Source of the DNA: an uncultured Flavobacteriaceae bacterium
Lineage (GTDB): Bacteria > Bacteroidota > Bacteroidia > Flavobacteriales > Flavobacteriaceae
Assembly (NCBI GenBank): GCA_913043275.1
Contig: CAJWLL010000002.1
Span: 62,001 to 126,000 of the forward strand
DNA length: 64,000 bases
Direction: 5' to 3'
Positions 1 to 64,000 of this stretch are shown here, piece after piece. Within the stretch, counting starts at the first letter, position 1. Each line of letters opens with the position of its first letter. Under the pieces are notes generated by a model, which saw nothing but the letters and a program-made list of their open reading frames with translations, was not told the origin of the DNA and ran no database searches. The translations under genes were made by a program, and so were the position numbers.

Positions 1-545
1 AAAAGTTATCCACTGATGAAATACAAGTGAACATTATCCACAAAGGCGTAGGAGCCATAACAGAATCTGATGTTTTGCTTGCCTCTGCGTCTGATGCAAT
101 AGTGATAGGGTTTAATGTAAGGCCAATGAGTAATGCAAGAACCATAGCAGATAAGGAAGAAATTGATATTCGTTCCTATTCTATAATCTACGATGCCATT
201 AACGAGGTCAAAGATGCCATGGAGGGAATGTTATCTCCCGAGATGAAGGAAGAGATTACGGGGACTGCCGAAATCAGAGAAACATATAAAATCTCTAGGG
301 TTGGGACCATCGCTGGCTGTATGGTTAACAGTGGAAAAATTTATCGTAATTCTGGAATTCGTTTAATTCGCGAAGGAGTGGTTGTTTTCTCTGGAAACCT
401 TGCTTCTCTCAAACGATTCAAGGACGATGTCAAAGAGGTTGCTAAAGGCTACGATTGTGGTATTCAAATAAAAAACTTTAACGATATCAAACAATTAGAT
501 GTATTGGAATGTTTCCAAGAGGTTGCTGTCAAAAAGAAGCTTTAA
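1..545 (+). CDS. infB: Translation initiation factor IF-2, C-terminal part (5' truncated)
   Basis: This is the C-terminal end of IF-2, the GTPase that brings initiator tRNA to the 30S subunit in the cytoplasm. The reading frame is open from position 3, and the gene begins before the window. The visible residues cover the end of domain IV-1, the linker and domain IV-2, which binds fMet-tRNA. Recognisable family stretches are [22 protein letters not shown] and YSIIYDAI. The GTPase domain lies upstream and is not seen. The stop codon overlaps the stop of the convergent SPOR gene in a shared TTAA. Identification is secure from the conserved C-terminal motifs. Confidence 0.97.
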
Positions 546-928
546 TCTTTGGTTTCTAGTAGAAAGGCAGCGGGATATGCCTTCTTAATCTTCTTTAATT
601 TATTCAGCCCTAAATAATAGTCTTTAAATCGGCCTACTTGAACTTTGTAATTCGGGGTTTCGAAACTAAGGTTCACCTCCCAATTCGGAAAACTTTTTTT
701 AAAATTTTCGAACAATTCCTGAGCACGTTTGTTATCTCCATAAAATAACTGTATGGTATAAAACTTTGAGGAGTAATTCTCGCTATCTATATCAATTTTA
801 GTTTCCATCAGCTTAGTAATAGTTGAATCTTGTTCAATCTTTACTGTAGCCTTTTGAGCGTTCAGCTTTGGCGCAGATACCGCGACGAAAATAGAGATAC
901 ATATCAAGTAAATAGAAGGTTTTTTCAT
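542..928 (-). CDS. Exported SPOR-domain protein
   Basis: A small exported protein of about 128 residues. An N-terminal hydrophobic signal ([17 protein letters not shown]) is followed by a short linker and a C-terminal SPOR-like domain (about residues 55-125: [18 protein letters not shown], then [14 protein letters not shown]). SPOR domains bind denuded peptidoglycan, so a role at the cell wall or division site is likely but not shown here. I chose the ATG at 928 because the ORF can extend to 943 only by adding five residues ahead of a typical MKK signal start. It is transcribed away from the act operon and converges on infB. Confidence 0.8.
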
Positions 929-1033
929 ATTACAAAAAAACAAAAATAACTAAAAACAGCTTTAAAAATAAAGGATTAAATTAAACAACTATTTAGAATT
1001 TGTATAAATTACAAAAATGTTAAATAGGAGGTT

Positions 1034-1063
1034 TTAAGTTAACGAGTCTATGACTTAAATTTG
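1034..1063 (+). promoter_or_regulatory. Candidate Bacteroidota promoter of the act operon
   Basis: TAAATTTG at 1056-1063 matches the TAnnTTTG -7 box. A TTA lies 19 bases upstream, where the TTG -33 element is expected. It sits only 2 bases before the actA ATG, so either the mRNA is nearly leaderless, the true start is slightly downstream, or the match is chance. Confidence 0.3.
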
Positions 1064-1065
1064 CT

Positions 1066-2388
1066 ATGGATTTTAGAAAAGACACATTGCTATCCCTGCC
1101 ATTTAAACTTATTGAAGTTTTTTTTAGAAACCTATCTTCATCTAGGCTTACTGTCTTGTTGACTTCAGCATTTACTCTTTTTTCAATCTTTTTTTTATTT
1201 GCACAAGAGGCAGATGTTCAAGCAGGTAAAAAGCTTTTCAATGCTAATTGTGCATCTTGTCACAAATTGAATAAAAAAGCAGTTGGCCCTGCCCTCAAGG
1301 GGGTTTCTGCCAAGTATGATCGGGAGTGGCTTTACAGTTGGATAAAGAACAGCTCAGCTATGATCAAAGATGGTGACCCTCAAGCCATAGCTGTTTGGGA
1401 GGAATATAATAAGGTAGCAATGAATGCCTTCCCCATGTTGTCAAATGCTGACATTGATAATATTTTAGCCTATTCGGATTATACACCTCCTGCGCCAGTG
1501 GCTGTAGCTTCAAACCAACAGCCGGCCTCCTCTTCAGGAACGAGTAATGATCTGATCTTAGTAGCATTGACACTGGTGTTTATCATTTTGGTGGTAATGC
1601 TTTTTTTGGTACAAAAAACATTAAAAAGAATAGCTTTTGCCAGTGGTGTAGACATTTCACCAACTGTTAAAGAAAAGAGACCGCCCCTATGGCAAGTAGT
1701 TGCCAAAAATCATTTTCTTATTTTCCTCCTGGTTGTTGGATTTCTGTTGAGCAGTGCCTACTTTGTATACGGTTTTCTGATGCAAGTTGGAATTGATCAA
1801 GGCTATATGCCAGTTCAACCAATCCATTATTCACACAAAATACATGCAGGGGCCAATCAAATTGAATGTAAATATTGCCATTCCTCTGCTCGAGTTTCTA
1901 AACATTCGGGAATACCCTCTTTGAACGTTTGTATGAATTGTCACAAAAACATTGCCGAATACAACGGTGAGGAAGATATAGAAAACGGTTATACCAAAGA
2001 GTTCTATACCAAAGAAATCAAGAAGTTATATGATGCCGTAGGTTGGGATGAAGACAATCAAGCCTATACTGGTAATATCAAACCAGTAAAATGGGTAAGA
2101 ATTCACAATTTACCTGATTTTGTTTATTTTAATCATGCCCAGCATGTCCAAGTGGGGGATATAGAATGTCAAACTTGCCATGGGCCTGTTGAAGAAATGG
2201 AGGTTATGTATCAGTATTCTTCTCTGACCATGGGATGGTGTATCAATTGTCATAGAGAAACCAATGTAAAAGTCAAGGACAATGAATATTATGCCAAAAT
2301 TCACGAAGAATTGTCTAAGAAATACGGTGTCGAAAAGTTGACCGTTGCCCAGATGGGAGGTCTTGAATGTGGTAAGTGTCATTATTAA
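1066..2388 (+). CDS. actA: Alternative complex III subunit ActA, multihaem cytochrome c
   Basis: ActA is the periplasmic multihaem cytochrome of alternative complex III, which passes electrons from quinol to a cytochrome c or oxidase. Six CXXCH motifs are visible. One is in an N-terminal monohaem domain (CASCH at residues 62-66). Five are in the C-terminal pentahaem domain (CKYCH 268, CMNCH 289, CQTCH 368, CINCH 392, CGKCH 435). Two hydrophobic segments (about 160-182 and 215-240) separate the domains, and a signal or anchor segment lies at about 28-47. It is first in actABCDEF-coxBA. The N-terminal monohaem domain makes it longer than a plain pentahaem subunit. The start is the only ATG ahead of the signal, but a candidate promoter lies almost on it. 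Confidence 0.93.
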   Translation: MDFRKDTLLSLPFKLIEVFFRNLSSSRLTVLLTSAFTLFSIFFLFAQEADVQAGKKLFNANCASCHKLNKKAVGPALKGVSAKYDREWLYSWIKNSSAMIKDGDPQAIAVWEEYNKVAMNAFPMLSNADIDNILAYSDYTPPAPVAVASNQQPASSSGTSNDLILVALTLVFIILVVMLFLVQKTLKRIAFASGVDISPTVKEKRPPLWQVVAKNHFLIFLLVVGFLLSSAYFVYGFLMQVGIDQGYMPVQPIHYSHKIHAGANQIECKYCHSSARVSKHSGIPSLNVCMNCHKNIAEYNGEEDIENGYTKEFYTKEIKKLYDAVGWDEDNQAYTGNIKPVKWVRIHNLPDFVYFNHAQHVQVGDIECQTCHGPVEEMEVMYQYSSLTMGWCINCHRETNVKVKDNEYYAKIHEELSKKYGVEKLTVAQMGGLECGKCHY

Positions 2389-2406
2389 ATAGGTTTAAAC
2401 AGTATT

Positions 2407-5400
2407 ATGTCATCAAAAAAAGTTTATTGGAAAAGCGTAGCGCAACTCGACAAGGGAAATGAGTTGGTTAAGAAGCTGGAACAAAATGAGTTTATCGATC
2501 AAATTCCAGTAGACGATTTTTTGGGAGACGAACATACAATGAGTCAATCCAAAACCAATCGTAGGGACTTTCTCAAATATGTGGGATTCAGTACTGCAGC
2601 TGCAAGCCTAGCATCTTGTGAGGGTCCGGTAATAAAATCTGTACCTTATGTAGTACAACCAGAACAAATTATTCCGGGGATTGCAAATTATTATGCCACG
2701 GCCATTGCTGATGGTTTTGATTTTAGGAGTATTCTTATAAAAACTCGTGAGGGAAGACCTATAAAAGTCGAAAACAACAAAGATGCATCTATATTGGGTG
2801 ATGCTAATGCTAGAGTGCATGCATCGGTTTTATCAATGTATGATATCAAAAGACTGCAGGTACCAAAAGCAAAAGGACAAGATATTACATGGAGTGATTT
2901 CTACAGTCAAGTAGGCGCTAAAATTAAGGCAATGGCAGTCTCAGAAAAGCCCATAGTATTGATTACCCAAACTTTTGCCAGTCCCACCACCCAAAATATT
3001 ATTGAAAAATTTATTGCGCAGTTTCCTAATGTAAGCCATGTGGTATACGATACACTGTCTTCAAGCCATGCATTGGATGCTTTCGAAAATGTTTATGGTG
3101 TTAGGGCTTTAGCAGACTATGACTTTTCCAAAGCTGAAACAATAGTATCAATTGGTGCAGATTTATTAGGTGATTGGCAAGGTGGAGGATACGATAGCAA
3201 TTACGCAAAAAGAAGGGTTCCAAAGGAACAAAATGGAAAATCTGAAATGTCATATCACATTCAGTTTGAATCCAATATGACACTATCAGGAGCCAACGCT
3301 GACAATAGAATTCCAACAGATCCAGACTCTCAGAAAAAAATTATTGCTCAGATTTATTCCCAGCTTACAGGTAGGACTTCGTCTTTAAGCGAATTAAATC
3401 CTCAACTTAAAAAAGTTGTAGACAATTCTGTTTTAAGACTTAAAAAATCCAAATCTAAAGCTGTGATTGTTTCTGGAATAGACGATGTCGCCGTCCAAGA
3501 AGTTGTTTTGGCAATCAATGAGTACCTTGGATCAGATGCAATGGATACAGCTCAACCCAAATTCATCCGTCAAGGCAGTAAAAAAGCTGTTAATCAATTG
3601 ATTGACGACATGCAAAAAGGGAAAGTAAAAGGATTGATTACTGCTGGTGTGAATCCAAGCTTTACTCTTCCAAATTCAGAAATCTTTAATACTGCATACT
3701 CTAAATTAGAGTTTTCTTTAGCATTTGCTTTGAAAGAAGATGAAACCGCTACTGCTGCACAATTTGTAGCTGCTACACCGCATTATCTCGAGAGTTGGGG
3801 AGATTACCAATTCAAAAAAGGACATTATGCATTGGCACAACCCACCATTCGTCCACTTTTTGACACCCAACAATTTCAGGATGTTCTTTTAAAGCTCTCT
3901 GGAAGTACTAATACATACTATAATGAGATCAAGTCTAATTGGACTGAAAAAAACATACTCAAAGAAAATTCCTGGAATAAGACTTTACACGATGGTTGTT
4001 TTTCAACTGGTGATGTAATTGAATCCAATGGCGTTTCATTTGATTTAGGTCACCAGATAAAAACATTATCTAAAGCATCTTCAGGGGACATGTCATTGGT
4101 GTTGTACCCAAAAACGGGAATGGGAGATGGCCAACAGGCCAACAATCCTTGGTTGCAAGAATTTCCTGATCCTATTTCAAGAGTGTCTTGGGACAACTAC
4201 CTTACTGTTTCAGCTATTGATGCTAAAAGAATTGGACTCAAAAATGTAAACGTTTCTGATGGTGCACTAAACGGAAGTTATGCAAATGTAACTGTAGCAG
4301 GTAAAAGTATAGTCGCACCGGTTTTGATTCAACCCGGTCAAGCCAAAGGAACAGTCGGCATGGCCTTTGGATATGGACAAAGAAGAGGTTTGCAAGAAGA
4401 AATGCAAGTGGGAGTTAATGCTTTCCCTTTTTATAATGATTTTAATTCGGTTCAAGAAGTAAAAATAACTCCTGCCGATGGATATCACGAATTTGCATGT
4501 GTGCAATTGCATAATACTCTGATGGGTAGGGGAGACATCATTAAAGAAACCACCTTGGAAATTTTCAATACCAAAGATAAAGAATATTGGAACCCCATAC
4601 CGAAAGTCTCTAAAAACCACATGGAGTATGAAGTTACCTCCCCCGAAGTTGACATGTGGCAATCTTTTGATCGTTCTGTGGGGCACCATTTTAATTTGTC
4701 TATTGATTTGAATTCTTGTACAGGTTGTGGCGCTTGTGTAATTGCTTGTCACGCAGAAAACAATGTTCCTGTTGTTGGAAAACAAGAAATTAGGAAGTCC
4801 CGCGATATGCATTGGCTTAGAATTGATCGTTATTATTCTTCAGGGGAATCTTTTGGAGATGATAATCAAACTAAAGAGGACATTTCGGGGTTGGGAGATT
4901 CTTTGACCACTTTTGGTGAGATGGAAAAGGCGTCAGAAAACCCTCAAGTGGCATTTCAACCCGTAATGTGTCAACACTGTAACCATGCCCCTTGCGAGAC
5001 GGTTTGCCCAGTTGCGGCCACCTCTCACGGAAGACAAGGCCAAAACCATATGGCATATAACCGTTGTATTGGAACACGTTACTGTGCTAATAATTGTCCA
5101 TATAAGGTAAGACGATTCAACTGGTTCTTATACAACAAAAATGATGAGTTTGACTATCATATGAATAATGATTTAGGTCGTATGGTACTTAACCCTGATG
5201 TGGTAGTTCGCTCAAGGGGAGTTATGGAAAAATGTTCTATGTGTATCCAAATGACGCAAAAAGCCATTTTAGATGCTAAGTTGGAAGGAAGACAGATCAA
5301 GGATGGAGATTTTAAATGTGCTTGTTCTGATGCATGTTCTTCAGGTGCAATGGTTTTTGGAGACGTTAATGATAAATCAAGTATAGTGTCAGGCCTTAAA

Positions 5401-5499
5401 GAAGATGAAAGAATGTATCACTTGCTTGAAAGTGTTGGTACAAAACCCAACGTGATGTATCAAACTAAAGTTAGAAATACCGACGAAACCTTGAAATAG
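2407..5499 (+). CDS. actB: Alternative complex III subunit ActB, iron-sulfur/molybdopterin-oxidoreductase-like
   Basis: ActB is the large peripheral subunit of alternative complex III and carries its iron-sulfur clusters. The first ~740 residues resemble a molybdopterin oxidoreductase. The C-terminal part has a ferredoxin-like domain with four cysteine groups: CTGCGACVIAC from residue 771, CQHCNHAPCETVC from 855, CIGTRYCANNC from about 887, and CSMC from 943 with later cysteines. An internal twin-arginine signal (NRRDFLKYVG, about residue 52) is followed by SLASCEG, which looks like a lipobox, so Tat export with lipid anchoring is likely. The family is thought to have lost the molybdenum cofactor. 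It lies 18 bases after actA. Confidence 0.95.
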   Translation: MSSKKVYWKSVAQLDKGNELVKKLEQNEFIDQIPVDDFLGDEHTMSQSKTNRRDFLKYVGFSTAAASLASCEGPVIKSVPYVVQPEQIIPGIANYYATAIADGFDFRSILIKTREGRPIKVENNKDASILGDANARVHASVLSMYDIKRLQVPKAKGQDITWSDFYSQVGAKIKAMAVSEKPIVLITQTFASPTTQNIIEKFIAQFPNVSHVVYDTLSSSHALDAFENVYGVRALADYDFSKAETIVSIGADLLGDWQGGGYDSNYAKRRVPKEQNGKSEMSYHIQFESNMTLSGANADNRIPTDPDSQKKIIAQIYSQLTGRTSSLSELNPQLKKVVDNSVLRLKKSKSKAVIVSGIDDVAVQEVVLAINEYLGSDAMDTAQPKFIRQGSKKAVNQLIDDMQKGKVKGLITAGVNPSFTLPNSEIFNTAYSKLEFSLAFALKEDETATAAQFVAATPHYLESWGDYQFKKGHYALAQPTIRPLFDTQQFQDVLLKLSGSTNTYYNEIKSNWTEKNILKENSWNKTLHDGCFSTGDVIESNGVSFDLGHQIKTLSKASSGDMSLVLYPKTGMGDGQQANNPWLQEFPDPISRVSWDNYLTVSAIDAKRIGLKNVNVSDGALNGSYANVTVAGKSIVAPVLIQPGQAKGTVGMAFGYGQRRGLQEEMQVGVNAFPFYNDFNSVQEVKITPADGYHEFACVQLHNTLMGRGDIIKETTLEIFNTKDKEYWNPIPKVSKNHMEYEVTSPEVDMWQSFDRSVGHHFNLSIDLNSCTGCGACVIACHAENNVPVVGKQEIRKSRDMHWLRIDRYYSSGESFGDDNQTKEDISGLGDSLTTFGEMEKASENPQVAFQPVMCQHCNHAPCETVCPVAATSHGRQGQNHMAYNRCIGTRYCANNCPYKVRRFNWFLYNKNDEFDYHMNNDLGRMVLNPDVVVRSRGVMEKCSMCIQMTQKAILDAKLEGRQIKDGDFKCACSDACSSGAMVFGDVNDKSSIVSGLKEDERMYHLLESVGTKPNVMYQTKVRNTDETLK

Positions 5500-5512
5500 A
5501 AAAACGAACCGT

Positions 5513-6898
5513 ATGGCATCTCATTACGAAGCACCAATAAGAAAACCTCTAGTAACAGGTGATAAAAGTTATCATGACGTAACTATTGATGTCGCTGCTG
5601 TGGTTGAGGGAAAAGCCAATCGTCAATGGTGGATTGTTTTTGGAATTGCTTTGACTGCCTTTCTATGGGGACTAGGGTGTATTGCATATACTATAGGGAC
5701 AGGTATAGGAACTTGGGGTTTAAATAAAACAGTGGGCTGGGCTTGGGACATTACCAACTTTGTATGGTGGGTTGGGATTGGTCACGCAGGAACTTTGATC
5801 TCTGCAGTACTTTTATTGTTCAGACAAAAATGGAGGATGGCCATTAATCGCTCTGCAGAAGCCATGACGATTTTCTCGGTAATACAGGCAGGATTATTCC
5901 CGATTATTCACATGGGACGACCTTGGTTGGCCTATTGGACATTACCCATTCCAAATACTTTTGGATCACTATGGGTGAATTTTAATTCACCACTATTGTG
6001 GGATGTATTCGCAATATCCACTTATTTATCCGTATCCCTTGTCTTTTGGTGGACAGGCTTGTTACCAGATTTTGCTATGATCCGTGATCGTGCTGTCAAA
6101 CCTTTCCAAAAGAAAATATATAGTTTATTGAGCTTTGGATGGTCAGGAAGAGCTAAAGACTGGCAGCGTTTTGAAGAAGTTTCATTAGTGTTAGCTGGAT
6201 TAGCGACTCCATTGGTGCTTTCTGTGCACACCATTGTATCTTTTGATTTTGCTACCTCAGTAATCCCAGGCTGGCATACTACCATATTCCCCCCATATTT
6301 TGTTGCAGGTGCAGTCTTTTCAGGATTTGCAATGGTACAGACCCTATTGATCATTATGCGTAAAGTCTCTAATTTGGAAGATTATATTACGGTTCAACAT
6401 ATAGAGCTTATGAATATTGTAATAATGATTACCGGTTCCATTGTAGGAGTTGCCTACATTACCGAATTATTTATCGCCTGGTATTCTGGGGTAGAGTATG
6501 AACAGTATGCCTTCCTCAACAGAGCGACAGGTCCTTATTGGTGGGCCTACTGGTCGATGATGACTTGTAATGTTTTTTCTCCACAGTTCATGTGGTTTAA
6601 AAAATTGAGAACAAGCATTATCTTTTCCTTTATCATTTCCATTGTTGTGAACATAGGTATGTGGTTTGAAAGATTTGTAATTATTGTGACTTCATTACAT
6701 AGGGATTACCTTCCTTCTTCTTGGACTATGTTTTCACCTACCTTTGTGGATGTAGGAATATTTATAGGAACCATTGGATTTTTCTTTGTACTGTTTTTAC
6801 TATATTCTAGAACCTTCCCTGTTATTGCTCAGGCGGAAGTAAAAACCATACTGAAATCCTCTGGTGAAAAGTATAAAAAATTAAGAGACGGCGAATGA
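5513..6898 (+). CDS. actC: Alternative complex III subunit ActC, NrfD-like membrane protein
   Basis: ActC is an integral membrane subunit of the NrfD/PsrC family and is expected to form a quinol-binding site of alternative complex III. The 461-residue protein has about ten hydrophobic helices. Family stretches include FVWWVGIGHAGTLISA, FPIIHMGRPWLAYW and YITELFIAWYSG. It follows actB by 13 bases, and its stop overlaps the actD start by 4 bases (ATGA), so the two are translationally coupled. Order and sequence fit the standard act operon. Confidence 0.95.
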   Translation: MASHYEAPIRKPLVTGDKSYHDVTIDVAAVVEGKANRQWWIVFGIALTAFLWGLGCIAYTIGTGIGTWGLNKTVGWAWDITNFVWWVGIGHAGTLISAVLLLFRQKWRMAINRSAEAMTIFSVIQAGLFPIIHMGRPWLAYWTLPIPNTFGSLWVNFNSPLLWDVFAISTYLSVSLVFWWTGLLPDFAMIRDRAVKPFQKKIYSLLSFGWSGRAKDWQRFEEVSLVLAGLATPLVLSVHTIVSFDFATSVIPGWHTTIFPPYFVAGAVFSGFAMVQTLLIIMRKVSNLEDYITVQHIELMNIVIMITGSIVGVAYITELFIAWYSGVEYEQYAFLNRATGPYWWAYWSMMTCNVFSPQFMWFKKLRTSIIFSFIISIVVNIGMWFERFVIIVTSLHRDYLPSSWTMFSPTFVDVGIFIGTIGFFFVLFLLYSRTFPVIAQAEVKTILKSSGEKYKKLRDGE

Positions 6899-7434
6899 GC
6901 AGTAATCGAGTAATCCATGCTTTATATGACGACGACGATAAATTGTTGTCTGCGGTAAAATCTATCAGGGAAAAAAAGCATCATATTGAAGAGGTTTATA
7001 CTCCTTTTCCTGTCCATGGTCTAGACAAAGCCATGGGATTGGAAGAAACCCGAATTTCGATCATGGCTTTTATATATGGGTGTATTGGTTTTTTAGTTTC
7101 GATTTTAATGATGAATTACATAATGATTGAAGATTGGCCTCAGAACATCGGTGGAAAACCTAGTTTTTCCTATCTGGAAAATATGCCTGCCTTTGTGCCA
7201 ATTATGTTTGAAATGACAGTGTTTTTTGCAGCTCACTTGATGGTTATTACCTTCTACTTAAGGAGTAGGTTGTGGCCTTTTAAAGAAGCTGAAAATCCAA
7301 ATCCTCTAACTACCGACGATAAATTTCTGATCGAGATTGAATTCCACGACAACGAAAAAGAACTCAACGTACTGTTAAAAGAAACAGGAGCCATTGATGT
7401 TAAAACTATTGAAAAAAAGGGCGATGATGAATAG
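6895..7434 (+). CDS. actD: Alternative complex III subunit ActD (DUF3341)
   Basis: ActD is a small membrane subunit of alternative complex III. The 179-residue protein starts with a cytoplasmic DUF3341 segment (VIHALYDDDDKLLSAVKSIR, then PFPVHGLDKAMGL) and has two transmembrane helices (about residues 57-80 and 98-122). The start codon overlaps the actC stop. The 3' end overlaps the likely actE start by 8-11 bases. The family has no known cofactor and is a structural subunit. Confidence 0.93.
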   Translation: MSSNRVIHALYDDDDKLLSAVKSIREKKHHIEEVYTPFPVHGLDKAMGLEETRISIMAFIYGCIGFLVSILMMNYIMIEDWPQNIGGKPSFSYLENMPAFVPIMFEMTVFFAAHLMVITFYLRSRLWPFKEAENPNPLTTDDKFLIEIEFHDNEKELNVLLKETGAIDVKTIEKKGDDE

Positions 7435-7981
7435 ATCAATTTCTTTAAGGTTACTTTTGCCATTATTTTTGGGCTTACAGTCGTGTTTCAATCCGTCTAA
7501 ACCCAACTATCAATATTTTCCTAACATGTATGAACCTGTAGGTTACGAAACCTATGCGGATTCGGATGCTTTTGCCAATGGGATCGAAGCACAACTTCCT
7601 GTTGAGGGCTCTATAAATCGTGGTTGGATTCCTTACGATTATCCGGATACTAACGAAGGATATGAAGCGGCTAAGATCGGCTTGAAGTCCCCAATCGAAG
7701 TCAATGCCGAAAATCTCATACAAGGAAAAGAACTTTACGGTATTTATTGTGCTGTTTGTCATGGCAACAAAGGCAATGGACAAGGCATTTTGGTGACCCG
7801 AGAAAAATATTTAGGAGTTCCCAGTTATACGGATCGAGAGATTACCCCCGGCAGCATTTACCATGTATTAATGTATGGTAGAAACGCAATGGGCTCCCAT
7901 GCAGGGCAAGTAAATGCCAAAGAGAGATGGCAAATTGCCCAGCATGTTATGGAGTTGAGACAAAACCTAATTGACAAATAA
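7427..7981 (+). CDS. actE: Alternative complex III subunit ActE, monohaem cytochrome c lipoprotein
   Basis: ActE is the monohaem cytochrome c subunit of alternative complex III. From the ATG at 7427 the protein has 184 residues. It begins with a lipoprotein signal ending in LFLGLQSC, so it is anchored in the membrane by an N-terminal lipid. The haem motif is CAVCH in YGIYCAVCHGNKGNGQG, and a distal Met (likely the MGSHAG region) may be the axial ligand. ATGs at 7424 and 7427 are both possible. An in-frame codon at 7394 would add residues ahead of a good signal and is less likely. It overlaps the end of actD. Confidence 0.93.
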   Translation: MNRSISLRLLLPLFLGLQSCFNPSKPNYQYFPNMYEPVGYETYADSDAFANGIEAQLPVEGSINRGWIPYDYPDTNEGYEAAKIGLKSPIEVNAENLIQGKELYGIYCAVCHGNKGNGQGILVTREKYLGVPSYTDREITPGSIYHVLMYGRNAMGSHAGQVNAKERWQIAQHVMELRQNLIDK

Positions 7982-7997
7982 TTTATTAAAAAACGAG

Positions 7998-9317
7998 ATG
8001 TATACTTTTACAAATAAATTAAGAAACTTTTCCATCATCCTGATGGTTGTCGGATTTTTAGGTTTGAGCCATGGATTTTTAACCGTACCCGAAACAGTCG
8101 AGGAAGCGATTTCAATGGTAGCAGATGCTCATCACGGTGATCACAAAACGGGCACCCAGCATCAGGGACACCATGAAGCAGCTTTAGCAAATAATGAAGA
8201 ACATTCTGAAGATCACCACGGAGAACACTTATTACATCAACTACAAAATAAACCTTGGGCAGCCCTCTATGTAGCGGCATTCTTCTTTATGATGATTGCG
8301 TTGGGAACTTTGGCATTCTATGCAATAAATCGTGCAGCTCAGGCTGGTTGGTCTCCTGCAATTTTCAGGGTCATGGAGGGGATTACGGCCTATCTGTTGC
8401 CCGGTGCACTTGTTGTTTTTGTCATTCTCGCATTATCGGGAATGCATTTTAACCACCTCTTTATCTGGATGGATCCTGACGTAGTTTCTCACGACAAATT
8501 GATTCAAGGAAAAGTTAGTTTTCTTAATGTCCCAGGATTTTTAATTAGAGCATTAATCTATATTGGAGGCTGGACTAGTTATAGGTATTTTTCTAGAAAA
8601 TTTTCATTGGCACAGGATCAAGCTGCTGATGTGTCCAACCACAAAAAGAATTTTAGAATTTCAGCAGCATTTTTAGTTTTCTTTATCGTAACAGAATCTA
8701 TGATGTCATGGGATTGGATCATGTCTATTGATCCTCACTGGTTCAGTACACTCTTTGGATGGTATGTGTTTTCAAGCATGTTTGTCTCCGGTGTTACCAC
8801 TATCGCTCTCATAACAATTTATCTTAAATTCATGGGCTATCTAGAAAAAGTCAATGACAGTCACATCCATGATTTGGGTAAATTTATGTTCGGTATCAGC
8901 ATTTTTTGGACCTATTTATGGTTTTCACAATTCATGCTTATTTGGTATTCTAACATTCCTGAGGAAGTTACTTACTTCATTACCCGAATTGAGGATTACA
9001 ACCTTCCTTTTTTTGGTATGTTGTTCATGAATTTTATTTTCCCCTTGTTGATTTTGATGAATAGTGATTACAAACGCATTAACTACTTTATTGTCATGGC
9101 AGGCATTGTAATTCTGTTAGGACACTATATAGATGTATTCAATATGATCATGCCTTCGGCAGTTGGAGACCAATGGTTTATTGGTATTGCTGAGATAGGA
9201 GGGTTTCTATTTTTCTTTGGTCTGTTCATATTTGTTGTTTTTAAAGAAATTTCGAAAGTGCCAATCCATGCAGCGGGAGATCCATTCATTGGAGAGAGTG
9301 AACGCTTTCATTATTAA
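7998..9317 (+). CDS. actF: Alternative complex III subunit ActF, NrfD-like quinone-binding subunit
   Basis: ActF is the second polytopic quinol-binding subunit of alternative complex III, related to ActC. The protein has about ten transmembrane helices. Family stretches are SWDWIMSIDPHWFSTLFGWY and WYSNIPEEVTYF. I place the start at the ATG at 7998. The frame opens at a TTG at 7971, but that overlaps actE and adds nine residues of no signal character. After the first helix comes a histidine-rich hydrophilic stretch (roughly residues 40-75, with HHGDH, HQGHHE and HSEDHHGEH). This is probably an exposed loop and could bind metal, which is inference only. Confidence 0.93.
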   Translation: MYTFTNKLRNFSIILMVVGFLGLSHGFLTVPETVEEAISMVADAHHGDHKTGTQHQGHHEAALANNEEHSEDHHGEHLLHQLQNKPWAALYVAAFFFMMIALGTLAFYAINRAAQAGWSPAIFRVMEGITAYLLPGALVVFVILALSGMHFNHLFIWMDPDVVSHDKLIQGKVSFLNVPGFLIRALIYIGGWTSYRYFSRKFSLAQDQAADVSNHKKNFRISAAFLVFFIVTESMMSWDWIMSIDPHWFSTLFGWYVFSSMFVSGVTTIALITIYLKFMGYLEKVNDSHIHDLGKFMFGISIFWTYLWFSQFMLIWYSNIPEEVTYFITRIEDYNLPFFGMLFMNFIFPLLILMNSDYKRINYFIVMAGIVILLGHYIDVFNMIMPSAVGDQWFIGIAEIGGFLFFFGLFIFVVFKEISKVPIHAAGDPFIGESERFHY

Positions 9318-9335
9318 TAATTAATGGTAAGATAA

Positions 9336-10400
9336 ATGACGATTTTATTGATACTTACGGTTTTAGCATTGATCGCAATTGCCATCTGGCAAATCACCAA
9401 GATATTTGAATTGTCTCAACCCAAAAAAATCAAAACTCAGGTAGCAGACGACGATGACAATCGTTGGAACGGACAGTTGATGTTCGCTTTTCTGATATTT
9501 CTTTATGCCATCACCTTATATTCATTTTGGAAGTGGGGAGATCTACTCTTACCCTCCGCCTCCTCAGAGCACGGTCTAGAGTATGACAATTTGATGTGGA
9601 TTTCATTTGCCATTATCTTTTTTACCCAAACCATAACCCAAGCACTTTTACATTATTTTGCCTACAAGTACAGAGGTGAAAAGGGTAAAAAAGCTTTGTT
9701 TTATGCAGACAATGACCGTCTGGAGGCCATCTGGACTATAATTCCTGTGATAGTCCTAGCCGGATTGATCCTTTATGGATTGTACACTTGGACAGACATC
9801 ATGACTGTAGAGGAAAACGAAGATGCGTTGTTAGTAGAATTGTACGCCCAGCAGTTCAACTGGAAAGCCCGTTATGCTGGAGAAGATGGTGTTTTAGGAG
9901 ATGCCAATGTTAGATTTTTACAAGATTTTGATGGCAAAAATATCGTCGGAATTGACGCTACTGACCCCAATGGTTTTGACGATGTGGTGGTTCAGGAATT
10001 ACACCTGCCAACGGGTAGAGAAGTCATCTTTAAGATGCGTTCTCAGGATGTATTACATTCTGCCTATATGCCGCATTTTAGAGCACAGATGAACTGTGTT
10101 CCGGGGATGATTACCGAGTTTGCTTTTACGCCTACTGTAACCACAGAGGATATGAGACAAACCGATGACATGAAAGCCAAGGTTAAAAAGATTAATTCAA
10201 TTAGAAGGGAAAACAGTCAAGAACTGATCGCAAAAGGAGAGGAAGCTTTAGAACCCTATGTCTTCGATTATTTGTTACTTTGTAATAAAATTTGTGGTGC
10301 TTCTCACTACAATATGCAAATGAAAATTGTAATAGAAACACCTGAGGAATTTGAAAAATGGATGATGGATCAGCAAACCTTCGCAGAAGTCATTCAATAA
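9336..10400 (+). CDS. coxB: Cytochrome c oxidase subunit II
   Basis: Subunit II accepts electrons from cytochrome c or alternative complex III at its CuA centre and passes them to subunit I. The 354-residue protein has an N-terminal helix, two further helices (about residues 45-67 and 85-105, with another near 130-150) and a C-terminal cupredoxin domain. CuA ligands are visible: His241 in VLHSAYMP, and Cys316, Cys320, His324 and Met327 in CNKICGASHYNM. The residue between the cysteines that is Glu in many oxidases is Lys here; I recall this form from other Bacteroidota. It lies 18 bases after actF and 22 before coxA. Confidence 0.95.
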   Translation: MTILLILTVLALIAIAIWQITKIFELSQPKKIKTQVADDDDNRWNGQLMFAFLIFLYAITLYSFWKWGDLLLPSASSEHGLEYDNLMWISFAIIFFTQTITQALLHYFAYKYRGEKGKKALFYADNDRLEAIWTIIPVIVLAGLILYGLYTWTDIMTVEENEDALLVELYAQQFNWKARYAGEDGVLGDANVRFLQDFDGKNIVGIDATDPNGFDDVVVQELHLPTGREVIFKMRSQDVLHSAYMPHFRAQMNCVPGMITEFAFTPTVTTEDMRQTDDMKAKVKKINSIRRENSQELIAKGEEALEPYVFDYLLLCNKICGASHYNMQMKIVIETPEEFEKWMMDQQTFAEVIQ

Positions 10401-10422
10401 TCCATTATAAAAAATTTAGATT

Positions 10423-12213
10423 ATGTCAACAGCAGTGCAAATAAACGAAGAGGAGGATCACGGACATCATCACAAAGAAACTTTCATCACCAAGTATGTT
10501 TTCAGTCAAGATCATAAGATGATTTCGAAACAATACTTGATCACGGGATTATTTATGGGAATCATAGGGATTGCTATGTCCCTTTTAATGCGATTACAAC
10601 TCGCTTGGCCAGAGCAGCCCATGGGCGCCATGTCTGCTCTTCTTGGAAAATGGGCACCAGACGGTGTCATGGATCCTAATGTATATTTGGCCTTAGTTAC
10701 CATTCACGGTACTATTATGGTGTTTTTTGTCCTCACTGCAGGATTGAGTGGAACCTTTAGTAACCTTTTAATTCCATTGCAAATTGGCGCAAGGGATATG
10801 GCTTCTGGATTGCTCAATATGATTTCCTACTGGTTGTTTTTCATTTCTAGTGTAATTATGATTTCTTCTCTGTTTGTTGAAGCGGGACCTGCAGCAGCCG
10901 GTTGGACCATTTATCCACCACTGAGCGCCTTACCTCAAGCGCAGCCTGGCTCTGGTTTGGGAATGACCCTATGGTTGGTTTCTATGGCTATTTTCATTGC
11001 CTCTTCACTTTTGGGGTCGTTAAATTATATCGTAACCGTAATAAATCTTAGAACAAAAGGAATGACTATGAGTCGATTGCCTTTGACAATCTGGGCTTTC
11101 TTAATAACAGCTGTTATTGGAGTGGTTTCCTTTCCTGTACTTTTGTCAGCGGCCCTATTGTTGATAATGGACAGGAGTTTTGGAACTTCCTTTTTTCTTT
11201 CAGACATATTTATTCAAGGAGAGGTATTACATTACCAAGGAGGATCTCCAGTACTCTATGAACACCTTTTTTGGTTTCTGGGCCATCCGGAGGTATACAT
11301 TGTATTGCTACCTGCTTTAGGAATCACCTCAGAAATCATTTCTACTAATTCTAGAAAACCCATTTTTGGATATCGTGCCATGGTAGCTTCTATTTTGGCG
11401 ATCGCATTTTTATCTACCATTGTATGGGGACATCATATGTTCATTTCTGGAATGAACCCATTCCTTGGATCGGTATTTACTTTTACAACACTATTGATTG
11501 CTATTCCTTCTGCGGTTAAGGCATTTAATTATATCACTACACTTTGGAAAGGAAACTTGCAACTCAACCCTGCCATGTTGTTTTCTATCGGTTTGGTTTC
11601 CACTTTTATCTCTGGAGGTTTGACAGGAATCATACTTGGTGACAGTACATTGGATATTAACGTTCACGACACCTATTTCGTAGTGGCCCACTTCCACCTG
11701 GTTATGGGGATCTCTGCGCTTTATGGACTGTTTGCAGGAGTCTATCATTGGTTCCCTAAAATGTTTAAACGCATGATGAACAAAAATTTGGGTTACTTAC
11801 ACTTTTGGGTCACTGCCATTTGTGCTTACGGTGTTTTTTTTCCAATGCACTTTATAGGAATGGCTGGTCTTCCAAGAAGATATTACACCAACACTGCATT
11901 TCCTTATTTTGATGATTTGGCTAATATTAACGTAGTGATAACAGTCTTCGCATTGATTGCGGGAGCAGTGCAGTTGGTTTTTCTATATAATTTTATTCAT
12001 AGTATTTTTTATGGAAAGCCAACTGAGCAAAACCCTTGGCGATCAAACACTCTCGAATGGACAGCTCCCATCAAACATTTTCACGGGAACTGGGAAGGAA
12101 AAATTCCTGAAGTATACCGTTGGGCTTATGACTATTCCAAACCTGGTTATGAGGAAGATTTTGTGCCTCAAAACATTCCTTTTAAAGAAGGGGAAGAGGA
12201 GCTCCAACATTAA
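10423..12213 (+). CDS. coxA: Cytochrome c oxidase subunit I
   Basis: This is the catalytic subunit of the terminal haem-copper oxidase. It reduces O2 and pumps protons in the inner membrane. The 596-residue protein has about 12 or more helices. Diagnostic stretches are TIHGTIMVFF (haem a His), WFLGHPEVYIVLLPALG (CuB His, cross-linked Tyr and the proton-pathway Glu of A1-type oxidases), GHHMFISGMNP (paired CuB His) and HDTYFVVAHFHLVMG (haem His). The N terminus has a short HGHHH patch. It ends the act-cox operon, and a strong hairpin terminator begins 5 bases after the stop. Subunits III and IV are not in this cluster. Confidence 0.97.
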   Translation: MSTAVQINEEEDHGHHHKETFITKYVFSQDHKMISKQYLITGLFMGIIGIAMSLLMRLQLAWPEQPMGAMSALLGKWAPDGVMDPNVYLALVTIHGTIMVFFVLTAGLSGTFSNLLIPLQIGARDMASGLLNMISYWLFFISSVIMISSLFVEAGPAAAGWTIYPPLSALPQAQPGSGLGMTLWLVSMAIFIASSLLGSLNYIVTVINLRTKGMTMSRLPLTIWAFLITAVIGVVSFPVLLSAALLLIMDRSFGTSFFLSDIFIQGEVLHYQGGSPVLYEHLFWFLGHPEVYIVLLPALGITSEIISTNSRKPIFGYRAMVASILAIAFLSTIVWGHHMFISGMNPFLGSVFTFTTLLIAIPSAVKAFNYITTLWKGNLQLNPAMLFSIGLVSTFISGGLTGIILGDSTLDINVHDTYFVVAHFHLVMGISALYGLFAGVYHWFPKMFKRMMNKNLGYLHFWVTAICAYGVFFPMHFIGMAGLPRRYYTNTAFPYFDDLANINVVITVFALIAGAVQLVFLYNFIHSIFYGKPTEQNPWRSNTLEWTAPIKHFHGNWEGKIPEVYRWAYDYSKPGYEEDFVPQNIPFKEGEEELQH

Positions 12214-12217
12214 ATTT

Positions 12218-12259
12218 ACACATAAAAAGTCCTGCCTCAAGGTAGGACTTTTTATGTGT
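12218..12259 (+). terminator. Hairpin terminator after coxA
   Basis: Two 19-base arms (starting ACACATAAAAAGTCCTGCC) pair around a TCAA loop with one G-U wobble. The right arm has a T tract. The A tract on the left would let it work on the other strand too. It closes the act-cox operon. Confidence 0.85.
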
Positions 12260-12447
12260 CAAATTCACTAACTTAAACTGCCCAAGTTCACTCTAATTGA
12301 ACTCTTATTGTAGCTTCTCCAAGCCAACAACTCCTAATCTTGTGTCAAAAAAAATTAAAGAATATGAGCAGAAAGAATTTATATTACACAATGGATAATG
12401 CATCAAGCTAACTGACTTTTGTAGATTAGAGAACCTTTCCAAGGTAT

Positions 12448-12478
12448 TTAAAACTAAGCGGCAAAACATTTATCTTTG
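12448..12478 (+). promoter_or_regulatory. Candidate promoter of ruvB
   Basis: TATCTTTG at 12471-12478 matches the TAnnTTTG -7 box, with TTA 20 bases upstream at the -33 position. The box ends 6 bases before the ruvB ATG, so the transcript would be leaderless or nearly so. Confidence 0.45.
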
Positions 12479-12484
12479 TAAGAG

Positions 12485-13504
12485 ATGAATGATTTTTTAG
12501 ACCCATCGGGAGATCAGTTTACACCTGAAGAAAAAGATATTGACAAGGCATTGCGTCCGGAGAGTTTCGATGATTTTGCAGGCCAGGAAAGTATACTGGA
12601 AAATCTCAAAGTATTTGTTGCTGCTGCCAACCAAAGGGAAGAAGCCCTTGACCATACACTCTTTCATGGTCCTCCTGGTTTAGGTAAAACTACTTTGGCT
12701 TATATACTGGCGAGTGAATTGGAAGCTGGTATCAAAATGACTTCCGGCCCAGTATTGGATAAACCTGGAGATTTAGCCGGTCTATTGACTAATCTTCAGC
12801 CTAGAAATATTCTTTTTATTGACGAAATTCACCGACTCAGTCCTATTGTAGAGGAATATTTATACTCTGCCATGGAGGACTACAAGATTGACATCATGAT
12901 CGAAACTGGTCCTAATGCCAGGACAGTTCAAATAAACCTCAATCCCTTCACATTGGTTGGGGCAACTACCCGTTCAGGTTTATTGACGGCGCCTATGCGT
13001 GCCCGTTTTGGTATTACCTGTCGTTTGGAGTATTACAACACTGAGCTTTTGTCCACCATATTGGAGCGCAGTGCTAACATCCTTAATATAGCCATAACTT
13101 CTCAAGCAGCTATCGAGATTGCCGGAAGGAGCAGAGGAACACCCAGAATTGCAAATGGACTGCTTAGAAGGGTTAGGGACTTTGCACAAATCAAAGGAAA
13201 TGGCAAAATTGACTTAGAAATAACCCAATATGCTTTAAATTCCTTAAATGTTGATACCCATGGCCTAGACGAAATGGATAATAAAATCCTCACTACCCTT
13301 ATAGACAAATTTAAAGGTGGACCCGTAGGTATATCTACCCTAGCTACTGCAGTCTCCGAAAATGGAGAGACTATCGAAGAAGTTTATGAGCCTTTTTTGA
13401 TCCAGGAAGGGTTTTTGGTCAGAACCCCTAGAGGTAGGGAGGTTACAGCATTGGCCTATAAACACTTGGGAAGGATAAAAGACAATCAAGAAGGATTGTT
13501 TTAA
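12485..13504 (+). CDS. ruvB: Holliday junction branch migration ATPase RuvB
   Basis: RuvB is the AAA+ motor that drives branch migration of Holliday junctions with RuvA in recombinational repair. The 339-residue protein has the Walker A motif GPPGLGKTT (about residue 60), Walker B FIDEIHR, sensor I GATTRSG, the arginine-finger region APMRARFG and a C-terminal winged helix ([10 protein letters not shown]). The start agrees with the conserved N-terminal segment [17 protein letters not shown]. ruvA is about 45 kb downstream beside sprA. It stands alone here with its own candidate promoter. Confidence 0.97.
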
Positions 13505-13950
13505 GTCTCCTCCAACACTATTTAAAAGGGTATTTTTCAAATTTTTTCTCTCCATATTATTTTTTAATGCCCCATATGAATAAAAGTGTTTTTTAATCTA
13601 GATTTCATTCTTTATAATAAACGGTTTGGGTTTTAATACTTATTGATCTTAAAAAAATCATTTAAATTAGACCATTAAATTAAACTATACTTTGTCCTGA
13701 CAAAATTTAAATTCTTTAATTGATGGCTGAAAGGAATCGTCCATTTGCAGATTCTATGTAGAGATTAATTTTATTATATCCATTGATTAACTCTGACCCA
13801 ATGCCAATAAGTGGGAGCTTAAATTTTCCAAAAGGTTCAAACCAAAATTATCGTCTCCAGTAATCAATAAATCAAATTTCTTTCTTTTTACTTTTTATTT
13901 TTACGCTAAATTGCTGTTGTCTTATATGTTAAATTATATTATTTATTAAT
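13505..13950 (+). other. Intergenic region without a clear gene
   Basis: 446 very AT-rich bases between ruvB and queG. I see no complete gene, RNA gene or terminator. A 33-codon open stretch on the - strand (about 13785-13895) reads like protein (FDLLITGDDNFGLNLL) and may be a decayed gene fragment, but it is too short to assign. Confidence 0.5.
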
Positions 13951-14871
13951 ATGTTGTCTTTATCTGAAAGAGCAGCCATAATCAAAACCACCGCTAAAGA
14001 ATTGGGGTTCCTCTCTTGTGGCATTTCCAAAGCCGAGTTTCTGGACGATGAAGCTCCAAGAATGGAACAGTGGATTAAGGACAGTAAACATGGAAAAATG
14101 GCCTACATGGAAAACCATTTTGATAAACGCTTAGACCCCCGTTTGTTGTTACCAGGTGCCAAAAGCGTGGTTTCCCTTTTGCTAAACTATTATACTGAAA
14201 AACATCAAGCGCAAGCAGCACCTAAAATCTCAAAATATGCCTATGGGACCGATTACCATTTTGTGATTAAAGACAAGCTCAAACAACTTTTTCAAACTTT
14301 ACAAGAGAAAATAGGAGAGATTAATGGCAGAGTTTTTGTCGATTCTGCTCCTGTCATGGAAAAGGCTTGGGCAGTTCGAAGTGGTTTGGGATGGATGGGT
14401 AAAAATACCAACCTGATCACTCAAAAAGTGGGTTCTTTTTTTTTTATCGCCGAATTGATCCTCGATTTGGATTTGGAATACGACCACCCCGTTACTGATC
14501 ATTGTGGAACTTGTACTGCGTGTATAGATGCTTGTCCAACAGAGGCATTGACACCCTATGATATTGATGCTAGTAAATGTATTTCTTACCTCACCATAGA
14601 ATTAAAAGAGCAAATCCCCATTGAATTTCAAAACAAGATGGACGATTGGGTTTTTGGATGTGATGTTTGTCAGGATGTTTGTCCTTGGAATCGTTTTTCC
14701 AAATCCCATAATGAACCCCTTTTTGATCCAAAGCCTGGATTACTTGATTTATCAAAAAAAGATTGGGAAGAACTGACGGAAGCCACTTTTGAGACCATTT
14801 TTAAAAATAGCTCTGTAAAAAGAACCCGTTATGAGGGGTTAAAAAGGAACCTTTCCTTTTTAAATTTTTAA
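13951..14871 (+). CDS. queG: Epoxyqueuosine reductase
   Basis: QueG catalyses the last step of queuosine synthesis in tRNA, reducing epoxyqueuosine with a cobalamin cofactor and two [4Fe-4S] clusters. The 306-residue protein has an N-terminal cobalamin-binding domain ([33 protein letters not shown]) and a ferredoxin domain with [12 protein letters not shown] and [10 protein letters not shown]. It is slightly shorter than forms with a C-terminal HEAT repeat, as is usual in this phylum. The ATG follows an AT-rich leader. It is monocistronic by position. Confidence 0.95.
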
Positions 14872-15057
14872 AAATGGATGTAACGTATAAAAAAGAAAAC
14901 CTTAGACTCTAGAATTTCCTTTTTTATTTTTTCAGTGTCACATACTGCTGATATGTAGAATTGATCTTTTGCAATTTTAACTTGTTGTACTCCACTAAAA
15001 AGATTTAAAAATTTAACTAATTTTACCTTTTCAAAAAATGTCCCGCTAACGGCTTAT

Positions 15058-16395
15058 ATGAAATTTCATAAATTATCATTTTTGATTATTCTTACCATTA
15101 TTATGGGATTTACCCATTGCCAAAAGCAGTACCAGCACATTGAAATCTTATCGGAGGACTTTCATCAAGCACAAGATCAGTTGACTTCTGTGATGGTTCA
15201 TGATATTTTTTCGCCCCCCTTGGCTAGTAGGGTTTATGCCTACGCTAATATTGCAGCATACGAAATACTAGCGCAGGAAAAAGATAACCCGTACGGTACT
15301 TTGAAAAAAATAGTTAACGATTTTAAAGGAATTACCCCGACCAAAGACATCATGGTCAATTATAAACTTGCTGCTTTGATCGCCTATATTGAAGTTGGAA
15401 AAAACTTGATTTTTTCTGTGGACAGAATGCTTGAATACATTGAAAAATTATCTCTAAAATGGGAAGAAACAAATCCAGAGGTATACACTTCTTCTAGGGA
15501 ATATGCAATTCAGGTAGTAGAAGAGATAAAGACCTGGTATGATCAAGACAACTATAAACAAACTCGAACTTTTCCTAAATTTTATATTGACTACGACAGT
15601 CCTTCCAGATGGCAACCTACCCCTCCAGACTATATGGACGGGATAGAACCCCATTGGAGTAAAATCAGACCTTTTCTATTGACTTCTTCTTCACAGTTTC
15701 AACCTGAACCCCCGCCACCTTTTTCGATGGATTCCAAATCCGCTTTTTACAAAGAGTTGATAGAGGTTTATCAAGTAGTTAAGGACATTCAAGCAAATGA
15801 ATTAGAGGACGAAAGGGAGGAGATTGCTAAATTTTGGGATTGTAACCCCTATGTTTCTACCCATAAGGGTCATGTGATGTTTGCACTAAAAAAAATCAGT
15901 CCAGGTGCACATTGGATTGGGATTACAAAAATTGTAGCACGCAAAAGCAAAGCTGATGTCTATACTACCGTTGCAGCCTATGCCAAGGTCTCCGTTGCTA
16001 TTGCAGATGCTTTTATCAGTTGTTGGGATGAAAAGTACAGAAGCAATCTGATCCGCCCCGAAACCATAATCAACAAATTACTGGACGAAAACTGGTATCC
16101 CGTGTTGCAGACTCCACCTTTTCCCGAATATACCAGTGGGCATTCTGTCGTTTCGGGTGCTGCATCTGTTATTCTCACTGATTTCTTTGGGGATAAAATT
16201 AATTTTGATGACGATACTGAACTGCCTTATGACTTACCCATTCGATCTTACCGATCTTTTAGTCATGCTGCAGAAGAAGCAGCCATCAGCAGAATGTATG
16301 GAGGGATTCACTACCCAAAGGCAATTAATGAAGGTTTAAAACAGGGTCGAAATGTTGGAAGCTACATCAGCAAAAAATTAGGTTTGCAAAATTAA
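15058..16395 (+). CDS. Exported vanadium-dependent haloperoxidase / PAP2-like protein
   Basis: A 445-residue protein of the vanadium haloperoxidase / acid phosphatase (PAP2) superfamily. The signal ends in GFTHCQKQ, a lipobox, so it is probably a lipoprotein facing the periplasm or outer surface. The vanadate/phosphate-binding motifs are present in order: KYRSNLIRP (K-x6-RP), EYTSGHSV (the SGH motif, with Thr for the usual Pro) and SRMYGGIHYP (SR-x5-H). The fold could give halide oxidation or phosphatase activity, and the sequence does not decide which. It has its own upstream region and converges on the DUF5107 gene. It is the first gene of the accessory stretch after queG. Confidence 0.82.
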   Translation: MKFHKLSFLIILTIIMGFTHCQKQYQHIEILSEDFHQAQDQLTSVMVHDIFSPPLASRVYAYANIAAYEILAQEKDNPYGTLKKIVNDFKGITPTKDIMVNYKLAALIAYIEVGKNLIFSVDRMLEYIEKLSLKWEETNPEVYTSSREYAIQVVEEIKTWYDQDNYKQTRTFPKFYIDYDSPSRWQPTPPDYMDGIEPHWSKIRPFLLTSSSQFQPEPPPPFSMDSKSAFYKELIEVYQVVKDIQANELEDEREEIAKFWDCNPYVSTHKGHVMFALKKISPGAHWIGITKIVARKSKADVYTTVAAYAKVSVAIADAFISCWDEKYRSNLIRPETIINKLLDENWYPVLQTPPFPEYTSGHSVVSGAASVILTDFFGDKINFDDDTELPYDLPIRSYRSFSHAAEEAAISRMYGGIHYPKAINEGLKQGRNVGSYISKKLGLQN

Positions 16396-16441
16396 CCCTA
16401 CTGCATAACACTCGCTAATCTTGCACAGTGGCTTTTAATCT

Positions 16442-19400
16442 CTATATGGATTTCAAAAATGCAGCTAATTTCATCACAAAAGACTTATTCCATTCTATTG
16501 TTGGGTTTTTGTAATAAAACTCAATCAGCGCTTTAGTGATAGGTGTCGTCCCGTGCTTTGTTGCCAAAAGTTGGGCAATAAATTGCTGTACCTCTTTTTC
16601 CCCTTGGGTTTGTTTTAGCGCATAAATTCCTAAAAGATTATTTTTGGAGGATTGGAAAAAGTTCTTTTTGGAGAATTCTGCCACGCCCTCCAATGCTAAT
16701 TGTACTTCCGAGTTTATACCCTTGCTTTTGTAAATGTATGCCAAAAGGAATTTTTCCCAACGATCTTCAGGATCGAATGGTTTTCCAACTCCCAAATGTT
16801 CGGGCCATAGCAAAGCGGCTTCCACCCTTGATTGGGCTTGACTAATCTGATTTTTTGAGATGTATTTCAACGCACTGCCCATATAGGCGTTGGTATATAT
16901 TTTACGACCCTCGGTAGCGTGTTCGTAGGGCAATATTCTCAGGTTTTTAAGCAGTTCGATCGCCTTGTCATAATCCTGAAGCTGATTGAGTATTTGCGCC
17001 AAAAGCATTCCAGCAAAATAATTGTCATTGTCTTGTTTATAAGTTTTTCGAATGATTTTTAAAGCCGTTGAAGAATCTCCAGATTTAAAATAATCTTCGG
17101 CAAGTGAAAAGGAATACCGCCAATTTTTTGGGGAAAGATTGTAAGCATATTGTAAATCTTTTTGATATCCCGAGAGTTGATGTTTTTTAAACAACATTCC
17201 TCTAATAAAGTAGAAGAGGTGGTCATTTGGGTTTTGTCCCAAATCTTTAAAAATTTGAATCCCTTTTTCCATTTGTGCACGTCCCATAAAATTCAGTCCA
17301 AGAAGATATTGGTACCTCCAAGAGGAATTATTGGCAACCACCCAATTCAGCATCTTTAGGCTTTCTTTCCTATAGGGAAAAACAAAAGCAATGGATTTAT
17401 TCTCCAAGGAACTAAGTGCTATTTTGTCTTTTTTTAGATAAGCCATCCAAAGTGAACTGAGAAAGTGACTAGGACCCATTTCTAGAATTTTAATTGCCAC
17501 GGCATTCATATTTCTGTTGTGATAGAATAGTGCTAATTCTAAGAAGGTCTGATAGGGAAATTCAGATCTATGTGTGTTAACGAATTCTGACTCATTGTTA
17601 ATGCCCCATAATAATTTTTCGTATACAGTAAAATGATTGATGGGGTCTATGGCTTCGATTTCAGTTAGTGTTTTTAAGGCATTTTCTTTATCATCCATCA
17701 TTCGATAAAGCAATGCCTTTTGTGAAAGGGCATTAATGTTTTCACTGTTAAACTTTAGGGCAATCTGATTATAGTGTTTAGCGTCGCTATATTTTTTTTC
17801 AATCATATGGATTTGAGCCAGTAAAGTATTGGCAGACGAACGGAATGTTACCGATCTCGCCGCCCACCCTAGATGTTCTTTGGCATTAACCCAGTCCTTT
17901 TTAGCCATATAGACAATACCCGCATTATAATTGAGTCCGTTGTGATAGGCATCGATTTGTAAACCAGTGTTTGCAATTGATAGAGCTTTATCATAATCAC
18001 CATTTTTGTAATAAAGAAAGGATAGCTCTTTTCTGGCTTCAAGATGAAGGGGATCTTCCTTCAGAATTTCTGTAAGTAATCGTTCTGCTTGGACATAGTC
18101 TCTGTAACGTTGTGCATCTTTAGCCTTTAAAAATTTTTTTTCAAGAGTATCTTGTGTAATAACTTCAGGATTATCAAAACTTCTTTTAATCCGCGGGGGT
18201 TTAAGGTCATAATGCAGTTCTAAATGGGGAATGTCTACAGTGTAATTCCCGCTGGGCTTAGAGAAAGCAAGGGTATAGGTCCCATTTGGAGTGGTCTCCA
18301 ATGATTGAGTTTGTGTTTTCCCTGATGCTGAAAGGGTTACTTCGGTGGCAGCAGTTTTAAAAGCATTGATTTTAATTTCTATTGAATTCTCTTTTTCTTC
18401 CACATTCATGGCGCCCCAGCGAGAAGCTTCTTTGATTCCACCAATTTCTTTGACAGGAAACCATACCTCGGTCCATTGATCGGTGAGATGGGGTTCGAAA
18501 GTGGCTTGGCTAATGGGGTTTTCTTCACCGGGAAAATATTGAACGTAAAGTCTTCCGGCCTGATATTCTACATATTGTCCATCAGTATCGGTGAGAAGAT
18601 CTTCCCAAATTCCACCAGCTCGCGAAAGATTCCAAAGCCAAAGTTTTTGACCGGGAATTTCATCATATCTCCCCCAATGACCAAAACCCGTATCACTATT
18701 CTCATAATATCCACCAAAAAAATCATTATATTCTCCAATAACATGGTAGGATTTGCTCGGGCCAAAATTATTTTGGTTGTAATGCGACAAATTTCTGTTC
18801 AGTGGATCAATAGGCCAAGCTTTTGCCATGCCTCCATGAGTGAGGTACTGATCGCCAGGGGTGTAGAACACCAAGTCTTGTTGAGCTGCAGCTGCAGCAG
18901 TCATCCAATTGTAATAAGCTTGTTCTGTTTCTGAGGGATTGTACCATACGGCCTTGGTGGTAAAGGCACTTTGGTCTTTGGGTAAGATGATTTTAACGCG
19001 CCACTGTGTTCTTGACGGCAAATCAATTCCACCAACGGTACACCTCACACTTCCATCAGGTAGTTCCTCAATCCTATAGTCAGCTGGGGTCCCCGTCCCA
19101 GGATGGTGGCCAATGACGCCAAAGTTGAATTCTATACCTCCAGATGTCCAGGGGCCACGCATAGCAATATTCCTGAATTTGGCCACCTCGTTTTTGTAAA
19201 TAAACTCATTTCCATTGCTTTTGTCAATTGCTCCCCAAACTTTTCCACCTACCTCAGGAAAAACTTGTACTTCAATCCATTCGTTCTCTAGTGTAACTAT
19301 TTTAAAGTTTTTATTGGCTTTTTCAAAATCATAACTTTGAAACTTGTGGTAGGGGTAAATTTTAGGATTAAAAACAAAAGAAGGTAAAGGGTTGGGGTCA

Positions 19401-19534
19401 CCAAAGTAATATGCTGGATAATCGACTGTTCTTTCAGTTATTTTGTTTTCTTGAGCTAAAAGTGTGGATGAGAAAATCAAAAAAACAATATAAAAAATCC
19501 TAATTTTTGGGTTTTTTTCATTTAAAATTTTCAT
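16442..19534 (-). CDS. Exported DUF5107 / tetratricopeptide-repeat protein
   Basis: A 1030-residue exported protein with a Sec signal (IVFLIFSSTLLAQ). Residues ~35-420 form a DUF5107-type domain with galactose-mutarotase-like beta-sandwich features (VFPEVGGKVWGAIDKSNG, GGIEFNFGVIGHHPG). About 470-1030 are helical TPR-like repeats (DPLHLEARKELSFLYYKNGD and similar). Such proteins often accompany glycan-uptake loci and may bind or modify sugar ligands in the periplasm. The catalytic role is not established. It is divergent from the SusC gene with a 217-base shared upstream region, which suggests joint regulation. Confidence 0.82.
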   Translation of the reverse strand: MKILNEKNPKIRIFYIVFLIFSSTLLAQENKITERTVDYPAYYFGDPNPLPSFVFNPKIYPYHKFQSYDFEKANKNFKIVTLENEWIEVQVFPEVGGKVWGAIDKSNGNEFIYKNEVAKFRNIAMRGPWTSGGIEFNFGVIGHHPGTGTPADYRIEELPDGSVRCTVGGIDLPSRTQWRVKIILPKDQSAFTTKAVWYNPSETEQAYYNWMTAAAAAQQDLVFYTPGDQYLTHGGMAKAWPIDPLNRNLSHYNQNNFGPSKSYHVIGEYNDFFGGYYENSDTGFGHWGRYDEIPGQKLWLWNLSRAGGIWEDLLTDTDGQYVEYQAGRLYVQYFPGEENPISQATFEPHLTDQWTEVWFPVKEIGGIKEASRWGAMNVEEKENSIEIKINAFKTAATEVTLSASGKTQTQSLETTPNGTYTLAFSKPSGNYTVDIPHLELHYDLKPPRIKRSFDNPEVITQDTLEKKFLKAKDAQRYRDYVQAERLLTEILKEDPLHLEARKELSFLYYKNGDYDKALSIANTGLQIDAYHNGLNYNAGIVYMAKKDWVNAKEHLGWAARSVTFRSSANTLLAQIHMIEKKYSDAKHYNQIALKFNSENINALSQKALLYRMMDDKENALKTLTEIEAIDPINHFTVYEKLLWGINNESEFVNTHRSEFPYQTFLELALFYHNRNMNAVAIKILEMGPSHFLSSLWMAYLKKDKIALSSLENKSIAFVFPYRKESLKMLNWVVANNSSWRYQYLLGLNFMGRAQMEKGIQIFKDLGQNPNDHLFYFIRGMLFKKHQLSGYQKDLQYAYNLSPKNWRYSFSLAEDYFKSGDSSTALKIIRKTYKQDNDNYFAGMLLAQILNQLQDYDKAIELLKNLRILPYEHATEGRKIYTNAYMGSALKYISKNQISQAQSRVEAALLWPEHLGVGKPFDPEDRWEKFLLAYIYKSKGINSEVQLALEGVAEFSKKNFFQSSKNNLLGIYALKQTQGEKEVQQFIAQLLATKHGTTPITKALIEFYYKNPTIEWNKSFVMKLAAFLKSI

Positions 19535-19671
19535 AATAACATGAGATTTACTTGGTGTAAATGGAAAAACAATTTACAACAATTAAATGATCAATAAAGA
19601 TTGGTTGATAATTTGATTTTCTATTAATCTAATTTTCTCATCATTTTAAATATTAAAAATTTAACAAAAAA

Positions 19672-19702
19672 TTAGTATTTAGAAACAGTTTTACTATATT
19701 TA
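19672..19702 (+). promoter_or_regulatory. Candidate promoter of the susC-like gene
   Basis: TTA at 19672 and TATATTTA at 19695-19702 are spaced by 20 bases, close to the Bacteroidota TTG-N(19-22)-TAnnTTTG pattern. They leave a 49-base leader before the SusC ATG. Confidence 0.4.
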
Positions 19703-19751
19703 CACGCTTCAAATAAGTCAATACTTTATTTTAAACCAATTAAAATTAATT

Positions 19752-22700
19752 ATGAAACAAAAAACAGTTAAAAATGCGTTTTTGAGCCTTTGTCTTTTAT
19801 TGTCAGGCTTTTTGTTTGCGCAAAAAAGCGTTACAGGTACTGTAACAGATGATGATGGAATCCCACTACCCGGTGCAACAATTGTTGTTCTTGAAACTAA
19901 TGAGGGTGTTTCAACCGATTTTGACGGAAATTATAGTATTTCTGTGGAAGATGGCCAAACACTTCAGTTTAGTTTTGTTGGATACCAAACCATGGACCAA
20001 GTAGTAGGTGAATCTTCAACTATTGATGTTAGTATGTCTGCTGGAAATGCACTTGATGAAGTTGTAGTAACATCTCTTGGTATATCAAGGCAGAAAAGAG
20101 AGCTTTCTTATGCAACCCAAAGTGTAGAAACAGAGGGTATAGATGAATCCCGTGCAAATGGAAACGTTATAAATTCCTTGCAAGGTAAAGTTGCTGGTAT
20201 ATCTATCACAACAACTAGCCAGGGTGTAAATTCACAATCAAGAGTGATTTTGAGAGGAAATAGATCAATTGCTGGTAGTAGTCAACCACTTTATATTGTT
20301 GATGGTGTTCCATTAGGGGGAGATATCCAAGATTTTAGCCCTGATGATATTGCATCAATTAGCGTGCTTAAGGGTGGTAATGCTGCTGCACTTTATGGAT
20401 CTAGAGCTCAAAATGGAGCGATTATAATTACCACTAAATCTGGTAAAAAAGACACATTTGATGTAAATATTAATTCAACAGTTACTTTTGACAATGCTGA
20501 CATTTTGTTAGAATTTCAAAATGAATATGGTTCCGGAAACTCTGGAACTTTTACAACATTTACAACCGACTCATGGGGTGCTAAATTGGGAGGTTCCAAA
20601 GCCCATTGGTCAAATAATCCAGAACTTGCTGGTACTAATATTCCTTATGTAGCTCAACCAAACAACGTTAATGACTTTTTTGATACGGGTGTAAATATCT
20701 CAAATAATATTTCACTTGTTGCTGGTGGAGAAAAAATGAGAACTTTTTTCAGTTACACTAATGATTTACGTAAAGGAATTGTTCCTAACAATGAATTAGA
20801 AAGACACAGCATCAATTTAAAAATTGATAATGAGATGCTTGATGGAAAACTTCGAGTTAGCTCTAGGATGAATTATATTAAATCAATAACTAACAACGTA
20901 CTTCCTGGTTGGGAATCTTATGACAACCCATTAAGAGGTATCTACAGACTTCCTAGAAATGTTAGAACTCAAGATGCAGCAAATTTTGAATTTACTGATG
21001 CTGCTGGAAATAACAAACAAAATTACTGGAAACCACTTGATAATGGTAATGGTAACCCATACTGGGTAATTAATCGTAACAATAATGAGAGAGTTGATGA
21101 CAGAGTTGTTGGTTACGCTTCTGTAGAATATGATATCATTGACGACTTGACTTTACTTGTTAGATCTGCTATTGACAGTAGAACAAGCAATACTGAAAGG
21201 AGATATTGGAACGATTCATACATCATTGCTCAAAATGGAAATTACAACGTTAATAACGCCTCTGCACTTGAGTGGAATAATGATTTTCTTTTGACTTATA
21301 AAAGGGATATTACTAATGATCTTTCATTAAGCGCAAGTCTTGGAGGTAACAATAGGGTTGTTAAAAATGAAGGATCTTCAATCAATAATGGCGGACTCAA
21401 TGCTCCTAATGTATTTGCAATATCAAACGCTCAACAGTTAAGTGCATCTCAGTCTATTGGTGAAAAAGAGGTTAACTCTCTTTACGCTTTTGCTAACATT
21501 GGCTACAAGAATTATGCATTTCTGGACGTTACTTACAGACAGGACACTAGCTCTACTCTTCCAGTTGCGACCAATACATACGATTATTATTCTGCTGGAC
21601 TTAGTTTGGTTCTATCAGATTTGATTGACCTTCCATCGACTTTTGATTTTATGAAACTTAGAGCTTCATATGCAGAGGTAGGAAATGATACTGATCCTTA
21701 TAAACTTTCCAGATTGGCAAACCTTCAAAATGGAGGTTTCATCGCTCTTCAGGGAACAGCTCCTGCAAGTAATTTGAAGCCTGAGATGACTAAATCCTTT
21801 GAGCTTGGATTAGATGCAACACTCTTGGGTAGAGTTAATCTTGATCTAACTTACTATAAGTCCAACAGTCTTGACCAGTTATTTGCTCAAGATGTACCAC
21901 AAGGTTCCGGTGTTTCAGCTAAATTTATTAATGGTGCAGATATAGAAAATAGTGGTATTGAAGCATTTATTAATGTTGGTATTTTAACAAAAGGCGACTT
22001 TTTATGGGACGTTAGCTTCAACTATGCAGCTAATAAGAGTAAAGTTCTAAAGCTTGCTGAAGGTTTAGATCAGTTGAATTATGGAAATGATTTCATGAGA
22101 TCCTTCAGGTTAGACGTTGGTATGCCTTGGGGAAGTATGTACTCTAGAGGTTTTGAAAGAGACGCTCAGGGAAGGGTTCTAATGAACGCTGACGGAACAC
22201 CTACCGTTACTTCTGGTCAAACGGTTAACGTAGGTAACTTTAATCCTGATTGGCTTGGTGGTTTAACAAATACATTCTCATACAAAAACTTTGACCTTAG
22301 AGTCCAAATTGATATGCGTCAGGGTGGAGATGTAATTTCTTTTACTAGATCAATTTTATCATCTGACGGAGTTTTGGCTGTCACTGGTGTTGGAAGAGGT
22401 GGAAGTGGTGTAGTTTTTGGAAAAGACGTTTATGCTCACGAAACTCCTGCTAGCACTGCTACTGCAGTTGATCCTGAAACATTTTGGACAAGTATAGGTG
22501 GTAGAAACTCCCCAGTTGGAGAAGCCTTCACCTATGATGCTTCTAACATTAGACTTAGAGAACTTACATTAGGTTATTCTTTAGATAGCGCTACTTTGGG
22601 TACAACCCCTTTTAAAAGTGCAAAAATTTCTCTAGTTGGAAGAAATCTTGCTTTCCTTAAGAATGATTCTGATATTGATCCAGAGGCTATTCATGGTGTA

Positions 22701-22781
22701 GGAGCAACAAACGATGGTTATGAGGCATTCTCATTACCGAATACTAGAAGCATAGGTCTTAATTTAAAGTTAGGATTCTAA
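19752..22781 (+). CDS. SusC/RagA-family TonB-linked outer-membrane transporter
   Basis: A 1009-residue outer-membrane transporter that takes up ligands captured by its SusD partner, powered by TonB. The signal ends in LLSGFLFAQ. It is followed by a carboxypeptidase-like regulatory domain (VTGTVTDDDGIPLPGATI, about 28-110), a TonB box region (DEVVVTSLG), a plug domain (RGNRSIAGSSQPLYIVDGVPLG) and a long beta-barrel ending in LNLKLGF. The neighbouring SusD gene and the absence of sugar-cleaving enzymes suggest import of a small molecule or oligosaccharide that does not need local depolymerisation. The substrate cannot be told from sequence. Confidence 0.96.
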   Translation: MKQKTVKNAFLSLCLLLSGFLFAQKSVTGTVTDDDGIPLPGATIVVLETNEGVSTDFDGNYSISVEDGQTLQFSFVGYQTMDQVVGESSTIDVSMSAGNALDEVVVTSLGISRQKRELSYATQSVETEGIDESRANGNVINSLQGKVAGISITTTSQGVNSQSRVILRGNRSIAGSSQPLYIVDGVPLGGDIQDFSPDDIASISVLKGGNAAALYGSRAQNGAIIITTKSGKKDTFDVNINSTVTFDNADILLEFQNEYGSGNSGTFTTFTTDSWGAKLGGSKAHWSNNPELAGTNIPYVAQPNNVNDFFDTGVNISNNISLVAGGEKMRTFFSYTNDLRKGIVPNNELERHSINLKIDNEMLDGKLRVSSRMNYIKSITNNVLPGWESYDNPLRGIYRLPRNVRTQDAANFEFTDAAGNNKQNYWKPLDNGNGNPYWVINRNNNERVDDRVVGYASVEYDIIDDLTLLVRSAIDSRTSNTERRYWNDSYIIAQNGNYNVNNASALEWNNDFLLTYKRDITNDLSLSASLGGNNRVVKNEGSSINNGGLNAPNVFAISNAQQLSASQSIGEKEVNSLYAFANIGYKNYAFLDVTYRQDTSSTLPVATNTYDYYSAGLSLVLSDLIDLPSTFDFMKLRASYAEVGNDTDPYKLSRLANLQNGGFIALQGTAPASNLKPEMTKSFELGLDATLLGRVNLDLTYYKSNSLDQLFAQDVPQGSGVSAKFINGADIENSGIEAFINVGILTKGDFLWDVSFNYAANKSKVLKLAEGLDQLNYGNDFMRSFRLDVGMPWGSMYSRGFERDAQGRVLMNADGTPTVTSGQTVNVGNFNPDWLGGLTNTFSYKNFDLRVQIDMRQGGDVISFTRSILSSDGVLAVTGVGRGGSGVVFGKDVYAHETPASTATAVDPETFWTSIGGRNSPVGEAFTYDASNIRLRELTLGYSLDSATLGTTPFKSAKISLVGRNLAFLKNDSDIDPEAIHGVGATNDGYEAFSLPNTRSIGLNLKLGF

Positions 22782-22813
22782 TTATAATTTAAATAAAAAT
22801 AATTTTAAGAAAA

Positions 22814-24409
22814 ATGAAAATGATGAAAGTTCATATTAAATTAAGAAAGTATATTTGGGCGCCGATTGCGTGTCTAATCTTTGTTGCAACTTTATCGTGT
22901 GATGATGATTTTGCGGAGCTAAATACTAATCCGCTTGCACTAAGTACTGATAAATTGGCAACTAGTGACGTTTTGCTTGGTCAAGCTTTTGCTCAGGCAA
23001 CTTACACTTCAAACATGGGTCTTCATTGGAGAATGCAAATTTCACAAAGTTTATTCTCCGATTTATGGTCAGGCTATTACGCGACCACTTATGTTGGTTT
23101 CGATTCAGACAGATTTACCCAAGTTGGTAGATGGGCTGATCTTGCGTGGGGTTCGTTTTATGGCGTTGCTGCCCCTCAAGTGAAAGTTGTCGAGGATATT
23201 GCTACAGAAAATGGAAATAGTGTTGCAATGGGAATGGCTAAAGTTGTGAAAGTAAATGGATACAGCAGAATGACTGACTATTGGGGTCCTATCCCTTACA
23301 GTTCATTTGGAAATGAGGAATTATCAGTCCCATTTGATTCCCAAGAATCAATGTATGCTAATTTCTTCTCTGAGTTGGATGCCGCTAGTACAGCACTATC
23401 TGGAGGCGGATCTGCATTTGGAGGATCAGATTTAGTATATGGAGGAGATGGTTCTAAATGGAAAAAACTTGCCGAGAGTATGCGACTAAGATTAGCAATG
23501 AGAATTCGCTACTCTGATCCTGCAACTTCCAAAGCACAAGCTGAGAAAGCATTTAGTTCAGGTGCATTAATTACATCAAATGCTGACAATGCTTTCATTA
23601 CGTGTACAGCAGACAATAGAAATCCACTTGAGACCATCACAGATTGGGGAGAATTTAGAATGAGTGCCACAATGGAGGGTATCCTTAAGGGATTTGACGA
23701 TCCAAGAAGGATGAAATATTTTGACCCTGCATCAGGTGGTGATCAGGATGGTGATGGTGATCCTTATGAAGGTTTACAAAATGGACAAACTAAAGTTTAT
23801 CTTGGTACAAGCCAAAATCCATTAACTTCTGATGTAAATGTTTATTTTAGAGATGTTGCTCAAGGTGGTGCAAATCCTCCTTTAGAGTGGTTGCAGGCTT
23901 CAGAGGTTCATTTCTTGTTAGCAGAAGCTGCACTTGCTGGTTACAGTGTTGGGGGGACTGCACAGTCTTACTACGAATCTGGAATAGAAGTATCTATGGA
24001 GCGATGGGGTGCTGCTGATGCTGCTGGTATAGCAGCATACACTGCAAGTAATAATACACCCGTTAGTTTTGATGGAGGAACAACTCCTGCGTCATCTGAT
24101 ATAACTGTTGCGTATAACACATCAGATAATGAAAAAGCTCTTGAGCAAATTATAACTCAAAAGTGGATTGCTCTTTTTCCAAATGGTTGGGAAGCATATG
24201 CTGAGGCGAGAAGGACAGGATATCCAAAACAACTTCCGAGAGTCCAGTCTGATAACCCTGATGTAGGAGTTAATGATATTCCTGCCAGAATGGTTTATAC
24301 TTCATCTGAGTATACAAATAATGCTGAGGCCGTTCAAACCGCGGTATCATCAGCAGAATTAGGTGGACAAGATAAAAACAACGTTAAGTTGTGGTGGGAT
24401 AAAAAATAA
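22814..24409 (+). CDS. SusD/RagB-family outer-membrane lipoprotein
   Basis: A 531-residue SusD-like lipoprotein that sits over the SusC barrel as a ligand-binding lid. The signal ends in FVATLSCDDDF, a lipobox with acidic residues after the Cys, as in surface-exposed Bacteroidota lipoproteins. The helical repeats and stretches such as FAELNTNP, SRMTDYWGPIPYS and EWLQASEVHFLLAEAAL resemble the SusD-like_2 branch. It follows SusC by 32 bases and is closed by a strong terminator, so susC-susD form one unit. The first ATG is used; ATGs two and three codons on are also possible. Confidence 0.95.
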   Translation: MKMMKVHIKLRKYIWAPIACLIFVATLSCDDDFAELNTNPLALSTDKLATSDVLLGQAFAQATYTSNMGLHWRMQISQSLFSDLWSGYYATTYVGFDSDRFTQVGRWADLAWGSFYGVAAPQVKVVEDIATENGNSVAMGMAKVVKVNGYSRMTDYWGPIPYSSFGNEELSVPFDSQESMYANFFSELDAASTALSGGGSAFGGSDLVYGGDGSKWKKLAESMRLRLAMRIRYSDPATSKAQAEKAFSSGALITSNADNAFITCTADNRNPLETITDWGEFRMSATMEGILKGFDDPRRMKYFDPASGGDQDGDGDPYEGLQNGQTKVYLGTSQNPLTSDVNVYFRDVAQGGANPPLEWLQASEVHFLLAEAALAGYSVGGTAQSYYESGIEVSMERWGAADAAGIAAYTASNNTPVSFDGGTTPASSDITVAYNTSDNEKALEQIITQKWIALFPNGWEAYAEARRTGYPKQLPRVQSDNPDVGVNDIPARMVYTSSEYTNNAEAVQTAVSSAELGGQDKNNVKLWWDKK

Positions 24410-24423
24410 TTTCCTACATTTCT

Positions 24424-24470
24424 TTATAAATTAAAAAAGAGGGTTCAAAACCCTCTTTTTTAATTTATAA
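24424..24470 (+). terminator. Perfect hairpin terminator after the SusD gene
   Basis: 22-base perfect inverted repeat (left arm starts TTATAAATTAAAAAAGAGGG) around a CAA loop. A GAGGGTT/AACCCTC core is flanked by A and T tracts, so it can work in both directions. It separates the susCD unit from the FG-GAP gene. Confidence 0.92.
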
Positions 24471-24521
24471 AACTTTAAAAATTCCCTAACAACCATAACT
24501 TTTTAACTAATTTTTATAAGT

Positions 24522-27500
24522 ATGAGGTATTTTAAATCCTTCACAAGTCATATTTTACTAATCTTTCTATTCTTTAATAGTTGTGAGAAAAATAGCTATA
24601 AACTTTTTACGAGATTATCTCCTTCAGAAACAGGTGTTAATTTCAAAAATATTCTGAAAGAGACAAAGGAGTTTAATGTTTTAACCTATGGCTATTTGTA
24701 TAATGGAGGAGGAGTTGCGGTTGGTGACATTAATAATGATGGTTTGACTGATATTTATTTTACTGGAAATATGGTAGGTAGTCGACTTTATTTGAACAAA
24801 GGATCCTTTAAATTCGAGGAAATAGCTCAAGAAGCTGGTGTTTTTGCAGAGGGAAACTGGAATACTGGTGCAACCATGGCTGATGTTGATGGTGATGGAT
24901 ATCTTGATATATATGTATGCAAGTCTGCCGCTTTAGATCCTGAAAGAAGAAAAAATCAATTGTTTATTAATAATGGTGACTTAACATTCAAAGAAATGGG
25001 TAAGGAGTATGGTGTTGACGATTCGGGATATACCACCCAAGCTTCTTTTTTTGATTATGACAATGATGGGGATTTAGATCTCTATATTCTAAACCATTCC
25101 ACCCAAGAATATGCTGGTTTGGGAAAAATTTCGAAACACAATAAAAAAAGAAAGAATAAGAACTATTCTGATAAGTTGCTGAAGAATGAAAACGGAAAAT
25201 TTATAGACGTAAGTGATGATGCAGGTTTAATTTCAAATGTGCTTGGATTTGGACTTGGTCTAGCGGTATCTGATCTAAACAATGACGGATGGCTAGATAT
25301 TTATATTTCCAACGATTATAACGAGCAGGATTATCTTTATTTGAATCAGGGTGATGGGACATTTAAAGAAAGTTTAGCTGATTATATTGGGCACGTTTCA
25401 CTTTATTCTATGGGTTCTGATGTAGCTGACATCAATAATGATGGGTTTACAGATATCATGACACTTGATATGCTTCCAGAACACAACTATAGAATCAAAA
25501 TGACTTCAGGTCCTGACAATTTTGAAAAACTTAGTTATCTTTCTAAAAATGGTTTTTACCATCAGACCATGCGTAATATGCTTCATCTAAATCGGGGAGG
25601 AAATTATTTTTCTGAGATAGGTCAATTTTCGGGTGTATCTAATACTGATTGGAGTTGGGCTTCTTTGTTTACCGATCTTGACAACGATGGTTATAAGGAC
25701 TTATTTATTACTAACGGATATAAAAAGGATTATACAAACATGGATTTTATGAACTATGTTGTACAGGAAAGAATTAATGAACGAAAAACGAATGAAAAAA
25801 TCAACCTCACAGATCTCATAAAAAAAATGCCTTCAACGGTTGAGGAAAACTATGCTTATAAAAATAATGGTGATCTAACTTTTACAAAAATGAATAAGCT
25901 CTGGGGACTTGACCAAAAAACCTTGTCTAATGGTGCTGCTTATGTGGATCTAGACAATGACGGAGATATGGATCTAGTGGTCAATAACATAGATGAAAAG
26001 GCCTATATCTACAGGAATAATACCGAAAAACTCAACCAAAACAATCATTTGAAAATTATTCTTAAAGGAACTGGAAAAAACAAGTATGGTATTGGGGCTA
26101 AGGTAAAAGTAACCTCAGGGGGGATGACCCAAATTCAAGAACAATTGAATACAAGGGGCTATCAGTCCTCTGTAGATTTCAACTTAAACTTTGGGATAGG
26201 GAAATCCATGATCATTGATCATGTAGAAATAATTTGGCCAAATCAAAAAAGACAATTAATTTCTGAAATTCAACCCAACCAAAAATTAACCCTTTATCAG
26301 GAGGATGCCATAGTTGATGTTATTAGAAATGATGATCCCAAGAAGAAACTTTTTGAAGAGGTAAAAAATGTTGAATATTCACACAAAGAAAATAATTACA
26401 ACGATTTTAAAAGAGAGATCATGCTACCCCATATGTTGTCTACTTTAGGGCCTAGACTTGCAATTGGCGATGTTAATGGAGACGAACTAGAAGATGTTTT
26501 TATTGGAGGTGCAAAGGGAACAGCAGGGGGTTTATTTTTACAAACTTCCTTAGGAAGTTATTTAAAATCAAATAAAATTAACTTAGAGCAAGATGCACTT
26601 TCTGAGGATATGGGTGCCTTATTTTTTGATGCCGATGGAGATAAAGATTTAGATCTTTACGTTGTCAGTGGAGGAAATGAATTCGAAAAAACAGATCCTG
26701 CTCTTAAGGATCGACTATATATCAATCGTGGCAAGGGAGATTTTATAAAATCAAAAAATAATTTACCTGATTTTATTTCTAGTGGTTCTGTTGTTAAGGC
26801 AGCAGACTATGACAATGACGGTGACAAAGATTTATTTGTTGGTGGAAGGATTCTACCTAATCAATACCCTTATGCGCCTAAAAGCTATTTGCTTAATAAC
26901 AATGGTCAGGGAATTTTTAAAGATGTTACCCAAGAAATTGCGAGAGGATTACAATCCATAGGAATGATATCTGATGCTCTATGGACAGATTTCAATGGAG
27001 ACAATCAACATGATCTAATTCTAGTAGGGGAGTGGATGCCAATTACATTATTCGAGAATCAAAATGGCAAATTAAAAAATGTTTCAAAAGAGATAGAAGG
27101 ATTTAAAGATTCCGAGGGATGGTGGAACGCAATAGCTCATGCAGATTTTGATAATGATGGAGATATGGACTATGTTGCCGGAAATTTTGGACTAAATTCA
27201 CAACTAAAAACTTCTGTGGAATATCCAGTTGGTATATTCGCAAAAGATTATGATAATAACGGATCTGTGGACCCAATTTTGTCTTGTTATGATGAAGGAA
27301 AAAATTATCCTGTATTTTCAAAAGATGATATTCAACAACAACTTACTATTTTAAAAAATAGGTTTGTACGATACAACGAATATGCTGGTTTGACAATTGA
27401 CCAAATTTTTACCCCTGAGGAATTAAAAGACTCTAAGGTTTTATATGCCAAAAACTTTGAAACAAGTTACATTGAAAATTTAGGGAATAGTCAATTCAAA

Positions 27501-27833
27501 ATAATGCCCCTTCCAAAAGAGTCTCAATTATCACCTATATATGGATTAACAACAGGTGATTTTAACCAAGATGGACATCTTGACATTGTAATGGGAGGAA
27601 ATTTTACAGCATCTAGGGTAAAATTTGGACACTATGATTCAATTAAAGGTATATGTCTTTTGGGTAATGGGAGTGGTCAATTTACTAATTTAGATGCCTC
27701 TGATTCAGGTTTGATGGTAACAGGAGAGATTAGAGATATCCAAAAAATAATTTCATCCAATGGAGAGGAATATTTAGTATTTAGTAGAAATAATGATACG
27801 CCAAAAATTTATAAACCAAAATTAAATTACTAA
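24522..27833 (+). CDS. FG-GAP/VCBS repeat lipoprotein with ASPIC/UnbV domain
   Basis: A 1103-residue exported lipoprotein (signal ending in LFFNSCEKN). It has many FG-GAP/VCBS repeats with calcium-binding signatures (DINNDGLTDIYF, DVDGDGYLDIYV, DYDNDGDLDLYI, DLDNDGYKDLFI) that form beta-propellers. An ASPIC/UnbV-like domain lies at about 505-590 (GIGAKVKVTSGG, VDHVEIIWPN), followed by a second propeller set. Members often follow SusC/SusD genes in marine Bacteroidota and may bind ligands or scaffold the outer-membrane complex; no enzyme activity is known to me. It lies behind the SusD terminator, so it may have its own promoter. Confidence 0.9.
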   Translation: MRYFKSFTSHILLIFLFFNSCEKNSYKLFTRLSPSETGVNFKNILKETKEFNVLTYGYLYNGGGVAVGDINNDGLTDIYFTGNMVGSRLYLNKGSFKFEEIAQEAGVFAEGNWNTGATMADVDGDGYLDIYVCKSAALDPERRKNQLFINNGDLTFKEMGKEYGVDDSGYTTQASFFDYDNDGDLDLYILNHSTQEYAGLGKISKHNKKRKNKNYSDKLLKNENGKFIDVSDDAGLISNVLGFGLGLAVSDLNNDGWLDIYISNDYNEQDYLYLNQGDGTFKESLADYIGHVSLYSMGSDVADINNDGFTDIMTLDMLPEHNYRIKMTSGPDNFEKLSYLSKNGFYHQTMRNMLHLNRGGNYFSEIGQFSGVSNTDWSWASLFTDLDNDGYKDLFITNGYKKDYTNMDFMNYVVQERINERKTNEKINLTDLIKKMPSTVEENYAYKNNGDLTFTKMNKLWGLDQKTLSNGAAYVDLDNDGDMDLVVNNIDEKAYIYRNNTEKLNQNNHLKIILKGTGKNKYGIGAKVKVTSGGMTQIQEQLNTRGYQSSVDFNLNFGIGKSMIIDHVEIIWPNQKRQLISEIQPNQKLTLYQEDAIVDVIRNDDPKKKLFEEVKNVEYSHKENNYNDFKREIMLPHMLSTLGPRLAIGDVNGDELEDVFIGGAKGTAGGLFLQTSLGSYLKSNKINLEQDALSEDMGALFFDADGDKDLDLYVVSGGNEFEKTDPALKDRLYINRGKGDFIKSKNNLPDFISSGSVVKAADYDNDGDKDLFVGGRILPNQYPYAPKSYLLNNNGQGIFKDVTQEIARGLQSIGMISDALWTDFNGDNQHDLILVGEWMPITLFENQNGKLKNVSKEIEGFKDSEGWWNAIAHADFDNDGDMDYVAGNFGLNSQLKTSVEYPVGIFAKDYDNNGSVDPILSCYDEGKNYPVFSKDDIQQQLTILKNRFVRYNEYAGLTIDQIFTPEELKDSKVLYAKNFETSYIENLGNSQFKIMPLPKESQLSPIYGLTTGDFNQDGHLDIVMGGNFTASRVKFGHYDSIKGICLLGNGSGQFTNLDASDSGLMVTGEIRDIQKIISSNGEEYLVFSRNNDTPKIYKPKLNY

Positions 27834-28016
27834 ATAATGATTACCCTTGAAGAGTTTGAATTTTTATGAATGAATTATTGGTGTATTTTTACTCGATACT
27901 TTTAATATAAAATTGTTCAATTTTTGCCCATTTTTAAGAGGCTTCTAAATTTAATCTATATAGTAATTGTATTTGATAACCATAATTTTAACCATATATA
28001 ATTTAATAATCTTCGG

Positions 28017-28772
28017 ATGATTTCAAGGTTTAAAGATCAAGTTGCTGTTGTATTTGGTGCGGGCAGAGGAATTGGAGAAGCAATTGCATTCAGGTTGTCA
28101 AATGAAGGTGCCAAAGTAGTTATCATTGACATACTCGAGATTGAAGTCAATTTGGTAAAGCGTAAGATTATAGAATCTGGTGGAGATGCAGAAGCACATC
28201 ACCTTGACATTTCTGATGAAAAAATAGTCAATCAGTGTATTGATCAGATTGTAAAATTAAACTCCAAGATTGATGTGTTGATTAACAGTGCCGGCATAGT
28301 CGGTCCGACAAACTGTGAAATTGAAAATTATGAATTAAAAGATTTTTTAGACGTTTTAAATGTAAACCTGGTGGGTGCTTTTAACATTTCTAAGGCTGTT
28401 ATTCCCGTGATGAAAAAAAATAACTACGGTCGAATTTTACATATTTCTTCTATTGCGGGAAAAGAAGGAAATCCAGGAATGATTGGGTATTCCTCCTCCA
28501 AGGCTGCTTTAATCGGTATGGTAAAAAGTTTAGGTAAAGAATTAGCACAAACCAACATAACCGTGAATGGCATTGCTCCTGCCTTGATCTCTTCAGAGAT
28601 GAACCGTGATACGGACCCAAAAATGTTAGAATACATGGTTGAAAAAATACCGATGAAAAGGTTAGGATCGGTTGATGAGGTAGCTTCACTTTGCGCTTGG
28701 ATTAGCTCGAAGGAAGCCAGTTTTAACACCGGAACTATTTTTGATATTTCAGGCGGAAGAGCAACCTATTAA
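28017..28772 (+). CDS. SDR-family oxidoreductase (first of two)
   Basis: A 251-residue classical short-chain dehydrogenase/reductase. The Rossmann motif is GAGRGIGEAIA (about residue 14), the structural motif is INSAG, and the catalytic residues are Ser in HISSIAG and Tyr-x3-Lys in YSSSKAAL. Asp near residue 37 (VVIIDI) at the end of the second strand suggests NAD preference. It is the first gene of a tight + strand operon with an RraA aldolase, a second SDR and an enolase-superfamily enzyme, so oxidation or reduction of a sugar acid or keto-deoxy sugar acid is a reasonable guess. The exact substrate is unknown. Confidence 0.9.
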   Translation: MISRFKDQVAVVFGAGRGIGEAIAFRLSNEGAKVVIIDILEIEVNLVKRKIIESGGDAEAHHLDISDEKIVNQCIDQIVKLNSKIDVLINSAGIVGPTNCEIENYELKDFLDVLNVNLVGAFNISKAVIPVMKKNNYGRILHISSIAGKEGNPGMIGYSSSKAALIGMVKSLGKELAQTNITVNGIAPALISSEMNRDTDPKMLEYMVEKIPMKRLGSVDEVASLCAWISSKEASFNTGTIFDISGGRATY

Positions 28773-28783
28773 TTTAAAAAAAT

Positions 28784-29470
28784 ATGAAAACAAATAACGA
28801 AAGTGTTTTTTTGGCCATTATAAAAGACAAATTGTACACAGCAGTGGTTGGAGACATAATGGATCAATTGGGATTTCAAAATCAATTTTTGAGCCCAAAA
28901 ATCAAACCCCTTAGAGACGATATGGTGGTGGTTGGACGGGCGATGACTGTTCTTGAAGCTGATACATTAGACACCAAATCAACCTCTAAAAACAAGGCGT
29001 TGATAAAACCATTTGGATTGATGCTTGAAGCCCTGGATCAGCTTAAAGAAAACGAAATCTATCTATGTACAGGAGGGACCCCTACCTATGCTCTCTGGGG
29101 AGAATTGATGAGTACAAGAGCAATCAAATGCGGATCCGTAGGAGCAGTTTTAGATGGGTATTCAAGAGATACTCATGGAATCTTAAAATTAAATTTTCCT
29201 ACTTTTTCATACGGCACCTATTCACAGGATCAAGCGCCACGGGGTAAAGTAATTGACTATAGAGTTCCCATTGAAATTGATGGGGTTAAAATTAATCCGG
29301 GAGATATCGTTTTTGGAGATATAGATGGAGTTTGTATTATTCCACAAGAAGTTGAAAAAAAAGTAATCGATCTGGCATATGAAAAAGTAAAAGGAGAGAG
29401 TTTAGTGAGGAAATCTATAGAATCGGGAATGACTACGGTTGAGGCTTTCAATAAATATGGCATAATGTAA
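28784..29470 (+). CDS. RraA-family protein (likely 4-hydroxy-2-oxoacid aldolase), cytoplasmic
   Basis: A 228-residue RraA / class II HMG-CHA aldolase-like protein. It has the GDIMDQLGF start segment and the family core GAVLDGYSRDTHGI, in which Arg and Asp bind substrate and metal. Later comes the GDIVFGDIDGVCIIP stretch. Family members cleave 4-hydroxy-2-oxoacids to pyruvate or related products; others bind RNase E as RraA. The operon context with dehydrogenases and an enolase-superfamily dehydratase-like enzyme favours the aldolase reading. There is no signal peptide. It lies 11 bases after the first SDR. Confidence 0.87.
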   Translation: MKTNNESVFLAIIKDKLYTAVVGDIMDQLGFQNQFLSPKIKPLRDDMVVVGRAMTVLEADTLDTKSTSKNKALIKPFGLMLEALDQLKENEIYLCTGGTPTYALWGELMSTRAIKCGSVGAVLDGYSRDTHGILKLNFPTFSYGTYSQDQAPRGKVIDYRVPIEIDGVKINPGDIVFGDIDGVCIIPQEVEKKVIDLAYEKVKGESLVRKSIESGMTTVEAFNKYGIM

Positions 29471-29475
29471 TTGTT

Positions 29476-30267
29476 GTGAAGATAGACCTTTCAAATAAAA
29501 ATTTTCTTGTTACAGGAAGTGCTGGCTTCGGCGTGGGTTCTGGAATCTGTAAAGCCATTGACAATGCCGGTGGAACATTAATCATCAATGATCTTTTGGA
29601 GGAAAATGTCAATATGGCAACGAAGCATTATAAAAATGCAATCGGAATAACTGCAGACATTAGTGATCAGGAACAAGTTACGAAGCTCTTCAGTGAAATA
29701 GCATCCAAGCTTGGACCGCTTCAAGGTGTGATCAACAATGCTGGCATTGGTCACCGAAAACCTGCTCATTTAACAGATTTAGAAGAATTTGAAAAAATTT
29801 TTAATACAAACTTTAAGGGAGCTTGGATGATTTCCAAGGCCTTTGCTCTTGATTGCATAAAAAACAAAATCAAAGGTAACATAGTGAATGTCTCCTCGGT
29901 CCATTCCTTTAAGTCAACTAATAAATACTCTCTTTATTCGTCAGCAAAAGGGGCGCTTAACAACCTGACCCGAGGAATGTCAATTGAATTGGGAAAATAT
30001 GGAATCCGATGTAATGCCATTGCTCCTGGATATGTAGATTCTGAATACAATGAGCAGGCAGTTAAAGAGTGGTCAGATGACCCCAAAAAATGGTTGAAAC
30101 ATCAGATTGAGGATTATCAGAGCGTACCCCAAGTCATATCTTCACTGGATTGTGGAAATTTGGCCGTCTATTTATTGTCTGAATACAGCAATTCTATAAC
30201 GGGTCAAATAATTAAAGTTGACAGTGGATTTACCAATTTACTTTACAGCAATAGTTTTTTGCCTTAA
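29476..30267 (+). CDS. SDR-family oxidoreductase (second)
   Basis: A 263-residue short-chain dehydrogenase. It starts with GTG at 29476, five bases after the RraA stop; no ATG precedes the cofactor motif. The glycine motif TGSAGFGVGSGI is slightly unusual, with an extra glycine. INNAG, the Ser in VNVSSVHS, YSSAK and APGYVDS follow in normal order. Asp at the end of the second strand (LIINDL) suggests NAD. It shares limited similarity with the first SDR, so the two probably act on different intermediates. Confidence 0.88.
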   Translation: MKIDLSNKNFLVTGSAGFGVGSGICKAIDNAGGTLIINDLLEENVNMATKHYKNAIGITADISDQEQVTKLFSEIASKLGPLQGVINNAGIGHRKPAHLTDLEEFEKIFNTNFKGAWMISKAFALDCIKNKIKGNIVNVSSVHSFKSTNKYSLYSSAKGALNNLTRGMSIELGKYGIRCNAIAPGYVDSEYNEQAVKEWSDDPKKWLKHQIEDYQSVPQVISSLDCGNLAVYLLSEYSNSITGQIIKVDSGFTNLLYSNSFLP

Positions 30268-30283
30268 CTTATTAATCAATAAA

Positions 30284-31417
30284 ATGAAAATTTCTAAAAT
30301 CAATCTTTATGAGGTCGTTGTCCCTGCAAAAAAAGGGACCATTGAAAGTAAAGAAATCAATAAACCCCTGCATAAACTGTCTCGCGGAATAGATGAGGGT
30401 TGGTCGATTCAATTTGATCAACTTTCAAAAATTTTAATTTCAATTAAATTATCAAATGGAGTTGTTGGTTGGGGCGAATGTTACAGGGGTAACCTGATGA
30501 GTGATGTAAAACAAATCGCATCAAAGTTTATTGGAACTGATATAGAAAAAATTCTCAGACAAAAACTACCCATTCCCTTCACCAGAATGTATGATGGTTT
30601 TGAGTGTGCCATTTGGGATTCTTTTGCCCGATTAAAAAAGATACGAGTGGTTGATTTGCTGGGGGGTGAGGTTCGCAACAAAGTAAAAGTGGGTAGTTGG
30701 TCAAGCCATAGGTCAAAAGACGAGGTTGGAGAGATCGCATCGAATTTCTGTAAAATGGGCTATGACTGTATAAAGTTTAAAACTGATCTTGAGGATGATG
30801 TAGTGGCCTGGGCCAAAGCGATCAAAGAGACAGCTCCGGGGATGAAAATAATTTTTGACCCTAACGAAAGGTGGGACTCCCCCTCGGAAGTAAAAATCAG
30901 ACTCGATCAATTGAAAGAGATCGGTAATACACTTTGTTTGGAAGATCCTATTTCAAGATGGAGGATCGATGAATATTCCCATTTAAGGAACTACTCTCCC
31001 ATCCCTATTGTTCTTCATGTTTCCCTGCCCTATGTCGATCACGGTCAAAGAATAAAGGATGCTATTGTGGCGATCAAACAAAATGCTGTTGATGGATTCA
31101 ATTTTAATTGTGGATTAACGAACTTTCAAAAACTAGACAATATTGCATCCAGTGCTGAACTCCCCAGCTGGCATGGATCAGAAATCGATCTGGGTATTAT
31201 GGAAGCCATGTACATGCACTCTTGTGCAGCGGCAAGTTCGTGTGAGTGGCCCAGCGATATTTTCGGTAGACTAATCAGAGAACACGACTTGTTGAAAAAC
31301 CCCATTAAAATTGAACCCCCTTTTGCCTATCTTCCTGAGGGTTACGGATTGGGGATTGAACCTGATTTAGAGGCCATCAACCACTACTTAATCAATAAGG
31401 CTGAAGTTTTAAACTAA
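30284..31417 (+). CDS. Enolase-superfamily (mandelate racemase/muconate lactonizing-like) enzyme
   Basis: A 377-residue enolase-superfamily protein, probably a sugar acid dehydratase or an epimerase. The N-terminal capping domain runs to about residue 120, then the barrel. KFK (about 162) fits the KxK catalytic lysines, DPNERW (about 192) carries the first metal ligand, and LEDP (about 220) the second. The third ligand, normally Glu or Asp after I-P-[VI], is replaced by VLHVSLPY (about 243), so metal binding may differ. HGSEIDLGI (about 296) may hold the catalytic acid. I use the ATG at 30284, because the longer frame from 30218 overlaps the second SDR. Confidence 0.86.
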   Translation: MKISKINLYEVVVPAKKGTIESKEINKPLHKLSRGIDEGWSIQFDQLSKILISIKLSNGVVGWGECYRGNLMSDVKQIASKFIGTDIEKILRQKLPIPFTRMYDGFECAIWDSFARLKKIRVVDLLGGEVRNKVKVGSWSSHRSKDEVGEIASNFCKMGYDCIKFKTDLEDDVVAWAKAIKETAPGMKIIFDPNERWDSPSEVKIRLDQLKEIGNTLCLEDPISRWRIDEYSHLRNYSPIPIVLHVSLPYVDHGQRIKDAIVAIKQNAVDGFNFNCGLTNFQKLDNIASSAELPSWHGSEIDLGIMEAMYMHSCAAASSCEWPSDIFGRLIREHDLLKNPIKIEPPFAYLPEGYGLGIEPDLEAINHYLINKAEVLN

Positions 31418-31424
31418 TCTGAAA

Positions 31425-32312
31425 ATGAAAATTATAAACCCCTTTAACAAGGAAAAAGAAAATGACAAAGCCCAACTATGGGAGATGTTGGTTGAAAGAG
31501 ATTCATTGGCTTTTGCAAATCAGGATTGGGATATGGTCAAAGACGATTTTGTCGATGATCATTTTATGGGAATTCACGCCCACTCTGAGAGCAATCCCGA
31601 CCAATGGAAAATTAGTTTTCCGAATCTAGAGTTGTACCGAGAAGAATGGTTAAAACAGGCAAAGGAATTTGGAAATGAAAATTGGATTGAAAAGCCAATC
31701 GACATTCTTATTAAAATCACCTATCTGGACGATATTGAAATCATTGAGAATAAAGCGCTATTACACAAAAAATTTGCCGGATTTGCGGAAAAAACTAACG
31801 GTGAAAAATTCCCATTCAGTTGGCAAACAATTTACTGTTGTGTAAAAGTTGGCGAAAAATGGAAAATTTCTGGTTTTACTGGCTATCTTCCCTTGAATGC
31901 AAAAACTGGTGGAAATGTCGAATTCTATACAAAAAAGAATCCTGTTGGATCTTCCCAGCACATAACGGCTGGGCCTTACTCTCCGGTACTTAAAGTTAAT
32001 GCCAATCATATTGTGGTAATTTCTGGACAAGCCTCTATTGAAAAGGATGGAAATATTCTCGGTGATGATATTGAGGAACAAACGGAATTTACCCTTCGCA
32101 ATTGTCAAAAACAACTTCTATCCGGTGGTGCATCATTCAATGATGTTTTTAAAGTCAACGTTTATATTAAAGACATTAAAAATTGGGATCGATTTAATGT
32201 TGTCTATAAAAAATATTTCGATAATCCTAAACCTGTAAGAACCGCAGTTGAAACTGGATTGATTGAGGGTCTTTTTGTAGAAATTGAAATGTGGGCGGCT
32301 GTAAAAAATTAA
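31425..32312 (+). CDS. Fusion of a SnoaL/NTF2-like domain with a RidA domain
   Basis: A 295-residue two-domain protein. Residues ~1-165 resemble the SnoaL/NTF2-like fold (ERDSLAFANQDWDMVKDDF, then WQTIYCCVKVGEKWKISGF). Residues ~175-295 are a RidA (YjgF) domain with GPYSPVLKV, VVISGQASI, VNVYIKDI and the conserved Arg in PVRTAVETG, which binds the carboxylate of enamine/imine substrates. RidA hydrolyses reactive enamines left by PLP enzymes. The SnoaL-like half could be an isomerase, cyclase or binding domain. No signal peptide is seen. It lies 7 bases after the enolase-superfamily gene and 4 before the creatininase-like gene. Confidence 0.85.
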   Translation: MKIINPFNKEKENDKAQLWEMLVERDSLAFANQDWDMVKDDFVDDHFMGIHAHSESNPDQWKISFPNLELYREEWLKQAKEFGNENWIEKPIDILIKITYLDDIEIIENKALLHKKFAGFAEKTNGEKFPFSWQTIYCCVKVGEKWKISGFTGYLPLNAKTGGNVEFYTKKNPVGSSQHITAGPYSPVLKVNANHIVVISGQASIEKDGNILGDDIEEQTEFTLRNCQKQLLSGGASFNDVFKVNVYIKDIKNWDRFNVVYKKYFDNPKPVRTAVETGLIEGLFVEIEMWAAVKN

Positions 32313-32316
32313 TACT

Positions 32317-33078
32317 ATGATTTGGGATAACCTTACAACGGAACAAACTGAAAAAATAAATAAAAATTTACCGGTTCTGATTTTATTATGTGCTACAGAA
32401 CAACACGGCCCTCATTTACCCCTATCCACTGACAGATTGATAGGTGAACATTTCACTCATGAACTCAATCGCCTTATAGAAGACAAGTTTATACTTCTCC
32501 CCACAGTTCCAATAGGATGCTCTGATCATCACTTGGACTTTGGAGGAACCCTTACTTTTAAACATTCCACTTTTAAAAAAATAATTCGAGAAATAGTTGA
32601 ATGCATGATTTCCCATGGATTTAAAAATTTTCTTTTTCTAAACAGCCATGGAGGAAATCAGGGAATTGGTCAAGTTATTCTTGAAATTTTAGGCAATAAG
32701 TTTCAGCATTGTCATTTCAATTTGATTACTTGGTGGAAATTGGCGAATGAGGAGCTGAAAAAATTGAACGATTCAGGGCCCGGCGGCACCGGTCATGCTG
32801 GAGAATTTGAAACCAGTCTGATGCTCTTTATTGCCCCAAAATTGGTTCATAAAGATAAGATCATCCCCCCGTCAGATCAAAAATTTGATCCTTTAATTGG
32901 CGATATGATCAATCCTCCATCAATTTCTTATTTTCAAACTATAAAGAAGATGTCGGCAAATGGAGTGGTAGGAAATCCAAATATTTCATCGATAGAAAAA
33001 GGGGAAAAGATATCTCATATCATCACTTCCAAATTATTGGATTTGATAAAAAATCTGAACTCAATTGACAAATTTTGA
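32317..33078 (+). CDS. Creatininase-family amidohydrolase
   Basis: A 253-residue protein of the creatininase / creatinine amidohydrolase family, metal-dependent enzymes that open cyclic amides or hydrolyse linear amides. Metal-binding motifs are clear: TEQHGPHLPLSTD (Glu, His, Asp), NSHGGNQG, and GHAGEFETSLM with a Glu ligand. The family also includes mycofactocin and riboflavin-pathway members, so creatinine itself need not be the substrate. Its place between a RidA fusion and a symporter suggests hydrolysis of an imported amide. The start is 4 bases after the previous stop. Confidence 0.88.
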   Translation: MIWDNLTTEQTEKINKNLPVLILLCATEQHGPHLPLSTDRLIGEHFTHELNRLIEDKFILLPTVPIGCSDHHLDFGGTLTFKHSTFKKIIREIVECMISHGFKNFLFLNSHGGNQGIGQVILEILGNKFQHCHFNLITWWKLANEELKKLNDSGPGGTGHAGEFETSLMLFIAPKLVHKDKIIPPSDQKFDPLIGDMINPPSISYFQTIKKMSANGVVGNPNISSIEKGEKISHIITSKLLDLIKNLNSIDKF

Positions 33079-34534
33079 TTTTTTTATTGATGGTTCAATT
33101 ATACTGATCTATCTCTGTTTAATTCTCATTACAGGAATTTGGTTAAAGAAATACATCTCTAATGTTGATCATTTTCTAGTGGCCAATCGAGGGGTTGACG
33201 TCTATCTTGGAATTGCAAGTTTGGCAGCGACAGAGTTTGGAATAGCAACCTGTATGGCCAATGCAGAGCTGGGATTTAAATACGGATTGAAGGGAATCAT
33301 TCCAGGAATTGCTTTGGGAGGTTCGATGTTGATTGTTGGAGTGACAGGTTTTTGCATTAAGCCGCTGAGAAACATGGCCGTCATAACTATTCCAGAACTG
33401 CTAGAAAAAAAGTTCGGTAAAAATATCAGATGGGCAAGTGGATTGGTAATTGTTATAGGAGGACTTCTCAATATGGGATTGTTCCTTCGTCAAGCGGGAA
33501 GCTTTCTGAGCATAACCATAGGAATTAATCCAGGCTATTTGGAGCTCCTTATGACCCTTGTTTTGATATTTGTAGGCTTATATACAGTCATTGGAGGTAT
33601 GGTTTCTGTCATCATTACAGATTACATCCAGTTTATCTTGATGTGTTTTGGCTTTGTCACCATCACTGGAATTTTAATCTACCAATTTGGATGGTTTCAG
33701 ATTTTAGAACAAAGCAGTTATTATCTGGGACCTAAAAGTCTAAATTTAAATGTAAATTCTGATTATGGTTTTGACAGGCTATTGTTGGACATTTTAGTTG
33801 CCTTTGGATCTGTTTTAACTTGGCAAACGATGATCTCCAGAGTTTTAGCGGCAAAAGACAGTACTACTGCAAAAAAGATTTACATGGCCACATCTCCCTA
33901 TATGTTAATGCGCTTTGTGATTCCCGTATTTCTTGGGATCAGTGCCCTTTATTATTTTGGTCCTGACACCTATGTTGGGGGGGAAGAAATCTTAGCCATG
34001 CCCAATATGATTGCACAGTTGATGCCCGTTGGATTGATTGGGATTGTCATCGCTTCCATGCTGGCTGCCGATATGTCCACCAACTCCTCTTATCTCATTG
34101 CGTGGTCTTCAGTCATCTATAATGATATTTTAGAACCTATTCATAAAAACAAGTGGTCATCCAAAAAAGGACTGTTTTATAACAGGATGCTTATATGTTT
34201 AATCGGTCTGTTTCTGTTGCTTTATGGATTATGGTATCCATTGAGTAACGACTTGTGGGTCTATATGCAAGTCACAGGAACAATCTATTTGTCAAGTATG
34301 AGCGTTATTTTGATTGCTTCTTGTTACTTCAAAAATGCCAGCCCCTTGGGTGCAGGGATGTCAATCGTCATTGGGGCTTCCATACCTGTATCCTATTTAT
34401 TACTTCAAGAATTTTCATTTTCTTCCGACATTGTGAAAAATATCGGCCCATATAAATTTGGAGTATTTAGCTTCTTTATGAGTGGCTTGGGCATGTCTAT
34501 TGGTTCTCTCATCACTAAAATCAAATCAAAATGA
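33065..34534 (+). CDS. Sodium:solute symporter (SSS family)
   Basis: A 489-residue Na+-coupled importer of the SSS family with about 13-14 helices. Family features are the early VDHFLVANRG segment, ASLAATEFGIATCM, TVIGGMVSVIITDYIQF and MLAADMSTNSSYLIAW (Na2-site region). The start is a TTG at 33065, overlapping the previous gene by 14 bases; no ATG precedes the first helix. It is coupled by an ATGA overlap to a tiny membrane protein gene. It probably imports the substrate for the enzymes upstream. Confidence 0.9.
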   Translation: MTNFDFFIDGSIILIYLCLILITGIWLKKYISNVDHFLVANRGVDVYLGIASLAATEFGIATCMANAELGFKYGLKGIIPGIALGGSMLIVGVTGFCIKPLRNMAVITIPELLEKKFGKNIRWASGLVIVIGGLLNMGLFLRQAGSFLSITIGINPGYLELLMTLVLIFVGLYTVIGGMVSVIITDYIQFILMCFGFVTITGILIYQFGWFQILEQSSYYLGPKSLNLNVNSDYGFDRLLLDILVAFGSVLTWQTMISRVLAAKDSTTAKKIYMATSPYMLMRFVIPVFLGISALYYFGPDTYVGGEEILAMPNMIAQLMPVGLIGIVIASMLAADMSTNSSYLIAWSSVIYNDILEPIHKNKWSSKKGLFYNRMLICLIGLFLLLYGLWYPLSNDLWVYMQVTGTIYLSSMSVILIASCYFKNASPLGAGMSIVIGASIPVSYLLLQEFSFSSDIVKNIGPYKFGVFSFFMSGLGMSIGSLITKIKSK

Positions 34535-34665
34535 AGTATCCTTTCTGGACATTTTTTTTTGTAGTCTGTTATGCTTGGTACATTTTTGTAACAATCATGG
34601 TATCAGTGAAGGGAATTAAAAATATAAAACAACTCATAAGAGATATTGAAAAAGAGGAGCATTAA
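34531..34665 (+). CDS. 44-residue membrane protein, likely symporter accessory subunit
   Basis: A 44-codon gene whose ATG overlaps the symporter stop (ATGA), so translation is coupled. The product has one hydrophobic helix (FFFVVCYAWYIFVTIMVSV) followed by a basic and acidic amphipathic tail (IKQLIRDIEKEEH). Small single-helix proteins are known partners of several Na+ symporter families, so a stabilising or assembly subunit is likely. I do not recognise a named family. Confidence 0.7.
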   Translation: MKYPFWTFFFVVCYAWYIFVTIMVSVKGIKNIKQLIRDIEKEEH

Positions 34666-34692
34666 AACCAACTTCTTAACTGAGTATTTACT

Positions 34693-35805
34693 TTAGTCTA
34701 AAACATCATGTAGAACATTAATCCAGTTCTTGAAAAATATGTGTTCAATATCATCATCGTTATATCCTCGGGACTTTAAAATGAACTGAAACTTTTGCAA
34801 ATCTGCAATCGTATTCATATCATAAGGGGTTTGTTCCAAGCCAAATAGCCCGTCTAAATCACTACCAAAGCCAATGTGTCGACAATTACCTGATAGTTGA
34901 CAGATATGATCAAAATGATCAACCAATTTTTCTAAACCAATCCCCATCTCTTTAGGATCATCTTGGTTCATCTGGAAATTGGGATGAAGCATCCAAGCAT
35001 CCAATGCTCCACCGATAATACCCCCTCTTTCTATAACGCACTTTATTTGGTCATCCGTAAATTGTCGTTCTCCCTCAACTAAACTACGGCAGTTTTGATG
35101 ACTCGCTATTATTTTTCCGTCGTAAATATCCAAGGCTTGATAAAAACCTTTGTCCGTAAAATGCGTCATATCCAAAAACATCGAAAGCGAATTCATCTCG
35201 TTAAGAAGTTCCTCCCCTTTTTTAGTAAGGCCGCTTCCATCTGAATGTGTTCCTGCTGCATACCTCCCAATCCCAAAATGTGAAATGCCAATTGATCGCA
35301 AGCCCTTTTCATGATATAAGTACAGATAATCAAGGTTTACTACGGAATCTGCCCCTTCCAATGCCAAAATATATCCTATCGGTTTTTTATCCATATATTC
35401 TTCGCCATTCCATTTAGAGATGTGTGCCTTCAGCTCCTTACGGGTAGTGATCGCTTTCATCTCCCCTATCAGCTCCATCTGTCGATACCATTCCAATTGT
35501 GCCATTGCATTTGCGAAAGCTTGCTCTGGGGAATGCCAACCCGGTAGATCCATGATTTCTATTTTTTCACCCGTCGAAGAGTATCTTGAAATCAAGGTAG
35601 TAATGACAAGACCTATATTACCCTTTCTCAGTTCTGGTAATGAAACGGTACCGTTTCCCCGGTCTTGAAAATCAGTCAGTCCCAAAGCCTTTTCAAGATT
35701 TCTTAGGTCATCAACATTCTGGGTCAAGTCTCTGTTTAAAGTCATGGCATTAGTAGCCAAGTCTAAATGCCCATCCACGGTAAAAAGAAGATTAGAATCA
35801 CTCAT
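34693..35805 (-). CDS. Dipeptidase, peptidase M19 (renal dipeptidase) family
   Basis: A 370-residue zinc dipeptidase of family M19, which cleaves dipeptides, often with a C-terminal D-residue, and some lactams. Metal ligands are visible: DGHLDLA (HxD), the bridging Glu in LALEGADS, ASHQNCRS (His) and GSDLDG. No signal peptide, so it is probably cytoplasmic. I chose the ATG at 35805, 4 bases after the upstream stop; the longer frame from 35835 overlaps that gene. It is last in a seven-gene - strand operon and fits hydrolysis of an imported amide-linked compound. Confidence 0.9.
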   Translation of the reverse strand: MSDSNLLFTVDGHLDLATNAMTLNRDLTQNVDDLRNLEKALGLTDFQDRGNGTVSLPELRKGNIGLVITTLISRYSSTGEKIEIMDLPGWHSPEQAFANAMAQLEWYRQMELIGEMKAITTRKELKAHISKWNGEEYMDKKPIGYILALEGADSVVNLDYLYLYHEKGLRSIGISHFGIGRYAAGTHSDGSGLTKKGEELLNEMNSLSMFLDMTHFTDKGFYQALDIYDGKIIASHQNCRSLVEGERQFTDDQIKCVIERGGIIGGALDAWMLHPNFQMNQDDPKEMGIGLEKLVDHFDHICQLSGNCRHIGFGSDLDGLFGLEQTPYDMNTIADLQKFQFILKSRGYNDDDIEHIFFKNWINVLHDVLD

Positions 35806-35809
35806 TTTT

Positions 35810-36790
35810 TCAAATTTTAGAGGTCTTTTCGGCATATTTTAAAGAGATTTTATTGATATCAAAGGAAAAACGCTCAAATGCCTTTTCCCATTCCAGGGCT
35901 TCCTCTTTGGAATAGGTATAGAAACCAACTCCATTTGATATGCCATTCCCCCCCTTTTTAGCGATGTCATCTATCAATTTAGGAACGGTGGTCTGATTAC
36001 TTAACTCTGGGAACAAATCTTTCATCACAGCGTGATAAGCCTTCAAACCCGTAAGGTCCATATATCGAAAGAGTCCACAGAAAGTCATCCAATGGCCTCC
36101 ATCATTTTTGCAAGCTCTGTCTACATCTTCAATAGTGGCATATCCACTCTCAACCAAGTGCATTGCCTCACGGTACATGGCGTACATGATCCTGTTTGTA
36201 ATAAATCCCCTGATATCTTTTCTAACCAATGTTGGCTCTTTACCCCATTCTTTAGCGATGGAGTGAAGCTGCTCACCCATTTCTACAGGACTTTTTTCAC
36301 CACATACAATCTCTAAAAATCGTGAAGTGTAGGCTGGTTCTGCCCAATGCATTCCAAAGAATCGCTCTGCTACACAAAGATGATTTTGTAAAATACTTAT
36401 GGGTATGGCAGAAGTATTTGAAGTAATAATGACTGTATCATCTACATTATTTTCGATTTTGGAATATACTTCTTTTTTTATATTCAGGTCTTCAATTACA
36501 CACTCCATAACCAACCAACATGTCCTTAAATCGGTATAGTCAGAGGTAAAGTGTATATTTTCCAAAAGTTCTGGAAGCCCCTTCTCGGTCAAACCCTCCT
36601 TCATACATTCAACCAGAGATTTTTTGACACGATTAGGTGCCTCTGAATCAATTTTCGAGTTTATGGATGATAAGGCGACGACCTTTTGGCCGTTTAGGAG
36701 TAATGCAGTTGCAATGCTACTTCCCATCATTCCAAGACCGACTACACCTATCGGAGCGCCGTTGTTCATTTTTAAATGATTTGTTTTCAT
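35810..36790 (-). CDS. 3-hydroxyacyl-CoA dehydrogenase-like NAD-dependent oxidoreductase
   Basis: A 326-residue protein of the 3-hydroxyacyl-CoA dehydrogenase fold. The N-terminal NAD domain has GVVGLGMMGSSIA, and TSNTSAIPIS is the usual Ser/Asn segment. The catalytic His is in FFGMHWAEPA, where fatty-acid enzymes have HFFNP, so the substrate is probably not acyl-CoA. The C-terminal domain has RGFITNRIMYAMYREA. Relatives include L-gulonate, carnitine and similar hydroxy-acid dehydrogenases. ATGs at 36790 and 36769 are both possible. It lies 4 bases before the dipeptidase. Confidence 0.87.
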   Translation of the reverse strand: MKTNHLKMNNGAPIGVVGLGMMGSSIATALLLNGQKVVALSSINSKIDSEAPNRVKKSLVECMKEGLTEKGLPELLENIHFTSDYTDLRTCWLVMECVIEDLNIKKEVYSKIENNVDDTVIITSNTSAIPISILQNHLCVAERFFGMHWAEPAYTSRFLEIVCGEKSPVEMGEQLHSIAKEWGKEPTLVRKDIRGFITNRIMYAMYREAMHLVESGYATIEDVDRACKNDGGHWMTFCGLFRYMDLTGLKAYHAVMKDLFPELSNQTTVPKLIDDIAKKGGNGISNGVGFYTYSKEEALEWEKAFERFSFDINKISLKYAEKTSKI

Positions 36791-36799
36791 TAACCTATA

Positions 36800-38128
36800 T
36801 TATAAATCCGATGATTTTAACTCATTAAGGGTGTCTTTAGCCATCAAAATTGCATGATCAATGTGCTCTTCAGTATGAACAGACGAGATATACCAAAGCC
36901 CTCTGCCAATTACACGAATACCCCTTTGCTGAAGGCCTTGAATAAACATTTTTGATTTAGGTTGTTTATAATGTCTCAAATCCCTAAACTCCTTGATCTT
37001 TTTCAAATCACAAAAACCGGTATGAAACATTGGTCCGAGTCCTTGAACCAAAAGGTTTTGTCCAGTTTCTTGAGAAACCCTCTCCAGCCCCTGCATTAAT
37101 CTCTTACCTAAACGAAATATTCTTTCATGCGTACCACTTTCCTCTAAAACTTCCAAAGTACCCAATGCTGCAGCAATTAAAGCACAGGCAGAGTTCATTG
37201 TACCCGCATGAATAACCCTGCTATCGGCAACAAGTTGCATCCATTGTTTTTTTCCTGCAATCGCCGATATTGGAAAACCGCTGGCCATAGCTTTGGCAAA
37301 TACCGAAAGGTCTGGTTTCACCCCATAGTATTGCTGTGCTCCCCCCAATGCGGTTCGAAAACCTGTTATTACCTCATCAAAGATTAATGCCATACCATAT
37401 TTTTCAGTGGTTTCCCTCAAACCTTGAAGAAAATCTGGTTCAGGCAAGACACAGCCACTATTGCACATAATTGGTTCTGTAATAATTGCAGCAATTTCGT
37501 CATGATGCTGGGCTAAAGTCTGATTGACCAAATCAATATCATTCCAAGGCAATATGATAAATTCATCTTGAGAACCTTTAGCAATACCCTCTGTCCATGG
37601 AATAGCAAGTGGGGAGTGTCTTTCACCCATGTTGCCCTCATCTTGGGTAAGCCCCCAGGAGACATTGTCGAGCCAACCATGATAATGACCCTCAAAACGG
37701 ATAAACTTATTTTTCTTAGTCTTTGCCCTGGCAATTCGCAATGCCGTTTGTACAGCAGTTGAACCATCCAAACAGAAACGCATCATCTCTGCAGAAGGAA
37801 TATGCCGATTGAGTTTTTCCGCGAGTTCAATTTCAAGCTCGTGTTGGCCTGCAAAAAGTTGACCTTTTGACATACAAGACTCAATTCGGTTCAACACATG
37901 GGGGTGCGAATGTCCCACGATCATGGGTCCCTGGCTAAGTGTAAAATCCAAGTAGACATTACCGTCGACATCCTTAATATGAACACCAGAAGCACTTTCA
38001 TAAAAAAGGGCGTGCGGATGGTTAAACTTTCTGAATTCAGAAGATACCCCGCCCGCTAAAACTTTTTTGGATCGTTCCAAAAGCTTAGCCGAATGTTCAT
38101 GTTCCAAGCGTATTGTTACTTTTTCCAT
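36800..38128 (-). CDS. Class III aminotransferase (glutamate-1-semialdehyde aminomutase-like)
   Basis: A 442-residue PLP enzyme of the class III aminotransferase family, closest in look to glutamate-1-semialdehyde aminomutase. Motifs: GGVSSEFRKF, DVDGNVYLDFTLSQGP, FCLDGSTAVQTALRIARA, LIFDEVITGFR and the PLP lysine in VFAKAMASGFPISA. Because it sits in a catabolic operon, not with haem genes, a true aminotransferase or aminomutase for an amino acid analogue is more likely than haem synthesis. I use the ATG at 38128, one base after the upstream stop; the frame from 38212 would run deep into that gene. Confidence 0.9.
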   Translation of the reverse strand: MEKVTIRLEHEHSAKLLERSKKVLAGGVSSEFRKFNHPHALFYESASGVHIKDVDGNVYLDFTLSQGPMIVGHSHPHVLNRIESCMSKGQLFAGQHELEIELAEKLNRHIPSAEMMRFCLDGSTAVQTALRIARAKTKKNKFIRFEGHYHGWLDNVSWGLTQDEGNMGERHSPLAIPWTEGIAKGSQDEFIILPWNDIDLVNQTLAQHHDEIAAIITEPIMCNSGCVLPEPDFLQGLRETTEKYGMALIFDEVITGFRTALGGAQQYYGVKPDLSVFAKAMASGFPISAIAGKKQWMQLVADSRVIHAGTMNSACALIAAALGTLEVLEESGTHERIFRLGKRLMQGLERVSQETGQNLLVQGLGPMFHTGFCDLKKIKEFRDLRHYKQPKSKMFIQGLQQRGIRVIGRGLWYISSVHTEEHIDHAILMAKDTLNELKSSDL

Positions 38129-38129
38129 T

Positions 38130-39239
38130 TTATATCGCTGTGTTTCTTTTTCTTGCGGGGACCTCCCAAAACCCATTAAATTTTTGATTTTCAATAACTG
38201 CCAGTTGATCATAAAGGTTAACCGTCGGGCAAATATGGAACGGGATAGCTAGAAATTTTTCTCCCACTTTGTAAATAGAAGCATCTGGAACTAAGATAAC
38301 CAAGTGCTCTTCATACTGGGATAAAATCTCATACTCTGGTATATCAGCGAAAAATAGTCGAGGCTGAGGAGGATCTGAAGCGACAGCCTTATAGCCAAGG
38401 TCAAAGCACAGCGTTCTCGATGTGGGTTTTGATATGATTCGCGTTAATATCAGCGCAGCAGGTTTAAAGGGAAGCTCAGGAAAAGCTTTTCCATAACCAT
38501 AATCCCATAAGAAAAATGTTCCAGGGCTGCATGATACATCAGATTTTTTGGCATAAAATGGGAATGATGGTGAACCGCCCAAAACCAGATGAAGTTTTCT
38601 GCTCAGGCTTGCCTGGACAATGTCTTTTAGCTCCAAAAGCTTTTGAAAGATTTCCTCAGTATCTTTTTTTCTTAGTTCCTGATCTGAATCATGAACATGT
38701 CCATCGTAAGAATGAAGACCTACTATGGTCAAACCTTTAAGTTGATTTATTTTTTCTACTAAATCGGGAACTTTATTAATTGACAGACCGGTTCTATTCA
38801 TACCAACATCTACATCAATATAAACTTCAACAGAGGTTCCATTAAAATAGTCAAAAAGCATTTTTGCAGAGTCGAAGTTGTCAACAACCGTGGCAAAGGA
38901 TGTTGCTTGATAATAAGATTTCATTGCCGCTAAGGGTTCCATTTTATCTTCGGTCATCTGATAACAGATAAGAGCATGTTCTGCACCCACCATTCCCAAT
39001 AATTCAGCCTCGACTATTGTGCTGCATTTGAAGCTTCGAATTCCCCTTTGCATTGCCATATAAAGTGGCTCTTTGCTTTTAATAGTCTTTACATGTGGGT
39101 ATAAAAAGCTGTTTTCCCCCGATATAAGTTTAAGCGCATTGTCAATGTTATCTCCTATAATACTTGGATAGACCAAAAGAGAGGGGGAGTTTATTTGATG
39201 GGAATTATTGAAATAATAGGGTGAAGTATCTGGAATCAT
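38130..39239 (-). CDS. D-threonine aldolase / D-serine dehydratase-like PLP enzyme
   Basis: A 369-residue fold-type III PLP enzyme (alanine-racemase-like barrel) of the D-threonine aldolase / DSD1 group. The PLP lysine is in YPHVKTIKS. DVDVGMNRTG and LHSYDGHVHD are family barrel segments. HICPTVNLYDQ near the C terminus supplies the His-x-Cys metal site that marks the D-threonine aldolase and D-serine dehydratase branch. It probably acts on a D-beta-hydroxy amino acid. The next genes (RidA, class III aminotransferase, hydroxy-acid dehydrogenase) fit such chemistry. It lies 2 bases after the RidA stop. Confidence 0.88.
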   Translation of the reverse strand: MIPDTSPYYFNNSHQINSPSLLVYPSIIGDNIDNALKLISGENSFLYPHVKTIKSKEPLYMAMQRGIRSFKCSTIVEAELLGMVGAEHALICYQMTEDKMEPLAAMKSYYQATSFATVVDNFDSAKMLFDYFNGTSVEVYIDVDVGMNRTGLSINKVPDLVEKINQLKGLTIVGLHSYDGHVHDSDQELRKKDTEEIFQKLLELKDIVQASLSRKLHLVLGGSPSFPFYAKKSDVSCSPGTFFLWDYGYGKAFPELPFKPAALILTRIISKPTSRTLCFDLGYKAVASDPPQPRLFFADIPEYEILSQYEEHLVILVPDASIYKVGEKFLAIPFHICPTVNLYDQLAVIENQKFNGFWEVPARKRNTAI

Positions 39240-39241
39240 GC

Positions 39242-39631
39242 TTATTGAGATAAACCAAAAACAATATCAATTTCAACTTTTATGTTTTCTCCCAAAACTG
39301 ATTGAACCGTGGTTCGGGCCGGTTTTATTCCATCAAAATAGGTGGCATATATTTTATTAAATCTATCAAAATCATTGATGTCACGAAGATGGACAGTACT
39401 TTTAATGGCATCGTTCATACTTCCACCTATTGACTCGACAATTGCCTTGATGTTGTCAAGGGTTCTTTTTGTTTCTTCTTCTATTCTCCCTAAAACAAAT
39501 TTACTGTTCTTAAAATCAACAGAGGCTTGACCACTCAAGAACAACATGCCGTTTACAAGGACTCCATCAGAGTATGCGCCTGTGACAAATTTAGGATCGC
39601 GGTCAGGATGTGTAATTTTAGTTTTTTTCAT
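39242..39631 (-). CDS. RidA-family protein, cytoplasmic
   Basis: A 129-residue RidA (YjgF/YER057c/UK114) protein. Motifs are FVTGAYSDGVLVNGMLFLSG, VHLRDINDFDRFN and the catalytic Arg in PARTTVQSV before VEIDIVF. RidA homotrimers hydrolyse 2-aminoacrylate and related enamine/imine intermediates to keto acid and ammonia. There is no signal peptide. It sits between the ceramidase-like gene and the D-threonine-aldolase-like PLP gene, so it may release the product of that enzyme. It is one of four RidA domains within 15 kb. Confidence 0.9.
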   Translation of the reverse strand: MKKTKITHPDRDPKFVTGAYSDGVLVNGMLFLSGQASVDFKNSKFVLGRIEEETKRTLDNIKAIVESIGGSMNDAIKSTVHLRDINDFDRFNKIYATYFDGIKPARTTVQSVLGENIKVEIDIVFGLSQ

Positions 39632-39663
39632 AAATTAATAAGTATTGCATTCTATTTAAATTT

Positions 39664-41025
39664 TTACAAATCTTTTGATAGCCGCATCATGCCCATTTTA
39701 ATTTCTTTTTCTGAGCCATCTTCCAAAAAACTACTTCTGGCCCGCCAGGTTTCATACCCTCCTTTTTTCATTTCATGAGAAGGGGGTACATATCCATCAT
39801 AGGTATTCGCAAGACATATGGTAAAAAATTTTTTGTTAGCTAAATTTCTCTTAAGCCAAAGACCCGTTTCAGAAAATAATTCCGCACCAGACGCACCTAT
39901 CCACTGACTTCCAATTTTCATAATCTGAACTGATGCTATATGAAAGTCAGAGTATTCACTGAGCAGTAATTGTTCTCGGGCATATAAAATTGACAGACCT
40001 TGCGCATCAAGCTTTATCCCGTCAATATTGTTTTTTTCTAAAATCATCTCAGCTTCTGAAACTTCTCTACCACTAGGTTTTCGGACTGGAATTTTTAACT
40101 CTTTGTACTTCATGTCAAGTAATGGATTTTCTTCCCAAACCAATCCTTTTAAACTTTTAGAAATAGCATCTGCAATAATTTTTCCTATCAGGTTCGCTCT
40201 TTTAAAATCGGTCTTTAATATCTGGCTTGATTTGCTAAAATCCCAAGTATTGACATCTCCACCTGTACCATAGCTCAACATGCCTATGAAATTATCCGTT
40301 GCTGAGAGATTGGAATGCATTTCATGGGCGAAAACACCATAAAAGTCAGCAGTGATCGTATCAACACCCCAGTCCCCTGCGTAATGAGAAGCAAAATTTG
40401 CAACTGTTGAAATCCATTCGCCGTCTAATCCTCTGATCAAAATAAAACCCACTTCATTGTCTACCTCAGCAGTAGGTCTAAGAATGTTGCGCTGGGCTCC
40501 AAACGGATTCGTTTTAACAGTATCTTTATTTTTGCTGACAGGATTATGTGCTATATGCTCTTTTTTCATAATATATCTTCGACATCTGTGATGGCCCGGA
40601 ACCATTGTTTTGCCTGAAGCAATTTTTGCTGGTTTACAGTTTTCATTTGCTTTTTGTACAGATTTTAATACTAGACTCGGTAAATTCTTTCGATAGGAAA
40701 TATCAACAGCACCCCCAAGGATACCAGCTACATCAGGGGCTCCGTGGGTATGCGTGCAAGCCAATAAAATGTCCTCTTTATCAATTCCGATAGAATTGGT
40801 CACCAACAGTTTAATTTCCTCAATTAGATCTGAAGGTAAAATGCACATATCAAGCATGATAATTGCACAATGTTTTTTACCCTTTTTCAGGACAAGGCTT
40901 TTAGCATACAATGGATCACGGATAAAACGGGCATAGTGCGAAACAAAATCACCGCCTATAAGCGTACCCTTAACAGGTGTAATTTCTTGTTTTGCAGCTC
41001 CTGCCAAAAAAACAGATGTCGGCAT
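39664..41025 (-). CDS. Neutral ceramidase N-terminal-like hydrolase
   Basis: A 453-residue protein related to the N-terminal catalytic domain of neutral/alkaline non-lysosomal ceramidase, a zinc amidase that cleaves N-acyl bonds. Features are AAKQEITPVKG at the start, the LACTHTHGAPD zinc-binding segment, VANFASHYAGDWGVD and SYGTGGDVNTW. It lacks the ceramidase C-terminal domain and has no clear signal peptide, which differs from secreted ceramidases. An amidase acting on an imported N-acyl compound fits the operon; lipid substrate is not implied. It lies 17 bases after the transporter gene. Confidence 0.85.
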   Translation of the reverse strand: MPTSVFLAGAAKQEITPVKGTLIGGDFVSHYARFIRDPLYAKSLVLKKGKKHCAIIMLDMCILPSDLIEEIKLLVTNSIGIDKEDILLACTHTHGAPDVAGILGGAVDISYRKNLPSLVLKSVQKANENCKPAKIASGKTMVPGHHRCRRYIMKKEHIAHNPVSKNKDTVKTNPFGAQRNILRPTAEVDNEVGFILIRGLDGEWISTVANFASHYAGDWGVDTITADFYGVFAHEMHSNLSATDNFIGMLSYGTGGDVNTWDFSKSSQILKTDFKRANLIGKIIADAISKSLKGLVWEENPLLDMKYKELKIPVRKPSGREVSEAEMILEKNNIDGIKLDAQGLSILYAREQLLLSEYSDFHIASVQIMKIGSQWIGASGAELFSETGLWLKRNLANKKFFTICLANTYDGYVPPSHEMKKGGYETWRARSSFLEDGSEKEIKMGMMRLSKDL

Positions 41026-41042
41026 CTATAGTTAATTTGAAT

Positions 41043-42362
41043 TTATTTAATGGTATGTGTTTTCATTAAGGGCTTCCAGTGATCAATTTTATAACCATTA
41101 ATGGCATAATAGAAAATATAGGCATAACAGGGTACCAAAATCAAAATGGCTAACTGCGGCCTTTGGGAATATCGATCTATAAGATCGCCAAATAATAATG
41201 GAAAAATTCCCCCACCAATTAACGACATGATCAAAATGGCTGAAGCCTTTTTGGTTTGCTTCCCTAGCCCCCTAAGCGATAATCCCCAAATCGTACCCCA
41301 GAGCATCGATGCGCTAAACCCTAATGATAACAAGGCATATATACTGTATACTCCTTCAGTAAAATAGGTCAGACCGGTTGCCAAGAGCCCCCAAATCGAT
41401 GCATATAGCAAAGCCTTGTTTTGAGAAATATACTTGGGTACCAAAACAGAAACAAACAAATATCCGAACAGCATAATGAAGAGGGTGTAGGTACTAAAAT
41501 GTCGGGCAATATCCATGGGCATTTCAAGGGATTGGCTGTATATGATTATACCGTCAATTGGAATAGCCTCACAAGCCCCCGAAACGAACAATGCGAACAC
41601 GCCCATAACCAAATATGGATATTCGAATAGTTTTTTCCCTCTAACCTGAAGCTCTTCTGAAGTTTTTACTTTTTCATGAGTCTCACTTATTTCGGGAAGC
41701 TTCGAATAATGAACTATTAAAGCTACAAACAGCAATATGATTGATATGATCAAGTAAGGATTGACAATTTTTAATGCATAGGCATCCAAAGCCAATGATT
41801 TGCCAATATTATCCAATCCTTCTATTGCAATCAAAAGCTCGTCTGCATCGGCCAAAAAGACTTTTCCCAAAAGTATTAGGCAGATAATTCCAGCTATTTT
41901 ATTTGCAATTCCCATATAACCGATTCGCTTGGCTGTACTTTCTATGGGACCCATAATCGCTATGTATGGATTGGCAGCAGTCTGAACCAAGGCTAAGCCA
42001 CTAGCAGTTAAAAACAAGCCTCCCAAAAACAGGGGATAAAGTCTAGAATAAGCGGCAGGTATGAAAGCTAGGGTACCGATGGACATGATACAAAGACCCA
42101 ATACCATGCCTTTACGATATCCTATTTTTTCCAAGACTAATGCAGAAGGAAACGCCATCACAAAATAGGCAAAATATGAACTGAAAGCAACTAAGGTAGC
42201 TTGAAAATTGTTAAGTTGCATACAAATCTTAAAATACGGAATCAAGATGCCGTTTATCCAGGTCAAAAATCCAAACACAAAAAAAAGGATTCCAATGATA
42301 AAAAGCGGGTAATAATATCTATAATTCCTTATATTTTCTTTTAATTTAATCACGTCTAGCAA
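41043..42362 (-). CDS. FucP-type sugar:proton symporter (MFS)
   Basis: A 439-residue major facilitator transporter of the L-fucose:H+ symporter type, with 12 helices. Family signatures are FFVFGFLTWINGILIPYFK near the start and LALVQTAANPYIAIMG in helix 5. It is the first gene of the - strand operon reaching down to the M19 dipeptidase, so it probably imports that operon's substrate. The frame opens with a TTG at 42362; a GTG at 42353 is an equally good start. FucP relatives in this phylum move several monosaccharides and N-acetylamino sugars. Confidence 0.9.
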   Translation of the reverse strand: MLDVIKLKENIRNYRYYYPLFIIGILFFVFGFLTWINGILIPYFKICMQLNNFQATLVAFSSYFAYFVMAFPSALVLEKIGYRKGMVLGLCIMSIGTLAFIPAAYSRLYPLFLGGLFLTASGLALVQTAANPYIAIMGPIESTAKRIGYMGIANKIAGIICLILLGKVFLADADELLIAIEGLDNIGKSLALDAYALKIVNPYLIISIILLFVALIVHYSKLPEISETHEKVKTSEELQVRGKKLFEYPYLVMGVFALFVSGACEAIPIDGIIIYSQSLEMPMDIARHFSTYTLFIMLFGYLFVSVLVPKYISQNKALLYASIWGLLATGLTYFTEGVYSIYALLSLGFSASMLWGTIWGLSLRGLGKQTKKASAILIMSLIGGGIFPLLFGDLIDRYSQRPQLAILILVPCYAYIFYYAINGYKIDHWKPLMKTHTIK

Positions 42363-42372
42363 TATATAAAAA

Positions 42373-42380
42373 CAAATATA
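42373..42380 (-). promoter_or_regulatory. Candidate -7 box upstream of the FucP-type operon
   Basis: TATATTTG on the - strand matches TAnnTTTG and lies 10-20 bases before the possible start codons. I see no good -33 element at the usual spacing. The whole 42363-42611 gap is otherwise AT-rich with no gene. Confidence 0.3.
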
Positions 42381-42611
42381 TTATATTACTGAGTTTAATT
42401 CTGTATAACTTTATATTATAGTAGGAATATTTAAAATACTTCCTTTTGGCACCCCCTTCATTTATTCATCAAGGTCATACATTATAGCCGAGTTACTAGC
42501 GATGGTAATATAAGTGCATTTATACTTAATTATTGATCTGAGAGATGGTTGAACTGGAGAGGAAGTAGGGTTTTTATCACTCTGGAAAAAGAAAATTGAG
42601 GGTCTAAAACT

Positions 42612-43862
42612 CTAATCCTCTCCAATAGCAACATCTAAAATTCTACCTCTTATACTCAAACGGTAAAGGTTCTTTTGTTCTCGGGTGGGATATACCCTGT
42701 TGGAAAGAAAAATCATAAAACACTTATGAATAGGATCTATCCATACTAAATTCCCGGTAAATCCACTGTGACCAAAACTTTCTGGGGCACATTTTTCAGA
42801 GGGATATCGTTCTGAGGGGATGGTGTCCAGGGTAGGCTTATCAAAGCCTAGGCCTCTTCGGTTGTTCGTTTCAGGATAGGCACGTGAGCTAAAGAGTTCA
42901 AGAGTTTCTGGTTTTAAATATTGTTTTCCTTCGAACTGCCCACCATTGAGAAACATTTCCAGTAATTTGGCCAATGAAGAAGCATTGGCAAACAATCCGG
43001 CATTTCCTGAAACTCCTCCCATCAGACCAGCGGCCTCATCGTGAACCCAACCGTGCACCAATGTATTTCTAAAAAGGGAATCCTTTTCGGTGGGGACGAT
43101 TTCTGCCTTTGGATAATCAAAACTGGGGTTAAAAGTCAATCGCTCTATACCCATGGGGTCGTAAAAATACCTGTCCAAAAAAGCATCAAAGGGTTGTCCA
43201 CTTATTTCTTGTATCATATCTGGTAAAAGAAAAAAAAGTAAGCCTGAATAGCGGTATTGCCCAATTTTTTCGACAGGAGTCCTTTTAATTCTTCGCATTA
43301 TTTTCTTCTCATATTTTCTATGAATAAATAGAGAGTCAGTGAGATGATCAGGATAACGTTTACTTTGCGAAGGGGAAAGGGTTCTGGCTTTCATTTTTCC
43401 ATTTTTACGTCTCACAGTATTCTGATGTTCAATATAGGGTAACCATCCGGCTTGGTGGCTTAGGACTTCTCTAAAAGTGGAATTTTTTTTATTGCTGTTT
43501 TTGATAAGAGGAATGTAGTCCGAAACCTTTTGGTCCAATTCAACCTCGTAGAGTTCATATAACTTCATAAAGGCCAAGGTACTGGCCATAATTTTGGTTA
43601 CTGAAGCTAGGTCATATAGATGGTGGTTTTCTACACGAACAATGGAATCATAGGTGTGGAATCCGTAGCTTTTATTCAGCCGGATGCTATCATTTTTAAA
43701 AACCAATACTTGTGCGCCTGGATAGGCTTTTTGTTGAATACCTATTTGGACAATGGAGTCAATTTTATATTCTAGAGCATCATTAAGGTTTTTTGAAAGC
43801 GTTTCTTGTCCACGAAGTAAAACAGTACTCACCATTGAAAAAAGGAAAATCACTTTTTTCAT
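42612..43862 (-). CDS. Exported serine hydrolase, class C beta-lactamase family
   Basis: A 416-residue penicillin-binding-protein-like serine hydrolase. The Sec signal is VIFLFSMVSTVLLRGQ. Active-site motifs are SVTK (SxxK) in LASVTKIMAS, YRYSG (YxS) and HSGFTG (HxG). These proteins are typically esterases, D-aminopeptidases or amidases; antibiotic resistance is not implied. It is the last gene of the exported-enzyme operon and may cleave an ester or D-amino amide of the substrate in the periplasm. The start is the ATG at 43862. Confidence 0.92.
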   Translation of the reverse strand: MKKVIFLFSMVSTVLLRGQETLSKNLNDALEYKIDSIVQIGIQQKAYPGAQVLVFKNDSIRLNKSYGFHTYDSIVRVENHHLYDLASVTKIMASTLAFMKLYELYEVELDQKVSDYIPLIKNSNKKNSTFREVLSHQAGWLPYIEHQNTVRRKNGKMKARTLSPSQSKRYPDHLTDSLFIHRKYEKKIMRRIKRTPVEKIGQYRYSGLLFFLLPDMIQEISGQPFDAFLDRYFYDPMGIERLTFNPSFDYPKAEIVPTEKDSLFRNTLVHGWVHDEAAGLMGGVSGNAGLFANASSLAKLLEMFLNGGQFEGKQYLKPETLELFSSRAYPETNNRRGLGFDKPTLDTIPSERYPSEKCAPESFGHSGFTGNLVWIDPIHKCFMIFLSNRVYPTREQKNLYRLSIRGRILDVAIGED

Positions 43863-43873
43863 AAACCTGTTTC

Positions 43874-44434
43874 TTATTCAATTTCAACAATAAGGTCAAT
43901 CTCTACCGCAATATTGAATGGCAAAGACACCATTCCTACTGCAGCTCGGGTGTGTTTTCCCCTTTCACCAAATACAGCAACCATAAGGTCAGAAAAACCA
44001 TTAACCACACTGGGGTGTTGTTTAAAGTCGGGATCAGCATTAACCATGCCTGTGACTCTAATGATTCTTTTGACTCTGCTTAGATCACCCAATGTACTTT
44101 TAAGTACGCCGATTTGATTAATGCCAGTTAGTCGAGCAGCTTCGTATCCCTCCTCAATGGTAAGATCCGATCCCACCTTACCGGTTATAAATTTTCCATC
44201 CGGTTTTTTAGGACCGTTGCCCGAAAGGAAAAGTAAATTTCCGACTTGAACAGTATTAACAAAATTTGCAACAGGAACAGCAGGTTGGGGAAGTACGATT
44301 CCCATACTGTCCAGTTTGGCTTCCGGATTGAAATCAGATTTGACTTTAACGATTTTGTTTTGTGCTTGGGGAGACCCACAGGATACAAGGGTAAGCCCAA
44401 AACCAAAAATTAATAAATACAAAGTTTTTTTCAT
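43874..44434 (-). CDS. RidA-family lipoprotein
   Basis: A 186-residue RidA-family protein with a lipoprotein signal ending in LTLVSCGSPQ, so it is anchored outside the inner membrane. The RidA domain (about 60-186) has NTVQVGNLLFLSGNGP, RVTGMVNADPDF and the conserved Arg in HTRAAVGMVSLP before VEIDLIVEI. It resembles the RidA branch that lacks the short N-terminal YSxA stretch. Export of a RidA protein is unusual, since the known role is in the cytoplasm beside PLP enzymes; here the next gene encodes an exported PLP enzyme. Confidence 0.9.
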   Translation of the reverse strand: MKKTLYLLIFGFGLTLVSCGSPQAQNKIVKVKSDFNPEAKLDSMGIVLPQPAVPVANFVNTVQVGNLLFLSGNGPKKPDGKFITGKVGSDLTIEEGYEAARLTGINQIGVLKSTLGDLSRVKRIIRVTGMVNADPDFKQHPSVVNGFSDLMVAVFGERGKHTRAAVGMVSLPFNIAVEIDLIVEIE

Positions 44435-44443
44435 AATTTTTTT

Positions 44444-45664
44444 TTAAACGACTGATGATAAAATTTCTTTAACCCTCTTAGCAACGATACGCTCTTGACC
44501 GGGTACCATCATCCAAGTGGTTATGCCCACACTTTTAGAATCTCCCACAGTTTGAATAGAAGGGTGGCCCTCTGTGAGTTGTTTGCGCAATTCGTTCGGA
44601 CTTACTTTCACCTTCTTTTCATCCCAATGAATGCGTAAACTTGGCACGTGGTTGGCGTATTTCGGTACGTGAATTTCGGTTTCCACTCCTTCTATTGAGG
44701 TTGCACTGTCACTAATCAATTGAATTTGTGATTCCCACATTTTCCATTCCTTGACATGATCTTTTTGCAGGTACAATTCCAGAGCAGCTAACATTCCCAA
44801 TACTTCTTCTTTGTTGACCTTCATGCCCCTAGCGATGGTCTCTCCACGTGGAGGGGTATGCATTCGTGCTGCCTCTATATACTCTCTTTTTCCTAAAAGT
44901 AAACCGGCACTTTGCGGCCCTCTCAATCCTTTACCACCGGAGAAAGCGACCAAGTCAAATCCCATTTTGGTAAAGCGAAATAGATTTTCAACTGGCGGTA
45001 CATCTGCTGCACAGTCGATAAAAGTGGGGATGTTATGTTTTTTCCCAAGAGCAACGAACTCTTTCCATTTGATTTCTCCCTGATCAGTATTAGCATTAAG
45101 AAACCAAAGCATACAGGTTTTGTCTGTGATCTTCTTTTCCAATTGTTTGGCAGTTTTTACTTTGATCAACTTGGCACCAACATTAGTAAGTGCTTGGGCA
45201 TATCCGATCGTGTGAGATTCTTGAATGATGACTTCATTCCTCATGCCCTGTGTATTAGGAAGTTGTTTGACTTTTTCAGGATCCTTGCCGGTTAGTATTC
45301 CAGCCATTCCTATGCTCATAGCACCAAAACATCCGGAGGAAACTGTTGCGTATTCGCATTCTAACAATTCAGCAATACGTTCTCCTACCTTGTCCTGCAA
45401 GTCATCTAGATTGACGTATTCATCTGCTCCATAGCTAATGGCTTCAATGACTTCTTTGGGCATCAAACAGCCTGTCATTGAGGTATAGGTTCCAGCGGCA
45501 TTAATAAATGTTCTTAGTCCAAGTTCTTTAAAAAAATTGCGTCTTAAACTGGAGACTACTACTGCGGAATTGGGTTGAGCAGACAGTGTTTTAATCCCAA
45601 GTAAACTTCCTGCAAAGGGAAGGGTGGCAAGTGATTGGAGGACTTTTCTTCGATTAATCATCAT
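44444..45664 (-). CDS. SelA-like PLP enzyme with twin-arginine signal
   Basis: A 406-residue fold-type I PLP enzyme of the SelA / D-glucosaminate-6-phosphate ammonia-lyase-like group. The N terminus (INRRKVLQSLATLPFAGSL, then SAQ) looks like a Tat signal, which would export the protein folded with its cofactor. The domain has TFINAAGTYTSMTGCLMP, a cofactor-binding VSSGCFGAMSIGMAG stretch, FIDCAADVPP and the PLP lysine in FSGGKGLRGPQSAG. Selenocysteine synthesis is not plausible outside the cytoplasm. An ammonia-lyase or similar elimination on a 2-amino acid is likely. Two RidA genes flank it. Confidence 0.88.
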   Translation of the reverse strand: MMINRRKVLQSLATLPFAGSLLGIKTLSAQPNSAVVVSSLRRNFFKELGLRTFINAAGTYTSMTGCLMPKEVIEAISYGADEYVNLDDLQDKVGERIAELLECEYATVSSGCFGAMSIGMAGILTGKDPEKVKQLPNTQGMRNEVIIQESHTIGYAQALTNVGAKLIKVKTAKQLEKKITDKTCMLWFLNANTDQGEIKWKEFVALGKKHNIPTFIDCAADVPPVENLFRFTKMGFDLVAFSGGKGLRGPQSAGLLLGKREYIEAARMHTPPRGETIARGMKVNKEEVLGMLAALELYLQKDHVKEWKMWESQIQLISDSATSIEGVETEIHVPKYANHVPSLRIHWDEKKVKVSPNELRKQLTEGHPSIQTVGDSKSVGITTWMMVPGQERIVAKRVKEILSSVV

Positions 45665-45680
45665 TTTTTAATTTTTAAGT

Positions 45681-46145
45681 TTAATCTACAGCAGCAATAC
45701 AATCAATTTCTACCAATGAATCACCGGGAACACCGCCGTATGTAGCTACTGTAGTTCTTACCGGTGGATTTTCACCAAAACGACCTCTGTAAACTTCGTT
45801 CATTTTGTGATAGTCTGCTAAATCAGCCAAATAAACATTGACTTTTAAAACTTTTTCCATTGAAGATCCATTTTTCTCAAGTTCCTCTTCTATGACGTTT
45901 AGTACATGATTGGTATGTGCTTTAATGTCACCATCAAAGTGAGCCCCTTTTCCTGCTATATATAGAGTATTTCCATGCTTAACTGCACCAGAAAATAATG
46001 GGATTTCTTGATCTTCGATAATTTCTCCTACCACCTCTTTTTTACTTTTTGAATTTGCAGCATTTACTGAGCTTAAACCAAAAAGGCCTGCCATACCGAT
46101 ACCGATATTTTTTATTATTGATCTTCTTTTTTCGTTGTGTTTCAT
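45681..46145 (-). CDS. RidA-family protein with twin-arginine-like signal
   Basis: A 154-residue RidA protein whose N terminus (EKRRSIIKNIGIGMAGLFG, then VNAA) resembles a Tat signal. The RidA domain (about 42-154) has LFSGAVKHGNTLYIAGKG, VNVYLADLADYHKMN and the catalytic Arg in PVRTTVATYG before VEIDCIAAV. It lies 16 bases before the SelA-like PLP gene and has the same kind of export signal, which suggests both are sent to the periplasm. It would hydrolyse enamine products of that enzyme. Confidence 0.9.
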   Translation of the reverse strand: MKHNEKRRSIIKNIGIGMAGLFGLSSVNAANSKSKKEVVGEIIEDQEIPLFSGAVKHGNTLYIAGKGAHFDGDIKAHTNHVLNVIEEELEKNGSSMEKVLKVNVYLADLADYHKMNEVYRGRFGENPPVRTTVATYGGVPGDSLVEIDCIAAVD

Positions 46146-46171
46146 CTTTTTTACATTTTAATTATTAATTT

Positions 46172-47104
46172 TTACCACATTCTCTTTTTAATTAATTCTT
46201 TTATTTGGTCTCTGGGAACAGGAAGCTCATCTATATGATACCTAATCCACTTGGAAAAATCTTTTTCAATTTCATCTGACCATTTGTTGTCAATTTGCCC
46301 TGGAGTATATATACCCTCTTTTAACCGGGAGATACCAAATAAATCTCTAAGCCTTACTACCTCAGAGGTAACTACGACTTTCTCTGCCAAGTGGGCAGGG
46401 ATAAAAATCACTCCTTCTTTTTTGGCCAAAACTACATCGCCGGGCATGACAGTAGCTGCTCCTATTCTTATCGGATCGTTGATGCTTAACAACATAACTT
46501 CCGTAAGAAATGAAGGGTGCCAAGCCCTGACAAAAGCATTAAAGCCTTCGATTTCAGATAGGCCTTCCATGTCTCTGCTAGAGGCATTAAACACAACACC
46601 TGTTTTGGATTTGGCATAAATGGAATTCCCCAGATTGTCTCCGATCAGCGTTCCATCTATAATTTTACCAAAGCCATCAGCAACATATACGTCGTGTTCT
46701 AATAATCGGTCGATGGGCCAGGAGTTGGTGTTCCCAATTTCTCCAGCTTTTAAACCTTTTTGTTTGATCTGATCAGCAACATCGGGTCTGTTGGGCATGT
46801 ATTGTACGGTAAGTGCCCGACCCACAACGGTTACGTCATCGTGTAAGGGTTGCCATCCTCCCTCAAATTGGTTATGAAAACCTTCATTTCTCAAAACACC
46901 CCATGCCTCTTCTATGGTTACTTTTTTCATCCGTTTAAGGATGTCCAAAGCTACTTTGGGCCTTCCATCTTCAAAACGTTCTCCTTCCCAATGGTGGGTT
47001 AAAAATTTCATTTGATCGACACTCAGGTTTTGGGCAAATCCATTGTAGATGGTCAGTACACAAGTTAAAAGAAAAGTAACAACAGTTAATTTTTTAAAGA
47101 TCAT
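46172..47104 (-). CDS. Exported RraA-family aldolase-like protein
   Basis: A 310-residue RraA-family protein with a Sec signal (TVVTFLLTCVLTIYNGFAQ). The core has VVFNASSRDMEG where cytoplasmic relatives have DGxxRD: Arg-Asp is kept and the preceding Asp-Gly is changed to Asn-Ala. GDVVLAKKEGVIFIP is the second family stretch. The protein is longer than usual at both ends. If active, it would cleave a 4-hydroxy-2-oxoacid to pyruvate in the periplasm. I use the ATG at 47104; the frame from 47152 overlaps the transporter gene and hides the signal. Confidence 0.87.
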   Translation of the reverse strand: MIFKKLTVVTFLLTCVLTIYNGFAQNLSVDQMKFLTHHWEGERFEDGRPKVALDILKRMKKVTIEEAWGVLRNEGFHNQFEGGWQPLHDDVTVVGRALTVQYMPNRPDVADQIKQKGLKAGEIGNTNSWPIDRLLEHDVYVADGFGKIIDGTLIGDNLGNSIYAKSKTGVVFNASSRDMEGLSEIEGFNAFVRAWHPSFLTEVMLLSINDPIRIGAATVMPGDVVLAKKEGVIFIPAHLAEKVVVTSEVVRLRDLFGISRLKEGIYTPGQIDNKWSDEIEKDFSKWIRYHIDELPVPRDQIKELIKKRMW

Positions 47105-47120
47105 TTGATTAAAATTTAAA

Positions 47121-48206
47121 TTAATTATTAATTTTTTCAGGGTCTTTGTCACGCCACCAAGTAGCCAAAGAAGAACCGGAAATGTTCATCCAAGGGCCAA
47201 AAACGGCCGGGGCCAGTCCAACAGTGGATACCTTGCCCATCTCAAGAGCAATTCCTGAGGCCAATCCTCCATTTTGCATTCCTACCTCTAGTGCAATGGT
47301 TCGACAGTCTTGTTCTCTCATTTTTAGTAATCTGCAACCCCAGTAACCCAGTAAATAACCCAATAAATTGTGTATTATTGCAGCAAGTATAAGTAAGATC
47401 CCAATGGATAAAAGTGAGTCTCTTCCTGCTGCGGTTATGATCACAATGATCAAAGTAATGGCAGTCATCGAAACAATAGGCATGGCTTTGTCCAGCCATT
47501 TGGCTTTGCCATGAAAAAAGTGATTGAAAACCAAACCCAGAATTACGGGAAGAATTACCATTTTTACAATACTGAGCATCATGGCAACAAAATCAATAGG
47601 AACAAATGCTCCCGCAAAGTATTTCATTAAAAAGGGGGTCATAAATGGTGCTAGTAAAGTGGCTACTGCTGTTAGTGTTACCGAAAGAGCAACATTTGCT
47701 TTTGCCAAGTAGGCCATTACATTGGAAGCCAATCCACTAGGGGAGGAACCAATTAGGACTACTCCTGCTGCGATCTCAGCCGGGAAATTGAATAAGGTCG
47801 CCAGAGTAAAACCCAAAAAGGGCATGATACTGAATTGACAAACAAGACCGACTAAAACTCCTTTGGGCATTTTTATAACACCATAGAAGTCATTAAAACT
47901 CATAGCAGTTCCCATTCCAAACATGATGATTTGAAGGAGTGGAACAATGAGTTTTTTGAGTTGAAAATCACCCAATTGTACAAAAGTTTGAGGATAAAAA
48001 AGAGAAAGACTTACGGCAGTAAAAATTAGTACGGTAAAGGAAAATCCCTTTAAGTTTTGTGTACCTCTCATACCCAGTGCCAAAGTTAGAAAGAACAAAA
48101 TCAGTGGTGGCCCAATCATGGCAATATTACCAGAAAAATAAAGTACAATGGAAAGGATAAACATCAAGCCTGTTAAAGCAAAAAAATATTTAGAAATTGT
48201 TTTCAT
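47121..48206 (-). CDS. BASS-family (bile acid:sodium symporter-like) importer
   Basis: A 361-residue Na+-coupled transporter of the BASS/SBF family with about ten helices. Features are MFGMGTAMSFNDF, the IGSSPSGLASNVMAYLAKA sodium-site crossover helix and EVGMQNGGLASGIALEMG. Bacterial and plant members move pyruvate, other 2-keto acids and organic anions. Between an exported deacetylase and an exported aldolase, import of a keto-acid end product is a fitting role. Its ATG overlaps the deacetylase stop by 4 bases. Confidence 0.92.
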   Translation of the reverse strand: MKTISKYFFALTGLMFILSIVLYFSGNIAMIGPPLILFFLTLALGMRGTQNLKGFSFTVLIFTAVSLSLFYPQTFVQLGDFQLKKLIVPLLQIIMFGMGTAMSFNDFYGVIKMPKGVLVGLVCQFSIMPFLGFTLATLFNFPAEIAAGVVLIGSSPSGLASNVMAYLAKANVALSVTLTAVATLLAPFMTPFLMKYFAGAFVPIDFVAMMLSIVKMVILPVILGLVFNHFFHGKAKWLDKAMPIVSMTAITLIIVIITAAGRDSLLSIGILLILAAIIHNLLGYLLGYWGCRLLKMREQDCRTIALEVGMQNGGLASGIALEMGKVSTVGLAPAVFGPWMNISGSSLATWWRDKDPEKINN

Positions 48207-49450
48207 TTAATTTTCCAATCATTGCTGGCCAATCCGTTTAAGTCATATACTACATTTCCATCTCTTAGGGTCAATTCACATTCTATTTTCTGGTTTCCTT
48301 TCATTCTTTTTCCTCTGGTATCAATAAAACCAAAATCTCCTTTTCTTATTTTAAGCACAGCAACATCTGCAATCGCTCCGAGGGACAAGTGACCAATGTC
48401 TTTTCTTTGCAAGTATTTGGCAGGGTTGGAAGTGGTGGCTGCAATGATTTCTTGAATACTTAGTCCAATATTTAAAAATTTGGACATCACATTGTTGATA
48501 TTCTTCATTCCCCCATTCATACTACCCGTGTGAAGGTCAGTACTAATTGCATTGGGTTTGAGTCCTTGTTTTATAGCTGGAATGGCTTGCTCAAAAAGAA
48601 AGCTTCCTCCTCCGTGTCCGACATCAAAAACAATTCCCCTTTTTTGAGCCTCAAAAATATAATCTCTTACTTTTCCATTTTCGGCGACTATTGGCGTTCT
48701 TCCATTTACATGCGCATAGGTATGGGTGAAAATATCCCCGGGTCTAAGTTTTTCCAGGAGTAACTTATCCAAAGGTAGTTCGGGATTACTTCCTCCAAAA
48801 TCAATCATAACAGGAATACTTGCCAATCTTCCAGCTTCTGTAACAATATCGGTCGGGGTCCAATCAAAACCCATGAAATGTGCCAGTTTGATTCCAACCA
48901 CATGATCTTTATTTTGCCTAGCTACTAAGGCAGTCATTTTAGGATTCATGTCGTCAATATTTTGTTCCCATGCTCCACCACTCATACCTACTCCAATAAT
49001 ATTGAGAAAGGAAAGGACTCGGGTTTTGGACTGGTCAATGACTTGGGATTTAAAAAGCTCAAAATTTTTCCAACCGGCTCCTCCTACATCGACAATTGTA
49101 GTAACACCTGAACGGAATGTAAAACCATCAGGTGCCAAGGCGGTAAAACTATTACTTAAATATCGATTGGGAACCGTACCGTGAAAGTTGTGACTGTGCA
49201 TATCAATGAGTCCCGGACTGACAATCATGCCCGATGCATCCACCACTTTTTTGGCTTGAGTGGCAGGAATATTATTTTTTATGGCTGCAATTTTCCCTCC
49301 TTTAACAGCGATATCCATTACCTGATCGATTTCATTTGCAGGGTCGATTAAATGGCCCCCTTTAATGACAATATCATAGCTCTGAGACATGAGTGCAGTA
49401 CTCATCATTATTAGTATTACAAAATATAATTTTGATTTTCTCATATACAT
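48203..49450 (-). CDS. Exported amidohydrolase/deacetylase (COG3964-like)
   Basis: A 415-residue amidohydrolase-superfamily enzyme with a Sec signal (FVILIMMSTALMSQ). Metal-binding residues are in GLIDMHSHN (HxH), a likely bridging Lys in VGIKLAHF, THTYAHVNG, DVGHGGGS and the Asp in ISTDLHTG. This matches the branch annotated as amidohydrolase/deacetylase (COG3964), whose members hydrolyse N-acyl or O-acyl groups and, as I recall, are often encoded beside SelA-like PLP enzymes, as here. ATGs at 49450 and 49444 are both possible. It overlaps the BASS gene. Confidence 0.9.
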   Translation of the reverse strand: MYMRKSKLYFVILIMMSTALMSQSYDIVIKGGHLIDPANEIDQVMDIAVKGGKIAAIKNNIPATQAKKVVDASGMIVSPGLIDMHSHNFHGTVPNRYLSNSFTALAPDGFTFRSGVTTIVDVGGAGWKNFELFKSQVIDQSKTRVLSFLNIIGVGMSGGAWEQNIDDMNPKMTALVARQNKDHVVGIKLAHFMGFDWTPTDIVTEAGRLASIPVMIDFGGSNPELPLDKLLLEKLRPGDIFTHTYAHVNGRTPIVAENGKVRDYIFEAQKRGIVFDVGHGGGSFLFEQAIPAIKQGLKPNAISTDLHTGSMNGGMKNINNVMSKFLNIGLSIQEIIAATTSNPAKYLQRKDIGHLSLGAIADVAVLKIRKGDFGFIDTRGKRMKGNQKIECELTLRDGNVVYDLNGLASNDWKIK

Positions 49451-49466
49451 TCGTTTAAGTTACAAT

Positions 49467-51215
49467 TTATTGTGTTTCTTTTTTGTTTGATTTTCTAAAA
49501 TTTTCTACCTCTTCAGGCAAAATACTTTGGGCTTGATTACCAAAGTTGGTTCTAATATAGGTCAGCACATCTGCAATTTGATCATCATTCAAAAACGAGT
49601 GTTGAGGCATCACACCATCATAAATTTCTCCATTTACTTCAATGATTCCTTCCATTCCGTTAAGGATAATTTTCGTCAATCGTTCTTTATTTCCCGTTAC
49701 CCAATCAGTCCCATTAAGGGGTGGAAATCTTCCCGAGGTTCCCATGCCGTTAGATTGATGGCACGCCATACAGTATTGGTTATAAATTTTCTGACCAATG
49801 GCCATGTTTTTGGGTTCAATTCTATCTGTTACAATATCAGGAGTTCTTATATGGCTTAAAGTTTTTCTTTCTTGCATTTCGGCCAGTTGTGATGGGCCAA
49901 AGTTTTTAATATCTCCTTTAAATTGTACCTTCCAAATCCTGCCTTTTTCAGTTTCCCCAATATACATTGAGCCATCGGGAGCAAAGGCTATACCCATGGG
50001 GCGAAATTTTGCATCTCTTGTATTAACGATAGGGTCTATCCCTGAGAAACCATCGGCAAAAACTTCATAGGGTCCGGAGGGTTTACCATTTTCAAACGGG
50101 ACAAAACCAATAAAATAACTGGATTGGGGGTAGGGTGCCCTGTTGGTAGAACCATGAAAAGCGATAAAAGCTCCATTTTTATAGTGATTCGGAAATCCAT
50201 CACCATCATAAAAGACTAAATCGTTTGGAGCCCAATGACCTGGAAACCCAATCACAGGGTCTTTGTAGCCTGAACAGCGACCAATAATGGTTCCATCACC
50301 ACCATATTCTGGGGCCAGTACTTTTTTGCCTTGCATTTGATCGTAAAAGCAGTAAGGCCAACCAAAGTGATCCCCTTTTTCTATTTTAACAAATTCCTCT
50401 GATGGGAGAAGAGCACTTTCCCATTGGCTAAAGTGATTTGGCCACAGCCGGTGTAAATCATCTCTTCCATGCACTACTGCATAAAGGTTTTGATCGGAAG
50501 TATTCCAGTCCAATGCCACGATGCTTCTTAGTCCGGTGGCATAAAATTCACCGTCTTTTTGGGTTTGCCCTATTTTTTCTGCATCAAAACGCCATATACC
50601 ACCGTGATCCTCCAATAAAGGGCAGGGATCTTGGCCTGGTGCCAATGGAGTTCTCTTGGGGTTTTGGCAGGCGTTATTGGGAGCGCCAAATGGAACAAAA
50701 ATATGTCCTTTTTCATCAAAGGCAATCGGCTTAGCAATGTGTTCGTGCGAGCCGTGAGCATGATCATCATGGACAATTATTTCTGCCGCTCCACTTGGAA
50801 CAAGCTTTTTGTCATCCAACTTGACTCTATAAACGGTGAGTTGAGAACTGAAGTATAGGTATCCTTTGTATATTCTTGCTGCAGTTGAATAACTTCCTCT
50901 TTGTAGCATATGGTATTCCCCAAACTTCACTAAAGAGTCTGCAACCCCGTCATTATTTAAGTCTCTTATGGCAGCCATTACTCCTGCTTCGCTGGGCCGT
51001 TTGAATTTGGCGTACAAGTCTCCATTTTTATTAACAGCCATATGGCGAACAGTTTCACTGATACTGTCCACATAAACAGTTGCTTCAAAGCCTTGGGGAA
51101 GGTAAAGTTTTGCCTTGGTATTCGAACTTTCACAACTCAAAATTGTCACCAACAAAAACAAGTTTAGTATTCCAAATTTGCTAAGGATAAAATTTATAAT
51201 TCTATCAATTCTCAC
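49467..51215 (-). CDS. PQQ-type sugar dehydrogenase-like protein fused to cytochrome c
   Basis: A 582-residue exported protein with a lipoprotein signal (LVTILSCESS). Residues ~35-430 form a six-bladed propeller of the soluble glucose / L-sorbosone dehydrogenase type (GLRSIVALDWN, EEFVKIEKGDHFGWPYC, FRPMGIAFAPDGSMYIGE). About 470-560 are a cytochrome c domain with CMACH and a likely Met ligand in GVMPQHSFL. PQQ-dependent oxidation of a sugar or aldehyde with electron transfer to the haem is expected. The start is GTG at 51215. Electrons could pass to the act-cox chain. Confidence 0.88.
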   Translation of the reverse strand: MRIDRIINFILSKFGILNLFLLVTILSCESSNTKAKLYLPQGFEATVYVDSISETVRHMAVNKNGDLYAKFKRPSEAGVMAAIRDLNNDGVADSLVKFGEYHMLQRGSYSTAARIYKGYLYFSSQLTVYRVKLDDKKLVPSGAAEIIVHDDHAHGSHEHIAKPIAFDEKGHIFVPFGAPNNACQNPKRTPLAPGQDPCPLLEDHGGIWRFDAEKIGQTQKDGEFYATGLRSIVALDWNTSDQNLYAVVHGRDDLHRLWPNHFSQWESALLPSEEFVKIEKGDHFGWPYCFYDQMQGKKVLAPEYGGDGTIIGRCSGYKDPVIGFPGHWAPNDLVFYDGDGFPNHYKNGAFIAFHGSTNRAPYPQSSYFIGFVPFENGKPSGPYEVFADGFSGIDPIVNTRDAKFRPMGIAFAPDGSMYIGETEKGRIWKVQFKGDIKNFGPSQLAEMQERKTLSHIRTPDIVTDRIEPKNMAIGQKIYNQYCMACHQSNGMGTSGRFPPLNGTDWVTGNKERLTKIILNGMEGIIEVNGEIYDGVMPQHSFLNDDQIADVLTYIRTNFGNQAQSILPEEVENFRKSNKKETQ

Positions 51216-51234
51216 TATCAGTTTTTGTTATAAT

Positions 51235-51954
51235 TTATTGAAAATTTAAAATTCCAAAATGTTCGGGACGGTGAAAATCGGGCTTTGGTGTTTTGACTTG
51301 GTTCCAGCTTAAATAATGGAGTTTAGAGGTGTCGTCTCCACATTTATAAAAGTTGGCATTGGAAACCAGTTTAGAAAAACTTAATCCATCACTATAGGTA
51401 AAAATAGAGGAAGGGATGACCACCACCATTTCCCATTCAAAAATTCCCGATTTTTCTTCAAAAGATTCTTCGCCTAGGGTGGACCAGATTTTGATTTCAT
51501 TTTCTATTAATTCAGGAGGGATAAAAGTTCGTTTTCCTCGGCCAGGGCCATAGGCAAGGTGTGTAGTGCCGATACAGTTAAATTCGAAATTGTAATAATT
51601 TCCGTTTTGAAGCGGATCTATAAAAAACTCCACGCAACTGTCTCTGTGAACTGCCGAATTGGAATCCGTTCTTTGGGCTAAGATATGTTCTTCTTTTATG
51701 TAATACTTAAGAAACAAAAGGCTATCATCGTGTGCGATTCTGAAATTCACTTCAGGTTGATAGGGGAATTCCTTCCATTCCAACCAATTAATTTTATTGA
51801 GCAATGTATTTTCCTCGAGAGCGATTGAGATATTTTCATAACTCAAGAAGTTCTTGATAGAAATTTTTGGAACGTCAATACTTTGGCTTTTCATGTCTGA
51901 ACAGCTCCATAATAAGATTAAGATTATAAAGCTAATTAACTTAAATTTGATCAT
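51235..51954 (-). CDS. Lipoprotein with carbohydrate-binding family 9-like domain
   Basis: A 239-residue lipoprotein (signal ending in LILLWSCSDM). It has one domain resembling carbohydrate-binding module family 9-like proteins (NFRIAHDDSLLFLKYYI, VHRDSCVEFFIDP, YYNFEFNCIGT and the closing FHRPEHFG). Stand-alone members are thought to bind sugars in the periplasm. It is the first gene of the exported-enzyme operon, 19 bases before the PQQ-type dehydrogenase, and is divergent from the SMP-30 gene across only 30-40 bases, so the two units probably share control. Confidence 0.85.
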   Translation of the reverse strand: MIKFKLISFIILILLWSCSDMKSQSIDVPKISIKNFLSYENISIALEENTLLNKINWLEWKEFPYQPEVNFRIAHDDSLLFLKYYIKEEHILAQRTDSNSAVHRDSCVEFFIDPLQNGNYYNFEFNCIGTTHLAYGPGRGKRTFIPPELIENEIKIWSTLGEESFEEKSGIFEWEMVVVIPSSIFTYSDGLSFSKLVSNANFYKCGDDTSKLHYLSWNQVKTPKPDFHRPEHFGILNFQ

Positions 51955-51993
51955 AGTTTAAATTTAAATTAATTAATTTACAAATTGAAATTT

Positions 51994-52890
51994 ATGCTTA
52001 TGAAAACTCCAATTTTAATAACACTTATATTAATATTAGTATTTTGTGGTTCATGTGACAAAAAAGAAGTGCAGTATCAATCTAGGGATTTAGTCTTTGT
52101 AGGGGAATTTACAACAGGACTTGAGGGACCGGCGGTTGACCAAGAGGGCAATCTCTATTTTGTTAACCCCACTCACAGTGGTTCTGTTGGTAAGGTTGAC
52201 ACTGAGGGAAATTTTAGTTTGTTTATTGAACACTTACCTGAAGGAAGTACTGCCAATGGAATACGATTTGGTCAAGATCAAAGTATGTATCTGGCAGATT
52301 ATACTGGACACAATGTTTTGAAAGTGAATCTACTAACAAAAGAGGTAAGTGTATATGCGCACGATTCATTGCTGAATCAGCCGAATGACTTGGCGATCTG
52401 TTGTAATGACAGAATGTTTGCCTCAGACCCCAATTGGAAAGAAAGTACGGGTCAGCTTTGGAGAGTTGAAAATGGTCAATTTCACCTTTTGGCCAAAGAT
52501 ATGGGAACCACTAATGGGGTGGAGGTAAGCCCTGATGGGAAAACCCTGTACGTTAATGAGAGTGCTCAAAAAAAAGTCTGGGCTTTTGACTTGGACCCCC
52601 AAGGAAATATTTCCAACAAAAGACTTTTCCATCAATTTGATGATTTTGGAATGGATGGAATGCGCTGCGATGTAGAAGGGAATTTATACGTCACAAGATA
52701 TGGTAAAGGAACTGTGGCCAAGTTATCCTCTGAAGGAATACTTTTATTAGAGGTTCAGACCAAAGGTAAAAAGCCTTCCAATATCACCTTTGGAGGTAAA
52801 GATGGTAAAACAGCCTACATTACGTTACAAGATCGAGGTTATATTGAAACTTTTAGGGTAGAAAAAGCGGGTAGGTCATTTGTGAATTAG
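51994..52890 (+). CDS. SMP-30/gluconolactonase-family lipoprotein
   Basis: A 298-residue lipoprotein (signal ending in LVFCGSCDKKE) with a six-bladed propeller of the SMP-30/gluconolactonase/LRE family. Metal ligands are visible: Glu in LEGPAVD, Asn in QPNDLAI, and Asp in FGMDGMRCD. The likely reaction is hydrolysis of a sugar lactone in the periplasm, the product expected from the divergent PQQ-type dehydrogenase. The frame opens at TTG 51985; the ATGs at 51994 and 52000 are better starts, and I list the first. Confidence 0.87.
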   Translation: MLMKTPILITLILILVFCGSCDKKEVQYQSRDLVFVGEFTTGLEGPAVDQEGNLYFVNPTHSGSVGKVDTEGNFSLFIEHLPEGSTANGIRFGQDQSMYLADYTGHNVLKVNLLTKEVSVYAHDSLLNQPNDLAICCNDRMFASDPNWKESTGQLWRVENGQFHLLAKDMGTTNGVEVSPDGKTLYVNESAQKKVWAFDLDPQGNISNKRLFHQFDDFGMDGMRCDVEGNLYVTRYGKGTVAKLSSEGILLLEVQTKGKKPSNITFGGKDGKTAYITLQDRGYIETFRVEKAGRSFVN

Positions 52891-52908
52891 AATAAATGTA
52901 AATCACTT

Positions 52909-53088
52909 ATGCATTTTAACTGGCTGCATTTAGCCTTTATCATTGCCTATTTCTTCATAGTATTGGGGGTAGGCTTGTGGATTTCAAAACTTGCGAGAAA
53001 CAATTTGGATGAATATTTACTGGGGGGAAAATCAAATCAAATGTCGTTTGTTGGGTTTTCCAATGCTTCAGGAATGTTCGATATTTAA
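52909..53088 (+). pseudogene. Truncated N-terminal remnant of a sodium:solute symporter
   Basis: A 59-codon frame starting with ATG. It matches the beginning of an SSS symporter: a first helix (LAFIIAYFFIVLGVGLWIS), then DEYLLGGKSNQMSFVGFSN and ASGMFDI, followed at once by a stop. Full symporters continue with about 450 more residues after this segment, and none are found before the AGE gene 30 bases on. It is a remnant, probably from a deletion that left the 5' end. AGE genes often accompany such symporters. Confidence 0.8.
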
Positions 53089-53118
53089 AGTGTTATCTAG
53101 AATATTTAAACAAAAAAA

Positions 53119-54288
53119 ATGAATTTCACCTCTTTCTCAGCATTGTATTTGAAAGAGTTGACCCATGAGGTAATCCCCTTTTGGGAAAAATACAGTATCG
53201 ACCATAAATATGGTGGTTTTTTTACCTGTATTGACTCTAACCACCGGGTTTATGACACCGATAAATTCGTTTGGTTACAAGCGCGACAAGTATGGACATT
53301 CGCCACCATGTACGACCAATTTGAAAAAAATGAATCTTGGCTGAAAATGGCTCAGTTGGGGAGCGACTTTTTAGTGAAATACGGTCATGACGGGGCTTAT
53401 AATTGGTTTTTTTCTCTCAAAAGAGATGGTCAGCCCTTGGTGATGCCCTATAACATTTTTTCTTACACTTTTGCCTGCATGGCCATGGGAAAAATGCATC
53501 AGATCACCGGAGAAGAAAAGTACAAAACAGCTGTGGATCAAACTTTGAAAAAAATCACCCAAAGGATGGTAAAACCTAAAGATCGTTGGGACAAATCTTA
53601 TCCAGATGCACGGCCTCTCAAAAACTTTGCCTTACCCATGATCCTTTGCAATCTTTATAACGAACTGGGAGATTTGGTACCGGAAGAGGAAAAAAAACAA
53701 TGCATCTATAGTTATGTTAACGAAATATTTGATCTCTTCTGGGATGATAAAAGAGGCGTAATTCTAGAAAACATATCCCCTGACGGTGGCTTTTCTGATA
53801 GCTTTGATGGCCGTCTGGTCAACCCTGGTCATGGTCTGGAGGCCATGTGGTTTATTATGGAATTGGGGGTACAATTTGACCGTAAGAACTGGATTGAACG
53901 ATCTGTTGAAATGGCCTTGTCTATTGTCGAAAAAGGTTGGGACAAAGAACAAGAGGGTATTTTTTATTTTTTGGATGCTGAGGGGCATCCACCGCAAAAG
54001 TTAGAATGGGATCAAAAATTGTGGTGGGTTCATTTGGAGGCAATGATTTGTTTGCTCAAAGGATATGAATTAACAGCTTCAAAAGCATGTTGGGATTGGT
54101 TCGAAACTATCCATCGCTATACTTGGCAGCATTTTAGAGACATAAAACGAGGAGGGGAGTGGTATGGCTATTTAAATCGATCTGGTGAGCAATTGCTAAA
54201 TTTGAAAGGAGGGAAATGGAAGGGCTGTTTTCACGTGCCCCGTGCCTTGAGCCAACTCTATAAAATTTCCGAAAGACTAAAAATATAA
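53119..54288 (+). CDS. AGE-family (N-acylglucosamine 2-epimerase-like) epimerase/isomerase
   Basis: A 389-residue (alpha/alpha)6-barrel protein of the AGE family. Members interconvert N-acetylglucosamine/N-acetylmannosamine, mannose/glucose or cellobiose derivatives. Family features are KFVWLQARQVWTFATMYD, NPGHGLEAMWFIMELG (catalytic His) and the closing GCFHVPRALSQLY. There is no signal peptide, so it is cytoplasmic. It follows a symporter remnant. An amino-sugar or mannose substrate is possible but is not fixed by sequence. Confidence 0.9.
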   Translation: MNFTSFSALYLKELTHEVIPFWEKYSIDHKYGGFFTCIDSNHRVYDTDKFVWLQARQVWTFATMYDQFEKNESWLKMAQLGSDFLVKYGHDGAYNWFFSLKRDGQPLVMPYNIFSYTFACMAMGKMHQITGEEKYKTAVDQTLKKITQRMVKPKDRWDKSYPDARPLKNFALPMILCNLYNELGDLVPEEEKKQCIYSYVNEIFDLFWDDKRGVILENISPDGGFSDSFDGRLVNPGHGLEAMWFIMELGVQFDRKNWIERSVEMALSIVEKGWDKEQEGIFYFLDAEGHPPQKLEWDQKLWWVHLEAMICLLKGYELTASKACWDWFETIHRYTWQHFRDIKRGGEWYGYLNRSGEQLLNLKGGKWKGCFHVPRALSQLYKISERLKI

Positions 54289-54379
54289 ATAGCCATCACT
54301 GACATTTACATGCCCAGAGCAGGTTGTTGTTGAACAAGATAAAATCGTAAATTACAACAACTTATATGATTCTAAACCG

Positions 54380-56263
54380 ATGAAAAGCACTTTAAATACC
54401 TTTCTAACAATCTTATTACTCTCTATGATTTCGTGTGAGAAAGTTGAATTGCAAACAGATGTATTGGTCATTGGGGGTAGTACCAGTGGAGTAGCTGCTG
54501 CACTGTCCTCTGCGAGACAAGGTGCTGAGACGACCTTGTTAGAGGAAGGGCCTTGGCTCGGGGGAATGCTTACTGCTGCCGGGGTCAGTGCTGTAGATGG
54601 AAACACCAAACTCCCATCGGGTATTTGGGGAGAATTCAGAGACAGTTTGATCAATCGTTATGGCAGTAAAAAAGCACTGCAAACCGGTTGGGTAAGCAAT
54701 CACCTTTTTGAACCTACCGTCGGAAATCAGATCTTTCAAAACATGGTCAAAAATGAACCCTTGCTAAAACCATATTTTGGAGCTAAACTCATCACCATTG
54801 AAAAAAAAGAGAATGGATGGGAAATTAAGTATAATCAATCCAATGAAATCATCACCCTTTTTGCAAAAATTGTCATTGACGCCACTGAATTAGGAGATAT
54901 TGCAGCTCGGGTCGGAATCCCATTCGATGTGGGCATGGATAGTAAAAACACCCATGGTGAGAAAATTGCTCCAGAGAAAGAAAATGATGTGGTTCAAGAT
55001 TTGACATATGTGATGATTTTGGAGGATTATGGCGTGGATAAGACCATTGAAAAACCCAAGGGTTATAATCCTGAAGCTTTCTATTGTGCTAGTCAAAGCG
55101 AGAAGTGTCAAAATGGAGAATCTATGAATATGACATTATGGCCTAAGGACAGTTTGTTGTCCTACGGTCGTTTGCCCAATGGAAAAGTAATGATTAACTG
55201 GCCGATCAACGGCAATGATTATTATGTAAATGCGATCGAACAATCAGAGGAAGAAAGAACCAAGTCTTTTGAAAAAGCCAAACGGAAATCCTTACAGTTT
55301 TTGTATTATTTACAGAGTGAATTGGGTTTCAATACCTACAGTCTCTCACAAGGAGTTTTTCCTACAGCAGATGACTTTCCTTTGATTCCGTACCATCGCG
55401 AGTCTAGAAGAATAAAAGGACTTGCTACATTGACAGTCAATCATATTGCCCAACCTTATGACCAGTTGCAGCCCCTTTACAGAACTGGTATTGCTGTGGG
55501 GGACTATCCCGTGGACCATCATCATGCAAGACATCCCGACGCAGCTAAATTGCCGGAACTTCATTTTTACCCTGTTCCTTCCTATAGTGTACCGATGGGA
55601 TGTTTACTTCCAGAAAGCATCGAGAATTTTATAGTCGCTGAAAAGTCCATTTCTGTAACCAATATTTCCAATGGCACTACCCGCTTACAACCCGTAGTTT
55701 TGCAAATAGGACAGGCGGCAGGGGTGATAGCAGCATTGAGTATTCAAAAAAAAATCATCCCTACTGAGTTGAGCGTAAGAGCAGTGCAAAGTCAACTTTT
55801 GGATCAGGGGACTTATCTTTTACCTTATTTGGATGTACCCAAATCACACCCTCGTTTTAAAATTTACCAATGCATAGGTGCTACAGGACTTTTGAAGGGT
55901 ACAGGAATGAATGTGGGTTGGGAAAATCAAACATGGTTTTTCCCCGACAAGGAACTGAGCCAATCGGATCTGAACCAAGCCATTTCTGTATTGCTGGCAT
56001 TCGAGAACATTCCATCTCCCGTATCACGTAAAAATCAAGATATGCTGCAATGGTTTAAAAAATTACATCCCTTATTTTCGTCAGAAAATTCCCTCCCAGA
56101 TTGGATCAAAGATACATCTGCCTTTTATGGGTTTTTAGGAACTGAAATTGAACCCCAAGGGAATATCAGCCGTGGAAATTTTGCGGTCCTTTTGAATGCA
56201 ATAATTGACCCTTTCCACACCCAACCGATTGACCTGTATGGCAAATTTATTTTGGATCAATGA
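54380..56263 (+). CDS. Exported FAD-dependent oxidoreductase (FAD_oxidored family)
   Basis: A 627-residue flavoprotein with a lipoprotein signal (LLSMISCEKVE). The FAD-binding motif is VLVIGGSTSGVAAALSSA, followed by EEGPWLGGMLTAAGVSA, both typical of the FAD_oxidored family found in polysaccharide and sugar catabolism loci. The C-terminal half has IGQAAGVIAALS, then a helical tail. The oxidation substrate is not known for most members. It stands at the end of the accessory region, 30 bases before maeB, but codes for a different kind of function. Confidence 0.87.
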   Translation: MKSTLNTFLTILLLSMISCEKVELQTDVLVIGGSTSGVAAALSSARQGAETTLLEEGPWLGGMLTAAGVSAVDGNTKLPSGIWGEFRDSLINRYGSKKALQTGWVSNHLFEPTVGNQIFQNMVKNEPLLKPYFGAKLITIEKKENGWEIKYNQSNEIITLFAKIVIDATELGDIAARVGIPFDVGMDSKNTHGEKIAPEKENDVVQDLTYVMILEDYGVDKTIEKPKGYNPEAFYCASQSEKCQNGESMNMTLWPKDSLLSYGRLPNGKVMINWPINGNDYYVNAIEQSEEERTKSFEKAKRKSLQFLYYLQSELGFNTYSLSQGVFPTADDFPLIPYHRESRRIKGLATLTVNHIAQPYDQLQPLYRTGIAVGDYPVDHHHARHPDAAKLPELHFYPVPSYSVPMGCLLPESIENFIVAEKSISVTNISNGTTRLQPVVLQIGQAAGVIAALSIQKKIIPTELSVRAVQSQLLDQGTYLLPYLDVPKSHPRFKIYQCIGATGLLKGTGMNVGWENQTWFFPDKELSQSDLNQAISVLLAFENIPSPVSRKNQDMLQWFKKLHPLFSSENSLPDWIKDTSAFYGFLGTEIEPQGNISRGNFAVLLNAIIDPFHTQPIDLYGKFILDQ

Positions 56264-56293
56264 TTTACTATTTTTGTAAAACAAGACAATTAA

Positions 56294-58573
56294 ATGAATA
56301 AAAATCAACAAAGGAGAAAAGCTTTAGTTTATCATGCCAAACCCAAACCTGGTAAAACCGAAGTTGTCCCTACCAAAAGTTATCGTACCCAAAGAGATCT
56401 TGCACTGGCCTATTCTCCTGGGGTGGCCATACCTTGTAAGGAAATTGAAAAGAAGCTTGAAAATGTTTACAAATACACCAACAAAGGCAATCTGGTTGCC
56501 GTCATTTCCAATGGAACTGCTGTTTTGGGTTTAGGAGACATTGGGCCCGAAGCATCAAAACCTGTTATGGAGGGAAAAGCACTCTTGTTCAAAATATTTG
56601 CAGACATTGATGTTTTTGACATTGAAATCAATGAAAAAGATCCTGAAAAATTTATCCAAACCGTAAAAGCAATAGCCCCTACATTTGGAGGTATTAACCT
56701 TGAAGACATTAAAGCTCCTGAGGCATTTGAAATTGAAAACCGACTTAAAGCGGAATTGAATATTCCTTTAATGCATGACGACCAACACGGAACGGCCATT
56801 ATATCTTGTGCTGCTTTGATCAATGCCCTAGAATTGTCATATAAAAAGATAGACGAAGTTAAGATAGTCATTTCTGGTGCAGGTGCAGCTGCTATTTCCT
56901 GTACTCGTCTTTACCAATCCTTTGGAGCTAAAAAAGAAAATATTGTCATGTTGGATAGTAAGGGAGTTATCAGGAATTCTCGTCCCAACATGAGTAGTCA
57001 GAAAGCAGAATTTGCAACAGATCGCAAGATAAGGACCTTGGCTGAGGCCATGAAAGAGGCAGATGTTTTTATAGGTTTGTCACAACCCAATATTTTGGAT
57101 GAGGACATGTTATTGTCCATGGCCAAAAATCCTATTGTTTTTGCCCTGGCGAATCCCACTCCTGAAATTGAATACAATTTGGCTTGTAGGACCAGAGCGG
57201 ATATCATTATGGCAACGGGAAGGTCTGACCACCCCAATCAAGTCAATAATGTTTTGGGATTTCCCTTTATCTTTAGAGGTGCACTAGACGTAAGGGCTAC
57301 TAAAATCAATGAATCCATGAAAATGGCGGCAGTGGAAACTCTGGCTAAATTGGCCAAACAATCTGTCCCCGAGCAAGTCAACATTGCCTATGAGAAAACC
57401 AGGCTCAATTTTGGCAAAGACTATATCATCCCCAAACCTTTTGATCCCCGTTTGATTGTAGAGGTACCCGTTGCGGTAGCCAAAGCAGCAATCGCCTCCG
57501 GAGTTGCTCAAGAATCAATTGATGATTGGCAGGTATATGAGGCAGAGTTGACCGAACGTTTGGGTGGACATCAAAAAATTCTCAGAATGATACACGATCG
57601 CGCCAAATCCGCCCCAAAGACTATCGTTTTTGCAGAGGCCGACCAGTTGGACGTAATCAAAGCGGCCCAAATCATTCACGAGGAAAGAATTGGAATTCCA
57701 ATTTTACTAGGCAAGAAGGAAACTATCCAAAATTTGATGGAGTCTATTGACTTTAATGATGAGGTTAGTATTATTGACCCCAAAACCGAGGAACATATTG
57801 AAAGTCGCCAACGCTATGCCAAAGCCTTTTGGGACACTCAAAAAAGAAGAGGTAAAACCCTTTATGAATGCGACAGTTTGCTAAAAGAAAGAAATTATTA
57901 TGCCGCCATGATGGTTAGAGAGGGAGATGCTGACACAATGCTTTCCGGTTTTTCAAGAAAATATCCTGCAGTGGTAAAACCCATTTTGGAGGTCATCGGC
58001 AAAGCTAATGGTGTTGATCGTGTTGCCGCCACTAATTTGATGCTCACCAATAGAGGAATGCTATTTCTCTCCGACACCTCCATCAATGTAGATCCTTCTT
58101 CCAAAGAATTAGCCAAAATAGCTCAAATGACTGCCCAAACTGTCAAAATGTTTGGAGTAGAACCCGTTTTAGCCCTTTTGTCCTATAACAATTTTGGATC
58201 TTCTCCTTTTCCTCAGGCCAAAAAAGTATCTCAAGCAGTCAGTTATTTACACCGTTTGTTCCCTGACCTTATTGTCGATGGACCTCTTCAATCTGACTTT
58301 GCTTTAAACAATGAAATGTTGGGAGAGCGTTTTCCTTTCTCTTCTCTTCACAACAGAAATGTCAACACTTTAATTTTTCCGAACTTGGATTCGGCTAATA
58401 TCACCTACAAAATCATCAAGGAATTGGACAATACCTTATCTATTGGGCCAATTTTGATGGGCCTCTATCAGTCTGCCCACATCTTACAACTGGGTGCCTC
58501 AGTAGATGAAATTGTAAATATGACTGCTATAGCAGTCATTGATGCACAAGAAAAATTAAAAGCAAAAAAATGA
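56294..58573 (+). CDS. maeB: NADP-dependent malic enzyme with phosphotransacetylase-like domain
   Basis: A 759-residue cytoplasmic enzyme that converts malate to pyruvate, CO2 and NADPH. The N-terminal half (about 1-420) is the malic enzyme domain (AYSPGVAIPCKEI, MHDDQHGTAII, VISGAGAAAISC, FALANPTPEI). The C-terminal half (about 430-759) is a phosphotransacetylase-like domain that is usually inactive but regulates the enzyme. The length matches the MaeB type. It overlaps ruvA by 4 bases. With ruvA and sprA it forms a group I recall from flavobacterial genomes. Confidence 0.96.
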   Translation: MNKNQQRRKALVYHAKPKPGKTEVVPTKSYRTQRDLALAYSPGVAIPCKEIEKKLENVYKYTNKGNLVAVISNGTAVLGLGDIGPEASKPVMEGKALLFKIFADIDVFDIEINEKDPEKFIQTVKAIAPTFGGINLEDIKAPEAFEIENRLKAELNIPLMHDDQHGTAIISCAALINALELSYKKIDEVKIVISGAGAAAISCTRLYQSFGAKKENIVMLDSKGVIRNSRPNMSSQKAEFATDRKIRTLAEAMKEADVFIGLSQPNILDEDMLLSMAKNPIVFALANPTPEIEYNLACRTRADIIMATGRSDHPNQVNNVLGFPFIFRGALDVRATKINESMKMAAVETLAKLAKQSVPEQVNIAYEKTRLNFGKDYIIPKPFDPRLIVEVPVAVAKAAIASGVAQESIDDWQVYEAELTERLGGHQKILRMIHDRAKSAPKTIVFAEADQLDVIKAAQIIHEERIGIPILLGKKETIQNLMESIDFNDEVSIIDPKTEEHIESRQRYAKAFWDTQKRRGKTLYECDSLLKERNYYAAMMVREGDADTMLSGFSRKYPAVVKPILEVIGKANGVDRVAATNLMLTNRGMLFLSDTSINVDPSSKELAKIAQMTAQTVKMFGVEPVLALLSYNNFGSSPFPQAKKVSQAVSYLHRLFPDLIVDGPLQSDFALNNEMLGERFPFSSLHNRNVNTLIFPNLDSANITYKIIKELDNTLSIGPILMGLYQSAHILQLGASVDEIVNMTAIAVIDAQEKLKAKK

Positions 58574-59151
58574 TAACACAAATTAAAGGTAAGCTCATTG
58601 AAAAAACCCCTACTCAAGTGGTGGTAGATTGTAATGGTATTGGATATGAGATAAATATTTCACTTTACACTTTTTCCAGCCTTTCTTCAGATGAAAATAT
58701 TAAGCTATTCACCCACCTTCAAGTCAGAGAGGATGCTCACATTTTGTATGGTTTTTTTACTGTTTTAGAAAGAACTGTATTTAGGCTTTTAATTTCTGTA
58801 TCAGGAATAGGAACAAGTACTGCCAGAACTATGCTTTCCTCTCTAACTCCTACCGAAATCCATCAGGCTATTGGATCTGAGGATGTTACCACTATTCAGG
58901 GTATTAAAGGCATTGGGTTGAAGACTGCCCAAAGGGTAATTATTGAACTAAAAGATAAGATAAAAACCTTGCAAGGAATTGACGAAATTCCTATTTTCAA
59001 AAGCAATACTATCAAAGAAGAAACGTTATCAGCATTAGAGGTACTTGGGTATTCAAGAAAAGCCTCTGAAAAAGTAGTTGATAAACTCATTCAAGGTAAT
59101 CCAGACAGTACGGTCGAGGAATTAATTAAATCTGCCTTGAATAAACTTTAA
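58570..59151 (+). CDS. ruvA: Holliday junction DNA-binding protein RuvA
   Basis: RuvA binds Holliday junctions as a tetramer and loads RuvB. The 193-residue protein has the N-terminal OB domain (KGKLIEKTPTQVVVDCNGIGYE), two helix-hairpin-helix motifs (SVSGIGTSTARTMLSS and IKGIGLKTAQRVIIELKDK) and a C-terminal RuvB-contact domain. Its ATG overlaps the maeB stop (ATGA). ruvB lies about 45 kb upstream in this window. The sprA frame begins 6 bases after the stop. Confidence 0.97.
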   Translation: MITQIKGKLIEKTPTQVVVDCNGIGYEINISLYTFSSLSSDENIKLFTHLQVREDAHILYGFFTVLERTVFRLLISVSGIGTSTARTMLSSLTPTEIHQAIGSEDVTTIQGIKGIGLKTAQRVIIELKDKIKTLQGIDEIPIFKSNTIKEETLSALEVLGYSRKASEKVVDKLIQGNPDSTVEELIKSALNKL

Positions 59152-59157
59152 ATCTCT

Positions 59158-62100
59158 TTGATCTGTAAAAAAAAGAACAAAAATTTAAGTTTAAATTTAC
59201 TTTTACTGCCCCTACTGATGATTTACAGTTTCTCACTTTGGGGACAGGTTAAGACTAGCTACGATTTGTCCAAATCCAAGCTTACCCAATCGACTAATGT
59301 CAGCTCAAAATATATTTATAACCCCGAAACGGGTATGTACTTCTATACCGAAACTATCGATGGATATCCGATAAATACGCCTTTAGTCATATCCCCAAAA
59401 CAATTTGAAGCCATGGTGCTAGCCGACCAGATGAAAGGTTATTTTCAAGCTAAAATAGCTGCTCTCAATGGAAATTCCGAAAACTTGACTGAAACGCAAA
59501 AAAACCTCCTTCCTGAGGTTTATGTCAACAGTAAATTTTTTCAATCCATTTTTGGGAGCAACACAATTGATATCGCTCCACAGGGATCGGTAGGAATAGA
59601 CTTGGGTGTCCGATATCAAAAGAATGACAATCCTGCAGCATCGCCCAGAAATCGGAGAAGTTTTGGCTTTGATTTTGACCAGAGAATTAGTCTCAGTTTA
59701 CTGGGTAAAATTGGTGATAGGTTGCAAATCACGGCTAACTATGATACTGAGTCTACTTTTGACTTTCAAAATCTTGTAAAAATAGAATTTAATCCCCCCC
59801 AGTTGGCAGAAATTTCTGAGATCATACCTGAGTCGGTTAAAACGCAAGGTGATTTGCTTAGTCCCCAGGCGCAAAACCTTTTATCCAAAAGCAAAAGCAT
59901 TACCCAAAAAGCAACAGAGGTACAACAAAAAATTGGTGACTTTAAGAGCACTTACGATGAAGCCAAACAAAAAATTCTCAATCTTAAATCAAAAGCGGAT
60001 GCTCTTTACGGTAAGAATATAATGGGCTTTGGGAATAATGTTACCGATTATCTCAATGGGAAGGTGACAGAGGATGCTATATTACAAAACATCAGTATTG
60101 GAAATATCAGTATGCCCATAAACAGCAATTTAATTCAAGGGGCACAAAGTCTGTTTGGATTAAGAGCTGATCTCAAATTCGGAAAAACTACTATTTCTAC
60201 TGTCTTTTCTGAGCAACGGTCACAATCTCAGAACGTAGTCGCTCAAGGAGGTGGAACCTTGCAAGAGTTCAATTTTTTCGCACTTGAATATGAAGAAGAC
60301 CGTCACTATTTTTTGTCACAATATTTTAGGAACCATTACGACCTATTTCTGAAAAACTACCCATACATCAATTCCCCGGTTCAGATAACCAGAATTGAAG
60401 TTTGGATTACTAATAGAGGATCACAAACCAGAAACATCCGAAATATTGTAGGCTTTCAGGATCTAGGAGAAAGTGATCCCAGCAAAACGATGCTTGATGA
60501 TAGAATCACTAACTTTTTTAATGGAAAAGGTTTTTCAAGCCCGCCTTCAAATGACAATAATCGATTGAATCCAGGGAACATTGGTAGGGGAGGTGTCTTG
60601 AATAGTGAAATTCGCGATATTGCATCAACTTCCCGTTCTTTTGGCGCCTACAACAATGTAGTTAATGAGGGATTTGATTATGCCATTTTGGAAAGTGCAA
60701 GAAAGCTTAGTCAAAGTGAATATAAACTCCACCCTCAATTGGGTTATATATCTCTTAATCAGCGGTTGAGTAATGACGAGGTTCTGGCTGTTGCATTTCA
60801 ATTCACTTTTAAGGGGAAAGTCTATCAAGTAGGGGAATTTGCTAACGGAAGTATTGAGACCACTACTATTGATTCCAATCCAACAGGAGAAAACCAGAGT
60901 ATTATAAATAACAATTTGGTCGTTAAACTGCTTAAAAGTAACATTACAGATGTTCGTCAACCCATTTGGAATTTGATGATGAAAAACATATATAATACTG
61001 GAGCTTTTCAGCTTGCTGAAGAAAATTTTAGACTTAATATCCTCTATTCAGATCCTTCGCCCATCAATTATTTGACTCCTGTAGACAAATCCATTTGGCC
61101 GGAGAATATGGACAACAGAATCCTTTTGAATACTTTCAATTTGGACCAACTCAACTTATATCAAGACCCTCAACCCGAGGGAGATGGATTCTTTGATTAT
61201 ATTCCGGGAATTACAATCGAACCCCAATATGGGAGAATTATTTTTCCCAACATAGAGCCTTTTGGAGAATACCTCTTTGAGCTGTTGGACGATCCTAAAT
61301 CACAAAGAGAACAATACAAAAACATTGAAACCTACAATGCAAATCAGAAAAGATATGTTTTTAATGAGATGTATTTAAAAACTAAAGCAGCTGCTTTGGA
61401 GACGACTGAAAAAAACAAATTCCAGATTAAAGGTCGTTATAAATCCGAAGGAGGGGATGGTATTCCCATTGGTGCATTTAATGTTCCCCGTGGATCTGTA
61501 AAGGTAACGGCAGGAGGTAGGGTGTTGCGAGAGGGGATTGATTATACTGTAAATTATGCCATCGGAAGGGTTAAAATTTTAGATCCTGCCCTCCAAGCTT
61601 CAAATGTGCCAATCAACATATCCGTAGAAAACAACTCATTTTTCAATCAACAAAACAAAAGGTTCTCAGGCTTCAATATCGTTCACAAAGCCAATGAAAA
61701 AGTAGTTTTTGGAGGAACCTTACTGAATTTAAGTGAAAACCCACTCACACAAAAAGCAAATTACGGGACAGAACCGGTTAACAATACCATGATCGGCTTC
61801 AATACCAATTTTTCTACTGAACTCCCTTTTTTAACGAGGTTGGTCAATAAAATTCCTGCCATTAAAAGCAATGTTCCTTCAATGTTCTCCTTCAGAGGAG
61901 AAGTAGCCAACCTCATTGCAGGAAAACCCAAAAACACACAGCTTCAGGGTGAATCTAATGTTTATATTGATGATTTTGAGGGTGCACAAACTAATATTGA
62001 CATTAAGGGGTTTAATTCCTGGAGACTCTCAAGTATCCCATACAAAAATTTTAAAGGTTCAGAGATTAAAAACTATGATATCAGTAGTGGCTTCGGAAGG

Positions 62101-64000
62101 GCTAAACTCGCTTGGTATTCAATTGACCCTATCTTCTACGCTGGTGGGAGGCCCCCAGAAATCAATAATGACGACATCTCAATGAATACTACTCGTAGGA
62201 TTTTTATCAAAGAAATTTTCCCCGAGCAAGACCTCGTGCAGGGAACAACTACTGTTCAAAACACACTCGATTTGGCCTATTATCCTTTTGAAATAGGCCC
62301 TTATAATAATGTAACCGAGGATGAATTTAAAGGTGATGCTTTGGAAAATTGGGCTGGGATCATGCGACCCATTAATGCGACAAACTTTGAACAGTCCAAT
62401 GTAGAATTTATAGAGTTTTGGTTGTTAGATACCTTTAGTGAAATATCAACTAAGGACGATGATTTGGGTGAACTTTACTTCCATTTGGGAAATATTTCGG
62501 AGGATATACTCAAAGATGGTCGAAAACAATTTGAAAATGGTTTACCTGGGGTTACTGGTCAAAATTTAGTTCATAAAACCCCCTGGGGAAAAGTACCTTC
62601 CACCCAATCATTGCTCTATGCCTTCAATACTGTTGCGGAGGATAGAGAAGTACAAGATGTTGGATTTGATGGTTTGAACGATGACCAAGAACGATTGATT
62701 TATACCAATGGACCTATCGATGATCCTGCACGTGACAATTATCAATTTTTTGTCGCTTCCAAAGGAGGGGTTTTGGACCGATATAAAAACTACAATGGTT
62801 CTCAAGGCAACTCTCCAGTTGCTTTTTCTGATACAAATAGAGGAAATACGACAGAACCGGATTCGGAGGACATCAACAGAGATCAAAGTATGAACACAAT
62901 CGACAGCTACTTTGAATACCGAGTACCCATTTCAAAATCAATGGGGGTTGGTAATCACCCCTTTATTACTGATGTTCGTGAAAATGTAAAAGTCGATGTT
63001 CCCAATGGAGACGATTTAACCACCAGGTGGATTCAATTCAAAATACCAGTGCAGAAAGGCTATTATGAGGATACACAGTATAATGAATATTTTGAGGCAA
63101 TCAACAATATAGATGATTTGCGTTCCATCCGTTTTATGCGAATGGTGCTCAAAGGTTTTTCACAGCCCATTGTCTTGCGATTTGGCACCCTGGATTTGGT
63201 TCGGGGGGATTGGCGCAGATACAACCAAAAACTAAACAAAAAACTCCCTAAAAACAACAATACGACGGTAGATATCAGTACGGTCAATATTTTGGAAAAC
63301 GAAAACCGTATTCCCATCAATTATGTTTTACCTCCTGACATTCAGAGAGAACAGATCAACAACAACAATACCATTGTTAGACAAAATGAACAATCCATGT
63401 CGCTCAGAATATGCGATCTTCAACCGATGGACTATAGGGCGGTTTACAAAAATGTAAATGTAGATATTAGACAATACAAAAACCTCAAAATGTTTTTACA
63501 TGCTGAATCGATCGTAGGTCAAAAACCTCTACCCGGAGAAGGTACGTCAGAGGACTATGACAGACGGATGGTTGCATTCATTCGATTGGGGACTGACTTT
63601 TTGGACAATTATTACCAAGTCGAAATACCTCTAAAACCGACTGATTACAAAGAAGTTTTATCTAACAAATTCGATGCTGATGATGTTTGGCAACCGGAAT
63701 CTAATGCTATGGAGATACCCATCAAATTACTGTCAAAACTAAAAGCAGCCGCGATTAACAATTCCCTTCTTGGTAGGGTTTCCTATTTTGATGAAGAAAT
63801 GAATCCTGTAAGCGAATTTTCACCAATCAGTGCTTTACCAGGATTTAAGAAATATAAATTTGCTGTTAAAGGAAACCCTTCCTTGGGATCAATTAAGACC
63901 TTGATGATTGGGGTAAAAAATCCCTCTCAGCATTTGGGAGAAGATTTGTGTGGTGAAGTATGGTTCAACGAATTGCGAATCGCAGGAATTGACTCTAAAG
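59158..64000 (+). CDS. sprA: Cell-surface/translocon protein SprA, N-terminal part (3' truncated)
   Basis: SprA forms the large outer-membrane channel of the type IX secretion system, needed for gliding and for export of adhesins and enzymes. The first 1614 codons are seen; the gene runs past the window, and the family is about 2400 residues. A signal peptide (LNLLLLPLLMIYSFSLWGQ) is followed by SprA stretches such as VGIDLGVRYQKNDNPAASPR, FGFDFDQRISLSLLGKIGDR, FNFFALEYEEDRHYFLSQYF, AEDREVQDVGFDGLNDDQE and VWFNELRIAGID. The start is inferred as TTG at 59158; the first ATG (59218) would cut the signal in half. No internal stop or frameshift was seen. Confidence 0.95.
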   Translation, partial: MICKKKNKNLSLNLLLLPLLMIYSFSLWGQVKTSYDLSKSKLTQSTNVSSKYIYNPETGMYFYTETIDGYPINTPLVISPKQFEAMVLADQMKGYFQAKIAALNGNSENLTETQKNLLPEVYVNSKFFQSIFGSNTIDIAPQGSVGIDLGVRYQKNDNPAASPRNRRSFGFDFDQRISLSLLGKIGDRLQITANYDTESTFDFQNLVKIEFNPPQLAEISEIIPESVKTQGDLLSPQAQNLLSKSKSITQKATEVQQKIGDFKSTYDEAKQKILNLKSKADALYGKNIMGFGNNVTDYLNGKVTEDAILQNISIGNISMPINSNLIQGAQSLFGLRADLKFGKTTISTVFSEQRSQSQNVVAQGGGTLQEFNFFALEYEEDRHYFLSQYFRNHYDLFLKNYPYINSPVQITRIEVWITNRGSQTRNIRNIVGFQDLGESDPSKTMLDDRITNFFNGKGFSSPPSNDNNRLNPGNIGRGGVLNSEIRDIASTSRSFGAYNNVVNEGFDYAILESARKLSQSEYKLHPQLGYISLNQRLSNDEVLAVAFQFTFKGKVYQVGEFANGSIETTTIDSNPTGENQSIINNNLVVKLLKSNITDVRQPIWNLMMKNIYNTGAFQLAEENFRLNILYSDPSPINYLTPVDKSIWPENMDNRILLNTFNLDQLNLYQDPQPEGDGFFDYIPGITIEPQYGRIIFPNIEPFGEYLFELLDDPKSQREQYKNIETYNANQKRYVFNEMYLKTKAAALETTEKNKFQIKGRYKSEGGDGIPIGAFNVPRGSVKVTAGGRVLREGIDYTVNYAIGRVKILDPALQASNVPINISVENNSFFNQQNKRFSGFNIVHKANEKVVFGGTLLNLSENPLTQKANYGTEPVNNTMIGFNTNFSTELPFLTRLVNKIPAIKSNVPSMFSFRGEVANLIAGKPKNTQLQGESNVYIDDFEGAQTNIDIKGFNSWRLSSIPYKNFKGSEIKNYDISSGFGRAKLAWYSIDPIFYAGGRPPEINNDDISMNTTRRIFIKEIFPEQDLVQGTTTVQNTLDLAYYPFEIGPYNNVTEDEFKGDALENWAGIMRPINATNFEQSNVEFIEFWLLDTFSEISTKDDDLGELYFHLGNISEDILKDGRKQFENGLPGVTGQNLVHKTPWGKVPSTQSLLYAFNTVAEDREVQDVGFDGLNDDQERLIYTNGPIDDPARDNYQFFVASKGGVLDRYKNYNGSQGNSPVAFSDTNRGNTTEPDSEDINRDQSMNTIDSYFEYRVPISKSMGVGNHPFITDVRENVKVDVPNGDDLTTRWIQFKIPVQKGYYEDTQYNEYFEAINNIDDLRSIRFMRMVLKGFSQPIVLRFGTLDLVRGDWRRYNQKLNKKLPKNNNTTVDISTVNILENENRIPINYVLPPDIQREQINNNNTIVRQNEQSMSLRICDLQPMDYRAVYKNVNVDIRQYKNLKMFLHAESIVGQKPLPGEGTSEDYDRRMVAFIRLGTDFLDNYYQVEIPLKPTDYKEVLSNKFDADDVWQPESNAMEIPIKLLSKLKAAAINNSLLGRVSYFDEEMNPVSEFSPISALPGFKKYKFAVKGNPSLGSIKTLMIGVKNPSQHLGEDLCGEVWFNELRIAGIDSK

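Follow-up and report, generated by a model that had tools for sequence, protein, structure and literature searches.

What would a cell do with a set of catabolic enzymes each of which appears to be sent out of the cytoplasm? This question is raised by a locus of an uncultured Flavobacteriaceae bacterium, within a window of 64,000 nucleotides that is the whole stretch of DNA analysed here. The unit runs on the minus strand from position 51954 down to 42612 and holds nine collinear genes (Table 1), as a preliminary description of this DNA had claimed. The close spacing that it noted is present as well: from 51954 downward, the intergenic distances are 19, 16, -4, 16, 26, 16, 9 and 11 bases, that is, gaps of 9-26 bases or one 4-base overlap, with the RraA start placed at ATG 47104. 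The RraA frame also opens at GTG 47152, but a clean signal peptide results from the ATG start. Pfam and NCBIfam profile matches agree with the family names given earlier to the nine genes and to the divergent SMP-30 lactonase. No kinase was found among the nine cluster genes with Pfam profiles, the promoter and terminator scans gave no clear excess over shuffles (29 vs 29.2 and 11 vs 9.6), and the tRNA scan found none.

Table 1 Features of the cluster and its neighbours, with positions in the window.
Feature	Position	Strand	Basis
CBM9_2 lipoprotein, carbohydrate-binding domain	51235..51954	-	PF16011 219.6 bits; lipobox-like WSCS by eye
GSDH-type sugar dehydrogenase fused to cytochrome c, lipoprotein	49467..51215	-	PF07995 (GSDH) 49.0 bits; PF00034 (Cytochrom_C) 48.7 bits
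COG3964/PRK09237 amidohydrolase-deacetylase, Sec-type signal	48203..49450	-	PRK09237 443.9 bits, above curated cut-off 371
BASS/PanS-like inner-membrane importer of organic anion (predicted)	47121..48206	-	SBF 139.4 bits
RraA-like class II pyruvate aldolase, Sec-type signal	46172..47104	-	PF03737 61.3 bits
RidA1, Tat-type signal	45681..46145	-	PF01042 (Ribonuc_L-PSP) 76.1 bits
DgaE/SelA-like PLP enzyme, Tat-type signal at about residues 1-30	44444..45664	-	SelA 43.4 bits; TIGR01437 193.1 bits
RidA2 lipoprotein, YjgF_endoribonc subfamily	43874..44434	-	PF14588 87.2 bits
Exported serine hydrolase, beta-lactamase/PBP4B-like	42612..43862	-	PF00144 (Beta-lactamase) 148.8 bits
SMP-30/gluconolactonase lipoprotein, divergent	51985..52890	+	PF08450 (SGL) 136.6 bits
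AGE-family (N-acylglucosamine 2-epimerase-like) gene, possible accessory	53119..54288	+	PF07221 219.3 bits

The homologues of the sugar dehydrogenase have CxxCH in 31 of 33 aligned sequences, with a gap in the other two, and a signal in 31/32; those of the CBM9_2 lipoprotein have a signal in 24 of 25 complete copies. For the deacetylase, whose best solved relative is 8je0 (E 1e-58), five of the six presumed metal-site residues that were checked are found in 45/45 homologues, all of them with a signal. At the sixth site, H279, 37 copies have His and the other eight, all Sphingobacteria-type, have Tyr, which counts against our best reading, set out below. The RraA-like protein has D172-X20-R193-D194 in 35/35 aligned sequences, presumably the D-X20-R-D motif of RraA-like class II pyruvate aldolases, and a signal in all 25 complete homologues. 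The SMP-30 lactonase, with 7plb of the SMP-30 family as its nearest solved relative, keeps E47, N134 and D224 in 12/12 aligned sequences, and its gene is divergent in 11 loci (L014 being cut by a contig end) and collinear in L052. The best NCBIfam match of the BASS gene is PanS-like, at 258.1 bits and below the cut-off of 400. Both RidA proteins score above the Pfam Ribonuc_L-PSP cut-off and below that of TIGR00004 (Rid family detoxifying hydrolase; 66.4 and 26.4 bits vs 106.25). R130 and E146 of RidA1 (43/43) and R163 and E178 of RidA2 (36/36) are what we take to be the catalytic arginine and glutamate of RidA enamine/imine deaminases.

Export or lipoprotein signals had been assigned to all nine products except the transporter, and our signal prediction likewise gave every enzyme a predicted export signal. 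Signals were called by two rules, a crude hydrophobic-signal rule and a twin arginine followed by a hydrophobic stretch, in genes not cut by contig ends. The crude rule passed 6/6 positives and 3/16 of the proteins used as negatives in the window; alone it is unspecific, notably for Sec signals, as 247/387 other ORFs of the loci also pass. RidA2 homologues have a signal in 34/34 and a lipobox-like motif in 31 of these. The twin-arginine rule is specific, with 57/57 complete SelA-like homologues (from 54 loci, two in L041 and three in L046) and 40/41 RidA1 homologues passing vs 19/387 other ORFs of the same loci, start codons having been picked slightly differently for homologues and controls. 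The PLP enzyme has an N-terminal extension of about 40 residues relative to the Salmonella enzyme DGL; R5 and R6 are invariant in 20/20 diverse rows, and residues 1-40 have very low confidence in the structure model. A signal-like extension was seen in 0/15 annotated relatives outside the exported clade described below; in one of these, L108, an RR lies inside the start of the catalytic domain, with no hydrophobic stretch. TatC was found in the same genome (216.7 bits). The PLP enzyme and RidA1 are thus predicted Tat substrates, with a twin arginine, a hydrophobic stretch and a Tat system in the genome.

The PLP enzyme falls under the family cut-offs of TIGR01437 (the DgaE family; 193.1 vs 385.3) and NF047797 (162.7 vs 600). 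DGL (7lc0) is its top match by sequence (119.3 bits) and by fold (TMt 0.85). Second by both is Cap15 (8t7j, 92.6 bits), titled as oxygen- and PLP-dependent and of different chemistry, which counts against our best reading. K245, D217 and H151 are kept in 59/59 aligned sequences, and the PLP lysine is aligned in all 76 rows of the tree, which omits L013, L050 and L084. The exported PLP enzymes make up one clade (SH-aLRT 100; 57 of the 76 rows) that spans Bacteroidota and Acidobacteriota. The His162/163 pair and the arginines at 301 and 332 are lost in 56/56 exported rows (the window, L003-L058 less two truncated sequences, and L060), while in five near relatives of the window's enzyme one His of the pair aligns (HT). 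In the sections of PMC9529869 used here, the docked phosphate of DGL was placed near Arg301, Arg332 and Arg346, so a substrate without phosphate would fit the exported clade. However, HH, Arg301 and Arg332 are kept in 8/8 alpha- and beta-proteobacterial enzymes, all of which have RidA but not KDGP aldolase as a neighbour; these arginines therefore do not mark phosphorylated substrates unambiguously. The same sections of PMC9529869 describe His163 as the proton donor of DGL and an H163A mutant that releases the enamine. Loss of His163 as the general reason for a RidA partner was rejected because the alpha/beta-proteobacterial enzymes retain HH although RidA is present beside them; for the exported clade it is attractive.

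RidA neighbours track the absence of KDGP aldolase rather than the missing histidine pair. At distances of up to 6 kb, KDGP aldolase is found in 5/5 and RidA in 0/5 of the DgaE-proper loci examined, KDGP aldolase in none and RidA in 12 of the other 15 plasmid loci, and RidA in 50/56 and KDGP aldolase in 0/56 of the exported loci L003-L058. We attach no probability to this pattern, as the lineages are not independent. The plasmid loci were hand-picked rather than random (21 of 240 and 196 matching records); L082, L078 and L085, which lack annotation, were read from ORFs and profiles; L001, L002, L060, L061-L076 and L088-L098 are sequences from a genome search; and the neighbour table omits L059 (a fragment) and L083 (a weak match). 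Against our best reading, six exported loci have no RidA match nearby (L040, L044, L045, L047, L049 and L050, among which L040, L045 and L050 have short flanks).

Co-conservation in other genomes had been proposed as a test, and the same genes are indeed grouped in homologous loci, mostly in the same order, as a set conserved among marine bacteria. Where the PLP gene is flanked by 9 kb or more in both directions (32 loci), the deacetylase is present in 30, RidA in 31, the dehydrogenase in 23, and RraA and BASS in 21 each. This clustering is more than chance; the absence of RraA, BASS and the dehydrogenase from 11, 11 and 9 of the 32 counts against our best reading. The serine hydrolase, which adjoins RidA2 in 6 of 57 loci (L003-L007 and L013), is a lineage-specific addition. 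Three loci of the Ulvibacterium type, L018-L020, have an AGE homologue no more than 10 kb from the cluster. The surroundings of the Halosolutus enzyme hold a glucose 1-dehydrogenase, a lactonase and a PIG-L deacetylase, the Haladaptatus locus a glucose 1-dehydrogenase and PIG-L, and the Granulicella locus a BBE oxidase, a lactonase, an amidohydrolase, RraA and RidA. In haloarchaea and Granulicella, the same predicted steps are filled by other oxidases, lactonases or deacetylases, which supports our best reading.

From these data, we think that the cluster probably encodes a non-phosphorylative pathway that breaks down an N-acetylated 2-amino sugar outside the cytoplasm; the likeliest substrate is a hexosamine of the GlcNAc type or the corresponding aldonic acid. 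We infer the substrate, the reaction order and the localisation from the families, conserved residues, signals, co-conservation and single exported clade seen in the sequence. The cytochrome-c-fused dehydrogenase would oxidise the sugar to a lactone, with the electrons passing into the respiratory chain; the lactone would be opened by the SMP-30 lipoprotein, and the acetate removed by the COG3964 deacetylase. The Tat-exported DgaE-like enzyme would then eliminate water to give the enamine/imine of 2-keto-3-deoxygluconate (KDG), which the two exported RidA proteins would hydrolyse to KDG and ammonia. Where RraA is present, KDG may be cleaved to pyruvate and glyceraldehyde, and the keto acid would enter through BASS or, in some relatives, perhaps TRAP. 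The predicted export of all enzymes, the co-conservation and the set for oxidation, lactone opening, deacylation, PLP elimination and RidA hydrolysis thus stand from the earlier pathway reading; extracellular aldol cleavage is optional, and RraA-less loci may import the keto acid whole. A further-reaching account is plausible but more tentative: amino-sugar catabolism, including PLP deamination, RidA quenching and aldol cleavage, would be completed outside the cytoplasm with only the keto acid imported, and the pathway would go back to a single event, in which a DgaE-like enzyme came to be exported, with later spread through Bacteroidota and Acidobacteriota. PqqE was not found in this genome, which is 88% complete; this counts against our best reading as far as the cofactor of the dehydrogenase, putatively PQQ, is concerned, and PQQ may be taken up.

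The wider genome offers some context for the substrate. Its second copy of the PLP gene has no RidA nearby, which counts against our best reading, and is accompanied by genes for a heparinase II/III-like enzyme and an SGSH_C-containing sulfatase, an apparent amino-sugar context that we count in favour. Among polymer-degrading families there are five GH20 and five heparinase II/III matches. Oxidised chitin (LPMO products) was rejected as a source, as no LPMO10 match was found in the 88% complete genome. One NagB-like and two KDPG aldolase matches elsewhere suggest that a cytoplasmic hexosamine route may exist too.

It is also conceivable, if rather unlikely, that the module is exported but acts on an N-acylated D-amino acid or a peptide-derived hydroxy amino acid, with a D-serine/threonine-type dehydratase as the PLP enzyme and the dehydrogenase and lactonase serving another purpose. 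COG3964 enzymes carry a generic deacetylase annotation, a D-aminoacylase lies beside one haloarchaeal relative, the ABC importers of alphaproteobacterial relatives are annotated without sugar specificity, and OngC also deaminates D-serine and D-threonine according to the parts of PMC9537276 used here. The closest characterised enzyme, however, acts on glucosaminate-6-phosphate, and the sugar dehydrogenase, lactonase, CBM9 and RraA genes cluster with the PLP gene, as do the heparinase-like and sulfatase genes with its second copy. Even less probable is a Cap15-like oxygen-dependent PLP enzyme in an operon for periplasmic oxidation of an amino acid derivative, with RidA removing the imine: imines are RidA substrates and 8t7j ranks second by sequence and fold, but 7lc0 scores higher by sequence, and the frequent deacetylase partner and the aldolase in many loci fit elimination to a keto acid better. 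That the twin-arginine and Sec-like stretches anchor the proteins in the membrane or reflect wrongly called starts, with the PLP and RidA steps cytoplasmic as in the Ong and DgaE routes, gains from the crude predictor behind the export calls but is highly improbable given the extension with its invariant arginines and low model confidence, the few control ORFs that pass, the relatives without such an extension, and TatC.

Enamine-releasing PLP chemistry is regarded as dangerous in the cytoplasm, where RidA guards against it; PMC9529869 cites work of this kind. If the extracytoplasmic amino-sugar pathway is correct, a lineage that exports both enzyme and guard would represent a second solution, in which the hazard is moved out. 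A possible reason would also emerge for the presence of RidA genes, OngD included, in non-phosphorylative amino-acid or amino-sugar-acid clusters of several phyla, and part of marine amino-sugar nitrogen would be set free as ammonia outside the degrading cell. We found no description of an exported RidA, of an extracytoplasmic PLP step or of this pathway in the open-licence full-text literature.

Several known systems share parts of this arrangement. In periplasmic direct oxidation, glucose is converted to gluconate by a PQQ dehydrogenase; there as here, an exported dehydrogenase and lactonase use the substrate outside the cytoplasm, whereas here deacetylation, deamination and aldol cleavage appear to follow. 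PvdN, which takes part in pyoverdine maturation, is likewise a PLP enzyme exported by Tat, but it is biosynthetic and of another PLP subfamily, and we know of no RidA partner for it. The SelA-like plus RidA clusters of Rhizobium, Ensifer, Phyllobacterium, Aminobacter, Palleronia, Thalassospira and Paraburkholderia resemble ours in the adjacent RidA (8/8; of the RidA2 kind by eye in the six annotated), the COG3964 deacetylase (4/8) and the lack of KDGP aldolase; they differ in that signals are absent, HH and the arginines are kept, and the annotated clusters import by ABC transporters. The DgaE-proper loci (Niallia, Priestia, Lacticaseibacillus, Klebsiella and Bartonella plasmids) have the same PLP family, with the same deacetylase family adjoining in 4/5, but lack a signal and keep HH (AH in Bartonella) and Arg301/332. 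A phosphorylated substrate was shown for Salmonella in the sections of PMC9529869 used here, and PTS-type or SFCGS-type genes and a sugar kinase suggest one for these plasmid loci.

Closest in logic is the Ong pathway for GlcNAc-1-acid of Pseudoalteromonas prydzensis (OngB, OngC, OngD and KdgK), known from experiments as a cytoplasmic route built on other families of PLP enzyme and deacetylase, as described in the parts of PMC9537276 used here. There too, the substrate is an N-acetylated amino sugar acid without phosphate, handled by a deacetylase, a PLP deaminase that yields KDG and ammonia, and a RidA; the role of that RidA, OngD, is called unknown in those parts of PMC9537276. The chemistry that the preliminary description had called unfamiliar outside the cytoplasm is accordingly not new as such; OngB and OngC are predicted to be cytoplasmic, whereas the enzymes here carry predicted export signals. 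Furthermore, the Ong PLP enzyme is of fold-type III rather than SelA/DgaE-like, and its deacetylase is D-aminoacylase-like rather than COG3964: ours matches PpOngB over residues 22-93 only (E 2.6e-5, vs 1e-58 for 8je0). KdgK phosphorylates KDG and an SSS transporter serves inner-membrane import in the Ong system, as given in the same parts of PMC9537276, in contrast to the RraA-like aldolase and the added sugar dehydrogenase and lactonase here. A PLP-dependent, ammonia-releasing step with RidA clean-up thus appears to have been described so far inside the cell, while both are predicted to be exported here, and our best reading is that the cluster encodes an exported, non-phosphorylative counterpart of two cytoplasmic routes, the DgaE route for a phosphorylated substrate and the Ong route for GlcNAc-1-acid.

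The cluster is real and conserved. Profile searches returned the gene families named in the preliminary description, and its minus-strand unit of nine closely spaced genes (gaps of 9-26 bases, one 4-base overlap) was recovered. The genome that carries it is Flavobacteriaceae-like, 2.01 Mb in 64 contigs and 88% complete, and the PLP protein is 90-92% identical to its nearest named relatives, from Flavobacteriaceae and Bacteroidetes MAGs. Beyond the cluster, on the far side of a 249-base gap, lie genes for an MFS transporter and for a ceramidase-like protein. The window also holds a separate RidA-containing cluster, possibly another RidA-linked sugar-acid or amide route, and a fold-III PLP gene, to whose kind OngC, the PLP enzyme of a cytoplasmic GlcNAc-1-acid route (Ong), is said to be distantly related.

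Coordinates of the cluster and of other features of the window
Feature	Position	Strand	Remarks
Nine-gene unit	51954 down to 42612	-	Gaps 19, 16, -4, 16, 26, 16, 9, 11
SMP-30 lipoprotein	51985-52890		Divergent from the nine-gene unit
Separate cluster	28017-34534	+	SDR, RraA-like, SDR, MR/MLE enolase, RidA-fusion protein, creatininase, SSS-like symporter; four genes identified by family matches, others by eye
Fold-III PLP protein	38130-39239	-	Beyond the operon; Ala_racemase_N + D-ser_dehydrat; in a run with class-III aminotransferase, 3HCDH and M19 dipeptidase

The genes also cluster together in other genomes, including those of the cultured relatives Ulvibacterium marinum, Flagellimonas onchidii, Arenibacter and Mucilaginibacter. 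Among the 32 loci whose PLP gene has 9 kb or more of sequence on both sides, the deacetylase was found in 30 and RidA in 31, while the dehydrogenase was present in 23, RraA, BASS and CBM9 in 21 each and SMP-30 in seven, indicating a core of deacetylase, PLP enzyme and RidA with variable oxidation, aldol and import modules. Many Flavobacteriaceae loci keep the order dehydrogenase - deacetylase - BASS - RraA - RidA1 - PLP - RidA2; the arrangement in Mucilaginibacter and its relatives is RidA1 - PLP - deacetylase - RraA - BASS, to which one locus (L052) adds dehydrogenase - SMP-30. TRAP transporter genes (DctP by Pfam) lie nearby in 5 loci, SusC/SusD-like genes, judged by reading the sequences, in 16-17, and sulfatase-family genes in 10, counting the second copy in the window's genome. 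Five Arenibacter loci (L033, L034, L035, L036, L042) keep the deacetylase, the PLP enzyme and the RidA2 lipoprotein, with no RidA1, RraA or BASS seen, and are a natural minimal version. One Daejeonella cluster (L046) has several copies of the core genes, with SelA-like ones in triplicate and the deacetylase and RidA each in duplicate; these paralogues may serve different substrates.

Export signals, first described for the window's own enzymes, are predicted in nearly all complete homologues across 57 loci. The PLP enzyme has an early twin-arginine motif and a hydrophobic stretch in all 57 complete copies (54 loci), as does RidA1 in 40/41. A signal was found in RidA2 (34/34, with a lipobox-like motif in 31), RraA (25/25), the deacetylase (45/45), the dehydrogenase (31/32), CBM9 (24/25), SMP-30 (12/12) and the serine hydrolase (7/7, including one distant homologue in L025). 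The rule is crude, in that the hydrophobic test alone is also passed by 247 of 387 other ORFs of the same loci and by 3 of 16 window proteins used as negatives; together with the RR motif it is passed by 19/387, with a slightly different choice of start codon there. In many copies the twin-arginine motif reads [S/T/N]-RR-K-x-L-K, which we take to match the Tat consensus. TatC is present in the window's genome, and the AlphaFold model of the PLP enzyme has very low confidence at residues 1-40 and is mostly confident elsewhere. Taken together, the PLP/RidA pair is very probably exported, and the Tat route would be sensible for an enzyme that receives its PLP before leaving the cytoplasm.

The residues that we take, from family knowledge, to be important are retained: Lys245, Asp217 and His151 of the PLP enzyme (59/59), Arg/Glu of RidA1 (43/43) and RidA2 (36/36), the D-X20-R-D motif of RraA (35/35), H85, H87, K188, H243 and D305 of the deacetylase (45/45) and E47/N134/D224 of SMP-30 (12/12). 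Deacetylase residue 279 is His in 37/45 and Tyr in eight Sphingobacteria-type copies, one COG3964 copy each in L046, L049, L052, L053 and L055-L058; this change may alter the metal site or the substrate.

By fold, the PLP enzyme is closest to the Salmonella DgaE-type enzyme DGL (7lc0, TMt 0.85) and to Cap15 (8t7j, 0.84), also the top two by sequence. It scores under both DgaE family cut-offs, and we therefore do not give it that name. Four groups emerged from a 76-row tree, built by a quick search without bootstraps; long branches and odd composition were flagged mostly in the outer groups, whose placing relative to each other is thus unsure. DgaE proper has the HH pair (AH in Bartonella), Arg301 and, in the five rows reaching that far, Arg332; its plasmid loci have KDGP aldolase in 5/5 and RidA in 0/5. 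The alpha/beta-proteobacterial group retains HH and both arginines and has RidA in 8/8 and no KDGP aldolase; a RidA neighbour thus occurs even where HH is retained. In two Rhizobium loci (L079, L104) the PLP and RidA genes have a neighbour annotated as allantoicase/ureidoglycine aminohydrolase; this cytoplasmic sister group may therefore act on another substrate. In Sinorhizobium, a weakly matching relative has methyltransferase genes around it and no RidA. The haloarchaeal group lacks HH and the arginines (RidA in 3/5), as does the exported clade (SH-aLRT 100; 57 rows including Granulicella). PMC9529869 places the DGL arginines near a manually docked phosphate and describes protonation of C3 by His163, with the enamine released by the H163A mutant. 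Both are lost in the exported sequences, which is consistent with a substrate lacking phosphate and with release of the enamine.

The neighbours also bear on the chemistry. A Rid protein accompanies the PLP gene in Halosolutus, Haladaptatus and Haloprofundus; the first two also have a glucose 1-dehydrogenase and a PIG-L deacetylase, Halosolutus a lactonase besides, and Haloprofundus has Gfo/Idh oxidoreductases. RidA is absent in Haloarcula, where the PLP gene's neighbours are an AGE epimerase and a lyase of the PL8 type, and in Halomontanus, where they are a D-aminoacylase, a PIG-L deacetylase and heparinase II/III-like genes. In Granulicella the set is RraA, PLP gene, RidA, second PLP gene, deacetylase, lactonase and an FAD oxidase of the BBE type. 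Judged by eye, starts there are Tat-like in both PLP proteins, in RidA and in the lactonase, and Sec-like in RraA and the deacetylase; the oxidase has no signal-like start. Different families thus fill the sugar oxidation, lactone opening and deacetylation slots. A second PLP copy in the window's genome (71-72% identical, RR signal) lies between two deacetylases. Its 10.6-kb contig also holds a GSDH dehydrogenase, a heparinase II/III-like enzyme and a sulfatase that carries an SGSH_C domain, and no RidA. Because of these neighbours, a hexosamine is the favoured substrate.

In the proposed route, the dehydrogenase would oxidize the sugar to a lactone, passing electrons to cytochrome c, and SMP-30 would open it to the aldonate, a possible starting point in dehydrogenase-less loci. 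COG3964 would then yield the free 2-amino-aldonate and acetate, the PLP enzyme an enamine/imine, and RidA1 and RidA2 2-keto-3-deoxygluconate (KDG) and ammonia. RraA could cleave KDG to pyruvate and glyceraldehyde, with KDG uptake as the alternative, and BASS or TRAP would import the product. An enamine formed outside would, we infer, spare the PLP enzymes of the cytoplasm. We consider the amino-aldonate chemistry reasonably likely; that the whole route, including aldol cleavage, is extracellular is a more tentative proposal, with chances slightly short of even.

The periplasmic pathway of the preliminary description is plausible and now better supported, but its known cytoplasmic counterpart had been left unnamed there. 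Among the matches listed in searches of open-licence full texts, no exported version was described. In PMC9537276, OngB deacetylates GlcNAc1A, OngC (fold-type III PLP) yields KDG and ammonia, OngD (RidA) is required for growth with its role left open, and KdgK phosphorylates KDG; OngB and OngC are predicted to be cytoplasmic, and the complete pathway is reported from Gammaproteobacteria and one betaproteobacterium. The window cluster shares this logic of deacetylase, PLP step and RidA but is not a member: its PLP enzyme and deacetylase belong to other families (the Pseudoalteromonas prydzensis OngB matches the window deacetylase only over residues 22-93), and it adds export signals, oxidation genes and an aldolase gene. 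Judged from its predicted proteins, the cluster is an exported sister of two routes, the DgaE one by protein family and the Ong one by logic.
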